Source: Actinomycetes bacterium (lineage in GTDB: Bacteria > Actinomycetota > Actinomycetes > Streptosporangiales > Streptosporangiaceae). Taken from it: 64,000 nt of DNA. The stretch is from assembly GCA_025964575.1 (NCBI GenBank), contig JAOPYO010000021.1, forward strand, positions 1 to 64,000, in the 5' to 3' direction. The notes under the pieces were generated by a model. The model worked only from the letters and a program-made list of their open reading frames with translations, did no database searches and was not told the origin of the DNA. A program made the position numbers and the translations under genes. Shown here piece after piece: positions 1 through 64,000 of the stretch; the first letter of the stretch is position 1; each line of letters opens with the position of its first letter.

Positions 1-162
1 CTGACCGTCGTGGACGCCGGCGACGACCGGTTCTCCGTCAGCCTGATCCCGACCACGCTCGAGCTCACCACCCTGGGCCGCAAGGTCGTGGGGGACCCGG
101 TCAACCTTGAGGTCGACGTGATCGCCAAGTACGTCGAGCGAATGATCGGCGCCACGTCGTGA
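1..162 (+). CDS. ribE: Riboflavin synthase alpha subunit, C-terminal end (partial)
   Basis: The window opens inside this gene, so only the last 53 codons are present and the start lies outside. The residues read as the end of the second lumazine-binding barrel and finish with the NLEVDVIAKYVERM tail usual for the family. The enzyme dismutates two 6,7-dimethyl-8-ribityllumazine molecules to riboflavin in the cytoplasm. The genes that follow (ribM, ribBA, ribH) are in the order known for actinomycete riboflavin operons, which makes the call firm despite the short stretch. Confidence 0.9.
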   Translation: MTVVDAGDDRFSVSLIPTTLELTTLGRKVVGDPVNLEVDVIAKYVERMIGATS

Positions 163-274
163 GCACGAGCGAGCGCGCGGCGTCCAGCGCCAGAGTGATC
201 CGGGAGGGTTGTGAGCCGCCAAGGATTCACAACCCTCCCGGAGCACCGAACTCGCCGGCGAGCGGGGCGAGCAC
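160..274 (+). repeat. Intergenic stop-to-start repeat, copy A
   Basis: The gap between ribE and ribM begins at the ribE stop (TGAGCACGAGC) and ends at CGGCGAGCGGGGCGAGCAC directly before the ribM ATG. Both ends match the ends of the tandem copies at 35.2-35.4 kb read on the minus strand. The middle of this copy differs and holds a perfect 15-bp hairpin. The GAGCGGGGCGAG end is purine-rich and probably serves as the ribM ribosome-binding region. It belongs to a family with five copies in this window. Confidence 0.65.
200..241 (+). other. Perfect 15-bp hairpin in the ribE-ribM gap
   Basis: CCGGGAGGGTTGTGA (200-214) pairs perfectly with TCACAACCCTCCCGG (227-241) around a 12-base loop. No T-run follows, so it is not a classical intrinsic terminator. 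It could stabilise the upstream mRNA end, attenuate ribM, or be part of the mobile repeat it sits in. It does not have the conserved junctions of an FMN riboswitch. Confidence 0.7.
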
Positions 275-922
275 ATGAGCTGGACTCAGGCCGGCATCGA
301 GGTCTTCGGCGAGAAGCTGCTGTGGACCGACATCGTCGGCAACGCGTGCGCACTGTCCACGGTCTGGCTCGCGATCAAGAAGACGATCTGGACCTGGCCG
401 GTGCAGCTGGCCGGCTCCGTCCTGCTGTTCGTCGCGTCGGTCAGCGCACACTTCACCGGCAACGCCCTCAAGCAGGTCATGTTCGGGGTGCTGGCGGCGT
501 ACGGCTGGGTGAAGTGGTCGCGGGGCATGAGCGGCGGCCACGACCTGCCGGTCCGCCCGGCCACCGGACGGGAACGTGCCGCGCTCATCGCCGTCCTCGC
601 GGCGGGCACGGGCATCGTCGCCCTGGCGTTCGCGAATCTGCCGTTCCTGCACGCCGACTGGATGCCGCTGGCCAACGCGTACATCTTCGTGGGCAGCGCG
701 GTCGCGACCTTGGCGCAGAGCCGCGCGCTGGTGGACTTCTGGTGGATCTGGGTCGCCGTCGACCTGGTCGGAGTGCCGCTGGCCCTTCACTCCAAGCTGT
801 GGGTGACCGGCGGCGTGTACGTCTTCTTCTTCGTATTGGTGATGATCGGGTTCCGCGACTGGCTCCGGCAGTACCGGGCACAGAGCGCGCACAACCCACA
901 GTCTGAGGTGGTAGCCGCATGA
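275..922 (+). CDS. ribM: PnuC-family riboflavin transporter RibM
   Basis: A 215-residue multi-span membrane protein of the PnuC family, with the WTWP motif at residues 39-42 and about seven hydrophobic segments. PnuC relatives facilitate vitamin precursor uptake. Members inside actinomycete rib operons (RibM) carry riboflavin and analogues such as roseoflavin, and the position here between ribE and ribBA supports riboflavin over nicotinamide riboside. The ATG follows the end of repeat copy A. The stop overlaps the ribBA start (ATGA), indicating translational coupling. The substrate is inferred from context, not from visible binding residues. Confidence 0.88.
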
Positions 923-2145
923 GCAAGGTTGAGACCAACGGCGAGTTCGACAGCATCGAGGGAGCGATCGCCGACATCGCGGCCGGTCGGCCCGTCATCG
1001 TCGTCGACGACGAGAACCGCGAAAACGAGGGCGACCTCATCTTCGCCGCGGCCAAGGCGACACCGGAGCTGCTGGCCTTCACCGTCCGGCACACCAGCGG
1101 CGTCATCTGCGTCGCCATGCCGGGAGCGGACCTTGACCGGCTCCATATCCCCCTGATGACCTCGCAGAACTCCGAGCACATGCGGACGGCGTTCACGGTC
1201 ACCGTCGACGCCCGACACGGTGTCACCACCGGCATCTCGGCGGCCGACCGGGCGAGGACGATCCGCACCCTGGCCGATTCGGCGACGGAACCGTACGAGC
1301 TCGTACGCCCCGGCCACATCTTTCCGCTCCGCTATCACGAGGGCGGTGTGCTGCGCCGGCGTGGCCACACCGAGGCCGCGGTCGACCTCGCCCGGCTGGC
1401 CGGCCTGCCCGAGGCCGGCGCGCTGTGCGAGGTCGCCAACGACGACGGGACCATGGCGCGGCTGCCCGAGCTTCAGGTGTTCGCCAAGGAGCACGGGCTC
1501 AAGCTGGTCTCCATCGAGCAGCTCGCCGAATATCGCAAGCGCACCGAGACGCTGGTGGAGCGGGTCACCGAGACCCGGCTGCCCAACCGGTTCGGCATGT
1601 GGCGCGCGGTCGGCTACTCCAGTTCCATCGACGGTGGCGAGCACGTCGCCCTGGTCTATGGGGACCTTGGCGATGGGGAGGACGTCCTCATCCGGGCGCA
1701 CTCGGAGTGCCTCACCGGTGACGTGCTGCACTCCGAGCGCTGCGACTGCGGCACCCAGCTCGACGGGGCGATGGAGACGATCGCGGAGGAAGGACGTGGC
1801 GTGGTGCTCTACCTGCGCGGCCACGAGGGCCGGGGCATCGGCCTGCTGGCCAAGCTGCGGGCCTATGCGCTGCAGGACAACGGTTCCGACACCGTCGACG
1901 CCAACCTCGAGCTCGGTCTGCCGGCCGACGCCCGCGAGTACACCAATGCCGCCCAGATGCTGATCGATCTCGGCGTGCGCTCGATCCGCGTGCTCACCAA
2001 CAACCCCGCCAAGCTCAGCGGCCTGGAGGGTTTCGGCGTGGAGGTGCTGAGCCGGGTGGCACTGCCGGTGGTCGTCACCGAGCACAACCGGCGTTACCTG
2101 ACGGTCAAGCGGGACCGTCTCGGCCATGAGATCAAGGGCCTGTGA
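919..2145 (+). CDS. ribBA: Bifunctional DHBP synthase / GTP cyclohydrolase II
   Basis: Catalyses both entry steps of riboflavin synthesis: ribulose-5-phosphate to 3,4-dihydroxy-2-butanone-4-phosphate (N-terminal half) and GTP ring opening (C-terminal half). The first domain shows [10 protein letters not shown] near residue 30 and [14 protein letters not shown] near residues 99-112. The second has the zinc ligands C264, C275 and C277 (C-x10-C-x-C) and GHEGRGIGL at 301-309. The length of 408 residues is normal for RibBA. Its ATG overlaps the ribM stop. The stop codon lies inside a 14-bp tandem repeat. Confidence 0.97.
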
Positions 2146-2175
2146 GCGAGGGCCTGTGATCGAGGGCCTGTGAGC
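2134..2175 (+). repeat. 14-bp tandem repeat spanning the ribBA stop codon
   Basis: Three head-to-tail 14-bp units, consensus RAGGGCCTGTGAKC, at 2134-2147, 2148-2161 and 2162-2175. The first unit contains the ribBA stop codon, so the later units repeat the stop region in the untranslated gap. This looks like replication slippage. Repeat copy B follows in the same gap. Confidence 0.8.
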
Positions 2176-2240
2176 GAGGCGTCGGAAAGGGCCCGCGCGG
2201 TGCGAACCCGCCGCGCGGGTGGAGTGAAAGGGGAGTACGC

Positions 2241-2864
<624 letters not shown>

Positions 2865-2907
2865 GTCACCCCGGTCCCAGAGTCCCGAACGACGAAAGGC
2901 TTCCACT

Positions 2908-3783
2908 GTGCTGTCCCTTGTCTTGCCCAAAGGCTCTCTCGAGCGCGCCACCGTCGAGTTGTTCGACGCGGCCGACCTGACGGTCCGCCGCGGCTCGGAC
3001 CGCGACTACCGTGCCTCCATCGAAGACCCGCGGATCGACCGGGTCCGGGTGTTGCGCCCGCAGGAGATCCCGACCTACCTCGAGCAGGGTCTGTTCGACC
3101 TCGGCATCACCGGCCGCGACTGGATCACCGAGACCGACGCCGACGTCGTCAGCCTCGGCGAGCTGAAGTACTCCAAGGCGACCTCCAACCCGGTCAGGGT
3201 CATCATGGCCGTGCCGAACGACGCGCCCTGGCAGTCGGTCTCCGACATCCCAGAGGGGGTCCGGATCTCCACCGAGTTCCCGGCCATGACCGAGCGCTAC
3301 CTGGCCAAGCACGGTGTCAAGGCCATGGTCGTCCCGTCCTACGGCGCGACCGAGGCCAAGGTGCCGGCCATCGTCGAGGTCATCGTGGACCTGACCGAGA
3401 CCGGTTCCTCGCTCCGCAAGAACGGGCTGCGCATCCTCGACACGCTGCTCACCAGCTACACCGAGCTCGTCGCCAACCGTGAGGCGTACGAGAACCCGGA
3501 GAAGCGGTCGGCCATGGAGGACATCGCGCTGCTGCTGCAGGGCGCGATCCGGGCCCGCGGCAAGGTGCTGCTGAAGCTCAACGTCTCCAACGGGGCGCTG
3601 CCGGCGGTGCTGGACATCATGCCGTCGATGTCCTCGCCGACCATCACTCCGCTGGCCGGCGGAGAGATGCACGCGGTGGAGAGCGTCGTCGCCAAGCACG
3701 GGGTCAACACGTTGATCCCGGCGCTCAAGGCGGCCGGCGCCCGCGACATCCTCGAGATCCCGATCACCAAGATCGTTGACTGA
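2908..3783 (+). CDS. hisG: ATP phosphoribosyltransferase (long form HisG)
   Basis: First enzyme of histidine synthesis: ATP plus PRPP to phosphoribosyl-ATP. The protein opens with MLSLVLPKGSLERATVELF and has the FDLGITGRDW segment of the periplasmic-binding-like catalytic fold. Its 291 residues match the long form, which carries a C-terminal regulatory domain binding histidine. The start is GTG, with GAAAGG 8 bases upstream. In related actinomycetes hisE usually lies between ribH and hisG. The 43-base gap here has no room for it. Confidence 0.96.
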   Translation: MLSLVLPKGSLERATVELFDAADLTVRRGSDRDYRASIEDPRIDRVRVLRPQEIPTYLEQGLFDLGITGRDWITETDADVVSLGELKYSKATSNPVRVIMAVPNDAPWQSVSDIPEGVRISTEFPAMTERYLAKHGVKAMVVPSYGATEAKVPAIVEVIVDLTETGSSLRKNGLRILDTLLTSYTELVANREAYENPEKRSAMEDIALLLQGAIRARGKVLLKLNVSNGALPAVLDIMPSMSSPTITPLAGGEMHAVESVVAKHGVNTLIPALKAAGARDILEIPITKIVD

Positions 3784-4261
3784 CATTCCAGATCCAGGGC
3801 CACGAGCCACCGGCAGCACGGTGATGCTGCCGGTGGTGTGGCGTCCGCGCACCACGCGGGTGGTGGCTTACGCGCTGGCGAGCACGATCATGATCGGCAT
3901 GGTCGTGCTCGCCGTCGTGGTGCCCTCCACGTGGGGGGCCGTCGACCGGATCGGCCTGGTGGTGTTCGGACTGGTGATCGCCTGGATCATGCACGTGCTG
4001 GGCCGCTGCCGGGTCGTGGCCGACGTGCCGGGCCTCACCATCGTCAACCCCCTCTATACGAGGCGGTACGAATGGGCCGAGGTGGTCCGGGTCAACATGG
4101 TGACCGGCGACCCGTGGCCCACGCTCGACCTGTCCAGCGGCGACTCGATCAGCGCCATGGGCATCAACGGAGCCGAGCATCAGCTCGCCGCCCGTCAGAT
4201 GACCGAGCTGCGCGGCCTTCTTCGCGCCTATGGCGAAGCTCCCGACCCGCAGTCGTCGTAG
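3776..4261 (+). CDS. PH-domain-containing membrane protein
   Basis: A 161-residue protein with two hydrophobic segments (about residues 29-49 and 58-76) followed by a bacterial PH-like domain (RCRVVADVPGLTIVNPL through LRGLLRAYG). Proteins of this type directly follow hisG in many actinomycetes; their function is unknown. The TTG start at 3776 overlaps the end of hisG. An ATG at 3824 is an alternative with no better ribosome-binding site. The stop is only two bases from the convergent beta-lactamase-like gene, leaving no room for a terminator. Confidence 0.75.
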   Translation: MTDIPDPGPRATGSTVMLPVVWRPRTTRVVAYALASTIMIGMVVLAVVVPSTWGAVDRIGLVVFGLVIAWIMHVLGRCRVVADVPGLTIVNPLYTRRYEWAEVVRVNMVTGDPWPTLDLSSGDSISAMGINGAEHQLAARQMTELRGLLRAYGEAPDPQSS

Positions 4262-4263
4262 GG

Positions 4264-5238
4264 TCAGGCCCGCCCGAGTTCCTTCCCGAAGGCCTTGGTG
4301 ACGAGCTGGGTGACGTGCTCGACTTTCGTCACACCGGAGTCCATCGTCGTGTTGTGGTCCGACAGGACCGCGATCAGGTAGTCGTGTCCGTCGCCATGGA
4401 TCCGCCCGATGCTGTTGACCACCCAGGTGCCGCCGTCCGTGGCACGTGGCAGCCAGCCGTTCTTGAGTGCCACCGAGTCACCGTCATCGGCGCCCGCACT
4501 GACCCCCCAGTCCTGCGTGGAGATGACGTCGCCCATCAACCCGAGGGCGTAGGCCCTGCTGCGGGCGCTGAGCGGGCTCTTCTTCGAAGTGAGGGCGGAC
4601 AGCAGCCGGAGCTGGTCGGCGGTGCTGGTCATGGTCACGCCCCAGTAGCCACCGGAACCCGCGATCGTGCTGCGCAGGCCGAGCTTCCGGTTGGCGGCGG
4701 TCAGACCACCGGTCCCGCCGATCTCCGCCCAGAGGGCGTTGGCGGCTTTGTTGTCGCTGTACTCGATCATCCGGGTGGCGGTGCTCTTCTCGGACGTCGT
4801 GAGTGTCCGCCCGGCCCGCTGCGCCTTGAGCAGCAGGGCGGCGAGGATGTCGACCTTGACGATGCTGGCCGTCGGGAACTTCAGTTTCGTCCCGTAGCCG
4901 AAGGTGACGCCCGTGGACAGATCCCGGGCGGTGATCGCCAGCCGCCCGGTGCGGCCGTCGAGATAGTCGGACAGCGTGCCGGTGAGCCGGCTGCGGGCGG
5001 TCTTGGACAGCCCTGTCGAGCGGCGCTTCTTGGCGGTGGCCCGCGGAGAGGGCGTCGCGCTCACAGTCACCTCCGTGGTCGGTCCAGCGGAAGGGACGGT
5101 GAGCGACGCGGACCCGGAAGCCCCCGACCGGGCCGCCATCACCCCCGCCATCACCACCACGCCGGCCAGCGAGGTGATCAGGCACCAGAGCACCGCGCGC
5201 CGTCCGCGTCGTGGCCGGCCGCCTGGTCCCACCGCCAT
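4264..5238 (-). CDS. Exported class A beta-lactamase-like serine hydrolase
   Basis: A 324-residue protein with an N-terminal membrane segment or signal (about residues 16-36), a Ser/Thr/Lys-rich linker, and a penicillin-interacting fold. The three active-site motifs are present: S125-I-V-K128, SDN at 161-163 and K259-N-G in place of KTG. This fits the Beta-lactamase2 family. Members are either true penicillinases or cell-wall-related hydrolases of unknown substrate, and KNG instead of KTG/KSG leaves that open. It would act outside the membrane. Confidence 0.8.
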   Translation of the reverse strand: MAVGPGGRPRRGRRAVLWCLITSLAGVVVMAGVMAARSGASGSASLTVPSAGPTTEVTVSATPSPRATAKKRRSTGLSKTARSRLTGTLSDYLDGRTGRLAITARDLSTGVTFGYGTKLKFPTASIVKVDILAALLLKAQRAGRTLTTSEKSTATRMIEYSDNKAANALWAEIGGTGGLTAANRKLGLRSTIAGSGGYWGVTMTSTADQLRLLSALTSKKSPLSARSRAYALGLMGDVISTQDWGVSAGADDGDSVALKNGWLPRATDGGTWVVNSIGRIHGDGHDYLIAVLSDHNTTMDSGVTKVEHVTQLVTKAFGKELGRA

Positions 5239-5543
5239 CCGCAGCCTCCCATTGTTCCGTCAGGACGTTGGGGTAGGACGCTAGGGAGCCCGCATTAAGG
5301 ACGTCTGGGCGAAATCTGAGAAAACGATGATCGAGGGGGTGTGGGCAGCCGTGACATCGCACGGTGTGATGGCGCTGAGCAGGTGGGCTTCGCCACACTC
5401 GATACGCGAGTTCTAACTCATAGTTAGAACGCTTTCACAAGGGCTTTTTTATAACATCGCCACCCAGGAACCTCAATAGCCTCGTAGTATTTCCCCCGAA
5501 ATCGGGTCAACTTCTCAACCTGTGCCAGCTGAGAGGCGAGGCG
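5239..5543. other. Divergent promoter region with inverted repeat
   Basis: Gap of 305 bases between the beta-lactamase-like gene (minus) and the redox module (plus). The part nearest the redox genes is AT-rich for this genome and carries a perfect inverted repeat at 5410-5430, then GGGCTTTTTTATAAC. No open frame in it looks like a gene. Confidence 0.6.
5410..5430. promoter_or_regulatory. 8-bp inverted repeat, likely operator
   Basis: GTTCTAAC (5410-5417) and GTTAGAAC (5423-5430) are perfect inverted arms around TCATA. The site is about 115 bases upstream of the redox module start and in the most AT-rich stretch of the gap. The size and symmetry suit a dimeric regulator; no regulator gene is adjacent. 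Confidence 0.5.
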
Positions 5544-6215
5544 ATGTCACAGCGGCACCATGACGACAAGATCTCGATGCTCCCTCTGGTGAATCGGATC
5601 TCCAGTGTCGGCACCGCGACGGCCGTGCTCGTCGCACTGTCGCTCTGCGCCATCGTTGAGCAGACGATCCTGCCGTTGCGGACGAAGCCCGTCCGGTTCG
5701 CGGCAGGGACTCCTTTCCCGGAGACCCCGCACGAGGTGTCCTCCGCCGGGGCCTCGCCCCGGTCCTCTCGAGCCTCCCCTCTGGAGTCGGAGGTTCAGAC
5801 GATGGTGCTCGCGCAACACGGGCCGACGGCCCGCCTTGCGTACGGAGTGCCGAATCTCGCGCGGCCCATCGTCCGGCTGAGCAGGATCGACCGTAAGCGG
5901 GGCTGGGCTTTCGGAACCTCCGCGATTCCGCCGCCCGCGGGGGTGATGGCCAGGCCGGACGTCTCGGTGTTCGTCGCCCGTGCGGCGGGGGCCAGATGGG
6001 TGATCGGGCTCGCCGGCACCAAGGACTTCCTGCGGTTGCTGGGGCAGGCCCCCGGTTCGCTGATCTCCAAGGACGAGCGGATTTCGCTGACCGGCTACGG
6101 CAGCGCCGCCGCGACGAAGGCGAAGCCCGGGGGTGGCGACACCGGGCCGTCCCCGGGTGGTGCACCGCCTCCCACGCCCACCCGATCTTTGGACGTCGAT
6201 GAAACAGCATGGTGA
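5544..6215 (+). CDS. Membrane-anchored exported protein of unknown function (redox module)
   Basis: Not recognised. This 223-residue protein has one N-terminal transmembrane segment (about residues 20-42), then a soluble part expected outside the membrane with a Ser/Pro-rich linker and a compact central region (about 85-195). It has a single cysteine, in the membrane segment, and no CxxCH heme motif. It overlaps the ferric-reductase-like gene and is probably co-transcribed with it and the NuoF-like gene. As the only extracytoplasmic part of the module it may deliver electrons to, or bind, an external acceptor. That role is inferred. Confidence 0.7.
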   Translation: MSQRHHDDKISMLPLVNRISSVGTATAVLVALSLCAIVEQTILPLRTKPVRFAAGTPFPETPHEVSSAGASPRSSRASPLESEVQTMVLAQHGPTARLAYGVPNLARPIVRLSRIDRKRGWAFGTSAIPPPAGVMARPDVSVFVARAAGARWVIGLAGTKDFLRLLGQAPGSLISKDERISLTGYGSAAATKAKPGGGDTGPSPGGAPPPTPTRSLDVDETAW

Positions 6216-7014
6216 ACTGGCCGCCGAGATCAGCGGCCTCGCGCCCCGCCGGCGGAGGCTTGTGTCGGGCCCTCTCGTCTGTGTGCTTCTCGCCGGAGTT
6301 CTAGGGGGAGGCAGCACCCAGCGCGGCGCCGTGGTGGTCGCGCAGATCCGTGCCTCACTGGAGTTCTACGCCGGTGTGCTCGTACTCCTGGCGCTGACCG
6401 CCACCGTGGTGGCCGGTCTGGTGGCCGCAGGACGCGTGGCGCCGGTCCGGCTGCGTATCCTCGCCCAGTCCGCTCACCGCGCGGCGGCGGTCATGGCCGT
6501 GAGCTTTCTGGTGGCGCACGTGCTGCTGAAGCTCATGGAGCGGCACGCCGCCGTGATCGACGTGGTCGTGCCGTTCTCCGGGGGGCGGGGCGGCCGTGAC
6601 CTCTATTTGGGCCTCGGCACCATCGCGAGCGATCTCATGATCCTGGTGCTCGTCACCGGGGTGGCCAGGGGCCGGTACATCGGCGGCGCCCACCCGTGGA
6701 TGTGGCGGATGCTGCACTCCATCGCCTATATCTCGTGGCCCATCGCGATCGTGCACGGACTGATGGCCGGCCGTACGCCCAAGCCCTGGGTGACCTGGAG
6801 CTATGTGGTCTGCTTCGCCTTGGTCGTGTTCGCGGCGATGGCCCGGCTCGTGGCGACGGTGTTCCGGCGCAAGGGTGCGGTGCGACGCGGCGGTGCCCGC
6901 GAACGACGGCCGGTGGCCCCGATCGACCAGCCGACCGTGCACGCCATCCCCGATGAGGAGTTCTGGTCGGCGCTGAAGGCGGAGACGACCCAGTGGATCG
7001 GGGGCCGGCGATGA
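6199..7014 (+). CDS. Ferric reductase/NOX-like bis-heme membrane protein
   Basis: A 271-residue integral membrane protein with about six hydrophobic segments. Two histidine pairs, H93/H107 and H173/H186, are spaced 14 and 13 residues apart, the spacing known for the two b-heme ligand pairs of NADPH oxidases and ferric reductases. Unlike those proteins it has no cytosolic FAD/NAD(P)H domain; the tail is only about 60 residues. The next gene, overlapping by four bases, encodes a NuoF-like NADH flavoprotein that could supply that function. The start chosen is the ATG at 6199, which overlaps the end of the upstream gene. Likely role: transmembrane electron transfer. Confidence 0.78.
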   Translation: MKQHGELAAEISGLAPRRRRLVSGPLVCVLLAGVLGGGSTQRGAVVVAQIRASLEFYAGVLVLLALTATVVAGLVAAGRVAPVRLRILAQSAHRAAAVMAVSFLVAHVLLKLMERHAAVIDVVVPFSGGRGGRDLYLGLGTIASDLMILVLVTGVARGRYIGGAHPWMWRMLHSIAYISWPIAIVHGLMAGRTPKPWVTWSYVVCFALVVFAAMARLVATVFRRKGAVRRGGARERRPVAPIDQPTVHAIPDEEFWSALKAETTQWIGGRR

Positions 7015-8513
7015 GCGGCATCCCCGACGTCCTGCACATCGGTCCCGCACGGCTCTTCCAAGGGCTCGACCGCCTGCAGCGGCTCGACCTCGATGGGCAC
7101 CGCAAATTCCATCGCGTTCTGCCTGATTTCTCATTCCGTGAGCTGGTGGCGCTGGCCGAAAGTGTCGATCTGCGTGGCCGTGGCGGTGCCGCCTTTCCCT
7201 TCGCTCGCAAACTGCAGGCGGTCGACTCCGCGGTCCGCCGTCGCGACTCGCCTGCCGTGGTGCTCGTCAACGCCACCGAAGGTGAGCCGGCGAGCGCCAA
7301 GGACAAGGTCCTCCTCGCCCGCGCACCCCACCTCGTCCTCAATGGCGCCATGCTCGCGGTCCGCGCGCTCAACGCGAGCGAACTCGTCATCGGGGTGACC
7401 GACGGAGGCCCGCCCGAGCGGTCGATCCGAGCTGCCGTCAAGGAGGTGGGGCGGGCCGGCTTCGTGCGGGTGGTCCATCTTCCGGAACGGTTCATCACTG
7501 GTGAGGGCGGTGCGCTCGTCCGCGGCGTCAACGGACTGGAGCCCATCCCGCCCGGCCGCAAGGTCCGCGCCGCGGAGAGCGGCGTCAACGGCCTGCCGAC
7601 GCTGCTCTCCAACGCCGAGACGTTCGCCCAGCTGGCGATGCTGGCAGAGCTGGGTACCAAGGGCTACCGGGACATCGGGACCCAGGAGGAGCCGGGCACC
7701 GTCCTGCTCACGGTCTCGGGCGCCGCCGGGAAGCGGACGGTGGTGGAGGCGCCGTCCGGTGTTCCGCTCCTCGATGTGCTCCGCCGGTGCGGGGTCGGAG
7801 TCGGCCAGGGTGTGATGATCGGCGGCTACCACGGTGCGTGGCTCACCCCCGTCGGCGCGGCCAACGCCAGGGTCTCGAGGGCGGCAATGGCCGAGGCCGG
7901 TGCGACGCTGGGCGCGGGCATCGTCGTCCCTCTCGACGAGGGGACCTGCCCGCTGGGCGAGGTCGCCCGAGTGGCGGACTACCTCGGTGCCGAGTCGGCG
8001 GGACAGTGCGGACCGTGCCGTCTGGGGCTGCCGGCGATCGCCCGGTCGTTCTCCGCGCTGGCCGCGGGCAAGTCCGGTGGCGAGGCGCTCTCGGCTATAC
8101 AGCAGGGCAGCTCGGTCGTGCGGGGCCGTGGTGCCTGCCATCACCCGGACGGTACGACCAGATTCCTCCTGTCCGCGGTCGACGTGTTCAGCGATGATGT
8201 CGCCACTCATCTCGCCAGGGGCAGCTGCGGGCGGCCCGTGCGGAAACTGCTCCCCGTGCCCGGTGAGCAGGACGAGGACTCGGGTCTGCAGCTGACGGTG
8301 GACTGGTCGCGCTGCGCGGGTCATGGGCTCTGCGGGCACCTGGTTCCCGAGCTCATCAAGCTCGACCCCTACGGCTACCCGATGCTCACCGATGCGCAGG
8401 TGCCCACCCGGTCGCTGTGGGACGCCCGGCAGGCCGCCGAGATGTGCCCGGCGCTGGCACTCGGCCTCCGCCGTTCGCCGACCGCAGGCCGCTCCGCACT
8501 CGGCTCCGCGTAA
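7011..8513 (+). CDS. NuoF-like NADH dehydrogenase flavoprotein fused to ferredoxin
   Basis: A 500-residue soluble protein. The NuoF-like part has GRGGAAFPF near residue 56 (FMN site), NATEGEPASAKDK near 87 (nucleotide site), an SLBB-like domain (about 230-285) and a Fe-S region with C333, C336 and C376. The first of the four usual cysteines is A330 (ESAGQCGPCR). The C-terminus is a ferredoxin of the three-cysteine type (C435, C441, C479-P), typical of 3Fe-4S partners. It probably passes electrons from NADH to the overlapping bis-heme membrane protein (ATGA overlap). The physiological acceptor is unknown. Confidence 0.85.
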   Translation: MSGIPDVLHIGPARLFQGLDRLQRLDLDGHRKFHRVLPDFSFRELVALAESVDLRGRGGAAFPFARKLQAVDSAVRRRDSPAVVLVNATEGEPASAKDKVLLARAPHLVLNGAMLAVRALNASELVIGVTDGGPPERSIRAAVKEVGRAGFVRVVHLPERFITGEGGALVRGVNGLEPIPPGRKVRAAESGVNGLPTLLSNAETFAQLAMLAELGTKGYRDIGTQEEPGTVLLTVSGAAGKRTVVEAPSGVPLLDVLRRCGVGVGQGVMIGGYHGAWLTPVGAANARVSRAAMAEAGATLGAGIVVPLDEGTCPLGEVARVADYLGAESAGQCGPCRLGLPAIARSFSALAAGKSGGEALSAIQQGSSVVRGRGACHHPDGTTRFLLSAVDVFSDDVATHLARGSCGRPVRKLLPVPGEQDEDSGLQLTVDWSRCAGHGLCGHLVPELIKLDPYGYPMLTDAQVPTRSLWDARQAAEMCPALALGLRRSPTAGRSALGSA

Positions 8514-8547
8514 GAGGCCGGATCGCCCGGCGTTCCGCGGGCCTGCG

Positions 8548-9183
8548 TCAGGCGGTCAGGAGGGTGGCGGTGCCGGCGCCGATCAGTGCGACGGCCCAGA
8601 GCCGGTCGAGGTTGAACCAGGCCCGGCGCAGGATGGCCAGGCCGACGACCTCGTACACCAGGACCGCGATCACTCCCGCCACCACGAACATGGCGAGGGT
8701 GTGCACTCCGGTCACGAACATTCCAGCAGTGAGCGCGCTGCCCGGGCCATGGCTCAGGCCATGAGCGTGGGCGGCCGGCCCGGACGCCTCGGAGGTCAGC
8801 ACCGGCAGCAGCATCAGCCCGGCACCGTGCACCGACGACATCAGGAACGACCAGCCGGCCAGCTGCCACAGCGACAGCTTCATCCCGACCCAGCGGAAAT
8901 GACGGTTGGACAGCAGCCGCCACAGGCCGAAGCCGACCAGTAGTACGCCCCCGCCGATGGCGACCACCTGGGTGGTCACCACCGACTGGGTGAGGGAGAC
9001 CAGGATCGCGACGACGCCGACCGAGGCGGCGTGCCCGGCCGCGATCGCGGGCAGCGACTGCAGCACCCGAGTCCGCGACCGCTCCTGCAACCCCCTGGCC
9101 ACGGCGAACAGCCAGCCCATTCCGGGGTTGAGGCCGTGAAAGGCGCCGAGGGCGACCAGCGCCGCCAGCGATCCGTTGGTCAT
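8548..9183 (-). CDS. Multi-span membrane protein linked to SBP56
   Basis: A 211-residue protein with about six membrane segments. The start has an FHGLNPGMGW motif, with further conserved histidines (SSVHGAGL, GVHTLAMF) and a His-rich loop (HAHGLSHG), features reminiscent of metal or sulfur-compound exporters of the NicO/RcnA or TauE type. I do not recognise a named family with confidence. It lies 19 bases downstream of the SBP56 gene in what looks like one transcript, so a role in handling a sulfur or selenium product, or copper for SBP56, is plausible. Confidence 0.65.
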   Translation of the reverse strand: MTNGSLAALVALGAFHGLNPGMGWLFAVARGLQERSRTRVLQSLPAIAAGHAASVGVVAILVSLTQSVVTTQVVAIGGGVLLVGFGLWRLLSNRHFRWVGMKLSLWQLAGWSFLMSSVHGAGLMLLPVLTSEASGPAAHAHGLSHGPGSALTAGMFVTGVHTLAMFVVAGVIAVLVYEVVGLAILRRAWFNLDRLWAVALIGAGTATLLTA

Positions 9184-9202
9184 CCCCTCGGCTCCGGTCG
9201 GA

Positions 9203-10615
9203 TCATGGGTAGCAGTACGAGTCGGAGGAGGCGTCCCCGCCCTGCAGCCGGGTCTGGTGCGGGCGCAGCCCGCGGAAGTCGTCGCCGTGCGGGAAGAACC
9301 GCTCGTCGAAGGTGAATCCCTGGCCTGAACGATCTGGGGTCGAGTCGAGCTTGGCCGCCCAAGCGCCGACCCCGTCGGGATAGAACTGGTCGTCCCACGC
9401 GCCGTACAGCGAGTTCGTCACATAGACGCGACGACCGTCGCGGCTGACCTCGACCATCTGCGGCCCGCCGGCCAGGGGCAGATCCGGTGCGGCGGGGTGC
9501 GGCGTGCGGCCGACGATGCCGCCGATCCGCACCGATCCGGCCTCGACGGGGTGGAAGGGGTCGCTGACGTCGTAGCGCTTGAGCTCACCGGTGCCCCAGC
9601 ACGAGACGTACAGCCACTGGTCGTCCACCGACAGGTCGATGTCGGTGATCAGCGGGGGTACGGCTCCGAACGGCGCGATCACCGGCGGCAGGTCCTCCGC
9701 GGCGGCGGGCTCGGCCGGGATCGAGATGACCTTCGTGGCGGCCCACTGGTCGCCGTCCCGATGCCAGAGCCAGACCGACGCCGACAGGTCCTCGACGCTG
9801 ACCACCACCCCGACGAATCCGTACTGTTGGGTGGGGTCATGAGCAGGGCGCAGTTCCAGGGCCATCTGGTGCTCATCACCGAGGTCGACGGTCTGCACAT
9901 GCTTGCGCTTGCGCAGGTCCCAGAAGTGCAGCGAGTGGCCGTACTTACGGCCGAGCAGCAGCTCGCCGACCACCCCGTCCTCGATCATGGACGGGGTGCC
10001 CCACTCCGAGGTGACCAGCACGTCGTGCGCGATGTGCCACCAGGCGTCGTAGGCGAAGTACTGCGGGCCGCGCTCCACCTCCCAGCGGCCGAGCACGTCG
10101 AAGGAGGTGTGGTCGAGCAGCGCGATTCCGCCCGGTCCGTCCTCGCCGTTGGCGCCGCCGAGCGCGCTGACATAGAGACCCTCGGGCCCGCAGTGCACGG
10201 TGTGCGGCCGGGAGTAGCCCGCGCGCTTGGCCAGCTCGTCGGGCTCCAGCACTTTGATGATTTCCGGGCTGGTCGGATTCTCCTTGGTGTCGATCACATA
10301 GATCCGCGATGACCGCAGCCCGGGCACGATCAGATAGCGCCGTTCCACATGCGGGTGCGGGGAGCCCGGGCACAGCGCGCTGCTGCAGGCGTTCCAGCCG
10401 AAGTGGTGCAGCTCGTCCCCGACATAGGGCAGGTCGGTCCAGCCGATCACCTGGCCATAGGACGCCGATTCCTCGTCGACGTCGAGGACCACGATGGCAT
10501 CGGGCTTCTCCGCGGCCCGGTCGAAGGCCGCGACATAGGCGAGCTTCTCTGGCGGCGCGGAGGCCGCGTCCCGGGGAGAGGCATAGAAGGTGGGGTCGGG
10601 CTTCCACAGCGCCAT
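9203..10615 (-). CDS. Selenium-binding protein 56 family / methanethiol oxidase
   Basis: A 470-residue SBP56 protein with a seven-bladed propeller. Signature stretches are HHFGWNACSSALC near residue 85, the HCGPEGLY segment and CWGTGELKRYDV near 360. Bacterial and human SBP56 proteins oxidise methanethiol to formaldehyde, hydrogen peroxide and sulfide with bound copper. The start is the ATG at 10615, preceded by AGGAGG. It sits 61 bases downstream of a sulfite oxidase-like gene, which suggests oxidation of C1-sulfur compounds. Confidence 0.9.
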   Translation of the reverse strand: MALWKPDPTFYASPRDAASAPPEKLAYVAAFDRAAEKPDAIVVLDVDEESASYGQVIGWTDLPYVGDELHHFGWNACSSALCPGSPHPHVERRYLIVPGLRSSRIYVIDTKENPTSPEIIKVLEPDELAKRAGYSRPHTVHCGPEGLYVSALGGANGEDGPGGIALLDHTSFDVLGRWEVERGPQYFAYDAWWHIAHDVLVTSEWGTPSMIEDGVVGELLLGRKYGHSLHFWDLRKRKHVQTVDLGDEHQMALELRPAHDPTQQYGFVGVVVSVEDLSASVWLWHRDGDQWAATKVISIPAEPAAAEDLPPVIAPFGAVPPLITDIDLSVDDQWLYVSCWGTGELKRYDVSDPFHPVEAGSVRIGGIVGRTPHPAAPDLPLAGGPQMVEVSRDGRRVYVTNSLYGAWDDQFYPDGVGAWAAKLDSTPDRSGQGFTFDERFFPHGDDFRGLRPHQTRLQGGDASSDSYCYP

Positions 10616-10676
10616 AAGGCTCCTCCTGAGGTCGGGTGCATCGTCACACTGCGATTCCGGCCGGGCAAGGACCGGT

Positions 10677-11921
10677 TCAGGCCACCGTGACCGGGTGCCG
10701 GACGACGGCCCCGAACAGGTAGCCGAGCGTGTTATAGGGGGCCAGATCCGGCTGGGTGGCACCGGTCTCGTCGGTGGCCCGCGCCAGCAGCTCGTACGAC
10801 CCCGGGTGTTCGGGCCGCCAATGGACCTCCCACGTTAGCCAGGCGCGGGATCCGCGCTGGTCACGAGGGTGGGCTCTGCGCCAGGTCACGCCACCGTCGA
10901 CGCTGACCTCCACCTGCCGGATACGCCCGTTGCCGGACCAGGAGCGCCCGTGCAGCACCTGGGTGCGGCCGGTGGTGAGCTGGGCGTTCCAGGGTAGTTC
11001 GAAGGCGCTCTTCACGACCTGACGGGTCAGTGGCGCGCTGCCCTCGGGCGGGTATCCGGGGCCGAACAGCCGGTAGTACTGGGTGTTCCACGGCGAGAAC
11101 AGTGGCTGATCCGCCACCTGAATGTCGCCGAGCCACTTGATGGAGGCGATGCCCACCCAGGACGGCACCACGAGCCGGACCGGGAATCCGTGGTCGGGCT
11201 GCAGCGGTCTTCCGTTCATCTCGTACGCCAGCAACACGTCCTTGAGCGCCTTGGCGACCGGCAGGGGTCGCCGGACCCGGCCCAGGTTCACGCCCTTGTC
11301 AAGGAACTCGGCGTCGAGCCCGCGCGGGAGGAGATCCACGGCCCGCCGGCTCAGACCCGCGCGTTCCAGGACGGTCGACAGCCGTACGCCGCGCCAGTGC
11401 GCCACCCCGACCCCACCGAGCTTCCACGGGGTTCCGCTCACCGTCTGGCCCTGCTGGGTGGTGTAGAAGCTGCGGCCGTTGCCGGTGCACTCGATGAACG
11501 CGGTCAGGCCCTCGGCGGGCAGCCTCAGCAGGTCCTCGTAGGAGAACTCGACCGGCCGATCCTCTCCGGGGGAGTCGCGCAGGCCGGTGCCCCAGAGCTT
11601 GAGCCGCCAGGTCTTCGCGTCGATGAGCGGGGTGCGGGTGTGGTTGCGGACGAAGAACCGGTCGGTGGGGGTCAGATAACCCTGACCCCGCATGGCCTCC
11701 CACTTGGTCTCCGCGTTCGTCCCGTACACCGTGAACAGCTCGGGTGGCAGTGGCTTGACGATCGGGTCGTCGGCGAACGCCCGTCCAGCCGAGGAGGTGA
11801 GGATCGTGGCGCCGAGACCGGCCCCCGCGGATGCTCGCAGCAGATTCCGCCGAGAAAGGTGCCGATGCCACTGAGCCGCACGCACCTGCTGGTACGTGGC
11901 CTCATCCGTGAGGTCGTCCAT
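10677..11921 (-). CDS. Tat-exported molybdopterin sulfite oxidase family protein
   Basis: A 414-residue protein with a twin-arginine signal (SRRNLLR at 23-29 and a hydrophobic stretch ending near AFA-DD), the oxidoreductase molybdopterin domain with ECTGNGRS (C145, the cysteine expected to bind Mo), and a C-terminal Mo-cofactor dimerisation domain. The architecture matches the plant/SorT-like sulfite oxidase group. No cytochrome subunit is beside it. Together with SBP56 downstream it suggests an exported sulfite-oxidising step. Its promoter shares a short AT-rich gap with the divergent MoxR gene. Confidence 0.87.
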   Translation of the reverse strand: MDDLTDEATYQQVRAAQWHRHLSRRNLLRASAGAGLGATILTSSAGRAFADDPIVKPLPPELFTVYGTNAETKWEAMRGQGYLTPTDRFFVRNHTRTPLIDAKTWRLKLWGTGLRDSPGEDRPVEFSYEDLLRLPAEGLTAFIECTGNGRSFYTTQQGQTVSGTPWKLGGVGVAHWRGVRLSTVLERAGLSRRAVDLLPRGLDAEFLDKGVNLGRVRRPLPVAKALKDVLLAYEMNGRPLQPDHGFPVRLVVPSWVGIASIKWLGDIQVADQPLFSPWNTQYYRLFGPGYPPEGSAPLTRQVVKSAFELPWNAQLTTGRTQVLHGRSWSGNGRIRQVEVSVDGGVTWRRAHPRDQRGSRAWLTWEVHWRPEHPGSYELLARATDETGATQPDLAPYNTLGYLFGAVVRHPVTVA

Positions 11922-11986
11922 GACAACGATCGTGGTCCGTTATTCCCATTAAGTCAATCGAAAAGATAGGAATTCAATATGCGAAG

Positions 11987-11992
11987 TAGCCT
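11987..11992 (+). promoter_or_regulatory. Possible -10 box for leaderless MoxR transcript
   Basis: TAGCCT fits TANNNT and ends six bases before the GTG at 11999. No Shine-Dalgarno sequence precedes that GTG, which suggests a leaderless mRNA. The surrounding 77-base gap is AT-rich and also serves the divergent sulfite oxidase gene. Confidence 0.35.
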
Positions 11993-11998
11993 GAACGG

Positions 11999-12907
11999 GT
12001 GACGTCGAACCCGGCAGTAAGGCCGCCCGCCATCGAGTCGCCGGCCGCGCTGGCGGAGCTCCTCGAGCGGCACTCCTATCTGGCCGATGACGGCCTCGCC
12101 ACCGCGGGGTTCCTGGCGCTGCGGATGGGCCGGCCGCTGTTTCTCGAGGGTGAGGCCGGGGTGGGTAAGACGGCCCTCGCCAAGACCCTCGCCGAGGTAC
12201 TGGGCGCCCCGCTGATCCGGCTGCAGTGCTACGAGGGCCTCGACGCGTCGCAGGCACTCTACGACTGGGACTTCCCGCGCCAGCTGCTGCATCTGCGGGC
12301 GGCCGAGGCGGCGGGTGTCACCGACGTGGGCCGGCTCGAGTCCGAGCTCTACGATCGCCGTTTCCTGGTGGCCCGGCCGCTGCTGCAGGCACTGGAGACC
12401 ACACCCAGTGTCCTGCTGATCGACGAGGTGGATCGGGCCGACGACGAGTTCGAGGCCTTCCTGCTGGAAGTGCTCAGTGACTTCACCATCTCGATCCCGG
12501 AGCTCGCCACGATCCACGCGGAACAGCCGCCGATGGTCGTCGTGACGTCCAACCGCACCCGAGAGGTGCATGACGCTCTCAAACGCCGGTGCCTCTACCA
12601 CTGGCTGGAGCACCCGAGCTTCGACCGTGAGGTGGCCATCATCCGGCGGAGATTGCCCGGCGCCGCCGACCGGCTGGCTGATCAGGTCGCGGCCGCCGTT
12701 CAACGGCTGCGCACCGAGGATCTGCTCAAACCGCCCGGAGTGGCGGAGAGCCTGGACTGGACCGAGGCGCTGGTCGCCCTGGGCGCCCGTGACCTCGACC
12801 CCGACACCGCGGCCCGCACCCTCGGCGCGGTGCTGAAGTACCGCGAAGACCATGAGCGGATCGTCAAGCGCGGGCTCGCACATCTCCTGAACGGTGCCGG
12901 ACCGTGA
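11999..12907 (+). CDS. MoxR-family AAA ATPase (CoxD-type)
   Basis: A 302-residue AAA+ ATPase with Walker A GEAGVGKTALAK near residue 50 and Walker B VLLIDEVDRADDE near 138. MoxR ATPases work with VWA-domain partners to mature metal enzymes. CoxD does so for the Mo/Cu site of CO dehydrogenase, and similar genes accompany other molybdenum hydroxylases. The VWA partner follows, then XdhC and MocA-like genes, so this is an accessory set for the hydroxylase encoded at 40-43.9 kb. The start is GTG, probably leaderless. Confidence 0.9.
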   Translation: MTSNPAVRPPAIESPAALAELLERHSYLADDGLATAGFLALRMGRPLFLEGEAGVGKTALAKTLAEVLGAPLIRLQCYEGLDASQALYDWDFPRQLLHLRAAEAAGVTDVGRLESELYDRRFLVARPLLQALETTPSVLLIDEVDRADDEFEAFLLEVLSDFTISIPELATIHAEQPPMVVVTSNRTREVHDALKRRCLYHWLEHPSFDREVAIIRRRLPGAADRLADQVAAAVQRLRTEDLLKPPGVAESLDWTEALVALGARDLDPDTAARTLGAVLKYREDHERIVKRGLAHLLNGAGP

Positions 12908-13019
12908 GCAGGCGCGCGGTGGCTGGACTGAGGAGCGCGCGCAGCGAGGTCCGAGCGAGCACGCGACGAGGGAAGCCGCCGCGTAAAGGCGCCTGCTCAC
13001 CGCCGAGCGGAGCGAGGCC
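12905..13019 (+). repeat. Intergenic stop-to-start repeat, copy C
   Basis: Fills the MoxR-VWA gap exactly: it starts at the MoxR stop (TGAGCAGGCGCGCGG) and ends CCGAGCGGAGCGAGGCC before the VWA ATG. It shares the exact 19-mer CTGGACTGAGGAGCGCGCG (12923-12941) with copy B and the GAGGGAAGCCG block with the copies at 35.2-35.4 kb. The GGAGCGAG end is the only candidate ribosome-binding site of the VWA gene. Confidence 0.75.
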
Positions 13020-14147
13020 ATGAATACGGTGTCCGCCACGATCGTCGGCTTCGCTCGTACGCTGCGCGCCGCCGGGGTCGCCGCCAGCCCCGAGCGGGTC
13101 CAGGCGATGGTCGGCGCGCTGGAGCACCTGTCGGTCGGTGACCCGACGGATGTCTACTGGGCCGGACGGCTCACGCTCTGCGCGGGCCCGGACGATCTGC
13201 CGCGCTATGACCGCTGCTTCGCCGCGTACTTCTCCGGCGAGGTACCCCGTCTGACCCCCCGCCCCACCCCTCCCGTGATCCTGCAGTACGTGTCGACACC
13301 GAATGCGGGACCACGCGAGAAGGGGGCGGAGGAAGAGCCGGCGGACCTGCGGCTCGCGACGGCGAGTGCGACCGAGGTGCTGCGCCGACGCGATGTCGCC
13401 CGATTGAGCGCGGCCGAACGGGCCGAGGTGCACCGGCTGATCGCTCTGCTCAGGTCCTCGGCCGCGCAGCGCCGGTCCCGCCGGTTCATGCCCGCCGCGT
13501 CCGGCCGCATCGATCCGCACCGTACGGTCGCTGCGATCCTGCGACGCGGCGGGGAGATCTCCGATCTGCGCTACCGCAGGCACCGAGAGCGGCCCCGGCG
13601 GGTGGTCCTGCTGGTGGACGTCAGCGGCTCCATGAGCCTCTATGCGGACGTGCTGCTGCGGTTCGCGCACTCCGCGCTGCGGTCGGGGCCGCGCACCACC
13701 GAGGCCTTCAGCGTGGGGACGAGGCTGACCCGGCTCACCCGTGAGCTGCGGCACCGCGATCCGGACACGGCGATGACGGCGGTGTCGGCCGCCATCCCGG
13801 ACTGGAGTGGCGGCACCCGGCTGGGGGAGGAGCTCAAGGAGTTCCTCGACCGGTTCGGGCAGCGCGGCCTGGCACGCGGGGCGATCGTCGTGATCGCCTC
13901 CGATGGCTGGGAGCGCGGTGACGCGAGCCTGCTCGGTGACCAGATGGCGCGGCTGCACCGGCTGGCGCACCGGGTCGTGTGGGCCAACCCGCACAGGGCC
14001 CGGCCCGGGTACGAGCCGCTCACCGCCGGCATGGTGGCGGCGCTGCCCCACGTCGACGCCTTCGTCGCCGGGCATAGCCTCGGTGCTCTGGAGGAGCTGG
14101 CCGTTCTGATCGGATCCGACGGAAAAGAGATGATCGCCCGTGCGTGA
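13020..14147 (+). CDS. VWA-domain protein (CoxE-type)
   Basis: A 375-residue protein with a helical N-terminal part and a von Willebrand A domain near residues 195-350. The MIDAS motif is DVSGSMS near residue 200. Paired MoxR/VWA proteins act as a maturation chaperone for molybdenum hydroxylases. The ATG follows repeat copy C. The C-terminus overlaps the XdhC gene by eight bases, implying coupled translation. Confidence 0.88.
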   Translation: MNTVSATIVGFARTLRAAGVAASPERVQAMVGALEHLSVGDPTDVYWAGRLTLCAGPDDLPRYDRCFAAYFSGEVPRLTPRPTPPVILQYVSTPNAGPREKGAEEEPADLRLATASATEVLRRRDVARLSAAERAEVHRLIALLRSSAAQRRSRRFMPAASGRIDPHRTVAAILRRGGEISDLRYRRHRERPRRVVLLVDVSGSMSLYADVLLRFAHSALRSGPRTTEAFSVGTRLTRLTRELRHRDPDTAMTAVSAAIPDWSGGTRLGEELKEFLDRFGQRGLARGAIVVIASDGWERGDASLLGDQMARLHRLAHRVVWANPHRARPGYEPLTAGMVAALPHVDAFVAGHSLGALEELAVLIGSDGKEMIARA

Positions 14148-15273
14148 CGTGTTGAGCGACATCGCGAAGTGGTACGCGACAGGCGAGACCTTCGGGCTCG
14201 CCACGGTGGTGAACACCTTCCGCAGCGCCCCCCGTCCGGCCGGTGCCGCCATGGCGGTCTCTGCAGGCGGTGAGGTCGTCGGCAGCGTTTCCGGGGGATG
14301 CGTCGAAGGCGCCGTCTATGACCTGGCGCAGGCGGTGATCTCCTCCGGCGTGCCGGTGATTCAGCGGTACGGCGTCAGCGACGACGACGCCTTCTCGGTG
14401 GGCCTCACCTGCGGAGGGATCCTCGACATCCTGGTCGAGCCGATCGGCCCCGCGACGTTCCCGGAGTTCGGCGAGGTGATGGAGTCGATCGAACGCGGGG
14501 AGCCGGTCGCGGTGGTCACCGTCGTCGCCGGGCCCGGCACCATCGGGGCGCGCCGGGTGATCTGGCCCTCTCAGGCGGTGGGCTCGCTCGCGCCGGGTCT
14601 CGCTTACGCCGCCCGGCTGGACGCCGCGGTCGACGACGACGTCCGGGGCATGCTCGCCCAGGGGCTGACCGGGCAGCGGCACTACGGCCGGCAGGGGGAG
14701 CGGCGGCTGGACGAGCTCACCGTGTTCGTGCACGCCTTCGCGCCGCCACCTCGGATGCTGGTGTTCGGGGCGATCGACTTCGCCGCCGCGATGGCCCGGA
14801 CCGGCAAGTTCCTCGGCTACCAGGTGACGGTCTGCGACGCCCGGCCGGTGTTCGCGACCGCCAAGCGTTTCCCCGAGGCCGACGAGGTCGTGGTGAAGTG
14901 GCCGCACAAGTTCCTGGGCGAGATTTCGGCCCAGATCGACGAGCGGACCGTCATCTGCGTGCTCACCCACGACCCGAAGTTCGACGTTCCGCTGCTGGAG
15001 GCGGCGCTGCGCACTCCCGCCGGATACATCGGGGCGATGGGATCGCGCCGCACCCACGATGACCGGCTCGCCCGGCTCCGGGAGGCCGGTATGTCGGAGG
15101 CGGAGCTCGCACGGCTCCGCTCGCCGATCGGACTGGACCTGGGCGCCCGCACGCCCGAGGAGACGGCGGTGTCGATCGCGGCCGAGCTGATCCAGCTCCG
15201 CTGGGGCGGCTCTGGCCGTCCCCTCACCGAGACCGACGGCCGCATCCACCGCGACCCGGCACCCTCTTCATAG
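14140..15273 (+). CDS. XdhC/CoxF family molybdenum cofactor chaperone
   Basis: A 377-residue two-domain protein. The XdhC/CoxI N-terminal domain contains GSVSGGCVEGAVYDLA and GLTCGGILDILVEPI, with conserved cysteines. The C-terminal Rossmann domain begins around LVFGAIDFAAAMA and ends with the GAMGSRRTHDDRLARLREAG segment. XdhC binds molybdopterin cofactor and inserts its sulfurated form into xanthine dehydrogenase-type enzymes. The GTG start overlaps the VWA gene. The client is probably the hydroxylase at 40-43.9 kb. Confidence 0.9.
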   Translation: MRDVLSDIAKWYATGETFGLATVVNTFRSAPRPAGAAMAVSAGGEVVGSVSGGCVEGAVYDLAQAVISSGVPVIQRYGVSDDDAFSVGLTCGGILDILVEPIGPATFPEFGEVMESIERGEPVAVVTVVAGPGTIGARRVIWPSQAVGSLAPGLAYAARLDAAVDDDVRGMLAQGLTGQRHYGRQGERRLDELTVFVHAFAPPPRMLVFGAIDFAAAMARTGKFLGYQVTVCDARPVFATAKRFPEADEVVVKWPHKFLGEISAQIDERTVICVLTHDPKFDVPLLEAALRTPAGYIGAMGSRRTHDDRLARLREAGMSEAELARLRSPIGLDLGARTPEETAVSIAAELIQLRWGGSGRPLTETDGRIHRDPAPSS

Positions 15274-15450
15274 GGTGGCCTTCACAGCGGCCGCGCCGCA
15301 GCGGCCCTGTGCGCTGGAGGTGCACCTGACCACGTTTCCGATCAGCGTCATGCCGGCCTGAGACGGGCTCGGTTGCCGGTCCTTCTCGTGATCTTTTATG
15401 GATGGTCATGCCTGCGGGGAATCTCGCTGGATCGGGATTAGGCTCCGAGA

Positions 15451-16056
15451 ATGAACATGGGTGGTCATCCAGCTGGGCTGCTCCTGGCCGCAGGAGAGGG
15501 GCGCCGACTCGGGCGGCCCAAGGCGCTGGTCGAGATCGGTGGCGAACGCCTGGTCGATCGAGGTATCTCCATGCTCCGCGCGGCGGGCTGCGGCCCGGTC
15601 CTGGTCGTCATCGGGGCCGTCACGGTCGAGGTCATCGGCGCCGTAGTGGTTCCCAACGCGGACTGGCGGTCGGGGATGGGCTCGTCTCTGCGGGCCGGCC
15701 TCGCGGCTCTGCCGCCCGATTGCCCAGCGGTCGTGGTAGCGCTGGTCGATCAGCCACGCGTCACCCCGGAGGCCGTACGCCGGCTGCTGGAGGCGTACGA
15801 AGCGGGCGCGCGGATCGCCGTCGCCACCTACGGAGGCCGGCCCCGTAACCCGGTTCTCATCGCGAGGGAGCACTTCGGAGAGGTCGCCGAATCCCTGGTC
15901 GGCGATGTCGGTGCCCGTGCCTTCCTCCGGGCCCACCCAGAACTCGTGACCCGCGTGCCGTGTGACGACGTCGCCGCCCCGGATGACATCGACACCCCCG
16001 ACGATCTCGCTGCCTTCACCGATCCCGTGCGCCGGCACGAATCCGGTGCGCTCTGA
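15451..16056 (+). CDS. MocA-like molybdenum cofactor nucleotidyltransferase
   Basis: A 201-residue NTP-transferase with the pyrophosphorylase signature LLLAAGEGRRLGRPKAL at residues 9-25. MocA and CoxI-like relatives attach CMP to molybdopterin to form the dinucleotide cofactor used by hydroxylases of the xanthine/CO dehydrogenase family. It follows XdhC by 177 bases, a gap with no visible gene and perhaps its own promoter. The product fits the accessory set. Another sugar or cofactor nucleotide transfer is possible but less likely. Confidence 0.82.
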   Translation: MNMGGHPAGLLLAAGEGRRLGRPKALVEIGGERLVDRGISMLRAAGCGPVLVVIGAVTVEVIGAVVVPNADWRSGMGSSLRAGLAALPPDCPAVVVALVDQPRVTPEAVRRLLEAYEAGARIAVATYGGRPRNPVLIAREHFGEVAESLVGDVGARAFLRAHPELVTRVPCDDVAAPDDIDTPDDLAAFTDPVRRHESGAL

Positions 16057-16081
16057 CCCACCCGGCCTGGCGACTTCTTAC

Positions 16082-16132
16082 TTGACGCTTCAAATTTATG
16101 GTTCTACTGTAGGAGAGAACTTGAAGTTTCAA
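16082..16132 (+). promoter_or_regulatory. DoxX/MarR promoter with two MarR-type operators
   Basis: TTGACG (16082-16087), a 17-base spacer and TACTGT (16105-16110) form a good sigma-A-type promoter. Two inverted repeats of the same type flank it: TTGACGCTTCAA (16082-16093, overlapping the -35) and TTGAAGTTTCAA (16121-16132, just past the expected start of transcription). The paired TTGAA/TTCAA half-sites are typical of MarR-family operators, and a MarR gene is in the same operon, so autorepression is likely. Confidence 0.72.
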
Positions 16133-16154
16133 ATAACTTCATCGAGGAGCGGGC

Positions 16155-16526
16155 ATGAACATCGTCATCTGGGTGCTGCAGGTCCTGCTGGCCGCTGCGT
16201 TCGCCGCGGCCGGGCTGATGAAGCTCACTCAGCCGCGCACCAAGCTGACCCAGAACATGGGCTGGGTCGAGGACTTCTCCGATAGCGGGGTCAAAGGCAT
16301 CGGTGGTGTCGAACTGCTCGCCGCGATCGGCCTGATCCTGCCGGCCGCCACCAAGATCTTGCCGGTGCTCACGCCGCTGGCCGCGACCGGTCTGGTGCTG
16401 CTCATGATCGGTGCCATCGTCACGCACGTCCGCCGCAACGAGAACCAGATGATCGCGCCCGCCGCGGTGCTGCTCATCCTGGCCGCCGTCGTCACCTGGG
16501 CGCGGTTCGGGCCGTACTCTCTCTGA
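16155..16526 (+). CDS. DoxX family membrane protein
   Basis: A 123-residue protein with four hydrophobic segments and the DoxX pattern (LAAAFAAAGLMKLTQP near residue 14, GGVELLAAIGLIL near 51). DoxX-like proteins are small membrane proteins linked to redox or thiol stress and often controlled by MarR regulators; the exact reaction is unknown. GAGGAG lies 6-11 bases upstream of the ATG. It is followed 28 bases later by a MarR gene and preceded by an operator-promoter that fits that regulator. Confidence 0.85.
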   Translation: MNIVIWVLQVLLAAAFAAAGLMKLTQPRTKLTQNMGWVEDFSDSGVKGIGGVELLAAIGLILPAATKILPVLTPLAATGLVLLMIGAIVTHVRRNENQMIAPAAVLLILAAVVTWARFGPYSL

Positions 16527-16554
16527 GAGCGCGCAAACAGCACAGGGGGGCGGG

Positions 16555-17019
16555 ATGGCCGAGTCTGAATGGCTGGACGACACCGAGCAGCGGGCCTGGC
16601 GGAGCCTTCTCGTCCTCACCCTCATCGGACTGCCGGAGCTGGAGCGCACGTTCCGGGCGCACGGGCTCGTCCAGGTGGAGTACGGGCTGCTCGTCCAGCT
16701 GAGCGAACAGCCGGAGGGCCTGCGTCTGTGCGACCTGGCGGAGCGGATGAACGTCTCACAGAGCCGACTCAGCCACCGCATGAACAAACTCCTGGACCGG
16801 GGCACCGTCGAGGTGCGGCCCAGTCCGGAGGACGGTCGCGTCTCCATCGCGTACATCACCCCGAAGGGCCTCGAACTCGTCGAGCGGGTCGCGCCGGAGC
16901 ACGTCTCCGACGTACGCCGCCTGATCTTCGATCACCTGATGCCCGCCCAGGTCACCGCGCTCGCCGACGCACTCGGCGCCGTGGCCCAGGGGCTCCGCCC
17001 GGGCGAACAGCCCTGCTGA
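16555..17019 (+). CDS. MarR family transcriptional regulator
   Basis: A 154-residue winged-helix regulator: dimer helices at both ends and a central wHTH (LRLCDLAERMNVSQSRLSHR) with wing residues around VEVRPSPEDGR. The start ATG is preceded by GGGGGCGGG. Probably represses its own operon with DoxX through the two TTGAA-type operators at 16082-16132. The inducer is unknown; phenolic, oxidant or electrophile sensing is common in the family. Confidence 0.88.
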   Translation: MAESEWLDDTEQRAWRSLLVLTLIGLPELERTFRAHGLVQVEYGLLVQLSEQPEGLRLCDLAERMNVSQSRLSHRMNKLLDRGTVEVRPSPEDGRVSIAYITPKGLELVERVAPEHVSDVRRLIFDHLMPAQVTALADALGAVAQGLRPGEQPC

Positions 17020-17032
17020 CCCGCGGGCCCGG

Positions 17033-18253
17033 TCAGGTGGGGAGGGCGCTCTCGTCGAGGGCGCCACAGTCGACTGCGCGGCGCAGCCGGTCGGTGAGCG
17101 CCTTGATGGTGGCCGGTTCGTCGAGCATGCCGTTGTCCTTCTCGGCATTGGCGGCCTGCTCGTGCCAGGCCCGCACCCGGCCGATGACCTCGTCCACGCC
17201 ATCGAGGTGATAGGCGTAGACCATGGCGTAGCGGCTCGGCAGATGTGCCGGGTGGAGGTCCCAGCCCTGGTAGAAGCCATGCCGCAGAGAGTGCGCGACG
17301 TGTGCGGAATGCGCGGCCCAGGTCCGGTTGACCTCATCGGCGCCGTCGTTGCGGGGCACCACGTTGGTCGAGCCGTCCGACAGCCGCACGCCGGTGCCGG
17401 CCAGACTCACCTGCATGATGTCCCGGGCGAAGTCACAGGCCGGGTGGTCCAGCCGCTGCTGGTCCGGTGGCAGTCCGCAAGCCGCCGTGTAGTCGAAGAC
17501 GCCGAAGTGCGCGGAGTTGAGCCGCCCTGCCGCCGCCTCGACGATCGCCCGTAGCCCGATCTCGCCCTTGTGGTTGATGATCGATTCGGTGGTCTCTATC
17601 TGGACCTCGAAGCGCAGGATGCCATTGGGCAGCCCCAGCGCGGACTCCAGCCGGCCGAGGTAGTCGACGAAGATCTTGACATGCTCGGGCATGATCACCT
17701 TGGGAAAGGTGATGACGAATCCGCCGGGCAGCCGCCCGAGCCGGTCCCGCAGCGAGGTCAGGAAGCCGTCGAGGGTGCGCATCGCGCGCTCATGGCCGCC
17801 CTCGGCGAAGGACTTGATCCGGATGCCCCAGAAGTGCGGAAGCTCTTTGACCTGGTAGGCCGCGACGACCGCCTCGACCACCTGAGCGACGGCCTCGTCC
17901 TCTTCGGCGTCGGAACGGGAGCCATAGCCGTCCTCGAAGTCGATGCGCAGGTCCTCGATCGGGTCACTGGCCAGCTTGGCGGCCACCCGCTGCCGGACCG
18001 TGCCCGCGATGTCGGCGTCGATCCCGAAGGCGGAGCCGAACGAACCCGCCCCGGGTGTGTGATTGTTGAACAGCCGTAGCGCCTCGGCGCCGAAGTCGGC
18101 TGGGGTGCTCCGGGAGAAACGGTCCGCCGGCACATAGACGGTATGCACCGGCTGGCGCCCGGTGGCCGCGCCGGGGAAGTGCTTGGCATGCTCGGCGGAG
18201 GCGCCGAGGACCAGTTCGGACAGATCGTCGATCGAGGAGACGCTCAAGTTCAC
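17033..18253 (-). CDS. DUF6986 family HpcH/HpaI-type aldolase/lyase
   Basis: A 406-residue protein of the TIM-barrel phosphoenolpyruvate/pyruvate superfamily, with DLRIDFEDGYGSR near residue 100, HFWGIRIKSF, FVITFPKV and FEVQIETTESI (metal and substrate region). Actinomycete members are often near ureide or glyoxylate genes; the reaction is not established. The GTG at 18253 overlaps the stop of the upstream epimerase gene and has GGGGGA about 12 bases upstream, which is better than a TTG at 18271. It may belong with the purine-catabolic genes at 32-44 kb. Confidence 0.8.
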   Translation of the reverse strand: MNLSVSSIDDLSELVLGASAEHAKHFPGAATGRQPVHTVYVPADRFSRSTPADFGAEALRLFNNHTPGAGSFGSAFGIDADIAGTVRQRVAAKLASDPIEDLRIDFEDGYGSRSDAEEDEAVAQVVEAVVAAYQVKELPHFWGIRIKSFAEGGHERAMRTLDGFLTSLRDRLGRLPGGFVITFPKVIMPEHVKIFVDYLGRLESALGLPNGILRFEVQIETTESIINHKGEIGLRAIVEAAAGRLNSAHFGVFDYTAACGLPPDQQRLDHPACDFARDIMQVSLAGTGVRLSDGSTNVVPRNDGADEVNRTWAAHSAHVAHSLRHGFYQGWDLHPAHLPSRYAMVYAYHLDGVDEVIGRVRAWHEQAANAEKDNGMLDEPATIKALTDRLRRAVDCGALDESALPT

Positions 18254-19161
18254 CCAACCATGATCCCCCAAGATCCGGTCGTCGTGTCACCCGGCTTCAG
18301 ATCGATCAGGTCTATCCCGCTCACAAAGGCGTTCGGCGGGCACGTCATCGGCTCCACACCCAGCCCCAGCCGCCGACGATCTTCCGGTACCTCGTCGGCG
18401 GTGTAGATCTCCAGCCACGGATGCGCCTCGTCCATCCAGAACACCACCGACCGGTCTCCGGCGGAGTTCGTCAGCCGCACCCGCACCCGCCCGTCGTCGT
18501 TCCGCAGCAGGCCCGTGTAGGCGTTGTCGATTTCCTGAGCTCCGAGGGTCCGCCGCTCGCGTAGGTCGTACGCGGTGCCGGTCACCTCCACCGGCGGCCC
18601 GCTCGGCAGCTTCCGATCATCCGTCGGGAGATAGGAGTCGGCCGGAATCGACACCGTGCAGGAGTCGATCGGCTCTCCGACGGTGAGGTACGGATGGGCG
18701 CCGTGCCCGTACGGGGCCGTACAAGAGCCCGGGTTGTGAGCGCTCAGCCGTACCTTCAGCCCGGAGTCGGCGTCCAGCGCGTACTCCACCTCGAGGTCCA
18801 GGCGGAACGGATATCCGCCATGGCTCAGCAGGCGGTGGGTGAGCCGGACCCGGTCGGGCTCATGCGCGGCGAGTCTCCACGTGACCCATCGGATCAGGCC
18901 GTGGATCGCGCAGTCCAGCGGCGGCTCGGAGATGTCCAGCTGGTGTGTCCGCCCGCCGTAGGAGTACCTGCCGTGGTCGACCCTGTTGGGCCAGGGAACG
19001 AGTAGTTGCCCGAAGGCGGCCGGAGCGGGATCGTCGGCGTCGTGGGTCAAGATGAGTGCGCGCCCATCGTGGGTCAGCTCCCGAAGCCCCGAGCCTCCCT
19101 CGGTGATGACGGCGCGGTACGGGCCCGCGGCGATCTCGAACTGGTTACCGGTGAGCATCAT
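18250..19161 (-). CDS. Aldose 1-epimerase family protein
   Basis: A 303-residue beta-sandwich mutarotase-like protein. Recognisable segments are PWPNRVDHGRYSYGG (substrate arginine), the IHGL histidine, YGHGAHPYL (catalytic histidine region) and a C-terminal GLGVEPMTCPPNAF. It interconverts sugar anomers or a related hexose-6-phosphate; the substrate cannot be told. The start ATG at 19161 has GGGAAAG upstream. It is translationally coupled to the DUF6986 gene (GTGA). Confidence 0.86.
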   Translation of the reverse strand: MMLTGNQFEIAAGPYRAVITEGGSGLRELTHDGRALILTHDADDPAPAAFGQLLVPWPNRVDHGRYSYGGRTHQLDISEPPLDCAIHGLIRWVTWRLAAHEPDRVRLTHRLLSHGGYPFRLDLEVEYALDADSGLKVRLSAHNPGSCTAPYGHGAHPYLTVGEPIDSCTVSIPADSYLPTDDRKLPSGPPVEVTGTAYDLRERRTLGAQEIDNAYTGLLRNDDGRVRVRLTNSAGDRSVVFWMDEAHPWLEIYTADEVPEDRRRLGLGVEPMTCPPNAFVSGIDLIDLKPGDTTTGSWGIMVG

Positions 19162-19269
19162 GTCGCTTTCCCTACCCTGGCCAGGAAGGTGATCCCCGGC
19201 GCCTGCTTCCCCGTTCAAATTCTGGCATTGCGCAGGAGGAAGATGATCCGGCGGCCTGGTCCCACGGCC

Positions 19270-19623
19270 TCAGTGCAGGTACCGCTGCCAGTCCGCAGGA
19301 ACCTTACCGCTGGGACCCGGCGTCGGCTGGGAGTCCGGGCGTGAGGTCGGTGGAAGCAGCCGCGGGCCGTCGTAGTACTGCTGCGTATCGACGTTCCAGA
19401 ACCAGTCTTCCCCGGGCTCGAAACTGGTCAGGAATGGATGTCCGGCCGCACGCGCATGCTTCGTCGCATGTTGAGCGGGTGAGGAATCGCAGCAGCCGAT
19501 GTGCCCGCATGCGGCACAGCGCCGCAGATGCAACCACCAGCCGTCACCCACCAGGCACTCGGCGCATCCATCTCCGCTCGGCGCGGCAGCCGGGTCGATA
19601 CCGGGAATCTGGTCACTCACCAT
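19270..19623 (-). CDS. UBP-type zinc finger protein
   Basis: A 117-residue protein made almost entirely of a UBP/ZnF domain: C-AEC near residue 19, RRCAACGHIGCCDSS with paired cysteines, then HATKHARAAGHP and a WNVD ending. In eukaryotes this fold binds the free C-terminus of ubiquitin. Many actinobacteria have such small stand-alone versions with unknown ligands. The ATG at 19623 has AAGGAG eight bases upstream. Confidence 0.85.
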   Translation of the reverse strand: MVSDQIPGIDPAAAPSGDGCAECLVGDGWWLHLRRCAACGHIGCCDSSPAQHATKHARAAGHPFLTSFEPGEDWFWNVDTQQYYDGPRLLPPTSRPDSQPTPGPSGKVPADWQRYLH

Positions 19624-19770
19624 GAAAAGCGCTCCTTCACTGCGGTGCTCGAACGCGAGGGCACCAGAACAGACCCGGGATCTGCCCGAAGCCATGCCGC
19701 GCGAGCGAGCGTTCGATCCCGAGATCATCTGCCGTTCTTCGACATCGTAACCGGCTAGGTCACGTGCGGC

Positions 19771-19905
19771 TTAGCGCAGCCGCCGGCGGACGCCGCTCAT
19801 CGCGCGACGGCAGGCGTCATCGAGCCCGACGGGAAACAGGCGCAGGCCTCCATCGCGTGCGGCCAGGCTCCAGGGCGGTGCGTTCGCCCTCTTCGCGCGC
19901 CACAC
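19771..19905 (-). CDS. Possible 44-residue ORF or decayed gene end
   Basis: A short open frame in the 295-base gap after the diiron oxygenase gene, GTG start, 44 codons ending RAMSGVRRRLR. Third codon positions are mostly G or C, as in genuine genes here, and the sequence GGLRLFPVGLDDACRR looks protein-like, but I recognise no family. There is no convincing ribosome-binding site. It could be a small downstream gene, the C-terminal remnant of a lost gene, or chance. Confidence 0.22.
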   Translation of the reverse strand: MWRAKRANAPPWSLAARDGGLRLFPVGLDDACRRAMSGVRRRLR

Positions 19906-19918
19906 CGCGGCCCGCTGC

Positions 19919-20869
19919 TCACACTGAGGTGAGCAGCCCCGTCCGCTGCCAGACCGTACGGGCGGGGCCGTCGAGCAGGCCGACCTCGTCGAAGAAACCG
20001 AGTGTGCGCTGGAACATCCAGGCCAGGGTGGCCCTGCGGTGCGGGCTCTTCAGCGCGACCCGCCGGGCGAGTTTCGGGTCGAGCCCGACCGCCTGGTAAC
20101 AGGACGGGTGGATCAGGGCGCGCGACAGCTCCACGGCGGCCGGCGTCAGGGCCAGGCCGTACGCCCGGCGGCGGGTGGGGGGCAGGTCCGCGACCAGATG
20201 CTTGAGCTCCTCGCGGGCGTACTTGATGTGGCGCGCCTCCTCGATGACGTGGATGCGGGTCACGTCGCGGACCACCGGCTGGATGGTCTCGTCGGGGAAC
20301 AGGGCTCGCTGCATGGTGTCCAGGGTCTCCTCGACCACCAGCGTCATCGCGAACTTCTGTACGGGAACGTACAGGCCGCCGAAGACCTTCCCGGCCTGGA
20401 ACAGCGGCGCGGGCAGGCGGACGGCACGGAGTCCGACCTTGTCGATCAGACGCCCGAACATGATCGAGTGCCGGCACTCGTCGGCGATCTCGGTGAGCGC
20501 GTAGGCCGCGTGTTTACTGTCGACCCGCCTGCGGTACACGTGCATGGCCAGACCCTGCATGAGCAGCAGCTCGACGTAGATTCCGTAGGACAGGATGCTG
20601 GCCATCTCGCGCTTGGACAGTTCGACGCGCTGCCGGTGGCCGAGCCGTTCCCACAGCGGAGTCTCGTAGAGGGAGACCGTGGTGGGCGGCATGTAGAACA
20701 GGTCCGGGTCGAGCGGCTGCTCCCAGTCAACGTCCGTTTCGGGGTCGAAGGAGTGCTTGCGGGAGGTCTGCAGTAGCCGCTCGGCGACGGCCTCCCGGTC
20801 CTTGAGCTCGAGCGTGTGGTTCCCGTCCCGGCACTGGATCACCGCGGTGCGGGGGGCTGCAACGACCAT
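19919..20869 (-). CDS. AurF-like diiron N-oxygenase
   Basis: A 316-residue helical diiron protein. The metal-ligand pattern known from AurF is visible: a glutamate in YVELLLMQ, E-x2-H in DECRH, a glutamate in VVEETLD, and H-x3-E-x2-H in HVIEEARH. AurF/CmlI enzymes oxidise aryl-amines to nitro groups; most actinomycete homologues have unknown substrates. It is divergent from the siderophore operon across a 557-base gap and has its own palindromic operator. A link to siderophore amine oxidation is possible but unproven. Confidence 0.84.
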   Translation of the reverse strand: MVVAAPRTAVIQCRDGNHTLELKDREAVAERLLQTSRKHSFDPETDVDWEQPLDPDLFYMPPTTVSLYETPLWERLGHRQRVELSKREMASILSYGIYVELLLMQGLAMHVYRRRVDSKHAAYALTEIADECRHSIMFGRLIDKVGLRAVRLPAPLFQAGKVFGGLYVPVQKFAMTLVVEETLDTMQRALFPDETIQPVVRDVTRIHVIEEARHIKYAREELKHLVADLPPTRRRAYGLALTPAAVELSRALIHPSCYQAVGLDPKLARRVALKSPHRRATLAWMFQRTLGFFDEVGLLDGPARTVWQRTGLLTSV

Positions 20870-20897
20870 GATCCCTCACTTGTGAGGCTGAACTTCC

Positions 20898-20912
20898 ACG
20901 TACGCCGTACGT
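20898..20912. promoter_or_regulatory. Palindromic operator upstream of the diiron oxygenase
   Basis: ACGTACG-C-CGTACGT is a perfect 15-base palindrome 29-43 bases upstream of the start codon. On the minus strand TTGACA (20932-20937) lies a spacer of about 16 bases from TAAACG, so the palindrome overlaps the downstream edge of a plausible promoter. The pattern suits a TetR-type repressor, though no regulator gene is adjacent. Confidence 0.55.
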
Positions 20913-21386
20913 TTACACGAAGGGGGGTCGGTGTCAACCGTCCGTAGGGGTTGTCGGCGATCGCGCTCCTCAATCGCCACCGGGTTCGTTACTGTTTTCC
21001 ATCCTCAGGGTCACACCTGAAAATTTCTGCTCGCGCTCTCTTGACTGCGCCGACGTCTACGACAAACACTGTAGTTGACGGAAAGTAATTGATCGACCGC
21101 TAGGAGTAGTTGTGTGGAGGAGTAAAGGGAGCCCCATTTTCGTCGTTAATCAAGTGCTATCCGCTGACGTTTTCATTCGGTAAGAAACGGGCCGGTTCGT
21201 TCGCCTTCGAGGTGCAGGACGCGAAACCGGCTGATCTATGTGACCTTCCCCGAACTTCCTGGTGGGCGTGAGCCAATCCGCCCTTGTGCAGGTCGGGGTC
21301 GCAGGATCTGATCCACTCGCTGCGAGGCGCCATTGGCGTCTTTTGTGCTGCTCAGAGCCACATTGCAGCCTTGCGGGTGGATCGGT

Positions 21387-21416
21387 TTCGAGCATATTCG
21401 AGCATATTCGAGCGTA
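21387..21416 (+). repeat. Three 10-bp tandem repeats before the NIS operon
   Basis: TTCGAGCATA, TTCGAGCATA, TTCGAGCGTA in direct tandem, ending 10 bases before the ATG at 21427. One repeat per helical turn could let a regulator bind cooperatively on one DNA face. They occupy the place where a ribosome-binding site should be, and none is obvious there. Confidence 0.75.
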
Positions 21417-21426
21417 GAAGTTCGGG

Positions 21427-23079
21427 ATGGAAATCATGGATGAATTAGGGGGTTCGTTGCGTGTGGAGGGTGATGGGCAGGTGGGCGCATTGCGGGCAGT
21501 GATCGATGAGTTGCGCGTGGTGCGCCCTGGCCTGGTCGAGCCGTTTTCCGCGGCGGTGCCGGGGGCGCGGACGGAGGTGCTGGGCCGGTTGTGGGGGGCG
21601 TTCGCCCGCGAGCCGCTGCCGGGCATCGCGCAGCGGGCCCGCGACGGGGACACGCTGGTGATCACGCTGGAGGGCGGCGGCGTGCTGGCGGCGCCGGCAG
21701 CCTACGCCGAGCCCTTCGCCCAGGTGCCACCCGGTTTCACCGTGTCAGGGCCCGGCGGGCCGATCGACCATCCCGCTGGGTTGCTGGCCGCGTTGGGGCC
21801 GGCGTCCCCATCCGGGGCTCGGCGGCTGGCCGGCGAACTCGGCAACAGTGTCGTCAACCTGGCGCTCGCCCGCGCTGCGGCCGGTGGGATGGAAGGCGGG
21901 ATCCGCGACTCGGCGGACGCTGAGCAGGCCGTGGTCGAGGGCCATCCGCAGCACCCGTGCTGTCGTACCCGCACGGGCCTGTCGGTCGCGGAGGTGCTTG
22001 CGTACGCGCCCGAGCACCGGCCGGTGGTCGATCTGGCCCTGCTCGCCGTGCCTGCGGACCTTTGGTCGCAGACCGGTGCCTGGCCGGATGTGCTGCACGA
22101 GGGTGAGACGGTGCTGGTGCCGGTGCACCCCTGGCAGCGCGACCATGTACTGCCCGGCCACCCCGATCTGCGCGTGACGGACCAGGCGATCCCGGCGCGG
22201 CCGCTGCTGTCGTTGCGCACTCTGGCCCCGGTGGACGTGCTGCAGGGTTACCACCTCAAGACGGCTTTGGATGTGCAGGTCACCAACTACCGGCGGACCA
22301 TCTCGCCTGCAGAGGTCGCCGACGGGCCGATCCTGTCCGACCTGGTCTGCGCGGTCGTCGACAAGGCCGGCTACGGCGAGACCTTGGGTGTCCTGCGCGA
22401 GTTGGGCGGCGGGTCGGTGTGTGTCGGCGGCCGGCCGTCTTCCAGTCTGGCCGCGATGGTGCGCGAGTCCAGCGAACGCCACGTCGACCCGGGCGAGATA
22501 GCGGTTCCGCTGACCGCGATCTACGCCACGCAGGCCACCCTGGTGTCGGGGGACCCGGTGCGCTGGCTGACCGATTTCGCTGAGTTGGTGTTGCCGCCTG
22601 CGCTGACGCTGCTGTCCATGGGTATCGCCCTGGAGGCGCACGGCCAGAACACCCTCGTGGTGCTGCGCGAGGGCCGGCCGGTCCGGGTGCTGTACCGGGA
22701 CCTGGACGGTGTGCGGGTGAGCCCTAGCCGGCTGGCCGCCTGTGGCTTCGAACTGCCTCCGCTGGCGGGCAGCCGGACCGGCGAGGATGTCGATGCCCTG
22801 CGCACCAAGCTCTTCGGTGCTCTGCTGAGCGGGGTCTTCAGCGAGCTGGTCGCCGTGCTGTCCAGGGCCCGCCAGTGCGAACCCGAGGCGCTGTGGGCCG
22901 CGGTCGCCGCAGTCGGCCGGCGCACCTTCGCCGACCTGGCCGATGACGGCGACGCCGCCGCCTTCTTCGGCGAGACGTTGCCGCTCAAGGCGACCATCGC
23001 CATGCGGCTGGCCGAGGACCCCGGCACGGCGCGGTGGAGTGCGATCTCGAACCCCATGGCCGGTGTCCGCCGGCCTTGA
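21427..23079 (+). CDS. IucA/IucC-family NIS siderophore synthetase 1
   Basis: A 550-residue NRPS-independent siderophore synthetase, which adenylates a carboxylate (usually citrate) and joins it to an amine or alcohol. Motifs are GHPQHPCCRTRTG at 172-184, HPWQ at 234-237, K278 with LDVQVTNYRRTI, EAHGQN at 403-408, RDLDG at 424-428 and a C-terminal FhuF-like part with LPLKATIAMRL. In the first motif R180 replaces the usual nucleotide-contacting lysine. It is the first gene of a four-gene operon. The subtype cannot be assigned by eye. Confidence 0.92.
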   Translation: MEIMDELGGSLRVEGDGQVGALRAVIDELRVVRPGLVEPFSAAVPGARTEVLGRLWGAFAREPLPGIAQRARDGDTLVITLEGGGVLAAPAAYAEPFAQVPPGFTVSGPGGPIDHPAGLLAALGPASPSGARRLAGELGNSVVNLALARAAAGGMEGGIRDSADAEQAVVEGHPQHPCCRTRTGLSVAEVLAYAPEHRPVVDLALLAVPADLWSQTGAWPDVLHEGETVLVPVHPWQRDHVLPGHPDLRVTDQAIPARPLLSLRTLAPVDVLQGYHLKTALDVQVTNYRRTISPAEVADGPILSDLVCAVVDKAGYGETLGVLRELGGGSVCVGGRPSSSLAAMVRESSERHVDPGEIAVPLTAIYATQATLVSGDPVRWLTDFAELVLPPALTLLSMGIALEAHGQNTLVVLREGRPVRVLYRDLDGVRVSPSRLAACGFELPPLAGSRTGEDVDALRTKLFGALLSGVFSELVAVLSRARQCEPEALWAAVAAVGRRTFADLADDGDAAAFFGETLPLKATIAMRLAEDPGTARWSAISNPMAGVRRP

Positions 23080-23154
23080 GGTCTGTTTCCGTCCCTGAAT
23101 GATGACCAGTCGGCGGCGCAAGCGTGCCGCTTGGAGTGATCGGAGCCCGTTCGT

Positions 23155-24837
23155 ATGACTCTGGTATCGACCGGCCTGGTAGCTGATGCGTCCACCCGGA
23201 CCGCGGATGTTGTCACGGCTCATACGTTGTTGAATTGTTTTGTCCGTGAGGTGTCGGCGCCTGAGCGGCAGGCCACCGTGGCCGATGGTCATTTGCTGGT
23301 CCGGATGCCGCGTCGTGATGTTCGGTTGCGGGTGGTGGTGCGCCGGGTTTCGTTGATCGGGGCGCATCGTTTCAGTGGTGTGGTGCAGCGGTGGGACGGC
23401 GCGGCTTGGGTGCCGGTCGGTTGGCGTGAGCTGGCCGGTTACATCGGTGATGAGCTGGAGTTGCGGACCGGGGTGGGTAACGAGGAGTTCCTCGGTCAGG
23501 TGGCCGACAGCCACGAGACGATCCGCGCCGTGCTGGATCACCGCGCCGGGTGGGTGCCGCACTCGGATGCGTTTGTGGAATCGGAGCAGTCTTTGGTGTT
23601 CGGGCACCGTTTTCACCCCACCCCCAAGGCCCGGACCGGCGGGGCGGGGCAGTGGCTGGAGTACGGTCCCGAGACCGGCTCGAGCTTCCCGTTGCGCTAC
23701 CTGGCGGTGCGCAGCGAGTTCGTGCGCGAAGAGGGAGACCTCTCGCTGCTGGACGCGCTGCTGCCGGCACCGGCGCCGGGTTTTGGGGTGCTGGCGGTGC
23801 ACCCGTGGCAGTACCGGATGCTGTCGGGCCTGCAGGTCCTGCGCGAGGCCATCTCCCGCGGCGATGTCATCGACGCCGGCATCGCCGGGCCCGGCTTCTG
23901 GCCGACCGCCTCGGTCCGGACGCTGTACGAACCCGACGGCGATGTGTTCCTCAAGCTCAGCCTGAACGTGCGCCTCACCAACTGCGTCCGTAAGAACGCC
24001 GGCTACGAGCTGTCGGGTGCCGTCGCGCTGAACCGCCTCGTGCAGCCGATGTTCGCCGAACTCGCCACCCGCTTCTCCGGGTGCGCCATGCTGGCCGAGC
24101 CGGGATACCGCAGCGTCGACCTGGGCGGCGACGTCGCCGTGCTGGAAGGCCTCGGCGTGATCGTGCGCTCGGGTGTGCGCACCCATCTGCGACCGGGCGT
24201 GACACCCCTGCTCGCCGCCGCGATCGCTGATGAGTACCCCACCAGCACCGCCCAGGTCCGCCATCTGCTCACCCGCGGCGATGGGAACCCTCTGGCCTGG
24301 TGGGATGCCTACCTGGGTCTGCTGCTGCCCCCGGTGCTGGCCGCCTACTTCGAGTACGGCGTCGTCCTGGAACCCCACCTGCAGAACGTCATCGTGGGCG
24401 TCGAGGCCGACGGCATGCCCGCCCAGGTGCTGTTCCGCGACCTGGAAGGCACCAAAATCCTGCCCGACCACCACCACCACGCCCTGGCAGAACTCGCCGC
24501 CGACGTCCGCGAGCCGCTCACCTACGACACCGAACGCGGCTGGAACCGGGTCGCCTACTGCCTGCTGGTCAACCACGTCAGCGAAATGCTCAGCGCACTG
24601 GCCGACCTGCACCCCGCACTCGAACCGGCCCTATGGACACTGGTCCGCGACCACCTGCACACCTACGCATCCCAGAACGGAAACCCACTACAACTCCGCG
24701 CACTGCTGTACGGCGTACCACTACCCGCCAAGACCAACCTGCTCCTGCGCTGGACCCGCCGCGCCGACCGACACGCCGGCTACATGCCCCTACCCAGCCC
24801 CCTGAGCGAAGACTTCCTACAAGAAGCGACCCGATGA
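23155..24837 (+). CDS. IucA/IucC-family NIS siderophore synthetase 2
   Basis: A 560-residue NIS synthetase with canonical motifs: GHRFHPTPKARTG at 150-162 (lysine kept), HPWQ at 216-219, KLSLNVRLTNCVRKN near 267-281, EPHLQN at 406-411 and RDLEG at 428-432. Two synthetases in one operon usually act in sequence, adding two carboxylates to a diamine or amino-acid core. The base composition changes along the gene, G/T-rich early and C/A-rich late. The stop overlaps the decarboxylase start (ATGA). Confidence 0.92.
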   Translation: MTLVSTGLVADASTRTADVVTAHTLLNCFVREVSAPERQATVADGHLLVRMPRRDVRLRVVVRRVSLIGAHRFSGVVQRWDGAAWVPVGWRELAGYIGDELELRTGVGNEEFLGQVADSHETIRAVLDHRAGWVPHSDAFVESEQSLVFGHRFHPTPKARTGGAGQWLEYGPETGSSFPLRYLAVRSEFVREEGDLSLLDALLPAPAPGFGVLAVHPWQYRMLSGLQVLREAISRGDVIDAGIAGPGFWPTASVRTLYEPDGDVFLKLSLNVRLTNCVRKNAGYELSGAVALNRLVQPMFAELATRFSGCAMLAEPGYRSVDLGGDVAVLEGLGVIVRSGVRTHLRPGVTPLLAAAIADEYPTSTAQVRHLLTRGDGNPLAWWDAYLGLLLPPVLAAYFEYGVVLEPHLQNVIVGVEADGMPAQVLFRDLEGTKILPDHHHHALAELAADVREPLTYDTERGWNRVAYCLLVNHVSEMLSALADLHPALEPALWTLVRDHLHTYASQNGNPLQLRALLYGVPLPAKTNLLLRWTRRADRHAGYMPLPSPLSEDFLQEATR

Positions 24838-26030
24838 GACCACACCTGCTCAACCACATCACCGCCCTGACCGACCACACCCTGCCCGCCTACCTGTACG
24901 ACCTGACCGCACTCCACGACCACGCCACCGCCATCAGGGAGGCCCTGCCCGAACGCGTGGAGGTCTTCTACGCAGCCAAGGCCAACTCCGACGCCCGCCT
25001 GCTGGAGGTGCTGAGCAAGAACGTGGACGGGTTCGAGGTCGCCTCGGGAGGGGAACTGGACCACGTGCGCGGGCTGTTCCCGGACGCGCCGATCGCGTTC
25101 GGCGGGCCCGGCAAGACCATCGCCGAGCTGGTGCAGGCGCTGGATACCGGTGTCGAGCGCCTGCACGTGGAGAGCGAGCGCGAGCTGCGCGTGCTCGCCG
25201 AACTGCTGGGCGAGCGCACCGCCGACATCCTGCTGCGGGTCAACCTGCCCATCGCGCTCGGCCCGGTGCCGCTCGCCATGGGCGGGCGGCCCAGCCCCTT
25301 CGGCCTGGACCCCGCGCACCTGGACGGCTGCCTGCGGCTTCTGGCCGAGCACCCGCGGATCCGGTTGCGCGGTGTCCACGCCCACCTGGCCAGCGGCCTG
25401 GACGCCACCGCCCAGCTCGGCCTGGCCGAGCAGATTGTCGCCTGGGCCTGCGACTGGGCACGCACCCGCGAGCTCCCGCTGACCGAAGTCAACATCGGTG
25501 GGGGGATGGGCGTCGACTACCACGACCCCGACCGGAGGTTCGACTGGCCGGTCTTCGGAGCCGGCCTGCGCCGGCTCCTCGCCGACCACCCCGGCCTCAC
25601 GCTGCGCATCGAACCCGGCCGCTCCGTCAGCGTGTACTGCGGCTGGTACGTGACCGAGGTGCTGGACCTTAAACACAGCTACGGCGAGGCGTTCGCCGTG
25701 CTGCGTGGCGGCACTCACCATCTGCGCACCCCGGCGACCAGGCATCACGACCAGCCGTTCCAGGTGATCCCCGCCGAAGGCTGGCCCTGGCCGTGGACCC
25801 GCCCCGCCGCCATCGATGAGCCGGTGACGCTGGTCGGGCAGTTGTGCACGCCCAAGGACGTCCTGGCCAGCCGGATCCCCGTCCGGCAGCTGCGTGCCGG
25901 TGACCGGATCGCCTTCGCCATGACCGGCGCGTACGCATGGAACATCTCCCACCACCAGTTCCTCATGCACCCCGCCCCCGGCTTCCACTACCTGGATCAC
26001 GTGCCCGCAGCGGCCCCGACCCCGGGGTGA
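24834..26030 (+). CDS. Fold-type III PLP-dependent decarboxylase (siderophore-associated)
   Basis: A 398-residue protein of the LysA/ornithine decarboxylase/SbnH group. The PLP lysine is K49 in FYAAKANSD; HAHLASG (182-188), GGGMGVDY (222-229), EPGRS (260-264), C338 and Y367 match the barrel and dimer active site. It should decarboxylate an amino acid (ornithine, lysine, diaminopropionate) or a citryl-amino-acid intermediate, as SbnH does in staphyloferrin B synthesis. Racemase activity, as for SfaC in staphyloferrin A, is an alternative. The ATG overlaps the second synthetase stop; MFS follows four bases after its own stop. Confidence 0.88.
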   Translation: MRPHLLNHITALTDHTLPAYLYDLTALHDHATAIREALPERVEVFYAAKANSDARLLEVLSKNVDGFEVASGGELDHVRGLFPDAPIAFGGPGKTIAELVQALDTGVERLHVESERELRVLAELLGERTADILLRVNLPIALGPVPLAMGGRPSPFGLDPAHLDGCLRLLAEHPRIRLRGVHAHLASGLDATAQLGLAEQIVAWACDWARTRELPLTEVNIGGGMGVDYHDPDRRFDWPVFGAGLRRLLADHPGLTLRIEPGRSVSVYCGWYVTEVLDLKHSYGEAFAVLRGGTHHLRTPATRHHDQPFQVIPAEGWPWPWTRPAAIDEPVTLVGQLCTPKDVLASRIPVRQLRAGDRIAFAMTGAYAWNISHHQFLMHPAPGFHYLDHVPAAAPTPG

Positions 26031-26034
26031 GGAC

Positions 26035-27555
26035 ATGAGTAAACATCGCCTTGGCGGTCTCGACGACCGGACGCGGCCGCCGCGCGAAGCACCGGTGATG
26101 CCCGACACGAACGGCCTCCGTCGCCTACGGACCGGAAAGCTACGCACCGGGGCCTTGCGCCTCGAGGCGTGGGGCAGGAAGGCCTTACGGGCGCGTCCCT
26201 CAGGTGAGGCGTTGCGCACGCTCGGGTCCCGCAATTTCCGCCGCTATCTGGTCGGGCAACTGGTCTCCAATGTCGGCACCTGGATGCAGCGCGCGGCCCA
26301 GGATCTGCTGGTGCTCCAGCTCACCGGCAGCGGCAGCGCGGTCGGCATCGTGACGGCCTTGCAGTTCCTGCCGCAAACCCTCTTCGGCCTGTTCGGCGGG
26401 GTCATCGCCGACCGCTTCCCTCGGCGCCGGCTGCTGCTGGTCACCCAGACCTCCATGGGTCTGCAGTCGTTGCTGCTCGGCGTCGCGACCGTTACCGGTG
26501 CCGTGAACCTCTGGTGCGTCTACGCGCTCGCCTTCGTGCTCGGAGCCGCCACCGCCCTCGACGGCCCCGCCCGCAACGCCTTCATCTGCGAACTGGTCAC
26601 CCGCGACCACCTCCCCAGCGCGGTCGGCCTGAACTCCGCGCAGTTCAACCTGGCGCGCATCCTCGGCCCCGCCCTCGCAGGTCTGGGCGTGGCGGTCGCC
26701 GGCACCGGCCCGGTCTTCCTGCTCAACGCGGCCTCCTATCTGGCGGTTCTGTACGGGCTGTTCGCCATCCGCACCGGCGAACTGATCCCCGCATGCCGGC
26801 CGGAACGCAGCCCCACCCGGGTGTCCGAGGCCTTCCGGCACGTGCGGTCCAACCCGGACCTGCTGTTACCGATCGCCCTCATCGGCTGTGTCGGCACCTT
26901 CGGCCTCAACTTCCAGGTGACCATCTCCCTGGTGGCCATCACCGAGTTCCACTCCGGGGCCGCCGCCTTCGGCTACCTCTCGGCCGCGTACGCCGTGGGC
27001 AGCCTCATCGGCGCGGTCCGCGGAGCCGGCTGCCGCACACCCCCCACCACGCGCCGCCTGGTCACCGCGGCGGTCGTCTTCGGCGCTCTCGAAGCCACGG
27101 CCGGCCTCATGCCCGACTACGCCACCTTCATGGCCCTGCTGATACCGACAGGCCTCGCCTCGGTCACCGTGACCATCACCGCCAACGCCCTGACCCAACT
27201 GCACGCCGAGCCGCGTATGCGCGGCCGGGTCCTGTCCATCTACTTCCTGGTCCTGCTCGGCGGGACTCCCCTGGGCGCCCCGCTGGTGGGTCTGGCCTCC
27301 GACGCACTCGGCGCCCGATTCAGCCTGGTCCTCGCGGGCCTGATCTGCGCCCTGTCCGCGGTCTTCCTCGCTGCGGGGATCACGGCTCATGCCCACCGGC
27401 CGATGCGTCGCCGCCGCTCACGCTCACGCACCGCATTCCCGCCACCAGAGCGCGACGACGCGCCGTGGCCGACCAACCCCACTGTTGCTGACGCCGGAGG
27501 TTCCACCACAGCGTCCGGGAGATCGCCGGACACAGCGACATCAAGGTCGCCATGA
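26035..27555 (+). CDS. MFS exporter (EntS-like), siderophore export
   Basis: A 506-residue major facilitator with about 12 membrane segments after an approximately 60-residue cytoplasmic N-terminus. It has MFS loop features (GGVIADRFPRRRLLL). This EntS-like type exports siderophores, and its place as last gene of the NIS operon supports that. The ATG lies four bases after the decarboxylase stop with TGAGGA upstream. The last 25 or so residues (from about 27480) are read from DNA that in another frame encodes a tyrosine-recombinase C-terminus, so the native end is probably shorter. Confidence 0.87.
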   Translation: MSKHRLGGLDDRTRPPREAPVMPDTNGLRRLRTGKLRTGALRLEAWGRKALRARPSGEALRTLGSRNFRRYLVGQLVSNVGTWMQRAAQDLLVLQLTGSGSAVGIVTALQFLPQTLFGLFGGVIADRFPRRRLLLVTQTSMGLQSLLLGVATVTGAVNLWCVYALAFVLGAATALDGPARNAFICELVTRDHLPSAVGLNSAQFNLARILGPALAGLGVAVAGTGPVFLLNAASYLAVLYGLFAIRTGELIPACRPERSPTRVSEAFRHVRSNPDLLLPIALIGCVGTFGLNFQVTISLVAITEFHSGAAAFGYLSAAYAVGSLIGAVRGAGCRTPPTTRRLVTAAVVFGALEATAGLMPDYATFMALLIPTGLASVTVTITANALTQLHAEPRMRGRVLSIYFLVLLGGTPLGAPLVGLASDALGARFSLVLAGLICALSAVFLAAGITAHAHRPMRRRRSRSRTAFPPPERDDAPWPTNPTVADAGGSTTASGRSPDTATSRSP

Positions 27556-27569
27556 CGATCTACGCGTAA
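27492..27569 (+). pseudogene. Tyrosine recombinase C-terminal remnant
   Basis: In a different frame from the MFS gene this stretch reads RRRFHHSVREIAGHSDIKVA followed by MTIYA and a stop. GHSDIKVxMTIYA is the tail of phage-type integrases, around the catalytic H and Y box. Only about 25 codons remain, preceded by a stop at 27489-27491. It marks the end of a lost mobile element fused to the 3' end of the siderophore operon. Confidence 0.72.
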
Positions 27570-27871
27570 CGCCTGGCTGGATGACCAGCGAGCGGCGGAT
27601 CCCCCAGGCCGAGTCTTCGCGATCGCTCACCGAGCAGCGGGCCGCCGGGGCGATCGCGACCCTGATCGCTCCGATGCTTTCGAGACAACGATCGAGCGGC
27701 GTGAGGTCAGCGGGTGGCGGCGTGACAGATCCCACCGTAACCAGACCGTAGTAGCTTCATCACTGTGGGTAACATCTGGGTGGTGCTGGCGGCCCCGCCC
27801 GGGACCTCCGCTCCCACGGAGCAGGGCTCGGCCACGCCCGCGCGACCGGCCGCAGGCAAGGAGTTTGGTGC
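27570..27871. other. Gap after the integrase scar, upstream of blaI
   Basis: About 300 bases with no recognisable complete gene. It holds stop-rich debris next to the integrase tail and the promoter region of the BlaI-like gene (GTAACCAGACCGTAGTAG near 27737-27754 is a candidate binding region but is not clearly symmetric). AAGGAG eight bases before the ATG at 27872 is the ribosome-binding site. Confidence 0.5.
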
Positions 27872-28249
27872 ATGGTGGATCGTCCAGGAAACCGGCGGGG
27901 CCGGGGTGCGCTCGAAGGCGAGGTAATGGCGGTGCTGGCGGCGGCCGGCACGGCTTTGACGGCAGGGCAGGTTACCGAGCGCCTTGATGGTGGCCTGGCC
28001 TACACCACGGTGTCGACCGTCCTGTCGCGGTTGCACGACAAGGGCATGGTGTCGCGGCGACCGGCGGGCCGCGCGCACGCCTACTGCTTCCTTCGGGATG
28101 AGGCCGCACGGCGGGCCCGGGAGATGACCAAGCTGTTGGAGGCGGGGCAAGACCGCAGCCGGGTGCTGGCGCACTTCGTGCAGGACCTCGGGCCGCAGGA
28201 CGAACTGCTGCTGCACAGGCTTTTGCGGGAGGCGCACGAGGATGGGTGA
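27872..28249 (+). CDS. BlaI/MecI/CopY family transcriptional repressor
   Basis: A 125-residue winged-helix repressor with LTAGQVTERLDGGLAYTTVSTV...LHDKGMVSRRPAGRAHAY, the recognition and wing pattern of the BlaI/CopY family, and a C-terminal dimer helix. It overlaps the M56 peptidase gene by eight bases. In beta-lactam systems the partner peptidase cleaves the repressor. In actinobacteria such pairs also govern respiratory or copper genes. Confidence 0.9.
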   Translation: MVDRPGNRRGRGALEGEVMAVLAAAGTALTAGQVTERLDGGLAYTTVSTVLSRLHDKGMVSRRPAGRAHAYCFLRDEAARRAREMTKLLEAGQDRSRVLAHFVQDLGPQDELLLHRLLREAHEDG

Positions 28250-28271
28250 CCTGCCGATGGGTGACCTGCCG
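28242..28271 (+). repeat. 15-bp tandem duplication of a start codon
   Basis: ATGGGTGACCTGCCG at 28242-28256 and again at 28257-28271, giving MGDLPMGDLP. Both copies start with an in-frame ATG. Likely replication slippage. Confidence 0.9.
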
Positions 28272-29252
28272 GTCGTGCTGGTGTGGCCGATACTGACCTC
28301 AGCCCTGCTGGGGCTCGCGGCTCCTCGGCTGGTACGGGCCCTGCCCCCGGCCCGGGCGGTCCGGCTCCTGGTCGCCGGCGCCGTGACCTGTGCGGCCAGC
28401 ACGATGCTCGTGCTGGCCTTGACGGGATGGTTGCTGCTGGCCGAGATCCCGGTGGTGGCCGCCCTGGGGCACTGGTCGGCTCCGCAAGTGGATCTGCGTC
28501 AGCCCGTCCCCGATGTCGTGGAAGCGTTGGCGGGCGTGGCGTGGTTGGTCGTGATCGGCCGGGTGAGCGCTGCGATGGTGCGCTTTGCCCGCAGCACGCT
28601 GGCGTGCCGGCGCACCTGCGCTGAGTTCGGCGGCTCCCGTGGCGATCTGGTGATCATCGAGTCGGCGCGGCCGGAGGCCTACGCTGTGGCCGATGGCCTG
28701 ACCGGGGGAGGCCGGATCGTGGTCTCGACCGGCCTGCTGGCCGCGCTCAGCCCCGCCGAGCGGCGGGTGGTGTTCGCTCACGAGGCCGCACATCTGCACG
28801 GCCGCCACCACGTGTGGCGGGCACTGGCGGACGTGGCCGTGGCCGCCAACCCACTCCTGACCAGTGTCGGCGAGGCGGTCCACTACGGAACGGAACGGTG
28901 GGCCGATGAGGACACCGCACGGGAGGTCGGCGACCGGCGGCTCGCGGCCAGGGCACTGGCCCGCGCCGCCCTGGCCGCGAGCCGCAGCACGCCGGGGCCC
29001 GTCATGGGGTTGACCGGGTACGGGGTGAGCGAGCGGATTGAGTCGCTGCTCGGGCCACCCCCGCCCCGGCGTCGCCTGGTCACGGTGCTGATCGGCGTTC
29101 TGGTCGCGGTCACTCTCGCCGCGGCCACCGACGCCGACCTCGACACCGACCACTTCCTGGACCAGGCCGGCCGCCGTGCGCCCTCCGCTCCGGCGCCGAG
29201 AACCTGGCCGCCTGCCTATACCCCCAAGGAGCCAGGCCAGCCGACGAACTGA
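28242..29252 (+). CDS. M56/M48-type membrane metallopeptidase (BlaR1-like)
   Basis: A 336-residue protein with three N-terminal membrane segments, a zinc peptidase centre HEAAH in VFAHEAAHLHGRHH and a further membrane segment near the C-terminus (TVLIGVLVAVTLAAA). It lacks the extracellular sensor domain of BlaR1, as is usual for actinobacterial members. Paired with the BlaI-type repressor just upstream. The start is duplicated: ATGGGTGACCTGCCG occurs twice in tandem, so residues 1-5 and 6-10 are identical and either ATG could be used. Confidence 0.87.
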   Translation: MGDLPMGDLPVVLVWPILTSALLGLAAPRLVRALPPARAVRLLVAGAVTCAASTMLVLALTGWLLLAEIPVVAALGHWSAPQVDLRQPVPDVVEALAGVAWLVVIGRVSAAMVRFARSTLACRRTCAEFGGSRGDLVIIESARPEAYAVADGLTGGGRIVVSTGLLAALSPAERRVVFAHEAAHLHGRHHVWRALADVAVAANPLLTSVGEAVHYGTERWADEDTAREVGDRRLAARALARAALAASRSTPGPVMGLTGYGVSERIESLLGPPPPRRRLVTVLIGVLVAVTLAAATDADLDTDHFLDQAGRRAPSAPAPRTWPPAYTPKEPGQPTN

Positions 29253-29418
29253 GCTGTTCGACATCGAAGATCTCGGGCAGATGGTCAAGCTGACCGTGGT
29301 GCACGATGACTTCGAACCCGGAAGCGCCGTACTGGAAGGCATACGCGGAGGATGGCCACGCATCCTGTCCGACCTCAAGACACTCCTCGAAACCGATGAA
29401 CCGCTCATAGCCGGGTGA
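29251..29418 (+). pseudogene. AHSA1/SRPBCC domain C-terminal fragment
   Basis: Reads ELFDIEDLGQMVKLTVVHDD then FEPGSAVLEGIRGGWPRILS and SDLKTLLET, the C-terminal third of Activator-of-Hsp90-homologue (SRPBCC) proteins common in actinomycetes. The N-terminal two thirds are missing and the M56 gene stops where the homology begins. There is no start site in front of it that would give a full domain, so it is a remnant. Confidence 0.75.
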
Positions 29419-29444
29419 TCAAGTCGCGAGCGTGGAGGTCTGTA

Positions 29445-30083
29445 TTAGACCAGGTCTTTGAATTCGTGAAGGGTCAGATCCAGCACAATGGCGCTCACCA
29501 CGACGAGTGTGCGCAGTGGTTCGGATACCGGGCCGGAGATCTCCACGTTGTATCGGTCAGCGGTGGTCAGCACTTCCGTCGCGAGCCCCGCCCACTTCTT
29601 GCTCACCCGAGCGACGCGCTTGCCCTCGCCATCCGCAACAGTGAATCTGCGCAGCGACAAGTCACCGGTGATCTGGCCGATCGGATGGTCCTCCGCGTCC
29701 AGCAGTGCATAGTGACGCGTGGTGCGTTCCGCGCGGATCGCGCCGATCGGGCCGCCGTCCGGCCCGCGCACCGCGGTCACCCTCTGGCCTGTCTGCTTGT
29801 CGATCGTCAACAGGGGGACACCGTCGGCAGTGGTCAGCAGAAGTGCCCGTGCGCCGAGCAGTGGGCTTCCGGGTCGGGCCGCCTGCAAAGCCTTGCGTCG
29901 TGTCCGCGCGTCGGTCTCGGTGGCCACCGCGACTAACACGCTCTCCGCGTTGAAGATGTTGTATTGCGCTTTGGTGGGCAGAACCTTGCGCGGCTGCTGG
30001 ACCCTGAGAACCGGGGAGTCGAAGACGTCAATCACACCTCCGAGTATCACCGGAAAAATCAGTTTGGGAACACGCGAAGCCAC
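29445..30083 (-). CDS. LURP-one-related / scramblase-like protein
   Basis: A protein of up to 212 residues with the beta-barrel pattern of LURP-one/Tubby-like proteins: DSPVLRVQQPRKVLPTKAQY near the start, paired glycine-turn strands, IGQITGDLSLRRFTVADGEG, and a C-terminal hydrophobic helix (LRTLVVVSAIVLDLTLHEF). Bacterial members have no firm function; membrane lipid association is suspected. The start is unsure: GTG at 30083 has no ribosome-binding site, and GTG at 30035 sits too close to GGAGG. Confidence 0.7.
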   Translation of the reverse strand: MASRVPKLIFPVILGGVIDVFDSPVLRVQQPRKVLPTKAQYNIFNAESVLVAVATETDARTRRKALQAARPGSPLLGARALLLTTADGVPLLTIDKQTGQRVTAVRGPDGGPIGAIRAERTTRHYALLDAEDHPIGQITGDLSLRRFTVADGEGKRVARVSKKWAGLATEVLTTADRYNVEISGPVSEPLRTLVVVSAIVLDLTLHEFKDLV

Positions 30084-30128
30084 TACCGTGAGCGGCGTGT
30101 CTGATCTGTGGAATCACCACAACCGGTG

Positions 30129-30173
30129 ACCAGGTATAACCGGTCTTCATGACGCGCGCGGTGGTTACCTGGT
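30129..30173. other. Inverted repeat upstream of the LURP-one-like gene
   Basis: ACCAGGTATAACC (30129-30141) and GGTTACCTGGT (30163-30173) pair with one bulged base around 21 bases. It lies in the 278-base gap between two minus-strand genes, so it may be a regulator site or a terminator of the baeRF3 transcript. The rest of the gap shows nothing I can name. Confidence 0.4.
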
Positions 30174-30361
30174 CGACGACTGGACCGATGTGTCGGACAT
30201 GGCAGGCACCTCTGGCGCGTGGCCGTTAACACCGTTGAGTCGCGCTGCGCTGGAGCCCTCGGCGATCCAGCGCGCGAGGGAACCTGCACCTGGTGGTCGT
30301 CACCGTCGACCCCGGCTCTGCCTCACAGGCGTGGTGCCGGACGGCCGGCCGGGTCGGCGGC

Positions 30362-31465
30362 TCAGAAACGGAGCGCGGCGGCAATGTGGCCGTGGTCGGC
30401 GAGAGCGCCGTCGGGTACGAGAGTGATCTGGCCGTCGGCCCGGAGCACTGTCTCGATGAGGTCGTCCACGGCATCGGAGACGGGTTTTCCCTCGGATTCG
30501 GGCGCGTCGGCGGGCAACAGCCGCCCTTGGCCGGTGCGGGCCGGCACCAGGTGCCCTTCCTCGACCACCAGGTGCGCGATCCGGCCCTGGCCCGCGAGCT
30601 CCCAGACCTCCTCCAGGCCGCCGGCGAACCGGCGGGTCGAACGTGCCTTGTCGAGGTCGTCGACCGCCTGCCGCTGCCACCTTTCGTGCTCGGCCAGCAG
30701 GATGGGGTCCGCGAGCGTGGCGAGCTCGGAGGCGGACGCCTTGTCGAAGCTGCCCTCGGCCGTACCGATGATCGCATCCTTGACCGGGCCGCCCGCGACT
30801 TCATCGAGGTACGTCAGGTTGCGCGAAACACCGAGCACGATGACCGGCCGGGAGTCCCGCTTCAGTACCTCGTTGAGGTTGCGCTCCACCTGACGGAAGA
30901 ACCGCATGCGCCGGTCATCCTGGAACGTGACCGCCTCCTTGCGCAGAGGCACGGGACCACGCTCGTCGGGCAGCGTGTCCTCGAACAGCAGCGGGAAGAG
31001 CGCGTCGGAGACTTCGACGAGTCTCTCTCCGTCGCCGCTCCACAGCCTGGTGGGCTGCTCTGACAGAACGAGCACCCAGTGGTTCCAGCTGCGCTCCAGC
31101 ATCGCCACCAGATCACGGGTGGCGAATGTGTCATCAATGATCACTCGCTCCGTGACGTTGACCCGGGGAAGGACATAGGCATGCTGCTCGCCGCCCGGAG
31201 CGGCCAGCAGTACCAGCGCCTCAACGGCATGGGCCAGATCGACCTGGTCGGCCGCCTTCTCCAGGGTCGCCATGACCTCGTCGGCCATTCCGCGCGGCAG
31301 GTCGTGCTTCTCCTCCCTGAGCCGCCTGCGAGCCTCGTCGAGCAGGCTCTTCAGCCGTACCGGGTCCTGCTTGTTCTCCGGCTGGCGCCGGTGGGTCGGC
31401 ATGATCACCGAGACAGCCGGATAGGTACGCGGCTTGTGCAGATCTGCCAGCTCACCAGCATTCAC
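30362..31465 (-). CDS. Bacterial archaeo-eukaryotic release factor family protein (baeRF3-type)
   Basis: A 367-residue protein of the baeRF family, homologous to eRF1/Pelota. The N-terminal part begins LHKPRTYPAVSVIMPTHRR; the C-terminal eRF1 domain-3-like part ends GALADHGHIAAALRF, a strong family marker. The central region lacks a GGQ loop that I can see. These proteins are predicted to act on ribosomes or modified tRNA, but no reaction is established. Neighbouring genes give no clear pathway. Confidence 0.82.
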   Translation of the reverse strand: MNAGELADLHKPRTYPAVSVIMPTHRRQPENKQDPVRLKSLLDEARRRLREEKHDLPRGMADEVMATLEKAADQVDLAHAVEALVLLAAPGGEQHAYVLPRVNVTERVIIDDTFATRDLVAMLERSWNHWVLVLSEQPTRLWSGDGERLVEVSDALFPLLFEDTLPDERGPVPLRKEAVTFQDDRRMRFFRQVERNLNEVLKRDSRPVIVLGVSRNLTYLDEVAGGPVKDAIIGTAEGSFDKASASELATLADPILLAEHERWQRQAVDDLDKARSTRRFAGGLEEVWELAGQGRIAHLVVEEGHLVPARTGQGRLLPADAPESEGKPVSDAVDDLIETVLRADGQITLVPDGALADHGHIAAALRF

Positions 31466-31591
31466 AAGGTCCCCCCGAATTTCCTGTGATCTCGTCTGTC
31501 ACGATCTGGTCAGGTCCCGGAGGTGTTCCTCTCCAGGATCACTCAAGCGGGCCGAGTCGGTATCCCCGGAGGAAGCCATCGCTACGGCTTC

Positions 31592-31619
31592 GTTCAGGTC
31601 AAATCCCCCTGACCTGAAC
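31592..31619. promoter_or_regulatory. 10-bp perfect inverted repeat between divergent genes
   Basis: GTTCAGGTCA (31592-31601) and TGACCTGAAC (31610-31619) are perfect arms around AATCCCCC. It sits in the 256-base divergent gap between the baeRF3 and GNAT genes, about 100 bases before the latter. No T-run follows. Operator or stable RNA hairpin. Confidence 0.55.
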
Positions 31620-31721
31620 GGCGAGACCCTGTGGGATCGGCCGACCAGACCGGGAAGAAGCCCGCCGGGCATCCGGTTGCGGTAACGGAGAAGTCCCTGA
31701 CTCCCGGAATGGACCACGACC

Positions 31722-32270
31722 GTGCCTGAAGCTTTGATGACGAACCGGGTCGCGCTCCGCGAATGGACCACGGACGACGCCGCCGACGCCTACGCCGTGT
31801 ACGGGGCGGGCGAGGTCGCCCGCTGGCTGACCCCGGCGATGGACCAGGTGATCGACGAGGCGGCGATGCGCTCAATGCTCCGGTCCTGGGCCGCTGATCA
31901 GCCGACGCTCACGCCGCCGTACGGCAGGTGGGCACTGACCCGCCGCTCCGACGGGCAGGTCATCGGTGGTCTGTCGCTGCGGCCGCTGCCACCCTACAAA
32001 GAGGACATCGAGATCGCGTGGCAGCTGGCGCCCGGGTACTGGGGGCAGGGCTACGCCACCGAGGCGGCACGGGCGCTGGCGGGATGGGCCTTCACCCAGG
32101 GCGCCAGCGAACTGTTCGCTGTCATACGGCCCGGCAACGCCCGCGCGACGGCGATGGCCCGCAGGATCGGCATGGAGTGGACCGGGGAATCTGACAAGTA
32201 CTACGACCTGCATCTCCAGGTGTACCGGCTGCGCCCCGACGACCTCGTGGCGGCACCCAGGCAGGACTGA
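31722..32270 (+). CDS. GNAT family N-acetyltransferase
   Basis: A 182-residue RimJ/RimL-type acetyltransferase: RVALREWTTDDA near the start, the acetyl-CoA motif WQLAPGYWGQGYATEAARAL near residue 100, and GNARATAMARRIGMEW near 140. It acetylates an unknown amine. The GTG at 31722 gives five more residues than an in-frame ATG at 31737; neither has a strong ribosome-binding site. Confidence 0.87.
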   Translation: MPEALMTNRVALREWTTDDAADAYAVYGAGEVARWLTPAMDQVIDEAAMRSMLRSWAADQPTLTPPYGRWALTRRSDGQVIGGLSLRPLPPYKEDIEIAWQLAPGYWGQGYATEAARALAGWAFTQGASELFAVIRPGNARATAMARRIGMEWTGESDKYYDLHLQVYRLRPDDLVAAPRQD

Positions 32271-32294
32271 CGTCGCCGGGGGAGGCCCTGCCGG

Positions 32295-33719
32295 TCAGCG
32301 GGCCGCTGGGCCGGCCCGATCGGAGAGGGCCTCGACGGCGTCGCCGAAGATCTCGGCGGGAGGCGAGACCAGGCCGGCGCCGACTTGGCCGGTGCCGGCG
32401 ACCTTGCCGGCGATGCCAGTGTTGATGACCGGCAGGATGCCGGTGCGCACGACCTTGGTGACATCGACTCCGGTGGGCGTGCCACGGAACGACAGGATGG
32501 GCACCTGAAATGAAGGATTCTCGGCCAGTGTGATCTCGTACATCAGCTGCGTCGCGGCCAGCGCGTCGGAGACCTCGCCGCCGACGAACCGGACGATCGC
32601 CGGTGAGGCGGCCATGGCGAAGCCGCCGACGCCGGTGGTCTCGGTGATCGCCGAGTCGCCGATGTCGGGGTTGGCGTCGTCCGGGCCGTACGACCCGAGA
32701 TAGAGCCCGTCGGGGATCCCCGCCGGTCCGGTGAACCAGCGGTCGCCGGTGCCCGACACCTGGATGCCGAAGTCGGTGCCGTTGCGGGCCATGGCCACGA
32801 CGAGGCTCGAGCCGGGCACGTCCCGGGCGGCGTCGGCGCTCAGCTTGCCCGCGGCCATCCCGACGTTGAGGAAGAAGTGGTCGTTGCCGTTGACGAAGCG
32901 CAGCACCTCGGCGATGTCGGACAGGGGCGCATCGGCCTCGACGATGTCCGCCGCCAGCTCCCGGAAGAGCAGCGAGGTCGCCGCCCGGTTGCGGTTGTGC
33001 AGCTCGTCGCCCATCTGCAGGGCCTGCGCCATGATCGCTTTGACGTCCAGAGGCCCATGCCGCCGCACCGCGGAGCCCAGCACCGGGCCGAGCACCGAGG
33101 ACATCCAGCGCAGCCGCTCGATCACCTCCGGGCCGTACGCCCCGTACCGCAGCACCTTGCCGAGGCCCTCGTTGAGCGAGCAGTACGCCCTGGTGCCGCC
33201 GGCCGCGTCCTCGATCACGAACATCCACATGGACGGGCTCACCACGCCGGCCATGGGGCCGACCGTGCGGTGGTGATGGCAGGAGTCGAGGGCGACCTCT
33301 CCTGAGGACAGGATGCGGGAAGCCTGCTCGGCGGTCGAGGCCAGGCCCTCGGCCAGCATCGCGCCGATCAGCGCGCCGCGCATCGGGCCGGACGCGCGTT
33401 CCCAGGTCAGCGGCGGCCCGGCGTGGAAGAGCGTGCCCGGCTCGATGCCGATGACCTCGCTCGCGGGCCGAACGTCGACCAGCTGTGGCCGGGCCGAGAG
33501 CATCCGCTCCACAGCGGTGGCGTTGGCGGTGGGATGGCGTGGGTCGCCCAGCACGGTGGCGAGCGCCTCCGCGGATCCGTCAAAGGGGGGCCGCCAGTCC
33601 ACGGTCCGCACCGGCACCGCCTGCTGGACCAGCGCCTCGGCCAGTACCGGGGTCCCGGTCGCGACGACCCGCAATTCCCGGCTCAGCAGCCCGTTCAGCC
33701 GCGGGCTGGGTTCACTCAT
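32295..33719 (-). CDS. DUF1116 protein (YlbE/AllG type), oxamate carbamoyltransferase subunit
   Basis: A 474-residue DUF1116 protein, with WRPPFDGSAEALA near residue 40, VDVRPASEVIGI and DSCHHHRTVGPMAG. In E. coli the homologue YlbE (AllG) works with FdrA (AllF) and YlbF (AllH, DUF2877) as an oxamate carbamoyltransferase in allantoin breakdown. All three are adjacent here. The ATG at 33719 overlaps the fdrA stop. It ends 24 bases from the convergent GNAT gene. Confidence 0.85.
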   Translation of the reverse strand: MSEPSPRLNGLLSRELRVVATGTPVLAEALVQQAVPVRTVDWRPPFDGSAEALATVLGDPRHPTANATAVERMLSARPQLVDVRPASEVIGIEPGTLFHAGPPLTWERASGPMRGALIGAMLAEGLASTAEQASRILSSGEVALDSCHHHRTVGPMAGVVSPSMWMFVIEDAAGGTRAYCSLNEGLGKVLRYGAYGPEVIERLRWMSSVLGPVLGSAVRRHGPLDVKAIMAQALQMGDELHNRNRAATSLLFRELAADIVEADAPLSDIAEVLRFVNGNDHFFLNVGMAAGKLSADAARDVPGSSLVVAMARNGTDFGIQVSGTGDRWFTGPAGIPDGLYLGSYGPDDANPDIGDSAITETTGVGGFAMAASPAIVRFVGGEVSDALAATQLMYEITLAENPSFQVPILSFRGTPTGVDVTKVVRTGILPVINTGIAGKVAGTGQVGAGLVSPPAEIFGDAVEALSDRAGPAAR

Positions 33720-35188
33720 GCCGGTCCCCCTTGGATCAGGGCGACGGCATGCCGGGTTGCGGCCGCGTTGGACAAGAACACCGCCGCGCCCGCGCTCTGC
33801 AGCGCGGAGGCTTGCCGGTCGCGGTCCTGCGGATCCGCCGCGGTCCCGCAGAGGGAGACCACGACGGGCAGATCGCGGCCGGCTCGCGCCGCCTCGATGG
33901 CAGGGGCGAGCAGCGCGGCCGGATCGGGTTCGGCGCCATAGCCGAGGACGACGTCCAGCAAGAGCACTCCGGTGGACGGATCCGCGGCCTCGGCGGCGAG
34001 GCGCTCCAGCCGGAGGGTCGGGTCGATCATCGGATGGGCGCGGCCCAGGGTCATCGCGTCGTCCCCGAAATCGATCATGCTGTGGCCGGGTGGGCCCAGG
34101 GCCCACTCGGGCCGCAGTGGGATGTTGGAGCGGATCGGGCCGAGCGCGGACGCCGCGATCAGCATGGCCTCGTCGCAGAGCGTGCCGCCGACGAACAGGC
34201 CGCGCAGCAGCCCCGAGGCAGGGGTCTGCGGGAAGGGCAGGCTCGGCCACTCCGGCACCCGGACACCGAGCGCGGTCAGCGCCTTCTCGACCGCCGCCGT
34301 CAGGTCGTCCTGTCCGGTGCCGAGCAGGGCGAACAGAGTCGGAGTGGTCAACCGCCGGGCGGCCTCACGGATCAGGTCGGCGACCTTCGGGGCGGGTGGC
34401 TTGGACACCACGAGGATCAGCTCGGTGGCCGGATCCGCGTCGAGCGCGGTCAGGGCCTGCAGGGTGGAACGGCCGCTCACGTGCGCCGACAGGTCCCGCC
34501 CGCCGACCCCCAACGCATGGCTGATGCCCACCCCGGCGGCGTCCAGCAGGCACATGACCTGCTGCGATCCGGTTCCCGATGCGGCGACCAGGCCGACCGG
34601 TCCGGGCCGTACGGCGTTGGCGAAGCCCAGGCCGGCGCCACCGATCACGGCCGTGCCGCAGTCCGGCCCCATCACGATGAGGCCGCGCCGGGCCGCCTCG
34701 TCCTTGAGCCTGATCTCCTGGGCGACGGTGACGTTGTCACTGAAGATCATCACGTTCAGCCCGGCGGTGAGCGCGTCCATCGCCTCCGTGAAGGCGTGGT
34801 CTCCGGGCACCGACACCAGCGCCAGTGACGCATCGCCCCGGGTGGCGGCCGATCCGGTCGTACGGGGTGGTGCCGGGGTTCCGAGACCGCCCTGCGCCGC
34901 ACTCGGTCCGGGGCCGGAAGAGGCGGAGAGCAGTGTGTCCAGAGCTTCGAGCGCACCCTCGATCGCCGCCTCGGACGCCGCTCGCAATGCCACCACGAGA
35001 TCGTTGGGACCAGCCTCCGCAGGCACCGGGAAACCCAACTGCTCGAGCAGGTCCAGGTTGAGCTCGGTGGCCATCGCGGTCAGGGCGTCGAGCACATCGT
35101 CGCGGTCGGCCAGCGTCCGGCCGACCCGCATGAGGGTCACCGAGTCGTGATAGGCGCCATGCCGGACTTCGACGACCTCAGTGCTCAT
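33716..35188 (-). CDS. fdrA: FdrA (AllF type), acyl-CoA synthetase-like oxamate carbamoyltransferase subunit
   Basis: A 490-residue protein of the succinyl-CoA synthetase alpha/FdrA family, with IFSDNVTVAQEIRLKDEAAR, MGPDCGTAVIGG, and VGLVAASGTGSQQVMCLLD (ligase/CoA-binding-like segments). It lacks the phospho-histidine signature of true CoA ligases as far as I can see. The start is the ATG at 35188, followed by STEVVEVRHGAYHDSV. The open frame continues upstream only because it runs through the tandem repeat, which is not coding. Acts with DUF1116 and DUF2877 in ureide catabolism. Confidence 0.88.
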   Translation of the reverse strand: MSTEVVEVRHGAYHDSVTLMRVGRTLADRDDVLDALTAMATELNLDLLEQLGFPVPAEAGPNDLVVALRAASEAAIEGALEALDTLLSASSGPGPSAAQGGLGTPAPPRTTGSAATRGDASLALVSVPGDHAFTEAMDALTAGLNVMIFSDNVTVAQEIRLKDEAARRGLIVMGPDCGTAVIGGAGLGFANAVRPGPVGLVAASGTGSQQVMCLLDAAGVGISHALGVGGRDLSAHVSGRSTLQALTALDADPATELILVVSKPPAPKVADLIREAARRLTTPTLFALLGTGQDDLTAAVEKALTALGVRVPEWPSLPFPQTPASGLLRGLFVGGTLCDEAMLIAASALGPIRSNIPLRPEWALGPPGHSMIDFGDDAMTLGRAHPMIDPTLRLERLAAEAADPSTGVLLLDVVLGYGAEPDPAALLAPAIEAARAGRDLPVVVSLCGTAADPQDRDRQASALQSAGAAVFLSNAAATRHAVALIQGGPA

Positions 35189-35398
35189 ACGCTCGCTCCG
35201 CTCACGCGCGCGCCGGCGCTCTGACATGAGGGCTTCCTTCGTCGCACTCGCGTGCTCCTCACCCCGGCCGCCACGCGCCTGCCCGCGCTCATACACTCGC
35301 TCCGCTCGCCGGCGAGCCGGCGCTTTGATGTGACGGCTTCCTTCCTCGCACTCGTTCGCTCGTGCTCCTCGGCCCAGCCGCCACGCGCTTGCTCGTGC
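35189..35398 (-). repeat. Two tandem copies (D, E) of the stop-to-start repeat
   Basis: On the minus strand the gap between the DUF2877 stop and the fdrA ATG consists of two head-to-tail units of about 105 bases. Each begins TGAGCRCGRGCRRGCGCGTGG, carries GAGGAGCACG and GGAAGCC blocks, and ends GCGGAGCGAG followed within a few bases by ATGAGC. The junction between the two units is itself an ATGAGC, so each unit ends in a potential start. The last GGAGCGAG is the fdrA ribosome-binding candidate. Confidence 0.8.
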
Positions 35399-36409
35399 TC
35401 ACGCGGTCGCCCTGCCGGCCGCGGTCGCTGCGGCGCTCAGCGCGAGGGTGGCACGGCAGCCGGCCAGCACTCCCCAGATCAGATCGGCGCCCGAGGTATG
35501 GCCCGCGCCGAGCAGCCGTCGCACGGCCGGGGCCAAGTGCTCCTGCCCGGCGAGCGCGCGGAGCACGGCGGCGACCTCCGCCCCCGCCTGCCCACGGGCG
35601 GCGCAGTGCAGCAGGGTGGCGGCGAGCGCGGTCGTCCGGGTGTCGGCGTCCGCGGTGACGGCGGCACCGATCCAGTCGGCCAGCCAGATCGCGGTCTCCC
35701 CGCCGTGCACCGCGCCGCCCAGGAGCCGCAGTGAGATCAGCAGTCCGGCCAGGACGTCGTCGCCGCTCGGGGTCAATCCGGGTCCGAGGCCGACGATCCG
35801 CTCGGCCGCGTCGACCGCGTGCGCGAGATCTCCGGCGGCACAGCGGTCCGCGAGCCGGCGCGGACCAGGGTGGCCGGCCAGCCCGAAGACGCCGCCCCTC
35901 GCCGCCGTCTCCAGGGCCATGGCGGCGTGGGCCAGCCGGGCATGGGGCACCGGACCGAGCACGGGGGAGGGGTCCCACCAGCGGCGTACGCGGACCTTGA
36001 TGCGCGAGCCGACGCTCAGGCGTGGCGGGTAGGCGGATCCATTCAGGCCGGGGATGGGCGCGATGATGTCGACGGTGCCGTCGCCGATCCAGGCGTCGTC
36101 GCTCTCCCGGATCGTGCCGAACGGACGGTCCCTGCTGCCGGCCCCGACGACGACCGCGTTCGGCAGCCGTACCGCGTCGGAACTGACCAGAGCGAGCACT
36201 CTCGGCTCGGAGGCTGCGCGGATCTCCAGATAGACCGCCGAGGGAAAGACGGCGATGATCCGGGCGGGCCGGCGTGGCCGATCGAGGAGGGTGCGCAGGG
36301 CGAGGCTGGCCGCGCCCGCCACCGGTGTTCGCGAACCTTCTAGGCGCGGCGAGAAGTCTCTGGTGGCGGACTGCAGGCTGGTCGGCTCACGGAGGACGGG
36401 TGACGTCAC
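35399..36409 (-). CDS. DUF2877 protein (YlbF/AllH type), oxamate carbamoyltransferase subunit
   Basis: A 336-residue DUF2877 protein with VGLGPGLTPSGDDVLAGLL near residue 210, the family hallmark, and LGAGHTSGADLIWGVLAG near the end. E. coli YlbF/AllH is the third subunit of oxamate carbamoyltransferase. The GTG at 36409 is chosen because AGGAAGG precedes it at good spacing. It is first in the minus-strand operon with fdrA and DUF1116, divergent from the PucR regulator, which probably controls it. No carbamate kinase gene is in the window. Confidence 0.86.
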   Translation of the reverse strand: MTSPVLREPTSLQSATRDFSPRLEGSRTPVAGAASLALRTLLDRPRRPARIIAVFPSAVYLEIRAASEPRVLALVSSDAVRLPNAVVVGAGSRDRPFGTIRESDDAWIGDGTVDIIAPIPGLNGSAYPPRLSVGSRIKVRVRRWWDPSPVLGPVPHARLAHAAMALETAARGGVFGLAGHPGPRRLADRCAAGDLAHAVDAAERIVGLGPGLTPSGDDVLAGLLISLRLLGGAVHGGETAIWLADWIGAAVTADADTRTTALAATLLHCAARGQAGAEVAAVLRALAGQEHLAPAVRRLLGAGHTSGADLIWGVLAGCRATLALSAAATAAGRATA

Positions 36410-36626
36410 GGGCTGCCTTCCTGCGGGGTTGCGGAGTCCCCGTACGGGACTCCGTTGCCGCTGAACGTAAACCGCATGCGCTCGCGGCCGTATGGAGAAA
36501 TCTGCCAAGGATGGTTGTCTTCCTTCGTATTTCTTGTCATGGTTGATCGCGCATGGGCAGTGGTTGCTATCGATTGGGCGATATGTACTTTGGCGAGACA
36601 TCTGCAGAAGGCCCGGTGACGCAGGC

Positions 36627-38384
36627 ATGACCTACACCGCCGACCCCGGCCCGCCCGCCCTGCGCCTCGCCAGCACCGGAACGCTGACCTACGGCCTGTC
36701 GGTCGGGGAGGTTCTCGGTGTCTCTACCCTGGCAGGGGCCCGGCTTATCGGCGGCGCGACAGGTCTCGGCCGCATCGTGCAGCGCCTCAACGTCATGGAG
36801 GTCCCGGACATCCTGGCCTGGGTGAAGCCGCATGAGCTGCTGCTCACGACGGGCTACCCGTTGCGGAACACGCCACAGTCCCTGGGGCGGCTGGTGGCCG
36901 ATCTGGACGAGCGGGGACTGGCCGCGCTGGGCGTCAAGCTGGGCCGCTACCTGGACGATCTGCCGGCCGAGATGATCGAGCAGGCCGACCGGCGCGGCTT
37001 CCCGCTGATCCTGCTGCCCGATGACGTCGGGTTCGACGACATCCTCAATCAGGTCCTCACCGACATCCTCAACCGGCAGGCCGCGATCCTCGCCCGCACC
37101 GAGGAGGTGCACCGGGCACTGGTCCAGATCGTGCTCGGCGGGGGCGGTCTGCAGGAGGTCACCGACGAGCTCGCCAGCCTGCTGGACGTGGCCGTCATCG
37201 CGGTCGACGGAGAGCGGAGAGTGCTGGCCGGTTCCGGCCCGCAGGCGCAGCTCGAGGCCATGCGGGCGGCCCTGCTCGAGGGCGCCGTGCGGCAACCGCA
37301 GGGTGGTGCCAAGGCTCCGGGCCTCCTGGGCTATGGAGTGCAGGGGGATCACGCGGTGGTGCCCGTCGTGGCCGGAGGGTTCGATCACGGCCGGCTCATC
37401 GCCTACAGCGCCGGTGGCGCACTCCGCGAGACCGACGTCGGCATTCTGGAGCGGGCGGCGACCGTCGCCGCCCTGGTCATCACCAAGCAGCAGGCCGTGG
37501 CGGCGGTGGAAAGCAAATACCGCGCGGACTTCCTGCGAGACGTCCTCGCCGGGCGGGCCGGTGACGACGACCGGGTGATCTCACACTGCACCGGGTTCGG
37601 CTGGGACCTCGACCGGCCGGTGGCCGTGCTCGTCGCCGAACTCGACCCGGAGGACAGCGCCCGAGCCCGGCACCGCGTCGCGGAGAACCGCGGCGCCCGT
37701 ACGACTCGTACCGGCGAAGCGAACTCTGACCCGGGGACGCGCGAGGACAGGCTGGCCCAGGACCGTCTGGCGGCGGCCCTGACGACGGCGGTCCGGCGCC
37801 GGGACCGCCGGGCGGCGGTGGCCAGCTTCGCGCGCGAGGTCGTCGCCGTGGTCGGGGTTCCGCCGGACGGAGACCTGTCCGGACTGTCCGCCCTCGTCAA
37901 GGACGCCACCACCATCTTCGGTGAGCACCAGGGGCTGCGGTGGACCTTTTCGGCGGGGTTCAGCCGCACGGTGGACACTCCGGTCGCGCTGCCGGAGGCG
38001 TACGACCAGGCGGTCAAGGCCGTCCGGGTGGGGCGGCAGCTGCACGGGGTGGGCGCGGTCGCGCACTTCGACCAGCTGGGGGTCTACCGGCTGCTCAGCC
38101 TGGTGTCCGATGCGGCGGAGCTGCACGCGTTCGTGCGCGAGACCCTCGGCGAGCTGGCCGGTGACGACGATCCGGAGGCCGTGGACCTGCGCCAGACCCT
38201 CCAGGTGCTGCTGGAGACCAATCTCAATGTGGCGGAGACGGCCCGGCGGCTGCACTTCCACTACAACACGCTGCGTTATCGGATCGGCAAACTGGAGCGG
38301 ATGCTCGGTGCCTTCACCGACGACGCGCACCTGCGGCTGAACCTCACTCTCGCCCTGCACGTCCTGCGCATGCGCGGCATTTAG
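36627..38384 (+). CDS. PucR family transcriptional regulator
   Basis: A 585-residue regulator: an N-terminal PucR domain (LSVGEVLGVSTLAGARLIGG through VMEVPDILAWVKPHELLLTTGY), a middle domain with an insert rich in Arg/Asp, and a C-terminal HTH_30 (NLNVAETARRLHFHYNTLRY). PucR controls purine-catabolic genes in Bacillus with ureides as signal. Here it lies between the oxamate carbamoyltransferase operon (divergent) and the permease/hydroxylase operon (downstream), so it probably governs both. The ATG at 36627 was chosen on domain extent; upstream codons in frame look non-coding. Confidence 0.9.
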   Translation: MTYTADPGPPALRLASTGTLTYGLSVGEVLGVSTLAGARLIGGATGLGRIVQRLNVMEVPDILAWVKPHELLLTTGYPLRNTPQSLGRLVADLDERGLAALGVKLGRYLDDLPAEMIEQADRRGFPLILLPDDVGFDDILNQVLTDILNRQAAILARTEEVHRALVQIVLGGGGLQEVTDELASLLDVAVIAVDGERRVLAGSGPQAQLEAMRAALLEGAVRQPQGGAKAPGLLGYGVQGDHAVVPVVAGGFDHGRLIAYSAGGALRETDVGILERAATVAALVITKQQAVAAVESKYRADFLRDVLAGRAGDDDRVISHCTGFGWDLDRPVAVLVAELDPEDSARARHRVAENRGARTTRTGEANSDPGTREDRLAQDRLAAALTTAVRRRDRRAAVASFAREVVAVVGVPPDGDLSGLSALVKDATTIFGEHQGLRWTFSAGFSRTVDTPVALPEAYDQAVKAVRVGRQLHGVGAVAHFDQLGVYRLLSLVSDAAELHAFVRETLGELAGDDDPEAVDLRQTLQVLLETNLNVAETARRLHFHYNTLRYRIGKLERMLGAFTDDAHLRLNLTLALHVLRMRGI

Positions 38385-38465
38385 AGAGTGATGTCCGTGG
38401 TGTAGACCAATCTCCCAACTTGCCCTCAGAGTTTGGGCAACTGTCGCTGACGACGGCTCACCTGG

Positions 38466-38513
38466 GTAGATCTACGGTGCCCGCATAGATGGCCCCATGT
38501 GGTGAGGGCCATC
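38466..38513 (+). promoter_or_regulatory. Palindrome and hairpin upstream of the permease operon
   Basis: GTAGATCTAC (38466-38475) is a perfect 10-base palindrome. GATGGCCC (38488-38495) pairs with GGGCCATC (38506-38513) around a 10-base loop. Both lie in the 187-base gap between pucR and the NCS2 permease. The first is a candidate regulator site, the second an RNA hairpin in the leader. GAAGGAGG (38559-38566) before the ATG is the ribosome-binding site. Confidence 0.5.
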
Positions 38514-38571
38514 GCGGTGGGTCGCAACCTGGGGAGATGAGTCCCACTGCGGAGCCCTGAAGGAGGGCACG

Positions 38572-39990
38572 ATGGCTTTCGGCTGGAGCTTGCACGGTGA
38601 CGGGCGAACCCCGCCTCCCGGTGAGGTCGTCCGTCCGGACGAGCGGCTGTCGTGGACACGAACCGTAGGGATCGGAGCCCAGCACGTCGTCGCGATGTTC
38701 GGGGCGACGTTCGTGTTCCCGATCGTCATGGGCCTCGACCCCAACCTCGCGATCATGATGTCCGGCATCGCTACGATCCTCTTCCTGATCATCGTCGGCG
38801 GCCGGGTGCCGAGCTACCTCGGGACCAGCGCCTCGTTCGTGGGCGCCGTCGTGTCGATTCGCGCGGCGGGCGGGTCGACCGCGAATGTCACCGGCGCCAT
38901 CCTGATCGCCGGTCTCGTCCTCGCCGCGGTCGGCCTGCTCATCCATTTCCTCGGGGCCTCGGTCATCCATGCGGTGTTCCCGCCGGTGGTCACGGGCGCC
39001 GTCGTCATGCTCATCGGGTTCAATCTGGCGCCGGTCGTGGCCACCGTCTACTGGCCACAGGATCAATGGGTCGCGCTGCTCACCCTCGGATTCGTCGTCG
39101 TGTGCTCGGTGCTGCTGCGCGGCTTCTGGTCCCGTATCGCCATCCTGCTCGGCCTGGTCTTCGGGTTCGGGCTGTCCTGGATCCTCGACAAGACCGCAGG
39201 AAAGATCACCTCGGTGCAGCCGGGCCAGCACCTGGTCAACGGCGTCGCGACACCGTTCCCGCACTTCCGGGTGAACTTCGACGCGGTCAAGGGGGCCGAC
39301 TGGTTCGGCTTCCCGAACCTGCACGCCCCCGATTTCAAGACCTCGGCCATCCTGGTCGCGCTGCCCGCGGTGATCGCGCTGATCGCGGAGAACACCGGGC
39401 ATGTCAAGGCGGTCGCGGCGATGACCGGCGACGACCTCGACCCGGTGCTGGGCCGGGCCATCGCCGCCGACGGCATCGGCACCGTGCTGGCCAGCGCGGT
39501 CGGCGGGTCGCCCACCACCACCTACGCCGAGAACATCGGCGTCATGGCGGCCACCCGGATCTACTCGACCGCCGCCTACTACGTGGCGGCGCTCGTGGCC
39601 ATCCTGTTCGGGTTGTGCCCCAAGTTCGGCGCGCTGGTGGCGGCCACCCCCGGGGGCGTGCTCGGAGGCATCACCGTGGTGCTGTACGGCATGATCGGCC
39701 TACTCGGCGCCAAGATCTGGATCGAGAACCGGGTGGACTTCGCCGACCCCGTCAACCTGGTGCCGGTGGCCGCCGGCATCATCCTGGCGATCGGCAACGT
39801 CACTCTCCAGATCACCGACAAGTTCCCGTTGTCGGGCATCGCGCTCGGTACACTCGCCCTTCTCATCGGCTACCACGCCCTCAATGCGCTCTCCCGTGCC
39901 AGGCCCGCCCCGGCCGACACCGGTGGTGGAGTGATCGCACCTGAGGAGAAGGAGATCGGCGGACCTGTGCGACCGGCGACCACGGACTGA
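38572..39990 (+). CDS. NCS2 nucleobase:cation symporter (uracil/xanthine permease family)
   Basis: A 472-residue transporter with about 12-14 membrane segments. The NCS2 signature is ENIGVMAATRIYS in SPTTTYAENIGVMAATR near residue 310, which most resembles the uracil-permease branch; QH in GAQHVVAMFGATFVFP near residue 36 is also conserved. Purine substrates are possible given the PucR regulator and molybdenum hydroxylase next to it. First gene of a four-gene operon; the next ATG is three bases after its stop. Confidence 0.9.
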   Translation: MAFGWSLHGDGRTPPPGEVVRPDERLSWTRTVGIGAQHVVAMFGATFVFPIVMGLDPNLAIMMSGIATILFLIIVGGRVPSYLGTSASFVGAVVSIRAAGGSTANVTGAILIAGLVLAAVGLLIHFLGASVIHAVFPPVVTGAVVMLIGFNLAPVVATVYWPQDQWVALLTLGFVVVCSVLLRGFWSRIAILLGLVFGFGLSWILDKTAGKITSVQPGQHLVNGVATPFPHFRVNFDAVKGADWFGFPNLHAPDFKTSAILVALPAVIALIAENTGHVKAVAAMTGDDLDPVLGRAIAADGIGTVLASAVGGSPTTTYAENIGVMAATRIYSTAAYYVAALVAILFGLCPKFGALVAATPGGVLGGITVVLYGMIGLLGAKIWIENRVDFADPVNLVPVAAGIILAIGNVTLQITDKFPLSGIALGTLALLIGYHALNALSRARPAPADTGGGVIAPEEKEIGGPVRPATTD

Positions 39991-39993
39991 TCG

Positions 39994-40929
39994 ATGAAAC
40001 CACCTCCGTTCGGCTATCGCGCACCGGAGACCCTCGGCGAGGCGCTCGACGCCCTCGCCGAGGCCGGGGCGGACGGCAAGGTCCTGGCCGGCGGGCAGAG
40101 CCTCATCCCGCTGCTCAACATGCGGCTCGCCGCCCCTCCCTGGCTGATCGACATCAACCGGGTGGCCGAGCTCGACACGTTGTCCGTCATGCCGGAGACG
40201 CGCGAAGGGGCAGTGGCGCCCGAGTCGCCGGGCGGCGGCGCGGCCGCCGCGGGCGTACGGGTCGGTGCGCTCGTCCGGCACGCCAGGGTCGAGCGGTCCG
40301 ACGCGGCGGCCCGCATCCAGCCACTGCTCCGGCAGGCCCTGCGGTATGTCGCCCACCCGGTGGTCCGCAATCGCGGCACCGTGGTGGGCAGCCTGGCGCA
40401 CGCCGATCCGGCCGCCGAACTGCCGGCCGTGCTGGCGCTGCTGGGCGGCACCGTGGACGTCGCCTCCGCACAAGCCCGGCGGACGATCCCGGCTTCGGAG
40501 TTCTTCGCCGGGCCGCTGGAATCGGCCCTGCGGCCCGGGGAACTCGCGGTGTCCGCGTTCTTTCCCGCGCTGCCCCCGCACGCCGGCACCGCCTTCGCCG
40601 AGGTCGCCCGGCGGCACGGCGACTACGCCATGGCCGGAGTGGCCGGAGTCGTCGTGCTGGACGACGACCTGCGAGTGATCTCCGCGCGGGCCGGCTATCT
40701 GAGCGTGGCCGCGACCCCGCTGGTGCTGGATCTGACCGGCGCCGTCGGTCACCGGCCGCCAGGGTCGTGCGACTGGGCGGCGGCGGCCGCGTACGCCAAG
40801 GACCAGGTGGATCCGGAGGCCGACATTCACGCCGGCACCGAATACCGCCGTCACCTGGTGGGAATCCTGACCGAACGCGTCCTGCGAATCGCCGCCACCG
40901 ACGCCGTACAGGAGGTTTCGCATGACTGA
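39994..40929 (+). CDS. Molybdenum hydroxylase FAD subunit (CoxM/XdhB-like)
   Basis: A 311-residue FAD-binding subunit with FGYRAPETLGEAL, the FAD motif VLAGGQSLIPLLNMR near residue 30, and a second FAD segment RNRGTVVGSLAHADPAAELPA near 120. It passes electrons from the Fe-S subunit to NAD or a quinone. It overlaps the 2Fe-2S subunit gene by eight bases. Confidence 0.92.
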   Translation: MKPPPFGYRAPETLGEALDALAEAGADGKVLAGGQSLIPLLNMRLAAPPWLIDINRVAELDTLSVMPETREGAVAPESPGGGAAAAGVRVGALVRHARVERSDAAARIQPLLRQALRYVAHPVVRNRGTVVGSLAHADPAAELPAVLALLGGTVDVASAQARRTIPASEFFAGPLESALRPGELAVSAFFPALPPHAGTAFAEVARRHGDYAMAGVAGVVVLDDDLRVISARAGYLSVAATPLVLDLTGAVGHRPPGSCDWAAAAAYAKDQVDPEADIHAGTEYRRHLVGILTERVLRIAATDAVQEVSHD

Positions 40930-41410
40930 GGAGCCGTACGAGATAGCTCTCACGGTCAACGGGGTATATCGCAGCGCGGCGGCACCGGCCCGCCGGCTGC
41001 TGTCGGACTTCCTCCGCCGCGACCTCCGCCTCACCGGCACCCACGTCGGCTGCGAGCACGGCGTCTGCGGCTGCTGCACGGTGTTGTTCGACGGTGACCC
41101 GGTGCGGTCCTGCCTGATGTTCGCGGTGACCGCGGCCGGACACGAGATCACCACCGTGGAGGGGCTGGGCGGCCCGGACGGATCGCTCTCACCCGTACAG
41201 CGGGCGTTCCAGGAGTGCCACGGCCTGCAATGCGGATTCTGCACCCCGGGCTTCCTCTGCACGGTCACCGCGCTTCTGCGGGACAGCCCGGCGCCCACCG
41301 AGGACGAGGTGATCGAGGGCATCTCCGGCAACCTGTGCCGCTGCACCGGCTATCAGAACATCATCAAGTCCGTTCACCGCGCCGCCGAGCTCATCGCGGA
41401 GCAGGAATGA
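40922..41410 (+). CDS. Molybdenum hydroxylase 2Fe-2S subunit (CoxS/XdhC-type small subunit)
   Basis: A 162-residue protein with the plant-type 2Fe-2S cluster (GCEHGVCGCCTVLFDG near residue 41, then the fourth ligand in VRSCLM) and the second cluster domain (CGFCTPGFLC and GNLCRCTGYQNI). It relays electrons from the Mo site to FAD. It shares four bases with the large subunit gene (ATGA). Confidence 0.94.
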   Translation: MTEEPYEIALTVNGVYRSAAAPARRLLSDFLRRDLRLTGTHVGCEHGVCGCCTVLFDGDPVRSCLMFAVTAAGHEITTVEGLGGPDGSLSPVQRAFQECHGLQCGFCTPGFLCTVTALLRDSPAPTEDEVIEGISGNLCRCTGYQNIIKSVHRAAELIAEQE

Positions 41411-43866
41411 CCAAGTCCGGACACTTCGCGCGCGAGGCCATGAACACGTTCGGAGAGTCGGTCGTCCGGCGGGAGGATCCGCGGCTGCTGACCGGTCAGG
41501 GGCGTTATCTGGACGACCTGGGACTGGACGCGCTGGCCGCGGCCTTCGTGCGGTCCCCGCACGCGCATGCCCGCATCGTCGACATCGACGTCGGTGGTGC
41601 CCTGGACGTCGATGGTCTTGTCGCCGTCTACACCTGGGAGGACCTGCCGGGGCGCGTGGGGGAGCCGCTGCCGCTGCTGATCCCGCACCCCGCGCTGACC
41701 CATGGGCGGACCGCCTATCCGCTCGCCCGCGACGTCGTACGCCATGTCGGGGAGCCGATCGTCATGGTGGTGGCGCAGGACCGCTATGTCGCCGAGGACG
41801 CGGCCGAGCGCATCCAGGTCACCTACGAGACGCTGCCTGCGGTCGTGGGCATCGAGAACGCCGCGGACGCCGCACATCTGGTGCATGAGGACGTGCCGGG
41901 CAATATCGGGGCCCGGCTGCTCCAGGAGGTCGGGGACGCGCCCGCCGCGATCGACGCCGCCCCGCACGTCCTGGAGTTCCGGCTCGACATCGAGCGCAGC
42001 GCGTCCATGCCGCTTGAGGGCCGCGGCGTCTACGCGCGGTGGGACGCCGACGACGAGTCGCTGCGGGTCTACTCCTCGACGCAGACCTCGACAAGCGTAC
42101 GGATGGCCATCGCGGCCAAGTTGGAGCTCTCACCGAACAAGGTGGAGGTGATCGCGCCGGACGTGGGCGGCGGGTTCGGCGTCAAGATCGTGCACCCCTG
42201 GCCTGAGGAGGTCCTGATCCCCTGGGCGGCCCGGCTGCTCGGCAGGGAACTCAAATGGACCGAGGACCGGCGCGAGCATTTCGTGTCGAGCGCCCATGAG
42301 CGCGGCCAGGTCCAGTTCGTGCGGGTCGGTTTCGACGACGCCGGCCGGGTTCTCGGCATGGACGTGCGGATCCTGCACGACCACGGCGCGTACACCCCGT
42401 ACGGCATCATCATCCCGATCATCACCTCGACGCAGTTGCTCGGCCCGTACAAGATCGGTGCCTACCGGGCGGAGGTGACCAGCCTCTACACCAACACCGT
42501 CATCGTCACGCCGTACCGCGGCGCGGGCCGCCCGCAGGGCGTGTTCTGCATGGAGCGCACGATGGACCGCATCGCCCGCCATCTCGGCCTGGACCGGGCC
42601 GACGTGCGCGCGGTCAACTTCATCCAGCCCGACGAGTTCCCCTTCGACCAGGGCCTGATCTTCCAGGACGGGCGGCCGCTCATCTACGACTCCGGCGACT
42701 ATCCGGAGATGCTGCGCAAGGCCAAGGAGCTCATCGACTGGGACGGCTTCGAGGCGGTGCGCGCCGCGGCGGCGGCCGAGGGCAGGCGGATCGGCATCGG
42801 GCTGGCCTGTTATGTGGAAGGTACCGGGGTGGGCCCGTACGAGGGCGGTCATGTCGAGGTCGACTCGTCCGGGCAGGTGCACGTCTCCACCGGTCTCACC
42901 TCGCAGGGGCAGGGCCACCAGACCGTGTTCGCCCAGATCGCCGCCACCGAGCTGGGCGTGCCCATCGAGGACGTCCATGTGACGACCGGGGACACCCGGC
43001 GGTTCGGCTACGCGGTCGGCACGTTCGCGTCCCGGGCGGCGGTGATGAGCGGCAACGCGATCGCGCTCGCCACACGCAAGCTGCGGGACAAGGCGCTGCG
43101 CATCGCCGGAGAGGCACTGGAGGCGGACCCGCGCGACCTGGAGATCGTCGACGGAGTGGTCCAGGTACGCGGGAACCCATCGGCGGCGATCCCGCTGCGC
43201 ACCGTCGCGGTGCTGTCCAACCCTCTGCGGTACGCCTTCGACGAGGAGGCGCAGCGAGCCACCCAGTTCGCCTCCCGGATGGGCGGGACCGCCGACCAGC
43301 CCCCGGTAGCGGCCGGTGAGGAACCCGGGCTGGAGGGCAAGGACTACTACTCACCGGTGCGCTCGACGTTCGCCGCCGGCATGCACGCCGCCATCGTCGA
43401 GGTGGATCAGGACACGGCCGAGGTGCGGATCCTGCGGTACGCCGTCGTGCACGACTGCGGGCGGCTCATCAACCCCATGATCGTCGAAGGGCAGATCCAC
43501 GGGGGAGTGGCGCAGGGCGTCGCCGGGGCCCTCTACGAGCGGATGGTCTACGACGAGTCGGGGCAGTTGCTCAACGCCTCGTTCATGGACTTCCTGATGC
43601 CCTACGCCACCGAGATACCGCGGATCGAGACCGACCATCTGGAGACGCCCTCGCCGCTGAATCCACTCGGCATCAAGGGGGCGGGCGAAGCGGGGGTCAT
43701 CCCGGTCTCCGCCGTCATCGCCGCCGCCATCGAGGACGCCGAGGGCTTCCGGATCTCAGCGATGCCCATCTCCCCGGACGAACTCTTCCACCTGCGCATT
43801 GCCCAGGCTCGAGAGCCGGCGGGGTTGCTCGGGGAGCGGGGGACCTCAACCCCGCCGGCTCTGTGA
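41407..43866 (+). CDS. Molybdenum hydroxylase large subunit (form II CoxL / xanthine dehydrogenase type)
   Basis: An 819-residue catalytic subunit. GGGFGVK at 254-260 and PYRGAGRP at 369-376 mark the molybdopterin site; the AYRGAGR-like loop is the form II type, not the AYRCSFR loop of true aerobic CO dehydrogenase. KGAGEAG near the C-terminus carries the catalytic glutamate. It therefore hydroxylates an N-heterocycle or aldehyde rather than CO. The PucR and NCS2 neighbours suggest a purine or pyrimidine. The ATG at 41407 overlaps the 2Fe-2S gene stop. The accessory genes are 25 kb away at 12-16 kb. Confidence 0.92.
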   Translation: MTKSGHFAREAMNTFGESVVRREDPRLLTGQGRYLDDLGLDALAAAFVRSPHAHARIVDIDVGGALDVDGLVAVYTWEDLPGRVGEPLPLLIPHPALTHGRTAYPLARDVVRHVGEPIVMVVAQDRYVAEDAAERIQVTYETLPAVVGIENAADAAHLVHEDVPGNIGARLLQEVGDAPAAIDAAPHVLEFRLDIERSASMPLEGRGVYARWDADDESLRVYSSTQTSTSVRMAIAAKLELSPNKVEVIAPDVGGGFGVKIVHPWPEEVLIPWAARLLGRELKWTEDRREHFVSSAHERGQVQFVRVGFDDAGRVLGMDVRILHDHGAYTPYGIIIPIITSTQLLGPYKIGAYRAEVTSLYTNTVIVTPYRGAGRPQGVFCMERTMDRIARHLGLDRADVRAVNFIQPDEFPFDQGLIFQDGRPLIYDSGDYPEMLRKAKELIDWDGFEAVRAAAAAEGRRIGIGLACYVEGTGVGPYEGGHVEVDSSGQVHVSTGLTSQGQGHQTVFAQIAATELGVPIEDVHVTTGDTRRFGYAVGTFASRAAVMSGNAIALATRKLRDKALRIAGEALEADPRDLEIVDGVVQVRGNPSAAIPLRTVAVLSNPLRYAFDEEAQRATQFASRMGGTADQPPVAAGEEPGLEGKDYYSPVRSTFAAGMHAAIVEVDQDTAEVRILRYAVVHDCGRLINPMIVEGQIHGGVAQGVAGALYERMVYDESGQLLNASFMDFLMPYATEIPRIETDHLETPSPLNPLGIKGAGEAGVIPVSAVIAAAIEDAEGFRISAMPISPDELFHLRIAQAREPAGLLGERGTSTPPAL

Positions 43867-43947
43867 ACCATAGTGCGCTTTACTCGGCCGTTGGGGTCGT
43901 TTGAAGATCTCGTTATCGTCGCCGTGACCTGAGCGGAAGGCCGGCCG

Positions 43948-43965
43948 GGCCGGATTCATCCGGCC
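43948..43965. terminator. Convergent hairpin after the hydroxylase operon
   Basis: GGCCGGAT (43948-43955), loop TC, ATCCGGCC (43958-43965), a strong 8-bp stem between the convergent hydroxylase and deacetylase genes. It overlaps the deacetylase stop codon. A U-tract is lacking, as is common in GC-rich actinomycetes. Confidence 0.5.
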
Positions 43966-44870
43966 TGGTGGAAGTAACCGGCAGGAAGATAGTCCTTGAG
44001 CGCGGCAGGCCTGTAGCCCTGCTTCTGGATGCGGTGGAGCAGCGTCCGGAAGTCTCTCGCCATGTGGGGCTTGAAGTGGACCAGGATGATGTCTCCGGAG
44101 TGCAGACCGCCGGCCACCTGGTAGGCGAGGTTGCCGTGCTCGGAGGTCTCGCGCCAGAAGAAGATCGCTTTCATGCCGCAGGCCCGGGCGGCGCTGCGGG
44201 TCGTGGTGTTGGACGCACCGTACGGGGCCCGGAACAGCGTGGGGCGCGTGCCGTACTGCGTGGCGTAGATGTCGGCGGTCTTGCAGATCTGGTACTTCTG
44301 CCGCGCGTAGGACAGCCGGGTCATCAACGGGTGCGTCATCGAATGGTCCTCGATCAGAGCCCCGGCCTGCTGAAGCCGCCGGAAGTAGCCGTAGTCACCC
44401 TTCGCGGCGTCGTTCATCAGGAACACGGTGATCGGGATCTCACGGTCCTTGATGAGCTGGACGAAGTCGCGGTCCTTCTGCCAGCCGTCGTCGATGGTGA
44501 TGAAGACGACCTTGTCCTTGGTCGTGATCTTGCTGATCACGGGCGGCAGTGCACCGCGCGCCTGTCGCGGCGGCCCGTCGGTGCCCGGAGAGGGCGAGCT
44601 GGAAGTGGGTGAGCTAAAAGTGGGTGAGCTGGGAGTGGGTGAGCTGGGAGTGGGTGACGCCGACCGTCCCGCGCCGACACCCGGTGCCGTTGGGGTGGGC
44701 GCCCCGGTCACCGGATCCTGCCCGGGAGTCGCCTGCGTGGAGGTCACCGGCGCCGCGGCCGATGTTCCACGCGCGACGTGTGCCGCGCAGCCGGCCAGCC
44801 CTCCGGTGGTCAATGCCGCCACGCTGATGGCGGCCGCCGCGCGGGAAGTACGGTTTCGACCGGATGCCAT
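43956..44870 (-). CDS. Lipoprotein polysaccharide deacetylase (NodB domain) 1
   Basis: A 304-residue protein with a lipoprotein signal (lipobox LAGC near residue 27), a Pro/Ser/Thr-rich linker with pentapeptide repeats, and a NodB domain. Metal and catalytic motifs are present: TIDDGW, HSMTH, RAPYG and LVHF. It would remove N- or O-acetyl groups from peptidoglycan or another surface glycan outside the cell. The ATG at 44870 has AAAGGGGA upstream. A paralogue lies 122 bases upstream on the same strand. Confidence 0.88.
   Translation of the reverse strand: MASGRNRTSRAAAAISVAALTTGGLAGCAAHVARGTSAAAPVTSTQATPGQDPVTGAPTPTAPGVGAGRSASPTPSSPTPSSPTFSSPTSSSPSPGTDGPPRQARGALPPVISKITTKDKVVFITIDDGWQKDRDFVQLIKDREIPITVFLMNDAAKGDYGYFRRLQQAGALIEDHSMTHPLMTRLSYARQKYQICKTADIYATQYGTRPTLFRAPYGASNTTTRSAARACGMKAIFFWRETSEHGNLAYQVAGGLHSGDIILVHFKPHMARDFRTLLHRIQKQGYRPAALKDYLPAGYFHQAG
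44596..44655 (-). repeat. Four 15-bp tandem repeats encoding a PTxSS linker
   Basis: Four 15-base units (consensus GAGCTGGGAGTGGGT on the plus strand) at 44596, 44611, 44626 and 44641. On the coding strand they give repeated PTPSS/PTFSS/PTSSS pentapeptides in the deacetylase linker. Copy number is likely to vary between strains by slippage. Confidence 0.88.
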
Positions 44871-44992
44871 GAACAATCCCCTTTGTCCCATTGATCAAGG
44901 CACCAGCCTGGTGGGCTCCGACCATGATCCGACCCAATAGACGAAGCTCTTTACTGTGATGTGACCATGAGCAGGTTCGGGATGTGCTCTGT

Positions 44993-45859
44993 TCATCCGG
45001 TCTTCACCGGCGTTCCGGCCGGCTGTTGGTCGGGTGCGTTGCCCCCGAGGGAGACCGGCAGATAGTTCTGGATGGCCGCGGGCCGGAAACCCTGCTGGCG
45101 GACCCAGCCGAGGACCGTCTGGAAATCCTTGGCGAGGCCCGGCCGGTAGTGCATCAGCATGATGTCGCCCGCACGGAAGCCCGTGCCGCCGTCCGCGCGC
45201 GCGAACGCGTTGTGAACCCCCTGCGGGGACTTGGTGCCGTTGTAGAACTCCGCGGACCAGATCAGGATCGACTTGATCCCGCAGGCGGCCGCGGCCTGCC
45301 GGGTGAGCTGGTTGAACGACCCGAACGGCGGCCGGAAGATCTGCGGGCGCCGGCCGTACTGGGCGGCGATGATGTCGCCGGTCTCACAGATCTCCTTCTT
45401 CTGCCGGTCCAGCGGCAGGACCGCCATGTTGGGGTGGTGAAGGGTGTGGTTCTCCAGTTGCGAACCGGCGTGCTTGAGCGCCCAGAAGTACTCGTAGTGG
45501 CCCTTGGCCGCGTCGTTGGTCAGGAAGGTCAGGATCGGGACCTTCTGCTGCCGCACGATGTCGACGAAGCCGGGGTCGTGTTCCCAGCCATCGTCGATCG
45601 TCAGGAACACGACTTTGTCCTGGGTCTTGATCTGGTTGATGACGGTGGGCAGTCCGTCGGGACTCTTCACCGGAAGCGTCCAGGTGCCGGGCTTGGGGCG
45701 TTCCCACTGCTGATCGGCCACGTCGGCGGCGAGCCTGCTGCGCAGCGAGGGTCCGTCCGAACCACTCATGGACTGTGATCTGATCTCCGGCCAGGCGCCG
45801 GCGCCGACGCCGAGCACCCCGGCGATCAGACATGAGACCAGTGGGATCTTCCCTCGCAT
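44993..45859 (-). CDS. Polysaccharide deacetylase (NodB domain) 2
   Basis: A 288-residue paralogue of the neighbouring deacetylase: N-terminal signal-anchor (PLVSCLIAGVLGVGAGAW), short linker and a NodB domain with LTIDDGW, HTLHH, RPPFG and LMHY motifs. It has no lipobox. The ATG at 45859 has GGAGAGG at 10 bases; the GTG at 45868 is too close to it. The shared VKSPDGLPTVINQIKTQDKV segment parallels the first copy, so a tandem duplication followed by divergence is likely. Confidence 0.87.
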   Translation of the reverse strand: MRGKIPLVSCLIAGVLGVGAGAWPEIRSQSMSGSDGPSLRSRLAADVADQQWERPKPGTWTLPVKSPDGLPTVINQIKTQDKVVFLTIDDGWEHDPGFVDIVRQQKVPILTFLTNDAAKGHYEYFWALKHAGSQLENHTLHHPNMAVLPLDRQKKEICETGDIIAAQYGRRPQIFRPPFGSFNQLTRQAAAACGIKSILIWSAEFYNGTKSPQGVHNAFARADGGTGFRAGDIMLMHYRPGLAKDFQTVLGWVRQQGFRPAAIQNYLPVSLGGNAPDQQPAGTPVKTG

Positions 45860-46082
45860 CGGTCGCACCTCTCCGCATTTGTCACCACCGGCCAGCTCTG
45901 GCGGAGGTTACGCCCCTTTTGATCGTTAGATGTCGCTTACACGCCGTAGGTTCGCACATCGTCCGCTGGGGCGGCGTGGGGCGCCACTCGGGGCGGCCCG
46001 GAGGCCCGATCGACAGCCCATCGCGGGGGGCTCGGCAGATGTTGCCGTTCGCGCCGTCGAAGGCGTTCTCTAAGGTCGGTCT

Positions 46083-46754
46083 ATGAAGGTCAACGGCAGT
46101 GCGACGGTGGCGGCCCCGCTGGGCCTGGTCTGGGAGGCCCTGCAGGATCCTGCGGTGCTGGTGCGTACGATCCCCGGATGTCAGCGGCTGGAGGCCACCG
46201 GCGCCGACACGTACAAGATGACGGTCACCGCCGGGGTGGCCTCGATCAAGGGCACCTACGTCGGGCAGGTCGCCCTCGCCGAGCCCGATCCGCCGCACTC
46301 CTTCGTGTTGCGCGCGCAGGGCCAGGGGGCGCCGGGCACGGTCGATGCCACGGTGCTGGTGCGCCTGTCGGATGGTGACGGCGGGGGTGCGGGCGGAAGC
46401 AGGACGCTGGTGGAATACGACGCCGACGCCGTCGTCGGCGGGATGATCGGCGGGGTCGGCCAGCGCATGCTGAGCACCGTCGCCAAACGGACCGCCGGGG
46501 AGTTCTTCGCCGCCGTCGAGCGCGCGCTGATCGAGCGGTCGGTGCCGGAACAGATCCCGGCTCCGGTGGCCCAGACGGCACCGGACCTGGTCACCCCGTC
46601 CGGTGGCGTGGGGGCGGTCTATGCCGCCCCGACGAAGGCCGGGCGAACCGAGTCGATCGCCCGGGCGATGACCATGGCGTTCGCCTGGGGTGGGTTCGTC
46701 GCACTCGGGGGAGTCGCCGTCGGCTACGCGCTGGGCCGGAAGGCGCGCCGATAG
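46083..46754 (+). CDS. coxG: CoxG-like SRPBCC membrane protein
   Basis: A 223-residue protein with a CoxG/SRPBCC domain (MKVNGSATVAAPLGLVWEAL, VLVRTIPGCQRLE) and a C-terminal transmembrane anchor (MAFAWGGFVALGGVAVGYAL). CoxG anchors CO dehydrogenase-type molybdenum hydroxylases to the membrane or delivers lipid quinone to them. It lies 2.2 kb from the hydroxylase genes, separated by two deacetylase genes on the other strand, and is probably part of the same system. Confidence 0.87.
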   Translation: MKVNGSATVAAPLGLVWEALQDPAVLVRTIPGCQRLEATGADTYKMTVTAGVASIKGTYVGQVALAEPDPPHSFVLRAQGQGAPGTVDATVLVRLSDGDGGGAGGSRTLVEYDADAVVGGMIGGVGQRMLSTVAKRTAGEFFAAVERALIERSVPEQIPAPVAQTAPDLVTPSGGVGAVYAAPTKAGRTESIARAMTMAFAWGGFVALGGVAVGYALGRKARR

Positions 46755-46778
46755 CCCCGAGTCCGGCCGCAACGAAAA

Positions 46779-46820
46779 CCTCCGTGATCATGCGATCAAT
46801 TGATCGCATGATCACGGAGG
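46779..46820. terminator. Perfect 42-bp palindrome between convergent genes
   Basis: From 46779 to 46820 the sequence equals its own reverse complement without mismatch: each arm has 21 bases, starting CCTCCGTGATCATGCGATCA, with no loop. It sits between the CoxG gene and the convergent FKBP gene, where it can act as a bidirectional terminator; four A residues precede it on the plus strand (useful for the minus transcript). Its length and perfection are unusual. Confidence 0.75.
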
Positions 46821-46859
46821 GGGTGGATCACCGGGCGGTCGGCCCGATGGCCACGGGTC

Positions 46860-47234
46860 TCAGTTGACCGCTACCAGGTCCACCACGAAGATCAGTGTCT
46901 CGCCGGGCTTGATCGCTCCGCCGGCGCCACGGTCGCCGTAGCCCAGGTGCGGCGGGATCACGAGCTTGCGCCGTCCGCCGACCTTCATGCCCTGCACGCC
47001 CATGTCCCAGCCTTTGATGACCTGGCCGCCGCCGAGCAGGAACTCGAAGGTGCCGCCCCGGTTCCAGGACGCGTCGAACTCCTCGCCCGTGGAGAAGGCG
47101 ACGCCGACGTAGTGCACGGACACGTTGGACCCCTTGGTGGCCTCCGCGCCATCGCCGACGGTGAGGTCGGTGACGTCGAGGTGGGCGGGCGGCTGCCCTT
47201 CGGGGAAGTCGATCTCGGGCCGTTCAAGCGCCAT
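46860..47234 (-). CDS. FKBP-type peptidyl-prolyl cis-trans isomerase
   Basis: A 124-residue single-domain FKBP with VSVHYVGVAFSTGEEFDASW, FLLGGGQVIKGWDMGVQGMK and KLVIPPHLGYGDRGAGGAI, the canonical active-site segments. It has no signal peptide and so is probably cytoplasmic. It accelerates proline isomerisation in protein folding. The promoter is shared with the divergent FrnE-like gene. Confidence 0.95.
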   Translation of the reverse strand: MALERPEIDFPEGQPPAHLDVTDLTVGDGAEATKGSNVSVHYVGVAFSTGEEFDASWNRGGTFEFLLGGGQVIKGWDMGVQGMKVGGRRKLVIPPHLGYGDRGAGGAIKPGETLIFVVDLVAVN

Positions 47235-47305
47235 CGCTAAGGCTCCCGGATGGTTTGTTTTTGGATATGACCGACGTTCACCCTAGTAGGTGCCGTGGAG
47301 TGGGA

Positions 47306-47977
47306 ATGGAGCGGCGCCGCCGCCTGTTGCCGAGGAGCGTGAACGTAGAGATCTTCGCTGACGTCGTCTGCCCGTGGTGCTACCTGGGACAGGCACGGTT
47401 CCGTCAAGCTCTGGCGACCTTCGACGACGATGTCCAGGTGACCTGGCGCCCGTTCCGGCTGGACCCGGACGCCCCGGTGACCGCGACCCCGGCCACCCCC
47501 CATCTGGCGGTCAAGTTCGGTGGTGCGGAGCGTGTCGCCGAGGCCTACGACCGGCTGCGCGGGCTGGCCGCCGCCGAGGGCCTTCCGTATGAGCCGGAGC
47601 GCGGCATGCACGTCAACACCGGCGACGCGCATCGGGTGATCTGGCTGGCCGGCCGCGAGGGCGGCCCAGCTCTGCAGGACGCGGTGGCCGAGCGGCTGTT
47701 CCGCGGGCAGCACGCGGAGGGCCGCGATCTCGGCGATGCCGGGACCCTCGCCGAGCTGGCAGGTTCCGCCGGTCTGGCGCCCGAGGCCGTACGGTCCCTG
47801 CTCTCCTCCGAGGAGGGTCTCGCCGAGCTGGAGCAGGACCTCGAACGGGCCCTTGAGCTCGGTATCACCGGCGTTCCGTTCTTCCTCTTCGAGGGCACCT
47901 GGGGGGTGTCCGGAGCGCAGTCGGCGGAGACCCTGACGGGGGCCCTCCGCGAGGTGGCCGGCAACCTCACGAGCTGA
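47306..47977 (+). CDS. DsbA family oxidoreductase (FrnE-like)
   Basis: A thioredoxin-fold protein with an inserted helical domain: VNVEIFADVVCPWCYLGQ with active-site CPWC, and the cis-proline in GITGVPFFLFEG. It is cytoplasmic, in a family that includes FrnE polyketide oxidoreductases and glutathione S-transferase kappa-like enzymes; the substrate is unknown. The ATG at 47306 has GGAG five bases upstream. A GTG at 47339 would start directly at VNVEIFAD and is also plausible. Confidence 0.87.
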   Translation: MERRRRLLPRSVNVEIFADVVCPWCYLGQARFRQALATFDDDVQVTWRPFRLDPDAPVTATPATPHLAVKFGGAERVAEAYDRLRGLAAAEGLPYEPERGMHVNTGDAHRVIWLAGREGGPALQDAVAERLFRGQHAEGRDLGDAGTLAELAGSAGLAPEAVRSLLSSEEGLAELEQDLERALELGITGVPFFLFEGTWGVSGAQSAETLTGALREVAGNLTS

Positions 47978-48055
47978 CTCGCCCGACGCCGGGCCGTCGT
48001 GTTGGCAGAACTCGACGATTCGCGTTGGAGCCCCCGGCCGGTAAATGTAGGTGTC

Positions 48056-50197
48056 ATGGAATCCCCGGCACGGCAGAACAGGGGCGGCATCCGGATCGGC
48101 ATCGACACCGGCGGCACGTTCACCGACGTGGTGGCACTCGATGTGGCCGGTGGGCGGGTCGTCACCACCAAGACGCCCTCCACCCCGGCGGACCCCGCCG
48201 AGGGGTTCATGGCCGGCGTGCACAAGGTGCTCGGGTTGCTCGGCGCCACCGGATCGGACATCACGGCGGTCTCGCACGGGACGACGGTGGCGACCAACCA
48301 GCTCCTCGAGGACCGCATCGGTGACCTCGGCTTCATCACCACGGAAGGCTTCGAGTTCCTGCTGGAGATCGCCCGGCAGAGCGTTCCCGACGGCTATGGC
48401 AACTCCTACTTCTGGGTCAAGCCGCCGCGCATCGTGCCCGTCCACCGGGTGCGCACGGTCGGAGGGCGGCTCGACCACACCGGCGCCGAGCTGAGGCCGT
48501 TCGACGAGACTGGGGCCGTCGCCGTGGCCCGCTGGTTCCGGGACCAGCGCATCGACACCCTCGGAGTCTGCTTCCTGCACTCCTACGCGAACCCGGAGCA
48601 CGAACTGCGGATGCGGGACGTGCTGCGCCGGGAGCATCCCGCCGCCGTGATCTCGCTGTCCTGCGAGGTGCTGCGCGAGTACCGGGAGTACGAGCGGTCC
48701 GTCACCACCCTCGTCGACGCCGCGGTCAAGCCGACCATGATGCGCTACATCGCCCGGATCGCCGAGCGCCTCGGGGGGCCGCCGTTCTATGTGATGAAGA
48801 GCAACGGGGGAGTGCTGTCGGCCGAGGAGGTCGTGCACCAGCCGATCACCACGGTGTTGTCCGGACCCGCAGCGGGGGCGCTCGGGGCCGCCCTGGTCGC
48901 CCGTACGGCCGGCCGGGACTCGGTCATCACCCTGGACGGCGGCGGAACCTCGACGGACGTGGCGGTGGTGCTCGACGGGGAGCCGACGCTCACCACGGAG
49001 GGTTCGATCGGCCGGTTCCCCTCCAAGATCCCGATGATCGATATCGTCACCGTCGGCGCGGGGGGCGGCTCGATCGCGTGGACCTCCCCGGAGGGCACGC
49101 TCAAGGTAGGGCCGCGCAGTGCCGGAGCCGATCCGGGACCGCTCTGTTATGGACGGGGTGGCGGTGACGTCACGGTGACCGACGCGCACGTCTTTCTCGG
49201 CAGGGTTCCACCCCATCTGCTCGGCGGTGAGATCTCACTGGACGCCGAGGCGGCCCGGGCGGGCATCGAGGCGCTCGCCGCCACCCTCGACCTGACTCCG
49301 GAGCGAGCGGCCACCGGGATCCTCGAGATCTCCGCCTGGAACCAGGCCAACGCCATCCGGCAGATCACGGTCAAACGGGGCCTGGACGTGCGGGACTATC
49401 CGATGGTGGCGTTCGGCGGTTCCGGCCCGTTGCTGGTCTGCCGGTTGATGGACATCCTGGGCCTGCCCACCGTGATCGTCCCGGAGAACCCCGGGAACCT
49501 GTCCGCGTTCGGGCTGCTCACCGTGGACGTGAAGAACGACTACGTCCAGACGTATGTGGCCCGCGACACCGAGCTCGACCCGGCCGCCGTGGCCGGGGTG
49601 CTGGCGGACCTGGAGCGCCAGGCGACCGTCGCGCTGGACAGGGAGGGCTTCGACGCCACGGTCCACCGTCTCGTCCGGTCGGCGGACCTGCGCTACTACG
49701 GTCAAGCCTTCGAGGTGCGGGTCTCGGCGCCCGAAGGCCCGATCGACGCGGACTTCCGCGCCGAGGTCGTACGGCGTTTCCAGGACGAGCACGAGCGGCT
49801 CTACGGCTACTGCTACCGTGACGACCCACGTCATCCGGTGGAATGGGTCAACCTGCGGGTCTCCGGCATCGGCCCGATCAAGCGCCCCGAGCTCACGGAG
49901 CTGCCGTGGCCGGTGGGTGCCGCATCGACGAGACCGGCGTTCCGGCGGGTCTTCTTCGAGGACGAGCTTTCCGAGGTCTGGGACGACAGCGGCTGGCAGG
50001 AGTGCTCCGTCCACCAACGCGAGGAGCTCAGGCGCGGCGACCTGGTCGCCGGTCCGGCGGTCATCGAGGAGTTCGGCTCCACCCTTCCGGTGCACCCTGG
50101 CTTCGCCGCCACCGTGGACGCCTACGGCAACTTGATCGTGGCCCGTTTCAGTGCCGGCACCAATGGCGAGATCACGGCGGAAGAGGGGCAGCGATGA
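48056..50197 (+). CDS. hyuA: Hydantoinase/oxoprolinase A family protein
   Basis: A 713-residue protein with the ATP-binding start RIGIDTGGTFTDVVALD, SHGTTVATNQLLE and LDGGGTSTDVAVVLDG, matching HyuA/5-oxoprolinase/acetone carboxylase beta. With HyuB it hydrolyses or carboxylates a cyclic amide or ketone using ATP. The exact substrate cannot be read from sequence; N-methylhydantoin, 5-oxoproline and acetone-like compounds are all in the family. It overlaps hyuB (ATGA). Confidence 0.92.
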   Translation: MESPARQNRGGIRIGIDTGGTFTDVVALDVAGGRVVTTKTPSTPADPAEGFMAGVHKVLGLLGATGSDITAVSHGTTVATNQLLEDRIGDLGFITTEGFEFLLEIARQSVPDGYGNSYFWVKPPRIVPVHRVRTVGGRLDHTGAELRPFDETGAVAVARWFRDQRIDTLGVCFLHSYANPEHELRMRDVLRREHPAAVISLSCEVLREYREYERSVTTLVDAAVKPTMMRYIARIAERLGGPPFYVMKSNGGVLSAEEVVHQPITTVLSGPAAGALGAALVARTAGRDSVITLDGGGTSTDVAVVLDGEPTLTTEGSIGRFPSKIPMIDIVTVGAGGGSIAWTSPEGTLKVGPRSAGADPGPLCYGRGGGDVTVTDAHVFLGRVPPHLLGGEISLDAEAARAGIEALAATLDLTPERAATGILEISAWNQANAIRQITVKRGLDVRDYPMVAFGGSGPLLVCRLMDILGLPTVIVPENPGNLSAFGLLTVDVKNDYVQTYVARDTELDPAAVAGVLADLERQATVALDREGFDATVHRLVRSADLRYYGQAFEVRVSAPEGPIDADFRAEVVRRFQDEHERLYGYCYRDDPRHPVEWVNLRVSGIGPIKRPELTELPWPVGAASTRPAFRRVFFEDELSEVWDDSGWQECSVHQREELRRGDLVAGPAVIEEFGSTLPVHPGFAATVDAYGNLIVARFSAGTNGEITAEEGQR

Positions 50198-51999
50198 AGG
50201 GCACCGATCCCATCGTGCTGGAGATCGTCGAGGGAACGCTGGCGTCGGTGGAGCGGGAGGTCGAGACGGCGATCGCCCGCACGGCCCGTTCCCCGATGAT
50301 CCGGGACGCGCACGACTTCCGGGCCGGGATCCACGACCGCCATCTGAGGAAACTGACCGGAAGGTCGTATTCCGCGCTGGTCCAGCCGATCGCCCGGGAC
50401 TTCCCGCTCGACACCATGCGGCCCGGCGACGTCTTCTTTCACAACGACGTCTATCTGTCCGAGGGGGGCATCGGACATCTGCCGGACCTGTGCGTCACCG
50501 TCCCCGTCTTCCATGAAGGGGCCGTCGTCGCGTTCGTGCAGGCCTTCGGGCACCACGACGACATCGGCGGGTCCGTCCCGGGTTCGATGCCCTCGCACGC
50601 CCGCAGTGTCTTCGAGGAAGGCCTCATGGTCCCGCCGATCCGGCTCTGGGATCAGGGCGTCCCCAACGAGGCGGCCATCAGGATCATGACGCGTAACTCG
50701 CGGATGCCCGACTCGCTCGCGGGCGACCTGGACGCCGAGTGCTCGGCCTGCCTGATGGGGGCGCGCCGGCTCGGTGAGCTGTTCGACCGGTACGGCAGGG
50801 AGACCGTCGAGGGATGCTTCGACGCCATCATCGACAAGACCACGGAGACCTTCCGGCGGGAGGTCCTGGCCAAGATCCCGGACGGGACCTTCACCTGGGA
50901 GGACTACGCCGAGCACGATGGGGTCGATCCGCCCCGGCTGCATGCCCAGCGCATCACGCTCACCAAGACCCCCGAGAAGATCATCATCGACTTCACCGGG
51001 ACCTCACCGCAGGCGAAAGGGCCGATCAACCACGCGGGCGACTACGCCGACGGGGTCTTCCTGAAGAAGTGGCTGGCGCCGGTGCTGCGCAACCTCGCCG
51101 ACACCCCGGAGCGGATGGCCGAGCTCGATGTCAACGAGGGCGTGGTGCCGCTCATCGAGATGGTCTTCCCGGAGAAGGGCACGCTGCTCACCCCGATCTT
51201 CCCGGCCCCCACCAACGCCCGGACCTTCGTCATCCTGCGGCTGCTCGGCGTGCTGGCCGGCGTGCTGGCCAAGGCCACCGGCGGCCGGATGCCCGCAGAC
51301 CAGGAGACGATCCGCTACACGGGGGTGTACGGGGAGGGTGCGGACGGTGCTCCCTACCTCATGCGGGAGGTGCTCGGCGGCGGTTCCGGCGGCCGCTACT
51401 ACGCCGACGGCGAGGACACCATCCACGTCGTACCCGACTCGCGCAACATCCCGGTCGAGTTCGCGGAGGCGCGCTGGCCGTTCATCGTCGAGCGTCTCGG
51501 GCTGGCCACCGACTCCGGAGGCGCGGGGGAGCTCCGCGGCGGGCTCGGCTACGACAAGCACCTGCGCATGCTCCGCGATGCGCACTACATGTCGATCGCG
51601 GACCGCTCGATCCTGTCCTGCTGGGGAGTGAACGGCGGTGCCGCCGGCCGGCCCTTCCAGGTGACCATCGATGGGCGCGAGATGGAGGGCCTGGTCGATG
51701 CCGAGCCTGTCAAGGCCGGTGAGGTCATCAGGATCCGTACGACCGGCGGCGGCGGCTGGGGCGACCCGCTCGGCCGCGACCCCGGCCGGGTGGTCGCCGA
51801 CGTACGGGACGGCAAGGTGTCCCCAGCGGGTGCCCGCGACGACTACGGGGTCGTGCTCACCGGGGAGCAGGTCGACGAGGTGGCCACGGCCGAGCTGAGG
51901 GCCCGGCTGCGAGCGGAGCGCGGCCCCGCACCCTTCTTCGACCGCGGCCCCGGCTATCCGACGCTCTCCGGCGGTCGCAGCCACGCCGACGTCGACTGA
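50194..51999 (+). CDS. hyuB: Hydantoinase B family protein
   Basis: A 601-residue HyuB protein: DPIVLEIVEGTLASVEREVE, the FHNDVYLSEGGIGHLPD segment, HHDDIGGSVPGSMP and a C-terminal TTGGGGWGDPLGRDP, all typical. It forms the second subunit of the ATP-dependent hydantoinase/acetone carboxylase-type enzyme with HyuA. An acetone carboxylase gamma-like third subunit is absent, which favours hydantoinase or oxoprolinase function. Confidence 0.92.
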   Translation: MKGTDPIVLEIVEGTLASVEREVETAIARTARSPMIRDAHDFRAGIHDRHLRKLTGRSYSALVQPIARDFPLDTMRPGDVFFHNDVYLSEGGIGHLPDLCVTVPVFHEGAVVAFVQAFGHHDDIGGSVPGSMPSHARSVFEEGLMVPPIRLWDQGVPNEAAIRIMTRNSRMPDSLAGDLDAECSACLMGARRLGELFDRYGRETVEGCFDAIIDKTTETFRREVLAKIPDGTFTWEDYAEHDGVDPPRLHAQRITLTKTPEKIIIDFTGTSPQAKGPINHAGDYADGVFLKKWLAPVLRNLADTPERMAELDVNEGVVPLIEMVFPEKGTLLTPIFPAPTNARTFVILRLLGVLAGVLAKATGGRMPADQETIRYTGVYGEGADGAPYLMREVLGGGSGGRYYADGEDTIHVVPDSRNIPVEFAEARWPFIVERLGLATDSGGAGELRGGLGYDKHLRMLRDAHYMSIADRSILSCWGVNGGAAGRPFQVTIDGREMEGLVDAEPVKAGEVIRIRTTGGGGWGDPLGRDPGRVVADVRDGKVSPAGARDDYGVVLTGEQVDEVATAELRARLRAERGPAPFFDRGPGYPTLSGGRSHADVD

Positions 52000-52041
52000 C
52001 ACTGGACAGAGCCGGGCGTTTTTGGCGGGCGCTGCCGAGTC

Positions 52042-52072
52042 TTGACATGTCCGGGCAAAAGACCGCTAGGGT
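52042..52072 (+). promoter_or_regulatory. Putative promoter of the DUF1906 gene
   Basis: TTGACA (52042-52047) and TAGGGT (52067-52072) are good actinomycete hexamers but are 19 bases apart, slightly long. They are 39 bases before the ATG at 52111, in the gap after hyuB. Confidence 0.5.
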
Positions 52073-52110
52073 CCCAATTTCCAGGCCATCTGATCTGTTG
52101 GGACGGGCCC

Positions 52111-53022
52111 ATGAGTGTGTTCGGCATCGACTACGCGTGGGGGCGCCCGGGCGTTCCGGCGATGAAGAAGGCCGGTGTGAAGTTCGCGGCCCGCTATCTC
52201 TCCCACGACACCTCCGGCAAGAACCTTTCCGCCAATGAAGCGCGGCAGCTGTCGGACGCGGGGATCTGGATCGTGGTGGTGTGGGAGTCGACCGCGTCAC
52301 GGGCTCTGGCCGGGCATGCCGCCGGTGTCGCCGATGCGACCGACGCGGCGAAGCAGGCGAAGGCGTGCGGGATGCCATCGGATCGGCCGATCTATTTCGC
52401 GGTGGACTTCGACGCCACCTCCGGTCAGCAGAACGAGATCCACACCTACCTGGACGGTGCGGCCAGTGTGCTGGGCCGCGGGAGGGTCGGGCTCTACGCC
52501 GGCTATGGGCCGATCCATCGGGCGTTCGACGCCAAGAAGATCACCTTCGGCTGGCAGACGTACGCCTGGTCGGGCGGCAGGTGGGACTCCCGCGCACAGG
52601 TGCAGCAGTACTCCAATGACCACTACGTCGGCGGGGTCGACTGCGACTATGACCGCGCCATGAAGGACGACTACGGGCAGTGGCGCGTCGGCGTCAGCCC
52701 CGCACCGAAGCCTCAGGAGGAGGACGACATGCCCTACGGCCAGCTCGCTGGAGGACCCCAGACCATCACCCCGATCAGCCTGCCGAAGGGCCGGTACAAG
52801 TCGATCGGGTTCATCGCCGACAACGGGCTGCAGGGGCTGCCCGCGGCGCAGCTCCGGGTCGCCGTCCACCAGGGGGCGGGCTCCTGGTACCTCGCCATGG
52901 TGACCGTGGACTCCGCCGGCGGGCAGACGATCGTGACCTTCCCCAACCCCGGTTCGACCGACGGGATCTCGATCCGGCGGGAGGACTCGGGAGACGTCCC
53001 CGTCGCCTGGGAGGTCTCCTGA
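52111..53022 (+). CDS. DUF1906 glycoside hydrolase-like protein (Rv2525c type)
   Basis: A 303-residue protein with an N-terminal TIM-barrel-like domain related to GH25 lysozymes (FGIDYAWGRPGVPAMKKAGV, YFAVDFDAT, VGLYAGYGPI, WQTYAW) and a C-terminal beta domain (about 205-303). Rv2525c-like proteins are thought to act on the cell wall; catalysis is not well established. There is no signal peptide, which is odd for a wall enzyme. It ends three bases from the convergent carboxypeptidase gene. Confidence 0.85.
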   Translation: MSVFGIDYAWGRPGVPAMKKAGVKFAARYLSHDTSGKNLSANEARQLSDAGIWIVVVWESTASRALAGHAAGVADATDAAKQAKACGMPSDRPIYFAVDFDATSGQQNEIHTYLDGAASVLGRGRVGLYAGYGPIHRAFDAKKITFGWQTYAWSGGRWDSRAQVQQYSNDHYVGGVDCDYDRAMKDDYGQWRVGVSPAPKPQEEDDMPYGQLAGGPQTITPISLPKGRYKSIGFIADNGLQGLPAAQLRVAVHQGAGSWYLAMVTVDSAGGQTIVTFPNPGSTDGISIRREDSGDVPVAWEVS

Positions 53023-53025
53023 CGG

Positions 53026-54546
53026 TCAGCCCAGGCGGAGCAGCCGGTCCGGCAGCGCGGGTTCGGCGAGGGGCCGGCCCAACGCCAGGTCGGTGCGGGC
53101 CCGGCCTGGTCCGCTACCGGCGGTGAGGGCGCCCAGCTTCTCGCCCGCCGGAGCGCGATGCGGCGGCTCGCCCTCGACGGAGAGCCGCACGGTGAGGCCG
53201 GGCCAGCCGACCACGGTGATCGAGCGGGTGGCGACCAGCGGGGTGTGCCCGCCCAGCCCGTCCTCCACCTGTGCCACCCGCTGGCCCTTACGCGCCACAA
53301 CGATGCTGGTGAGCGAGCTCTCGGCGGCCTCGATCAGCTTCCGGGCCGCGTCGATGGCGGGTTTCGGGGTGGTGGCGCCGCTCTGCGCCATCACGGCTCC
53401 GACGATGAGCGCGCTGGCAGAGCCCACCTTCTTTCTCGCCGCGAAGACATAGTTGCCACCCGCCGCGTCGGTGAAGCCGGTCTTGCCGCCGATCACGCTG
53501 TCGTGTCCCAGCAGGGTGTTGCCGGCCGGGCGGACCGCACCGCCATGCGGTGGCGTGTAGGACGGCATGTTGACGACCTCGGCGAAGGCCGAGATCCGCA
53601 TCGCCTCGCGGAGCAGCTTGACCTGGTCGGCCGCGGTGCTCACCGTGGCCGAGTCAAAGCCGCTGGGGTCGGTGTAGGTGGTGTGGGTCATGCCGAGCTC
53701 ACGGGCCGTGGTGTTCATCTTCTGGACGTACGCCTCGTCGCCCCCGGCGTCCCACCGGGCCAGTTCGTGGGCGATGTTGTTCGCGGAGACGATCATCAGG
53801 GCTTCCAGCGCCTTGCGCTCGGTGAATTCCTCGCCCGCGACCACATCGACATGGGTCTCCTGGCGGGCTTTCAGGTCGGGGAGACGGGCGGCCTCCGCCG
53901 CGGAGATGGTGAAGGTCGGGCCGTCGTCGCCCTCGGGAAGCGCGTGGTTCTTGAGGAAGACATAGGCGGTCATGACCTTGGCGACGCTGGCGGTCGGGGT
54001 CGGGATCTCGGTGCCGGAGGAGCCCAGGGTGCCCAGCCCGTCGACGTCCAGGGCGGCCTCGCCCGTACTCGGCCAGGGCAGCTGCGGGGTGGAGCCGGGG
54101 AAGGTCTGGCTCGTGGCGACGGCCAGCTTCAACGTCGGATCGGGCACCGGCCGAACGATCTGGACCACAGCCAGCAGGGCCACCAGCACTGCGGCCACCG
54201 TGGTCCAGAGAACGACGCGCTTCAGCGGAGAACGCCGTCGCCGGTGCGAAGCCCGTCCGGTCGGCGGGCCGGATGGCCGTGCGGCCGGAGGACCAGAGGG
54301 TGGCGCGACCGGCGGGCTGAATGGCGGCGCGGCAGGCGGACCGGGGACCCGGCCGGGTGGCGGGCCGTACAGCTCCGGTGGGGAAACGGCGGACGGATGG
54401 CTCTGCGAACCGGGCGGCCACACCGGTGGTGGGCCGGGTTGTTGATGCCATGGGGCGAGTTCCGGTGCGCCTCCCGCCCCAGGCGCGGCTCCTGCCCCCA
54501 CGGGCTCCGGCTGATGCGGCATGGCCCTATCTGGGGACTCGGTCAC
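53026..54546 (-). CDS. D-alanyl-D-alanine carboxypeptidase (S11) with Pro-rich cytoplasmic tail
   Basis: A 506-residue penicillin-binding protein. S187-V-A-K190, SAN at 254-256 and KTG at 355-357 form the active site of S11 carboxypeptidases, which trim peptidoglycan pentapeptides. A transmembrane helix (about 111-131) follows a roughly 100-residue cytoplasmic region very rich in Pro, Gly and Ala. The GTG at 54546 is chosen because AGGAGG precedes it at seven bases. The long N-terminal tail is unusual and suggests a protein-binding or regulatory segment. Confidence 0.92.
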   Translation of the reverse strand: MTESPDRAMPHQPEPVGAGAAPGAGGAPELAPWHQQPGPPPVWPPGSQSHPSAVSPPELYGPPPGRVPGPPAAPPFSPPVAPPSGPPAARPSGPPTGRASHRRRRSPLKRVVLWTTVAAVLVALLAVVQIVRPVPDPTLKLAVATSQTFPGSTPQLPWPSTGEAALDVDGLGTLGSSGTEIPTPTASVAKVMTAYVFLKNHALPEGDDGPTFTISAAEAARLPDLKARQETHVDVVAGEEFTERKALEALMIVSANNIAHELARWDAGGDEAYVQKMNTTARELGMTHTTYTDPSGFDSATVSTAADQVKLLREAMRISAFAEVVNMPSYTPPHGGAVRPAGNTLLGHDSVIGGKTGFTDAAGGNYVFAARKKVGSASALIVGAVMAQSGATTPKPAIDAARKLIEAAESSLTSIVVARKGQRVAQVEDGLGGHTPLVATRSITVVGWPGLTVRLSVEGEPPHRAPAGEKLGALTAGSGPGRARTDLALGRPLAEPALPDRLLRLG

Positions 54547-54818
54547 GGCTCGGCCTCCTGGACGCACAGACGGAGCGTGGCCATCGCCGACGCTCCGTGT
54601 TAACAGATCATTAACGTAAGCGCCAACGGTCTGCAATATCGATTTTGTTCCACATAGGCATGACCAGAAGTGGTCTTTCCAGGAGTTTCGGCTGGTAGGC
54701 GGGTGGTAAGACGGCGCAGGGCAGGGTCGGTAAGGATCTCTGGTGACATACGGGCATACTCCCAGGAGACAGCGTCGGCCCCTGGCCGGGCGGCTGGAGA
54801 TGACATGGAGGTCATAGG

Positions 54819-56015
54819 TTGCCGGAGGTCATCCGCGTGCTGCCCGCCCAGGCCACGGCGCACGTACTCATCAAGCAGGGGCTGGCCGGGCGGCGTCTGC
54901 CCACGGTGCTGGACGCGATCGCAGCCACCGCAGGGATCTACAGCACCGCGCCCACCTGCTATCTGTCCGGCGTGGCCCGGGTGGAGAAATTCCGGCTGGC
55001 CGACCTGGACCAGGAGCTCTACGCCGATCGCAGCATCGCCAGGGTGCGCTGTGTGCGCGGAATGGCCTACATCCAGCCGCTGGATCTGATGCCGGTCCTG
55101 TTCGCCTGCACGGGGGAGGCGAAGGACAGGACGGTCACCCGCATCGGCAAGTGGAGCGGGCTCGGTGAGGAGGGAGCACTCGCGTTCGCGGACCGGATCG
55201 AGGCGGCGATGGCCGGCCGTCCGCCGGTGACCGTACGGGAGCTCCGCGAGCTGATCGGCCCCTGCACCCTGGAAGAGAAGGACGCGCTGCAGTACGTCGT
55301 GGCGCTCCTGGGCCGCTTCGGCCGCATCGTCCGCTCCGAGGTACGCGGCGGATGGCGCAGCGACAACTACGCCTACGCCCTCTGGAACGACTGGACCGGA
55401 GCGCCGGTCGAGCAGATGGACCCCGCACAGGCCCGGATCGAGCTGGCCCGGCGCTATCTGCGCGCCTTCGGGCCCGCCACCACCGACGACCTGAAGTGGT
55501 GGACCGGCTGGACCAAGCGTGACACGGTCCCCGCGCTGACCGCTCCGGGGGACGAGATCGTCCCGGTGTCGGTGGACGGTGCGGACTCCTGGGTGCTCGC
55601 CGAGGAGCTCGAGGTCCTCACCGGCATCGACCCCGGGGCCGCGCGGAGTGTGCGGCTGCTGCCGGTCTGGGATGCGTATTTCATGGCGTACGCCAGCTCT
55701 CCCACCGGCCGGGCCAGGCAGGTGGCCGAGGCCGACTATCCGCGGACCTATGACAAGGCGGGCAACGGCACCTCGGCCGTGGCCCAGGACGGGGTCGCGG
55801 CCGGGGTGTGGGAACTCGACTCCGACAAGGGCACCGTGACCGTCGCCCCCTTCAGCGATGCGCTGCGATGGGACGAGGTAGCGGCCGAGGTCGCCGTGCT
55901 GGCCCAGGCCATCGGCACTGAGCTGCGGCTCGTGCGCTCGCCCGAGCCGGGCCCGCTCAGCGCCGGCCCCCGCAACGCCTTCCTGTCCCCGATTACGCTC
56001 TGCCTGAAATCATGA
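54819..56015 (+). CDS. Winged-helix DNA-binding protein (AlkZ/HTH_42 family)
   Basis: A 398-residue protein of the HTH_42 family, whose studied members AlkZ and YcaQ are DNA glycosylases for crosslinks and bulky lesions. Recognisable pieces are HVLIKQGLAGRR near the start, GPATTDDLKWWTGW near residue 217, LLPVWDAYFMAY near 283 and GVWELDSDKGTVTVAPF near 327. I cannot place the QxQ catalytic motif with confidence. The start is TTG at 54819. Its stop overlaps the region containing the CoA-transferase ribosome-binding site. Confidence 0.78.
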   Translation: MPEVIRVLPAQATAHVLIKQGLAGRRLPTVLDAIAATAGIYSTAPTCYLSGVARVEKFRLADLDQELYADRSIARVRCVRGMAYIQPLDLMPVLFACTGEAKDRTVTRIGKWSGLGEEGALAFADRIEAAMAGRPPVTVRELRELIGPCTLEEKDALQYVVALLGRFGRIVRSEVRGGWRSDNYAYALWNDWTGAPVEQMDPAQARIELARRYLRAFGPATTDDLKWWTGWTKRDTVPALTAPGDEIVPVSVDGADSWVLAEELEVLTGIDPGAARSVRLLPVWDAYFMAYASSPTGRARQVAEADYPRTYDKAGNGTSAVAQDGVAAGVWELDSDKGTVTVAPFSDALRWDEVAAEVAVLAQAIGTELRLVRSPEPGPLSAGPRNAFLSPITLCLKS

Positions 56016-56026
56016 GGAGGCCTCCG

Positions 56027-57178
56027 TTGTCCGGACCGCTCGCAGGTGTCGTCGTCGTCGATCTGAGCCGGGTGCTCGCCGGGCCGCACGCGACGATGAT
56101 GCTCGCCGACCTCGGCGCCCGTGTCATCAAGGTCGAGCAACCCGGCACCGGTGACGAGACCCGGAACTGGGGACCCCCGTTCGTCGGCGAGGACCAGGTC
56201 AGCACGTACTTCCTGGCCTGCAACCGGAACAAGGAGTCGATCACCCTCGATCTCAAGTCTTCGTCAGGCGTCGACACGCTCACCCGGCTGGTGCGGCACG
56301 CCGACGTCGTGGTGGAGAACTTCCGCACTGGAGTGCTGGATCGCCTCGGCTTCTCCATGGAACGGCTGCATGAGCTCAACCCGGGTCTGGTCATACTGTC
56401 GATCACCGGGTTCGGCCATGACGGGCCCGAGGGAGGCCGGCCCGGCTATGACGCGATCATGCAGGGTGAGGCCGGGATCATGAGCGTCACCGGCCCGCCC
56501 GAGCATCCGTCGAAGGTCGGGCTGTCCATCGCCGACATCCTGGCCGGGATGAACGGCGCGTACGGAGTCGTCTCCGCACTGTACGAGCGCACTCGTACCG
56601 GTCGCGGGACGGTCGTGCGGACCTCACTGCTGGCGTCGGTCGTGGGCGCGCACTCCTATCAGGGCACCCGCTGGACCGTGGGCCACGACGTGCCGGTGTC
56701 GATCGGCAACGACCACCCCTCGATCGCCCCGTACGGCACCTTCCGCTGTGCGGACGGCGTCATCCAGATCGGCGTCGCCAACCAGGGGCTGTGGCGCAGG
56801 TTCGCGCCGATCGTGGAGCTCGACCCGGACGATCCTCGCTATGCGACCATCCCGGACCGCTCCGCCCGCAGGGAAGAGCTGACCGGTGACATCGAGAAGG
56901 CCCTGGCGGGAGACACCCGGGAGGGCTGGCTGGCCAGGCTCGCCGACGAGGGCATCCCGGCGGGCTCGATCCGATCCATCGACGAGGTGTACGAGTGGGA
57001 CCAGACCCGCTCCCAGGGCCTGGTCATCGAGGTCGACCACCCGCAACTGGGCCCGATCGAACTCCCCGGCCCGGCGTTGCGGTTCGACGGCGCGGCGCCC
57101 CGCGAGCACACCGCCCCGCCCACCCTCGGCCAGCACACCGACGCCGTTCTCGCCTGGCTGGACGGCCTCGAGGCCTGA
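56027..57178 (+). CDS. CaiB/BaiF-type CoA transferase (class III)
   Basis: A 383-residue family III CoA-transferase, with GPLAGVVVVDLSRVLAGPHA, KVEQPGTGDETR, FLACNRNKESITLDL, VVVENFRTGVLDRLGF (with the catalytic aspartate region nearby) and YDAIMQGEAGIMSVTG. It moves CoA between carboxylic acids. AGGAGG at 56015-56020 is six bases before the TTG at 56027, so I prefer that start; an ATG at 56012 would leave no ribosome-binding site. It is followed by a carboxyltransferase gene 47 bases downstream. Confidence 0.9.
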   Translation: MSGPLAGVVVVDLSRVLAGPHATMMLADLGARVIKVEQPGTGDETRNWGPPFVGEDQVSTYFLACNRNKESITLDLKSSSGVDTLTRLVRHADVVVENFRTGVLDRLGFSMERLHELNPGLVILSITGFGHDGPEGGRPGYDAIMQGEAGIMSVTGPPEHPSKVGLSIADILAGMNGAYGVVSALYERTRTGRGTVVRTSLLASVVGAHSYQGTRWTVGHDVPVSIGNDHPSIAPYGTFRCADGVIQIGVANQGLWRRFAPIVELDPDDPRYATIPDRSARREELTGDIEKALAGDTREGWLARLADEGIPAGSIRSIDEVYEWDQTRSQGLVIEVDHPQLGPIELPGPALRFDGAAPREHTAPPTLGQHTDAVLAWLDGLEA

Positions 57179-57225
57179 AGCACCACTTCCGTGATCATGC
57201 AGCCGAGAATCAGGGGGAGGGGACC

Positions 57226-58725
57226 GTGGGGCGGGAACGGGCGGACGCGCGTACGCTCGTCGCGCGGGTGCTGGACGAGGAAAGCTGGACCTCCTGGGAC
57301 GTTCCGCCGGATGACCCTGCCCCGCCAGGATCCGCCTATGCGCGAGAGCTGGCCGTTGCACGGGCCCGCACCGGCTATGACGAGGCGGTCATCACCGGCT
57401 CGGGGACCATCCAGGGCCGCAGGGTCGCGCTGGTGGTCTCGGAGTTCGGGTTCCTGGCCGGATCGATCGGGCTCGCCACCGCGGCCCGCATCATCGCCGC
57501 CGTGGAACGTGCCACCGCGGAGGGACTTCCGCTGCTGGCCGCGCCCTCGTCCGGCGGCACCCGAATGCAGGAGGGCACCGTCGCGTTCGTGCAGATGGCG
57601 CGTATCGCCGCCGCCGTCATGCGGCACAAGGCGGCGGGACTGCCGTACCTGGTCTATCTGCGGCATCCGACGACCGGCGGGGTGCTGGCGTCCTGGGGCT
57701 CGCTGGGTCACTTCACCGTCGCGGAGCCGCGGGCGCTGATCGGTTTCCTCGGCCCCCGGGTCTATGAGGCCCTGCACGGTGAACCGTTCCCCCCGGATGT
57801 GCAGACCGCCGAGAACCTCTACGCGCACGGGCTGATCGACGCCGTGGTGGACGCCGACGAGATCGGTGAGCTCGTGGCCCGCGCCCTCGGTGTGCTGTGC
57901 GCACCCCGTACCGGGCTCACGGCGGCGCCTGCCCCCGTGGGTCCGGACCTCTGCGACGTTTCCGAGGCCCCCGCCTGGGAGTCGATCGAGCGTTCCCGGC
58001 GGGACGACCGACCCGGTGTCCGGGAGCTGCTGCGGCACGGCGCGCGGGACGTGACGCCGCTGTCCGGCACCGGCGAAGGCGAGGCCGACCCGGGTCTGCT
58101 CCTGGCACTCGTGAAGTTCGGCTCCGCGCCTTGCGTGGTCGTCGGTCAGGACCGCCGCAGTCAGCGCACCGGGCATCCACTCGGCCCCGCCGGACTACGC
58201 GTCGCCCGGCGCGGCATGCGCCTGGCCGCCGGGCTGGGACTGCCACTGGTGACCGTCGTGGACACCCCCGGCGCGGTGCTGTCGGCAGAGGCAGAGGAGC
58301 GCGGCCTGGCCGGGGAGATCGCCCGTTGCCTGGCCGAGCTCATCACGCTGTCCGCGCCGACCGTGTGCGTGCTGCTCGGCGAGGGGACCGGAGGGGCGGC
58401 GCTGGCGCTGCTGCCCGCCGACCGGGTGCTCTGCGCCCAGCACGCCTGGCTCTCCCCGCTGCCGCCCGAGGGCGCCTCTGCGATCGTGCACCGGACCGTC
58501 GACCACGCCGCCGAGATGGCCGAGGCCCAGGGTGTGCGCTCAGCGGACCTGCTGCGCGACAAGATCGTCGACCGGATCATCCTGGAGCTCCCCGACGCCG
58601 CCGATGAGCCGGCCGACTTCTGCGTCCGCGTCGCCGCCACCCTGGAGCACGAACTGATCGGTCTGCTGGACCTCGACGACCCGGCCCGCTCGACGACCCG
58701 GCAGGACCGCTACCGTTCGCTGTGA
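57226..58725 (+). CDS. Fused beta-alpha acyl-CoA carboxyltransferase
   Basis: A 499-residue crotonase-fold protein with two carboxyltransferase halves: the beta-like half has PLLAAPSSGGTRMQEG near residue 101 and the alpha-like half has VTVVDTPGAVLSAEAEERG and LLGEGTGGAALAL near 340-385. It would transfer a carboxyl group between biotin and an acyl-CoA. No biotin carboxylase or biotin carrier gene is near, so a partner elsewhere or a decarboxylase-type role (as in MdcD/MdcE) must be considered. The GTG start has GGGGAGGGG upstream. The CoA-transferase gene upstream probably activates its substrate. Confidence 0.85.
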   Translation: MGRERADARTLVARVLDEESWTSWDVPPDDPAPPGSAYARELAVARARTGYDEAVITGSGTIQGRRVALVVSEFGFLAGSIGLATAARIIAAVERATAEGLPLLAAPSSGGTRMQEGTVAFVQMARIAAAVMRHKAAGLPYLVYLRHPTTGGVLASWGSLGHFTVAEPRALIGFLGPRVYEALHGEPFPPDVQTAENLYAHGLIDAVVDADEIGELVARALGVLCAPRTGLTAAPAPVGPDLCDVSEAPAWESIERSRRDDRPGVRELLRHGARDVTPLSGTGEGEADPGLLLALVKFGSAPCVVVGQDRRSQRTGHPLGPAGLRVARRGMRLAAGLGLPLVTVVDTPGAVLSAEAEERGLAGEIARCLAELITLSAPTVCVLLGEGTGGAALALLPADRVLCAQHAWLSPLPPEGASAIVHRTVDHAAEMAEAQGVRSADLLRDKIVDRIILELPDAADEPADFCVRVAATLEHELIGLLDLDDPARSTTRQDRYRSL

Positions 58726-58730
58726 GCCGC

Positions 58731-59324
58731 TCACTGTTCGTTGCGGTTGTGGGTACGAAACCGTACCCGCTCACCCGGTATGTCCACCGCCTCGATCTGA
58801 TAGCCCGCGGCCATCCACGCTTTCGCCTGCGCGTTCCCGGAGTCGTTCTCCCACCAATGGGCCAGACGTGGGTTCCGGGCGGAGGGCGGCAGATGAGCAC
58901 CGCCCATCGCGGACTCGATGTCGGTGAAGGACATCTCGATACGTTCGCGGCCGTCCTGCTTGAGATAGTCGGCGAGTGGCTGGAAGCGCGACCGCACCGG
59001 TGCGTTGTCGCCCGCCAGCCACTTCTGCGCCTGCTCCGTCGGCAGCGCGATGAACTCCGAGTGCCGCCATCCCCACTGCTGCCCAGGATCGTGGAGCGGC
59101 GCGACGATGTAGTGCTCGTCGGGCGATCTGCCCTCGATGCGCACCAGCCGGCCGATGCGGTTGGGGTCCCATCCACGGCCGAAGCTGGAGATCTCCATGA
59201 CGACATCGCCGGGCTGAGGCTTGCGCATCCGTTCCGCGAGTGGTGTCCCCGAACTCGCCATGAACAGTTCCCAGCCAAGGACGGCGAGGATGCGGGACTC
59301 CTCGGGTGTCACTCCTGGCTCCAC
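58731..59324 (-). CDS. DUF7662-type protein of unknown function
   Basis: A 197-residue protein. The C-terminal half fits the DUF7662 pattern (FQPLADYLKQDGRERIEMSF, TDIESAMGGAHLPPSARNPR, WWENDSGNAQAKAWMAAGYQ), a small domain common in bacteria and often near restriction or stress genes. The N-terminal half (PQPGDVVMEISSFG, PNRIGRLVRIEG) resembles a small beta-barrel and may bind nucleic acid or protein. No function is assigned. Confidence 0.75.
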   Translation of the reverse strand: MEPGVTPEESRILAVLGWELFMASSGTPLAERMRKPQPGDVVMEISSFGRGWDPNRIGRLVRIEGRSPDEHYIVAPLHDPGQQWGWRHSEFIALPTEQAQKWLAGDNAPVRSRFQPLADYLKQDGRERIEMSFTDIESAMGGAHLPPSARNPRLAHWWENDSGNAQAKAWMAAGYQIEAVDIPGERVRFRTHNRNEQ

Positions 59325-59553
59325 TCCCGGCTGTTCTGCTTCCGTGGCTCAGCGTCCCCACGGGGAGAGTGGAAGCAGACGCCGGTCATCCGCCCATTCT
59401 CTCACTTTGACCAAGGAAATCCGTTCCCGCACGCATGCTCCAATCCGCATCGAGTGGCCGGGGAGTGGGCGTCATCGCGGTGATGACCGCGCCCATCAGC
59501 CCCGGCCGTGCGACCTCGCTCCGGCCGTGAACCCGGCCGGGCACTCGGTGGGC

Positions 59554-59754
59554 TCAGCCCCCGCCGCCGCTCTTACGGCGGAACGAGCGCTGGCCTCCAG
59601 CCGGGCCGTGGACGCCGCGGACCTTGGAGGAGTCCTTGCCCGCGCCCGCGGAGTTCTTGTCGGTCTGCGGACCACGTTTGCGTTCCAGTGCCTCGCGGAA
59701 CTTGCGCTTCACCTCGTCCTCGGAACCCTCAGGTTCTGGTGTTGCTTCAGCCAT
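59554..59754 (-). CDS. DUF5302 protein
   Basis: A 66-residue basic-acidic protein, with [17 protein letters not shown] near residue 12 and a Gly/Lys/Arg-rich tail, matching the small actinobacterial DUF5302 family of unknown function. The charged, low-complexity tail suggests a nucleic-acid-associated protein. AGGTCC precedes the ATG. Confidence 0.75.
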
Positions 59755-59855
59755 CTGGACCTCCTGCTCGGTCTGCTCTGCCTACAGCCTCGCACGTTCT
59801 CGCCCGGCGGTGCCCGCCCCTCGGCTCCCGATCCATGCTCCCGCCCCTGCTCCGG

Positions 59856-60620
59856 TCAGCGCATGGTCGCTCCGCCGTCGACGCTGAGGACCTGACCGAC
59901 GACCCATTCCGCGTCGGCGGAGAGCAGATAGGCGACGGCCGCGGCGATGTCATCCGGGTCCCCCAGGCGGGGGCTGCGTTGCGCCTTGAGCACGGACGCG
60001 CGGAAGTCCTCCGGGAGGTTCTCCCGTATGTTGGCGGTGAGGACCAGACCGGGTGCGATGGCGTTGGCGCGAATGCCTTTCTTGCCCCATTTGGAAGCGG
60101 TATGCCGCATCAGTGCGTTCACCCCGGCCTTGGCCATCGCATAGCTCACCCGCTCGCGTTCACCGACGAAGGCCGCACCGGAGGAGGTGTACACGATCGC
60201 GCCCTTGCCCCGCTCGAGCATCACCGGGACCACATACCTGGTCAGGAGCAGATAGCCGCGTAGATCGACGTCGATGGTGCGCTGGAAGACCTCCAGCGAC
60301 ACCTCCACCGCGTCGGTGTCGGCGCCGATGACGCTCAGGTCGGCGGCGTTGGCGTGCAGCCCGTCGATCCGGCCATAGACCTTCACCGCGGTGGCGATGA
60401 GCGTGGCCACAGAGGTCTCGTCGCTCTGGTCGTAGTGCACCGAGGTAGCCTGCCCACCCGCCGCACCGATCTCGGTCGCGACCCGGTCGGCATTGCCGAT
60501 GTCGATGTCACCGACGATGACCCGAGCGCCCTCTGCGGCCAACCGGCGGGCCGTCGCGGCACCGATGCCGCTGCCCGCACCGGCCACGACAACGACCTGA
60601 TCATCGAAACGCCGCATCAT
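59856..60620 (-). CDS. SDR family NAD(P)-dependent oxidoreductase
   Basis: A 254-residue classical short-chain dehydrogenase with cofactor motif VVAGAGSGIGAATARRL at residues 10-26, the NAA-type segment, S-Y-K catalysis (TSSGAAFVGERERVSYAMAK) and a C-terminal GQVLSVDGGATM. It reduces or oxidises an alcohol or ketone. The acidic VGDIDIGN after strand two suggests NAD(H). It follows the DapB-like gene by about 50 bases on the same strand, so the two probably form an operon. Confidence 0.92.
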   Translation of the reverse strand: MMRRFDDQVVVVAGAGSGIGAATARRLAAEGARVIVGDIDIGNADRVATEIGAAGGQATSVHYDQSDETSVATLIATAVKVYGRIDGLHANAADLSVIGADTDAVEVSLEVFQRTIDVDLRGYLLLTRYVVPVMLERGKGAIVYTSSGAAFVGERERVSYAMAKAGVNALMRHTASKWGKKGIRANAIAPGLVLTANIRENLPEDFRASVLKAQRSPRLGDPDDIAAAVAYLLSADAEWVVGQVLSVDGGATMR

Positions 60621-60672
60621 CGTTGAGCACTCTCCTCTGTGGTCCGGGGGTGTCCGGGCTGGCCTGAGGTGG

Positions 60673-61800
60673 TCACTGGTCGTTCACGGCACCGCCGGCG
60701 GGTCGTCGCAGCAGGTGACGCCCGGTGAACATCGGCAGGGTGAACGGGGTGTGCAGACCTGGCGGGGCCTGGACCACGGCGGGGATCGCGTTGACGACCC
60801 GCAGAGCGGTGGCGAGGGTGCCCGGAACGGTGGGGTCGTCGGCATCGGGGTTGGCGATGTCGAGCCGCCAGGACGGTTCACCCTCGATCTCGACGCGGTA
60901 TCCGCCGCTTCCGCCGAACGGCGGGGCAGGCCAGTCCGGGGCGAGATCGTCCCGTAGCCGGGTGACGTGCTCGACCGTGATGACGGGCGCTCCCCGCACG
61001 ATGCCGGCGACGCGGAAGCGCATCGCGGCCGACGTGCCCTTGGCGATCGTCCCTGCGGCGATCTCGAAGGTCTCCGGAGCGGGGCACAGCTCATAGGACT
61101 CCTCGACCTCGTCCAGGGCGACGTCGAGCTGCTCGGCGATGAGATGGACGATCGATCCCCACATGAGCGTCAGGACACCCGGTTGCAGGATCGGCGGCCG
61201 GTGGTCCAGCGGTTTGCCGAAGCCGAACTTCCCGACGATGGCCTCGGGCTTGTCCCACTTGCCGTAGCACATGACCTCGCTGACCTTCACGGCGTCGATG
61301 CGCAGGCAGATGCCGCTCAGGATGAGCGGGAGCACGTCGTTCATGAGCCCCGGGTCGAGACCGGTGGTCAGGCACGAGGAACCGCCCTGGGCGCAGGAGG
61401 ACTCCAGCCTCCGTACGGTCTCGGGATCGGCGGAGGGAGGATGCACCAGGGGGATCAGGGCGGTCGAGACGACATCGATGCCCGCCTCGAGGATGCGGCA
61501 CAGATCGTCGACGGCGTCCGTGGGCCGCCGCCCGGTGGCCACCTCCTGCCGGCCCGCGGTCCCGACCGCCGTGTAACAGATCACGTCGGGCCGGGCGGCG
61601 ATCAGCGCGTCAGAGTCGGTCGTGGCCAGCACCCCGGTTCGCGCGCCGAGGCCGCACAGCTCGCCGGCGTCCCTGCCCACCTTGGCGGGGTCGCTGACCA
61701 CGACCCCGGCGAGCTCCAGATCGGGATGCTCGATGATCGCGCGCAACGCCTGTTTTCCGACATTGCCCGTCGCCCATTGCCCGACGCGGTACGCCATCAC
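60673..61800 (-). CDS. DapB-like NAD(P)H-dependent dehydrogenase
   Basis: A 375-residue protein with a Rossmann start (YRVGQWATGNVGKQALRAII) and the fold of dihydrodipicolinate reductase / 2,4-diaminopentanoate dehydrogenase-like proteins. It contains ISGICLRIDAVKVSEVMCYG and a long C-terminal domain that is not DapB. Actinobacterial homologues are common in lipid and steroid regions; the substrate is unknown. The ATG codon pair at 61800 has CAGGAGG upstream. Confidence 0.85.
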   Translation of the reverse strand: MMAYRVGQWATGNVGKQALRAIIEHPDLELAGVVVSDPAKVGRDAGELCGLGARTGVLATTDSDALIAARPDVICYTAVGTAGRQEVATGRRPTDAVDDLCRILEAGIDVVSTALIPLVHPPSADPETVRRLESSCAQGGSSCLTTGLDPGLMNDVLPLILSGICLRIDAVKVSEVMCYGKWDKPEAIVGKFGFGKPLDHRPPILQPGVLTLMWGSIVHLIAEQLDVALDEVEESYELCPAPETFEIAAGTIAKGTSAAMRFRVAGIVRGAPVITVEHVTRLRDDLAPDWPAPPFGGSGGYRVEIEGEPSWRLDIANPDADDPTVPGTLATALRVVNAIPAVVQAPPGLHTPFTLPMFTGRHLLRRPAGGAVNDQ

Positions 61801-61993
61801 GGCCTCCTGGCCAAGCGCTCGTTCAAATCCTGTACGGATGGTACGCCCTGATGCCCGCGGGTCCTGGCCCGTTGCGTGACGCGTGTCATGGCGATCGCTG
61901 CCGGTGAACCGAAAGCGTGCCCTCTACGTTGGGAAGCATGTGCGCCGAACACGCCGACCGGGCCCGCGGGCCACGCCACGGGCAGGATCACGG

Positions 61994-62488
61994 GTGAGGG
62001 CGGTGGCGCCCGTGACCTCAGGGCTGCTCTTGGAGGTTCCCGCGGAGACTGTGTACGGTTTTCTCTCGCAGTTGCCCAACCATCAGAGAATGGGCGGCAG
62101 GCGATTCCGGCTGAAGGGCTTCGCCGTTGACCGCCTCGGCGCGAAAATCCTGGTCTGCGGGCCGCTGGGAATCCGCCGGACCGTCGAAACGACGATCACC
62201 TGCTTGCATCCGTCACGTGGCGTGGGCGGCACCGCCATGATCGGCCGCCGGACCGTCGCTCACGTGCACTGGACCATCGATGCCGTGGGGGAGCGGTCGC
62301 GGGTGGCGCTGACGGCGACGGTGCTGCGCGTCGGGGCGCTGGACCGGCTGCTGCTGGCAGCCGGCGGAAGGAGGTGGCTCGCCCGCAGTTTCGATCGGGT
62401 CCTGATGCTGCTCGCCGCCACCCTGGGTGCCCCCGCCCTCGGCGAGACGGCCCCGGTCAGCGTTCCCAACGGAGATCAGGGAGGTTGA
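61994..62488 (+). CDS. SRPBCC family protein
   Basis: A 164-residue lipid-binding-fold protein: TSGLLLEVPAETVYGFLSQL, GRRTVAHVHWTIDAVGERSR and VLRVGALDRLLLAAGGRRWL. The pattern is of the polyketide cyclase/SRPBCC type; ligand unknown. The start is uncertain (GTG at 61994 or 62003, both behind GGTGAGG). It overlaps the convergent cupin gene by 32 bases. Confidence 0.75.
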   Translation: MRAVAPVTSGLLLEVPAETVYGFLSQLPNHQRMGGRRFRLKGFAVDRLGAKILVCGPLGIRRTVETTITCLHPSRGVGGTAMIGRRTVAHVHWTIDAVGERSRVALTATVLRVGALDRLLLAAGGRRWLARSFDRVLMLLAATLGAPALGETAPVSVPNGDQGG

Positions 62489-62897
62489 TCACGATGGCCT
62501 CCTGCGTGCTTCGGGCGACCACCACGATCGCCTCGGTCTCCGGATCGGGATTCTCCTCGCGGTGCGGGACGAAGGGCGGCACGAAGACGTAGTCCCCGGG
62601 CCGGGTGTCGATGCGGGTCTCCCGCGGCTCGTCCCCGTCCATATCGAGGAACACGAACGATGGGGTGCCGCTGACCACATAGATCGCGGTCTCGGAGGCG
62701 CCGTGATGGTGGTCGGTGGAAATGGCCCCCGGCGCCACGTGCGTCTGACCCATCCACAGCTTCTGGGAACCGACCGTGGCGCCGCTGATCGCCGCCTTGC
62801 GGATCATCCCGGACGTCTGCGCGGTCTCGGGGTCCAGGTCCGCGGGGGCGATGTGGTGCAGCCGGCGATGAAAGGGATCCTCAGGAATCTCGCTCAT
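62457..62897 (-). CDS. Cupin domain protein
   Basis: A 146-residue cupin with metal-binding motifs: DHHHGASETAIYVVSG (first motif with the three histidines and glutamate) and GDYVFVPPFVPHREEN (second motif with histidine). A metal-dependent isomerase, dioxygenase or sensor; the reaction is unknown. Its 3' end overlaps the SRPBCC gene on the other strand. Confidence 0.88.
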   Translation of the reverse strand: MSEIPEDPFHRRLHHIAPADLDPETAQTSGMIRKAAISGATVGSQKLWMGQTHVAPGAISTDHHHGASETAIYVVSGTPSFVFLDMDGDEPRETRIDTRPGDYVFVPPFVPHREENPDPETEAIVVVARSTQEAIVINLPDLRWER

Positions 62898-62925
62898 GCC
62901 CCATGCTTACCCCCTGAAGGAGTGG

Positions 62926-63711
62926 TCAGCCGAGTCGGCGGTGCGACAGGCTGGGCAGGATCTCGCGCACCCGCGCGGTGACGTCCTGGTCGATCGCGGC
63001 GACCCGTACGGCCGGGAACGGGCCGAGGTCGGCGTGCACCACGCCCATGGGGTCGACGAGCAGGCTGCGCCCGACACCGGTCCGCCCTCCTGAAGGCGGG
63101 CTCGAGGTGTCCGGAGCCTTGTCCACCGCCACCGTCCAGGTCGTGTTCTCGATGGCGCGAGCCCGGACCAGCGTGGTCCAGTGCTCCTCCTTGAAGACGC
63201 CCTGAGCCCAGGCTGCGATGATCACGATGACCTCGGCGCCCTGGTCGACGAGGGCCCGGAACAGCTCGGGGAACCGCACGTCATAGCAGGTGACCAGGCC
63301 GATCCTGGTGCCCGCGAGCTCGACGACCACGGGATCTCCGCCGGGTGCCACCACCTCCGACTCCCGGAAGGCGTAGGCGTCGAAGAGATGGATCTTCCGG
63401 TAGGAGCCGATCAGCTCTCCGGAGGCGTCGATGGCCACCGAGGTGTTGTAGACCCGGCCTGCGTCGGCGGGCTCGAAGACCCCGGCGATCAGCGCGGTGC
63501 CGTGCTCGCGGGCCGCCTCGCGCAGGGCCACGACGAACGGACCGTCCAAGGGCTCGGCGATCGCGCGAAGGTCGTTACCGAACCGTACCTGCGCGGCCTC
63601 GGGGAACACCGCGAGATCGGCGTCACCGACCGTGGCCAGCGCGTCGCGGATCCGCTGCAGATTCTCCTTGGGGTCGTCGCCGACCGGGATCTGACACAAC
63701 GCCACGCGCAT
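62926..63711 (-). CDS. Carbon-nitrogen hydrolase (nitrilase superfamily amidase)
   Basis: A 261-residue nitrilase-superfamily protein. The catalytic triad is visible: the glutamate in AVFPEAAQVRFG, the lysine in SYRKIHLFDAY and the cysteine in GLVTCYDVRFPE. Segments around RFPELFRALVDQGAEVI are typical of omega-amidase and related amidases. It cleaves an amide or nitrile. The ATG at 63711 has GAAGGAG eight bases upstream. A palindrome 79 bases before the start may be its operator. Confidence 0.93.
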   Translation of the reverse strand: MRVALCQIPVGDDPKENLQRIRDALATVGDADLAVFPEAAQVRFGNDLRAIAEPLDGPFVVALREAAREHGTALIAGVFEPADAGRVYNTSVAIDASGELIGSYRKIHLFDAYAFRESEVVAPGGDPVVVELAGTRIGLVTCYDVRFPELFRALVDQGAEVIVIIAAWAQGVFKEEHWTTLVRARAIENTTWTVAVDKAPDTSSPPSGGRTGVGRSLLVDPMGVVHADLGPFPAVRVAAIDQDVTARVREILPSLSHRRLG

Positions 63712-63789
63712 CGTCGGCACTCCTTCGTCATAGGTCTTCCGTTCATAGTCTCCCGCCGTGACGGCATGCTGGGCGACCCATGCCCATCT

Positions 63790-63804
63790 GTGACCATAGG
63801 TCAC
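63790..63804. promoter_or_regulatory. 15-base inverted repeat upstream of the nitrilase gene
   Basis: GTGACC-ATA-GGTCAC (63790-63804), perfect arms with a three-base spacer, in the gap between the nitrilase gene and the cupin remnant. Its size suits a dimeric repressor. It could also be the operator of the lost cupin gene. Confidence 0.5.
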
Positions 63805-63991
63805 CGCTTGTGCCGGTACATGTGCACGCACGTACCGCGCGGGTCAGGCTCTGGTCGAGCCGAGTGGCGCCGGCCAGGTCCATCTGGGCCGCAACCTCGG
63901 TGTGGTCCCGGTGGTGCTCTACGCGACCTACCTCAACCCGGTCGGACAGCCGCTCGCCGTGGCCGCTCCCGACCCCGGCTGTCGCCGCTGA
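63803..63991 (+). pseudogene. Cupin protein C-terminal remnant
   Basis: The open frame after a TAG at 63797-63799 reads CARTYRAGQALVEPSGAGQV, then HLGRNLGVVPVVLYATYLNP and VGQPLAVAAPDPGC before TGA at 63989-63991. This is the C-terminal strand region of small actinomycete cupins (VHLGRNxGxVPVVLYATYLNP). The front, with the metal-binding motifs, is gone, and no start codon with a ribosome-binding site precedes it. Confidence 0.75.
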
Positions 63992-64000
63992 CTCTCGTAC

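Follow-up and report, generated by a model that had tools for sequence, protein, structure and literature searches.

Within the 64,000-nucleotide stretch of actinomycete DNA analysed here (the window), three overlapping open reading frames on the forward strand encode an exported anchored protein, a membrane cytochrome and a NuoF-like flavoprotein, all three of which were found as the original prediction had placed them. The genes and their features are:

5544..6215, +, exported partner protein with a membrane anchor, 223 aa (ORF, homologues)
5598..5654, +, transmembrane anchor predicted in the exported protein (hydropathy maximum of 2.03 at aa 19; kept in relatives)
6199..7014, +, six-helix membrane cytochrome with NOX-type histidine pairs (ORF, alignment, model)
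6475..6519, +, H93 and H107, putative pair of heme ligands on helix 3 (79/79 invariant; model helix 83-113)
6715..6756, +, H173 and H186, putative pair of heme ligands on helix 5 (79/79 invariant; model helix 166-188)
7011..8513, +, NuoF-like flavoprotein with fused C-terminal ferredoxin, 500 aa (ORF, Pfam)
7170..7211, +, FMN-site glycine-rich motif LRGRGGAAFPFARK (G56, G59, F62 and K67 invariant in 83 rows)
7992..8156, +, N3-type iron-sulfur site with ESAGQCGPC, where Ala takes the place of the first Cys, and GACHHPDG, which holds C376 and H378 (alignment)
8292..8468, +, three-cysteine ferredoxin domain, CxxHxxC...CP (Fer4_15)

Translational coupling is suggested by the overlaps: the cytochrome gene (ATG at 6199) shares 17 nt with the gene of the exported protein, and the NuoF-like gene (ATG at 7011) shares 4 nt (ATGA) with the cytochrome gene. 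Neither DUF1996, DUF4142 nor ApbE genes were found among the neighbour genes examined beside the window locus, and no NuoE was recognised among the gene calls beside the NuoF-like gene. Further along lie a small membrane protein (8548-9183) with no Pfam family match and, on the minus strand, an SBP56 protein (9203-10615; E 1.4e-187) whose gene adjoins that of a sulfite-oxidase-like molybdenum enzyme (10677-11921) with a Tat-like signal, SRRNLLRASAG, and Oxidored_molyb and Mo-co_dimer domains.

The membrane cytochrome

Two NOX-type histidine pairs, H93/H107 and H173/H186, had been claimed for the cytochrome, together with the lack of a flavin domain of its own, and both claims hold. Among relatives drawn from 80 loci of one scan of genome contigs, all four histidines are invariant in the 79 aligned cytochromes (79/79), with spacings of H-x13-H and H-x12-H respectively, and no flavin domain was matched by Pfam in the chain. 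The AlphaFold2 model (pLDDT 83.9, pTM 0.67) has six long helices in a NOX/STEAP-like fold and places the four histidines on the third and fifth of them. Searched alone against Pfam and NCBIfam, the window cytochrome returned nothing useful, while family alignments gave matches: Ferric_reduct (PF01794) matches 28 of 49 family members (best 2.6e-11; the window cytochrome is below detection) and the DUF4405 profile distantly matches 16 of the 49. STEAP2, STEAP1, SpNOX and NOX5 were among the best Foldseek matches in the PDB (probability 0.82-1.00, E 0.03-0.5), the top STEAP and SpNOX matches being weak (E 0.03 to 0.15, TM 0.37-0.43), and SpNOX came first when PDB sequences were searched with a profile (E 0.017). 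These lines, individually weak and mutually agreeing, point to the ferric reductase domain (FRD) superfamily (STEAP/SpNOX/NOX5). The conserved heme histidines and the modelled six-helix fold are features of FRD or MsrQ-like proteins, and the predicted six-helix bis-heme domain with its His-X12/14-His pairs is a feature of NOX.

One explanation is that the cytochrome and the NuoF-like protein work as a functional split NADPH oxidase that would make superoxide outside the cell by reducing O2 at the outer heme. The modelled fold and the histidine spacing agree with it, His-X12/14-His being the motif used in NOX screening (PMC5676040). However, Pfam found an FNR-type FAD/NADPH domain in neither the cytochrome nor the NuoF protein, and for this reason the pair falls outside the NOX family as defined. 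In addition, bacterial NOX-like proteins may not use O2 (PMC5676040), and the exported DUF1996, DUF4142 and ApbE/FMN carrier proteins of relatives (see below) suggest a protein or metal acceptor, so that we regard superoxide production as unlikely.

The MsrQ-like character of the cytochrome also brings in a repair system of the MsrPQ type, in which the partner would be the Tat-exported sulfite-oxidase-like enzyme, whose gene lies 2.2 kb downstream and combines a Tat-like signal with the two molybdenum-enzyme domains. Nevertheless, this opposite-strand gene is the only candidate at the window for an MsrP encoded with the cytochrome, the SBP56 gene intervenes, and no such enzyme occurs in the examined neighbourhoods of close relatives. 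The Mo-co_dimer domain, moreover, fits sulfite oxidase rather than MsrP. We rejected the enzyme as acceptor, given that it is not conserved beside relatives, and a repair function of this type appears very unlikely.

The NuoF-like flavoprotein and its ferredoxin

The description of the third protein as a NuoF-like flavoprotein fused to a three-cysteine ferredoxin is borne out by Pfam (Complex1_51K 1.3e-27, NADH_4Fe-4S 4.5e-15, Fer4_15 1.2e-11) and by the ferredoxin motif CxxHxxC...CP, which is invariant, cysteines included, in 27/27 fused relatives. Its NCBIfam NuoF score of 168 bits falls under the curated cut-off of 558.65. The FMN motif and the 51K domain of complex I NuoF are present, but the set of four N3 cysteines is not: alignment to complex I and hydrogenase subunits reveals the replacement of the first one, which is Ala or Ser in 83/83 NuoF-like rows. 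C333, C336, C376 and C406 are invariant across the 83 rows and the histidine of CxHPDG (H378) is kept in 81 of them; His378 or Cys406 is perhaps the fourth ligand of an N3-like cluster. The same comparison shows Gly in place of the second Glu of the GEET motif, which is why the donor is given here as NAD(P)H and not narrowed to NADH or NADPH.

The exported protein and its family

The codon bias of the exported ORF is weak. Because its frame is the best of six, with the sole positive score, and because the product has homologues in a paralogue elsewhere in the genome (34% over 168 aa, 3.3e-19) and in orthologues (45%), it is a gene. The protein consists of an N-terminal transmembrane anchor (approximately aa 19-37) and an N-domain (approximately aa 80-186) and returned nothing useful alone against Pfam and NCBIfam, the matches coming from the family alignment. 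Its relatives carry the anchor, the N-domain and a LytM/M23 domain, and Peptidase_M23 is matched by 13 of 15 family members, the two unmatched being the window protein and the relative at locus L012. The LytM domain is missing in both, and another relative (L009) has little beyond the anchor; despite this loss, the electron-transfer genes are intact at all three loci. Therefore, the earlier description of an exported, anchored protein of unknown fold stands as regards export and anchoring but not as regards the fold, since the family otherwise carries that of LytM/M23 proteins.

The canonical M23 zinc-ligand motif comprises HxxxD and HxH. As the aligned full-length relatives have no His at these places, the LytM/M23 relatives are read as catalytically dead. 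The best folds matching the model of one such relative (L010; pLDDT 79.6) were pseudoalterin, beta-lytic protease and LasA; DipM and EnvC ranked below these. In a search of 250 genomes of the order, with the paralogue from contig C29 of the source genome as query, a relative was present in 74, and strong matches mostly adjoin the cytochrome. An SGAS motif in that paralogue was considered as a flavinylation site and rejected, the motif not being conserved in the alignment.

A LytM/M23 fold deprived of its zinc-binding residues, as in EnvC-type activators, and linked to the cytochrome in many genera is also what would be expected if the system controlled wall remodelling, the dead LytM partner relaying the redox state to a wall amidase in the manner of EnvC-like LytM activators. 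Against this, the electron-transfer genes persist in the window, L012 and L009, where the LytM domain is gone, and other clades have unrelated exported partners. We therefore consider such a role quite improbable.

Linkage and distribution

The source genome (8.18 Mb, 497 contigs) contains three clusters of a cytochrome and a NuoF-like gene. Besides the window (contig C465), one on contig C29 encodes an exported M23-like protein, the cytochrome, a NuoF-ferredoxin, DUF4142 and DUF1996, and one on contig C128 encodes a small Ser-rich exported protein, ApbE, the cytochrome, a NuoF-like protein and a separate ferredoxin. Of the three, the C128 cluster is thus of the ApbE type, and the other two belong to a ferredoxin-fused clade that lacks ApbE. 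Small Ser/Thr-rich exported proteins preceding ApbE, on contig C128 (locus L008, 10135-10551, minus strand) and at loci L053, L057 and L085, end in TSGGS or QSGGS, possibly a flavinylation site.

Of 250 genomes across the order, 140 encode a NuoF-like protein at E values up to 1e-60 and 140 a cytochrome at E values up to 1e-8, counts whose co-occurrence is confounded by phylogeny, and among the matches listed 141 of 150 NuoF-like genes lie within 3 kb of a cytochrome gene. Two genomes (G055, loci L102/L103; G209, L104/L105) have the NuoF-ferredoxin gene 3.4 Mb or 0.17 Mb away from the cytochrome gene and keep both. Hence, of the three genes originally expected to co-occur, the cytochrome and NuoF-like pair is linked across the 250-genome sample, whereas the exported gene varies in identity. 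The pairing seen in this soil actinomycete is real and widespread.

A tree built from 63 NuoF-like rows groups those with a fused ferredoxin into one clade (39 rows, support 100/100) next to the ApbE-type rows, and the window sequence falls within a 7-row clade (100/99) together with Planotetraspora, Streptosporangium and Actinomadura sequences. Midpoint rooting put the root on a very long outgroup branch, and joins between long branches were flagged; the direction of change, with an older ApbE type and a derived fused type, is therefore something that we infer.

Exported partners in relatives

The exported partner varies by clade, being a dead LytM protein, DUF4142 and DUF1996 proteins or, in the putatively older type, an ApbE/FMN carrier. 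Of the 140 genomes that have the NuoF-like gene, 128 also have DUF1996, versus 8 of the 110 that lack it (Fisher p 1e-45, ignoring phylogeny), and, among the matches listed, 30 of 36 lower-scoring DUF1996 genes are within 5 kb of the cytochrome. Examples of an exported DUF1996 beside a cytochrome cluster are L007 (10121-11278), the C29 cluster, and L102 (8587-9795); a second, higher-scoring DUF1996 class sits elsewhere in many genomes. Genome-wide presence of DUF4142 is uninformative, since 240 of 250 genomes carry it, and only its position beside the pair tells. We found no paper, at the level of titles and abstracts, linking DUF1996 or DUF4142 to such cytochromes. Fungal DUF1996 mutants show raised sensitivity to oxidation and to several metal ions (PMC4738358), which we take as a lead only. 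At L102, an AA10-type LPMO (LPMO_10, E 4e-62; 1423-2358, minus strand) is encoded a few kb from the M23/cytochrome/DUF4142/DUF1996 cluster; LPMOs need electrons.

Nearby genes in the DUF4142/DUF1996 clades often encode a sigma factor or a secreted oxidase of the FAD/BBE type. At L096, L097, L101, L106 and L107, in several genera, an FAD_binding_4/BBE oxidase gene whose product has a secretory N-terminus directly adjoins the NuoF-ferredoxin gene. This adjacency would also suit inward flow, in which the hemes would take electrons from an extracytoplasmic donor and the NuoF module would pass them to NAD+. NuoF-type modules of hydrogenases and formate dehydrogenases, which are among the relatives found for the window flavoprotein, do run in either direction. 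In contrast, the characterised FRD relatives MsrQ, NOX and STEAP send electrons toward the outer or envelope side, and we hold inward flow to be rather improbable.

Discussion

Altogether, the cytochrome and the NuoF-ferredoxin probably constitute a two-part transmembrane reductase driven by NAD(P)H, a reading to which we assign a probability of about 75%. Motifs, model and linkage support the core of the original prediction, a bis-heme FRD/NOX-like cytochrome without a flavin domain that is genetically tied to a NuoF-like ferredoxin module. The gene pair, the cofactor motifs, the predicted six-helix FRD-like architecture and the linkage across genomes are read from the sequences. Most likely, the pair moves NAD(P)H electrons across the membrane, in a working resembling that of a split NOX. 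We infer an outward direction, in which electrons would pass from NAD(P)H to FMN in the NuoF-like domain, from FMN to the N3-like Fe-S cluster (three Cys and perhaps His378 or Cys406), from there to the fused three-cysteine ferredoxin and on to two b hemes, which the histidines of helices 3 and 5 would bind, and finally to an extracytoplasmic acceptor. At the outer face, DUF4142, DUF1996 or the dead LytM protein would act in relatives and the cut-down anchored protein in the window; a metal or a secreted redox protein seems a more likely acceptor than O2. More tentatively, the ferredoxin-fused clade may represent a separate, flavinylation-independent electron export with the little-studied DUF1996 and DUF4142 proteins (or the dead LytM protein) as outside electron carriers and a remodelled, possibly His-ligated N3 cluster, an extension that we consider possible and still doubtful.

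Such a reductase would illustrate how actinomycetes join complex I modules with NOX-like cytochromes for envelope electron export, in over half of the 250 genomes sampled from the order. DUF1996 and DUF4142, both domains of unknown function, gain a testable redox context, and the third protein offers a NuoF homologue for studying the loss of an N3 cluster ligand.

The original prediction knew of no described pathway for this arrangement, which does not agree with the literature. Meheust et al. (2021, eLife) described 31 MsrQ-like clusters with a NuoF-like protein, mainly in Actinobacteria, the sets being delimited by an ApbE or FMN-binding gene close by (PMC8238504), and Fre-MsrQ of E. coli is an earlier two-component NOX-like system (discussed in PMC5676040). 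The ApbE clade, putatively the older one, pairs the same cytochrome and NuoF-like genes as in PMC8238504, and the C128 cluster is of the published type, all sharing an FRD cytochrome and a separate NuoF-like (PF10589) donor. The published clusters, however, have ApbE or FMN-binding proteins and, in the loci examined, usually a separate ferredoxin, whereas the clade of the window has no adjoining ApbE, a fused ferredoxin and other exported proteins. Fre-MsrQ likewise feeds a NOX-like membrane cytochrome from a separate cytosolic flavoprotein, but Fre is a flavin reductase and not a NuoF-ferredoxin, and MsrQ passes its electrons to MsrP. With NOX2, NOX5, SpNOX and STEAP the cytochrome shares the predicted six-helix fold and, with NOX, the bis-His pairs on helices 3 and 5 (x13/x12); NOX proteins carry their FAD/NADPH domain in the same chain, while the window cytochrome lacks it and has a complex I-type protein encoded next door. 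DUF4405 proteins, described as six-helix cytochromes with four central His (mSystems 2024, PMC11334425), are alike in these two respects and differ in family and partners. The flavoprotein resembles complex I NuoF and HydB-type subunits in its FMN motif and N3-type Fe-S domain and departs from them in the Ala/Ser at the first N3 position, the CxHPDG histidine, the GEET Gly and the lack of a recognised NuoE. The arrangement is therefore not wholly new; what is new is that a clade lacks flavinylation genes, has exported partners of its own and carries an altered N3 site.

Follow-up and report, generated by a model that had tools for sequence, protein, structure and literature searches.

We found that a gene for an SBP56-family protein and a gene for a small membrane protein, termed MEM, form a conserved unit in four phyla, in which the two genes are adjacent far more often than expected by chance. 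In the window (the whole stretch of 64,000 nucleotides that was analysed), the pair is preceded by a gene for a sulfite-oxidase-fold molybdenum protein, SUOX. We propose, with a probability of roughly 0.45, that SBP56 and MEM constitute a module of a cytosolic copper-dependent thiol oxidase and a NicO/RcnA-like metal-handling membrane protein, which most likely supplies copper. The proposal draws on gene order, recurrence, conserved histidines, family relations and a promoter-like element, all read from sequence.

Table 1 Features of the SUOX-SBP56-MEM locus (positions in the window)
Feature	Position	Strand	Description
MEM	8548-9183	-	211-aa membrane protein, six predicted helices, outside Pfam/NCBIfam families
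SBP56-family protein	9203-10615	-	470 aa from ATG 10615; PF05694
SUOX	10677-11921	-	sulfite-oxidase-fold molybdenum protein; PF00174 and PF03404, twin-arginine signal
Promoter-like element TTGACT-N17-CACGAT	11929-11957	-	7 nt before SUOX ATG; recurrent in relatives
coxD-, coxE-, xdhC-, mobA- and DoxX-like genes	11999-16526	+	divergent; outside proposed unit

The sequence-only reading had placed and named the three genes correctly. The genes are co-oriented with intergenic gaps of 61 nt (SUOX/SBP56) and 19 nt (SBP56/MEM), where the start of SBP56 was taken as the ATG preceded by AGGAGGAG. That they are one operon, as also claimed there, is supported by the co-orientation, the short gaps and the recurrence of the promoter-like element before SUOX; judged from these features, SUOX, SBP56 and MEM are very probably transcribed together in the window lineage. 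The pattern TTGACT-N17-CANNAT was drawn up after inspection of 36 related intergenic regions and was found in 26 of these same regions, a count that omits L061 (4.6 kb insertion) and partly reflects kinship, since the loci are related. A consensus sigma-70 scan of 8300-12200 reported no promoter, CACGAT agreeing with TATAAT at three of six positions, and no terminator-like site was found on the minus strand of the same interval. The divergent neighbours are common to many Actinomadura loci. The source organism is described as a soil bacterium.

Recurrence of the SBP56-MEM pair

Of 80 actinobacterial MEM loci (the best 80 of 572 relatives), 75 have SBP56 directly upstream of MEM; the same holds for 9/10 loci from other actinobacterial families and for all 19 plasmid regions examined, which were picked for variety from 55 records (Pseudomonadota, Deinococcota, and Gemmatimonadota); these adjacency counts rest on loci selected by MEM first. 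At one locus (L047), a contig edge falls where MEM would lie. At the class level, both genes co-occurred in 10 genomes against 1.35 expected (Fisher p 3.7e-8, confounded by kinship), and they were adjacent in all 10. All 11 MEM genomes of the phylum sample also had SBP56, with one genome (G513) counted via fragments of the pair and a separate SBP56 of another type.

MEM was also observed without SBP56 in 18 of the 28 class genomes having a clear MEM, a count that omits G070 (E 9e-5, internal stops), and four Actinomadura have lost SBP56 and retained MEM. Where SBP56 is missing, MEM is paired with another conserved protein, according to a neighbour table of 14 of the 18 loci; the crude gene caller missed MEM in L165, L174, L176, and L177. 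The role of MEM is therefore not exclusive to SBP56.

Metal-handling features of SBP56 and MEM

SBP56 matched PF05694 with 624.4 bits over residues 6-469 (Pfam gathering score 34), and no export signal was seen in its sequence. It carries the two copper-site motifs HH (H70/H71) and HxxH (H138/H141), which are shared with human SELENBP1, a member of the same family, and are required for copper thiol oxidase activity of the SELENBP1 type (PMC10362175, section 3.3). Copper is required by SBP56 enzymes according to the Results of PMC5739008 and section 3.3 of PMC10362175. The closest solved structure by sequence was that of Sulfolobus tokodaii SBP56 (PDB 2ece, E 4.5e-188), which shares the C-terminal end GGDASSDSYCYP with the window protein. 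D190 and E254 are candidate equivalents of human Asp189 and Glu252 that agree in spacing (49/64 and 49/63, respectively) and were picked without an alignment. Human SELENBP1, whose ending we take from its motif to be of the GGDC type, has to our knowledge no MEM-like partner.

Neither Pfam nor NCBIfam yielded a match for MEM at E<=0.001. It contains eight histidines in 211 residues, so that the earlier term 'His-rich' is fair. His 16, 51, and 119 were kept in every covered sequence of 137 profile-picked loci from four phyla. They were also invariant in 56-57 MEM loci fetched without a motif pattern, in which His 161 was found in 42 of 43 covered sequences. A set of 86 MEM sequences consisted of Actinomycetota and Pseudomonadota only and was partly chosen via a pattern containing His16. 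In hhalign, the first half of MEM aligned with the RcnA-like NicO proteins (PF03824) at a probability of 80% and a score of 42.8, compared with at most 30.6 for 200 column shuffles, 19.2 for the reversed profile, and 31.4 for the other NicO set. Histidine is aligned on histidine and a His-containing loop is in common. This modest alignment suggests a remote kinship for the first half only: the second half is unaligned, the PGHGK motif is missing, and the relation lies below Pfam detection, none of the 10 MEM members tested matching NicO PF03824 even at E<=10. Kinship with DsbD_2 was rejected as weaker (24.8 vs 42.8), and an internal repeat of the MEM halves was not significant (probability 0.3). 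In fold searches, Foldseek gave no match at E<=0.001 (best E 0.12), and all VIA-align Z scores were below 8, the best being 7.5 (TOC-TIC chain) and that of CcdA 5.5. Two matches from a PDB sequence search (E 0.36 and 0.86) were discarded.

The loop that follows the copper-site region of SBP56 differs with the presence of MEM. MEM-linked SBP56 proteins have a PHPH loop in 106/112 cases. In MEM-less proteins of the same branch, a histidine directly follows the HHFGWNACSS block in all 11 readable loops (10 by pattern and L300 by eye; L304 and L306, also of this branch and without MEM, were omitted as unreadable), and this His-rich loop adjoins the metal-site histidines. The exchange requires at least two changes on the SBP56 tree, the second loss resting on one sequence because the tree position of L300 is weak (support 80/25).

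The RcnA-like kinship of MEM, and its retention beside another conserved protein where SBP56 is absent, would also fit a general exporter or homeostasis protein for metals such as copper or nickel, with SBP56 as a stress partner and not a client for metal delivery. We regard this reading as rather unlikely, as the adjacency to SBP56 is near-constant in four phyla and the SBP56 loop is exchanged where MEM is absent. The sequence-only reading had suggested that the membrane protein moves sulfide/sulfite or copper. Copper is the better fit of the two; no evidence was found that MEM transports sulfide or sulfite.

SUOX and the fate of sulfur

SUOX matched PF00174 (164.1 bits) and PF03404 (43.6 bits), and its sole cysteine, C145, aligned with the Cys block of vertebrate sulfite oxidase at the active-site position. 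Together with the twin-arginine signal SRRNLLRASAG, these matches agree with its earlier description as a Tat-exported sulfite oxidase-like protein. SUOX shares the molybdenum domain, the dimerisation domain, and the active-site Cys with SorT, SorA, SoxC, and vertebrate sulfite oxidase, but it fell below the NCBIfam equivalog cut-offs of SorT (174.9 vs 570 bits), SorA (178.2 vs 600 bits), and SoxC (201.8 vs 420 bits).

When the surveyed loci were tested with the window SUOX protein, SUOX was present in 42/80 MEM loci (best 80 of 572), those of Actinomadura, Thermomonospora, and relatives, and it adjoined 2/20 SBP56 genes surveyed; the link is confined to one genus group and one other locus. 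SBP56 and MEM proved a near-constant pair in the co-occurrence survey, whereas SUOX was restricted; several relatives that retain the pair have a broken SUOX or none. These surveys led us to reject the trio as the conserved unit, contrary to the earlier idea of a compact one.

It is improbable that MEM exports sulfide or sulfite after methanethiol cleavage and that exported SUOX completes the oxidation, making the trio a C1-sulfur detoxification unit. Such a pathway would account for SUOX heading the unit in so many loci, for a second arrangement with SUOX behind MEM (L032), and for the promoter-like element ahead of SUOX. However, the pair is widespread without SUOX, several relatives keep it with SUOX broken or gone, and the features of MEM are NicO-like, not those of a sulfite exporter.

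Methanethiol oxidation and a model for copper supply

The window SBP56 is likely a thiol or methanethiol oxidase, as the earlier reading held, judging from its HH/HxxH motifs and from a relative beside dmdA: the gene order on Marinovum plasmid pMaD9 is dmdA-ADH-SBP56-MEM. Methanethiol is released by the dmdA reaction. The products named earlier, formaldehyde, peroxide, and sulfide, accord with the account in PMC5739008, but the Rhodobacterales enzymes described in PMC10936201 give mainly sulfane sulfur and no H2O2.

It is quite improbable that SBP56 proteins of the window branch are instead other thiol oxidases or metal/sulfur carriers. The window protein scored 109.6 bits against the MtoX model NF052453, far under the equivalog cut-off of 650. 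It shares the GWNACS and HTVHC motifs with the Rhodobacterales cluster 1 methanethiol oxidases RdMTO and RlMTO, both of which need a third Cys in their set GWNACS, HTV(I)HC, and GGDCS(T), according to the motif description in PMC10936201; C77 and C142 are present, whereas the third is Ala. With GGDA in place of GGDC, the cysteine that bound methanethiol is absent. Against this stand the retained copper-site motifs, the dmdA context in Marinovum, and the MEM-linked Rhodobacterales proteins, whose Cys numbering is that of active RlMTO (Cys 76/140/456 in a MEM-linked Rhodobacter protein as in RlMTO). The passages on RdMTO and RlMTO in that paper mention no membrane partner. It is very improbable that the unit of the Actinomadura group serves as a source of copper and/or sulfane sulfur for CO dehydrogenase maturation by the divergent coxDEF-type genes: coxD adjoins the unit in 46/80 loci (best 80 of 572) and a form I large subunit (TIGR02416, 1344 bits) is encoded at another genomic site, next to which no coxDE was recognised by eye, but the pair often occurs where cox genes are absent and the genome has a second CoxE-type gene.

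In the proposed copper-supply module, SBP56 would be a cytosolic copper-dependent thiol oxidase, with methanethiol as its most likely substrate in the window organism as well, and the conserved histidines of MEM would handle its metal, most likely in copper delivery. We infer copper as the metal because SBP56 enzymes need it. NicO proteins transport nickel or cobalt, and RcnA works as an exporter, so copper import by MEM, including the direction of transport, is a guess from the need of the enzyme. In the Actinomadura group, Tat-exported SUOX may have been gained as the leading gene under one promoter and may oxidise, outside the membrane, sulfite to which later steps would convert the released sulfur.

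More tentatively, MEM may represent a new NicO-related family that loads copper into cytosolic SBP56, either by importing the metal for this enzyme specifically or by acting as a membrane metallochaperone docking on the PHPH loop, and lineages without MEM may have substituted a His-rich metal-catching loop. The mtoX-SCO1/senC-mauG cluster described in PMC5739008 likewise combines a copper enzyme of the SBP56 family with an adjacent gene likely serving the metal site. There, MtoX is exported to the periplasm and accompanied by SCO1/SenC and MauG, whereas the window SBP56 has no visible signal and is partnered by MEM. No paper describing the SBP56-MEM pairing was found in open-access PubMed Central by title or abstract start, and open-access passages on SBP56 enzymes gave no account of a copper route to cytosolic SBP56.

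If the tentative reading is true, MEM would correspond, for a cytosolic enzyme, to the SCO1/MauG genes that accompany periplasmic MtoX. The SBP56-MEM pair flags proteins that are likely to oxidise methanethiol and escape the MtoX model, as the window protein does. The need for copper is common to SBP56 enzymes including human SELENBP1, and MEM, which lies beside SBP56 in four phyla and is not represented by a family in Pfam or NCBIfam, is a concrete candidate for its supply, which the pairing may explain.

Conservation of the SBP56-MEM pair

The gene trio noticed in the sequence-only reading is confirmed: the genes for a sulfite-oxidase-fold protein (SUOX), an SBP56-family protein (SBP56) and a membrane protein (MEM) lie on the minus strand with gaps of 61 and 19 nt. 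The interpretation given there, in which the trio may be a C1-sulfur detoxification unit, held in part; the object of interest is the SBP56-MEM pair, not the trio. The host genome (8.18 Mb, 497 contigs) contains one SBP56 gene.

Features of the SUOX-SBP56-MEM region
Feature	Position	Strand	Remark
SUOX	10677-11921	-	twin-arginine signal
SBP56	9203-10615	-	N-terminus MALWKPDPTFY; no signal seen
MEM	8548-9183	-	8 His, no Cys
TTGACT-N17-CANNAT element (window copy)	11957-11929	-	

PF05694 scored above the cut-off in 19 of 394 class genomes. Of the 20 SBP56 surroundings besides the window, 9 showed MEM as the same-strand neighbour of SBP56, 2 had SUOX (in front in locus L037, behind MEM in L032) and 1 had coxD/coxE. 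In a survey of GTDB genomes starting from MEM, SBP56 was directly upstream in 75 of 80 loci (the best 80 of 572 relatives); among the others, L118 met a contig end, and four Actinomadura loci (L052, L079, L084 and L092) retained an intact MEM with SBP56 gone or reduced to a remnant. MEM was found in 11 of 396 phylum-sample genomes. Ten further loci from this sample comprised nine with SBP56 immediately upstream of MEM (frame-shifted in L253, cut by a contig end in L259) and one decayed pair. MEM also occurred in 55 plasmid records, and all 19 regions fetched from them carried SBP56 or its remnant directly upstream (frame-shifted in L271, a remnant behind a transposase gene in L273). The plasmid hosts include Azospirillum, Rhizobium, Sinorhizobium, Phaeobacter, Caballeronia, Cupriavidus, Deinococcus and Gemmatirosa, and MEM was annotated as 'hypothetical protein' in 11/11 regions having a gene table entry. 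At L273 2768-5333, an ISL3-family transposase gene replaces most of SBP56, and MEM behind it is intact. The pair on Azospirillum brasilense p3 is flanked on the opposite strand by a gene for cysteine dioxygenase (L275 5876-6493).

MEM is not exclusive to SBP56. The class sample contained a clear MEM in 28 genomes and SBP56 in 19; in all 10 genomes having both, the two were adjacent, and the remaining 18 MEMs were more distant and their genomes lacked SBP56. A conserved protein of ~250 aa was adjacent to this distant subfamily (L161-L178) or one gene off in 14/14 loci where the gene caller recovered MEM; one member scanned gave no Pfam match. MEM-less SBP56 proteins were of several kinds. Those of 13 phylum loci and of L031 form a separate branch that ends in GGD[VC]TSDIW, those of L298, L299 and L305 are of a third type, and some members of the branch to which the window protein belongs also lack MEM.

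MEM as a candidate metal carrier

MEM matched no family in Pfam or NCBIfam, and sequence comparison with the PDB gave nothing useful. Its AlphaFold2 model (50 rows) was helical (pLDDT 78, pTM 0.74) and yielded no significant fold match. Across 137 loci, His16 (135/135), His51 (136/136) and His119 (136/136) were invariant among sequences covering each position, and His161 was present in 122/123; the exception, L174, and the 14 sequences not covering His161 were mostly distant MEMs clipped by the profile match. The 57 loci fetched without a motif pattern gave 56/56 for each of the first three and 42/43 for His161. In hhalign, the first half of MEM aligned His on His with 12 RcnA-like NicO proteins of related genomes (probability 80%, score 42.8; best of 200 column shuffles 30.6, reversed 19.2), whereas another NicO set (31.4) and DsbD_2 (24.8) showed no useful margin over the best shuffle. 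Since the RcnA-like alignment exceeded its controls, MEM is best read as a putative metal carrier remotely related to the RcnA/NicO type, a reading unproven for the second half of the protein.

A PHPH-type loop followed HHFGWNACSS in 106 of 112 MEM-linked SBP56 proteins; the other six (Rhodobacter, Marinovum, Rhodovulum, Phaeobacter, Rhizobium leguminosarum and Cupriavidus EM10) had SPLxGHxF. In contrast, 10 of 12 MEM-less proteins, whose genomes contained no MEM match anywhere, fitted a CH..GH pattern, which missed the longer His-rich loop of L300; L031 belongs to another branch. In the SBP56 tree, the absence of MEM needs two changes, forced by the starred branches, and the placement of L300 is weak. 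A rank test on these rows is not independent evidence, because the MEM-linked rows were mostly ascertained through MEM and the MEM-less rows come mostly from one clade. The loop difference hints at metal delivery. With these limits taken into account, we put the probability that MEM delivers metal to SBP56 at 0.45.

SUOX and the cox neighbourhood

Among the best 80 of 572 MEM loci, SUOX was present in 42, some copies being broken or cut, and coxD in 46; no SUOX was seen in those of Actinoallomurus, Nonomuraea, Planotetraspora, Microbispora and Micromonospora. SUOX-SBP56-MEM is divergent from coxD-coxE-xdhC-mobA in Actinomadura, Thermomonospora and relatives. TTGACT-N17-CANNAT, a pattern derived after inspecting these related loci, occurred in 26 of 36 divergent regions of SUOX-bearing loci, with ATG 7 nt after it in 20 of the 26, and 29 times in total over those loci's DNA (1.50 million positions, both strands counted). 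The trio is likely to be transcribed as one unit, perhaps without a leader.

The genome has two CO dehydrogenase gene sets, scored against TIGR02416 (cut-off 991): a form-II-like one at 39994-43866 of the window, with 461 bits, and a form I set outside it (L184 8960-12695), with 1344 bits. At 6133-8513 (+), a membrane protein gene converges on MEM together with the gene behind it, which encodes a NuoF-like FMN/iron-sulfur protein fused to a ferredoxin domain; besides the window, only L051 among the best 80 of 572 loci showed the NuoF-like gene. At 21427-27555, two long IucA/IucC-like genes, one decarboxylase-like and one MFS-like gene, read by eye, suggest a siderophore cluster.

SBP56 activity and the proposed pathway

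Hyphomicrobium MtoX (PMC5739008) and human SELENBP1 (PMC10362175) are copper-dependent methanethiol oxidases. The window SBP56 retains both HH and HxxH. According to PMC10936201, RdMTO and RlMTO convert methanethiol mainly to sulfane sulfur, produce no H2O2 and require three Cys. The window SBP56 has two of those three. Rhodobacter sp. CZR27 encodes a MEM-linked protein with Cys 76, 140 and 456, numbered as in RlMTO; from this numbering only, we infer that RlMTO may belong to the MEM-linked branch. The Marinovum algicola pMaD9 record carries, on one strand, genes for acyl-CoA synthetase, the DMSP demethylase DmdA, alcohol dehydrogenase, SBP56 and MEM; DMSP demethylation leads to methanethiol (PMC5739008).

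In the pathway we propose, MEM would supply or guard copper for cytosolic SBP56, which would cleave methanethiol or a related thiol. The sulfur set free may be oxidized further by other enzymes, and in the window's lineage exported SUOX would remove sulfite outside the membrane.
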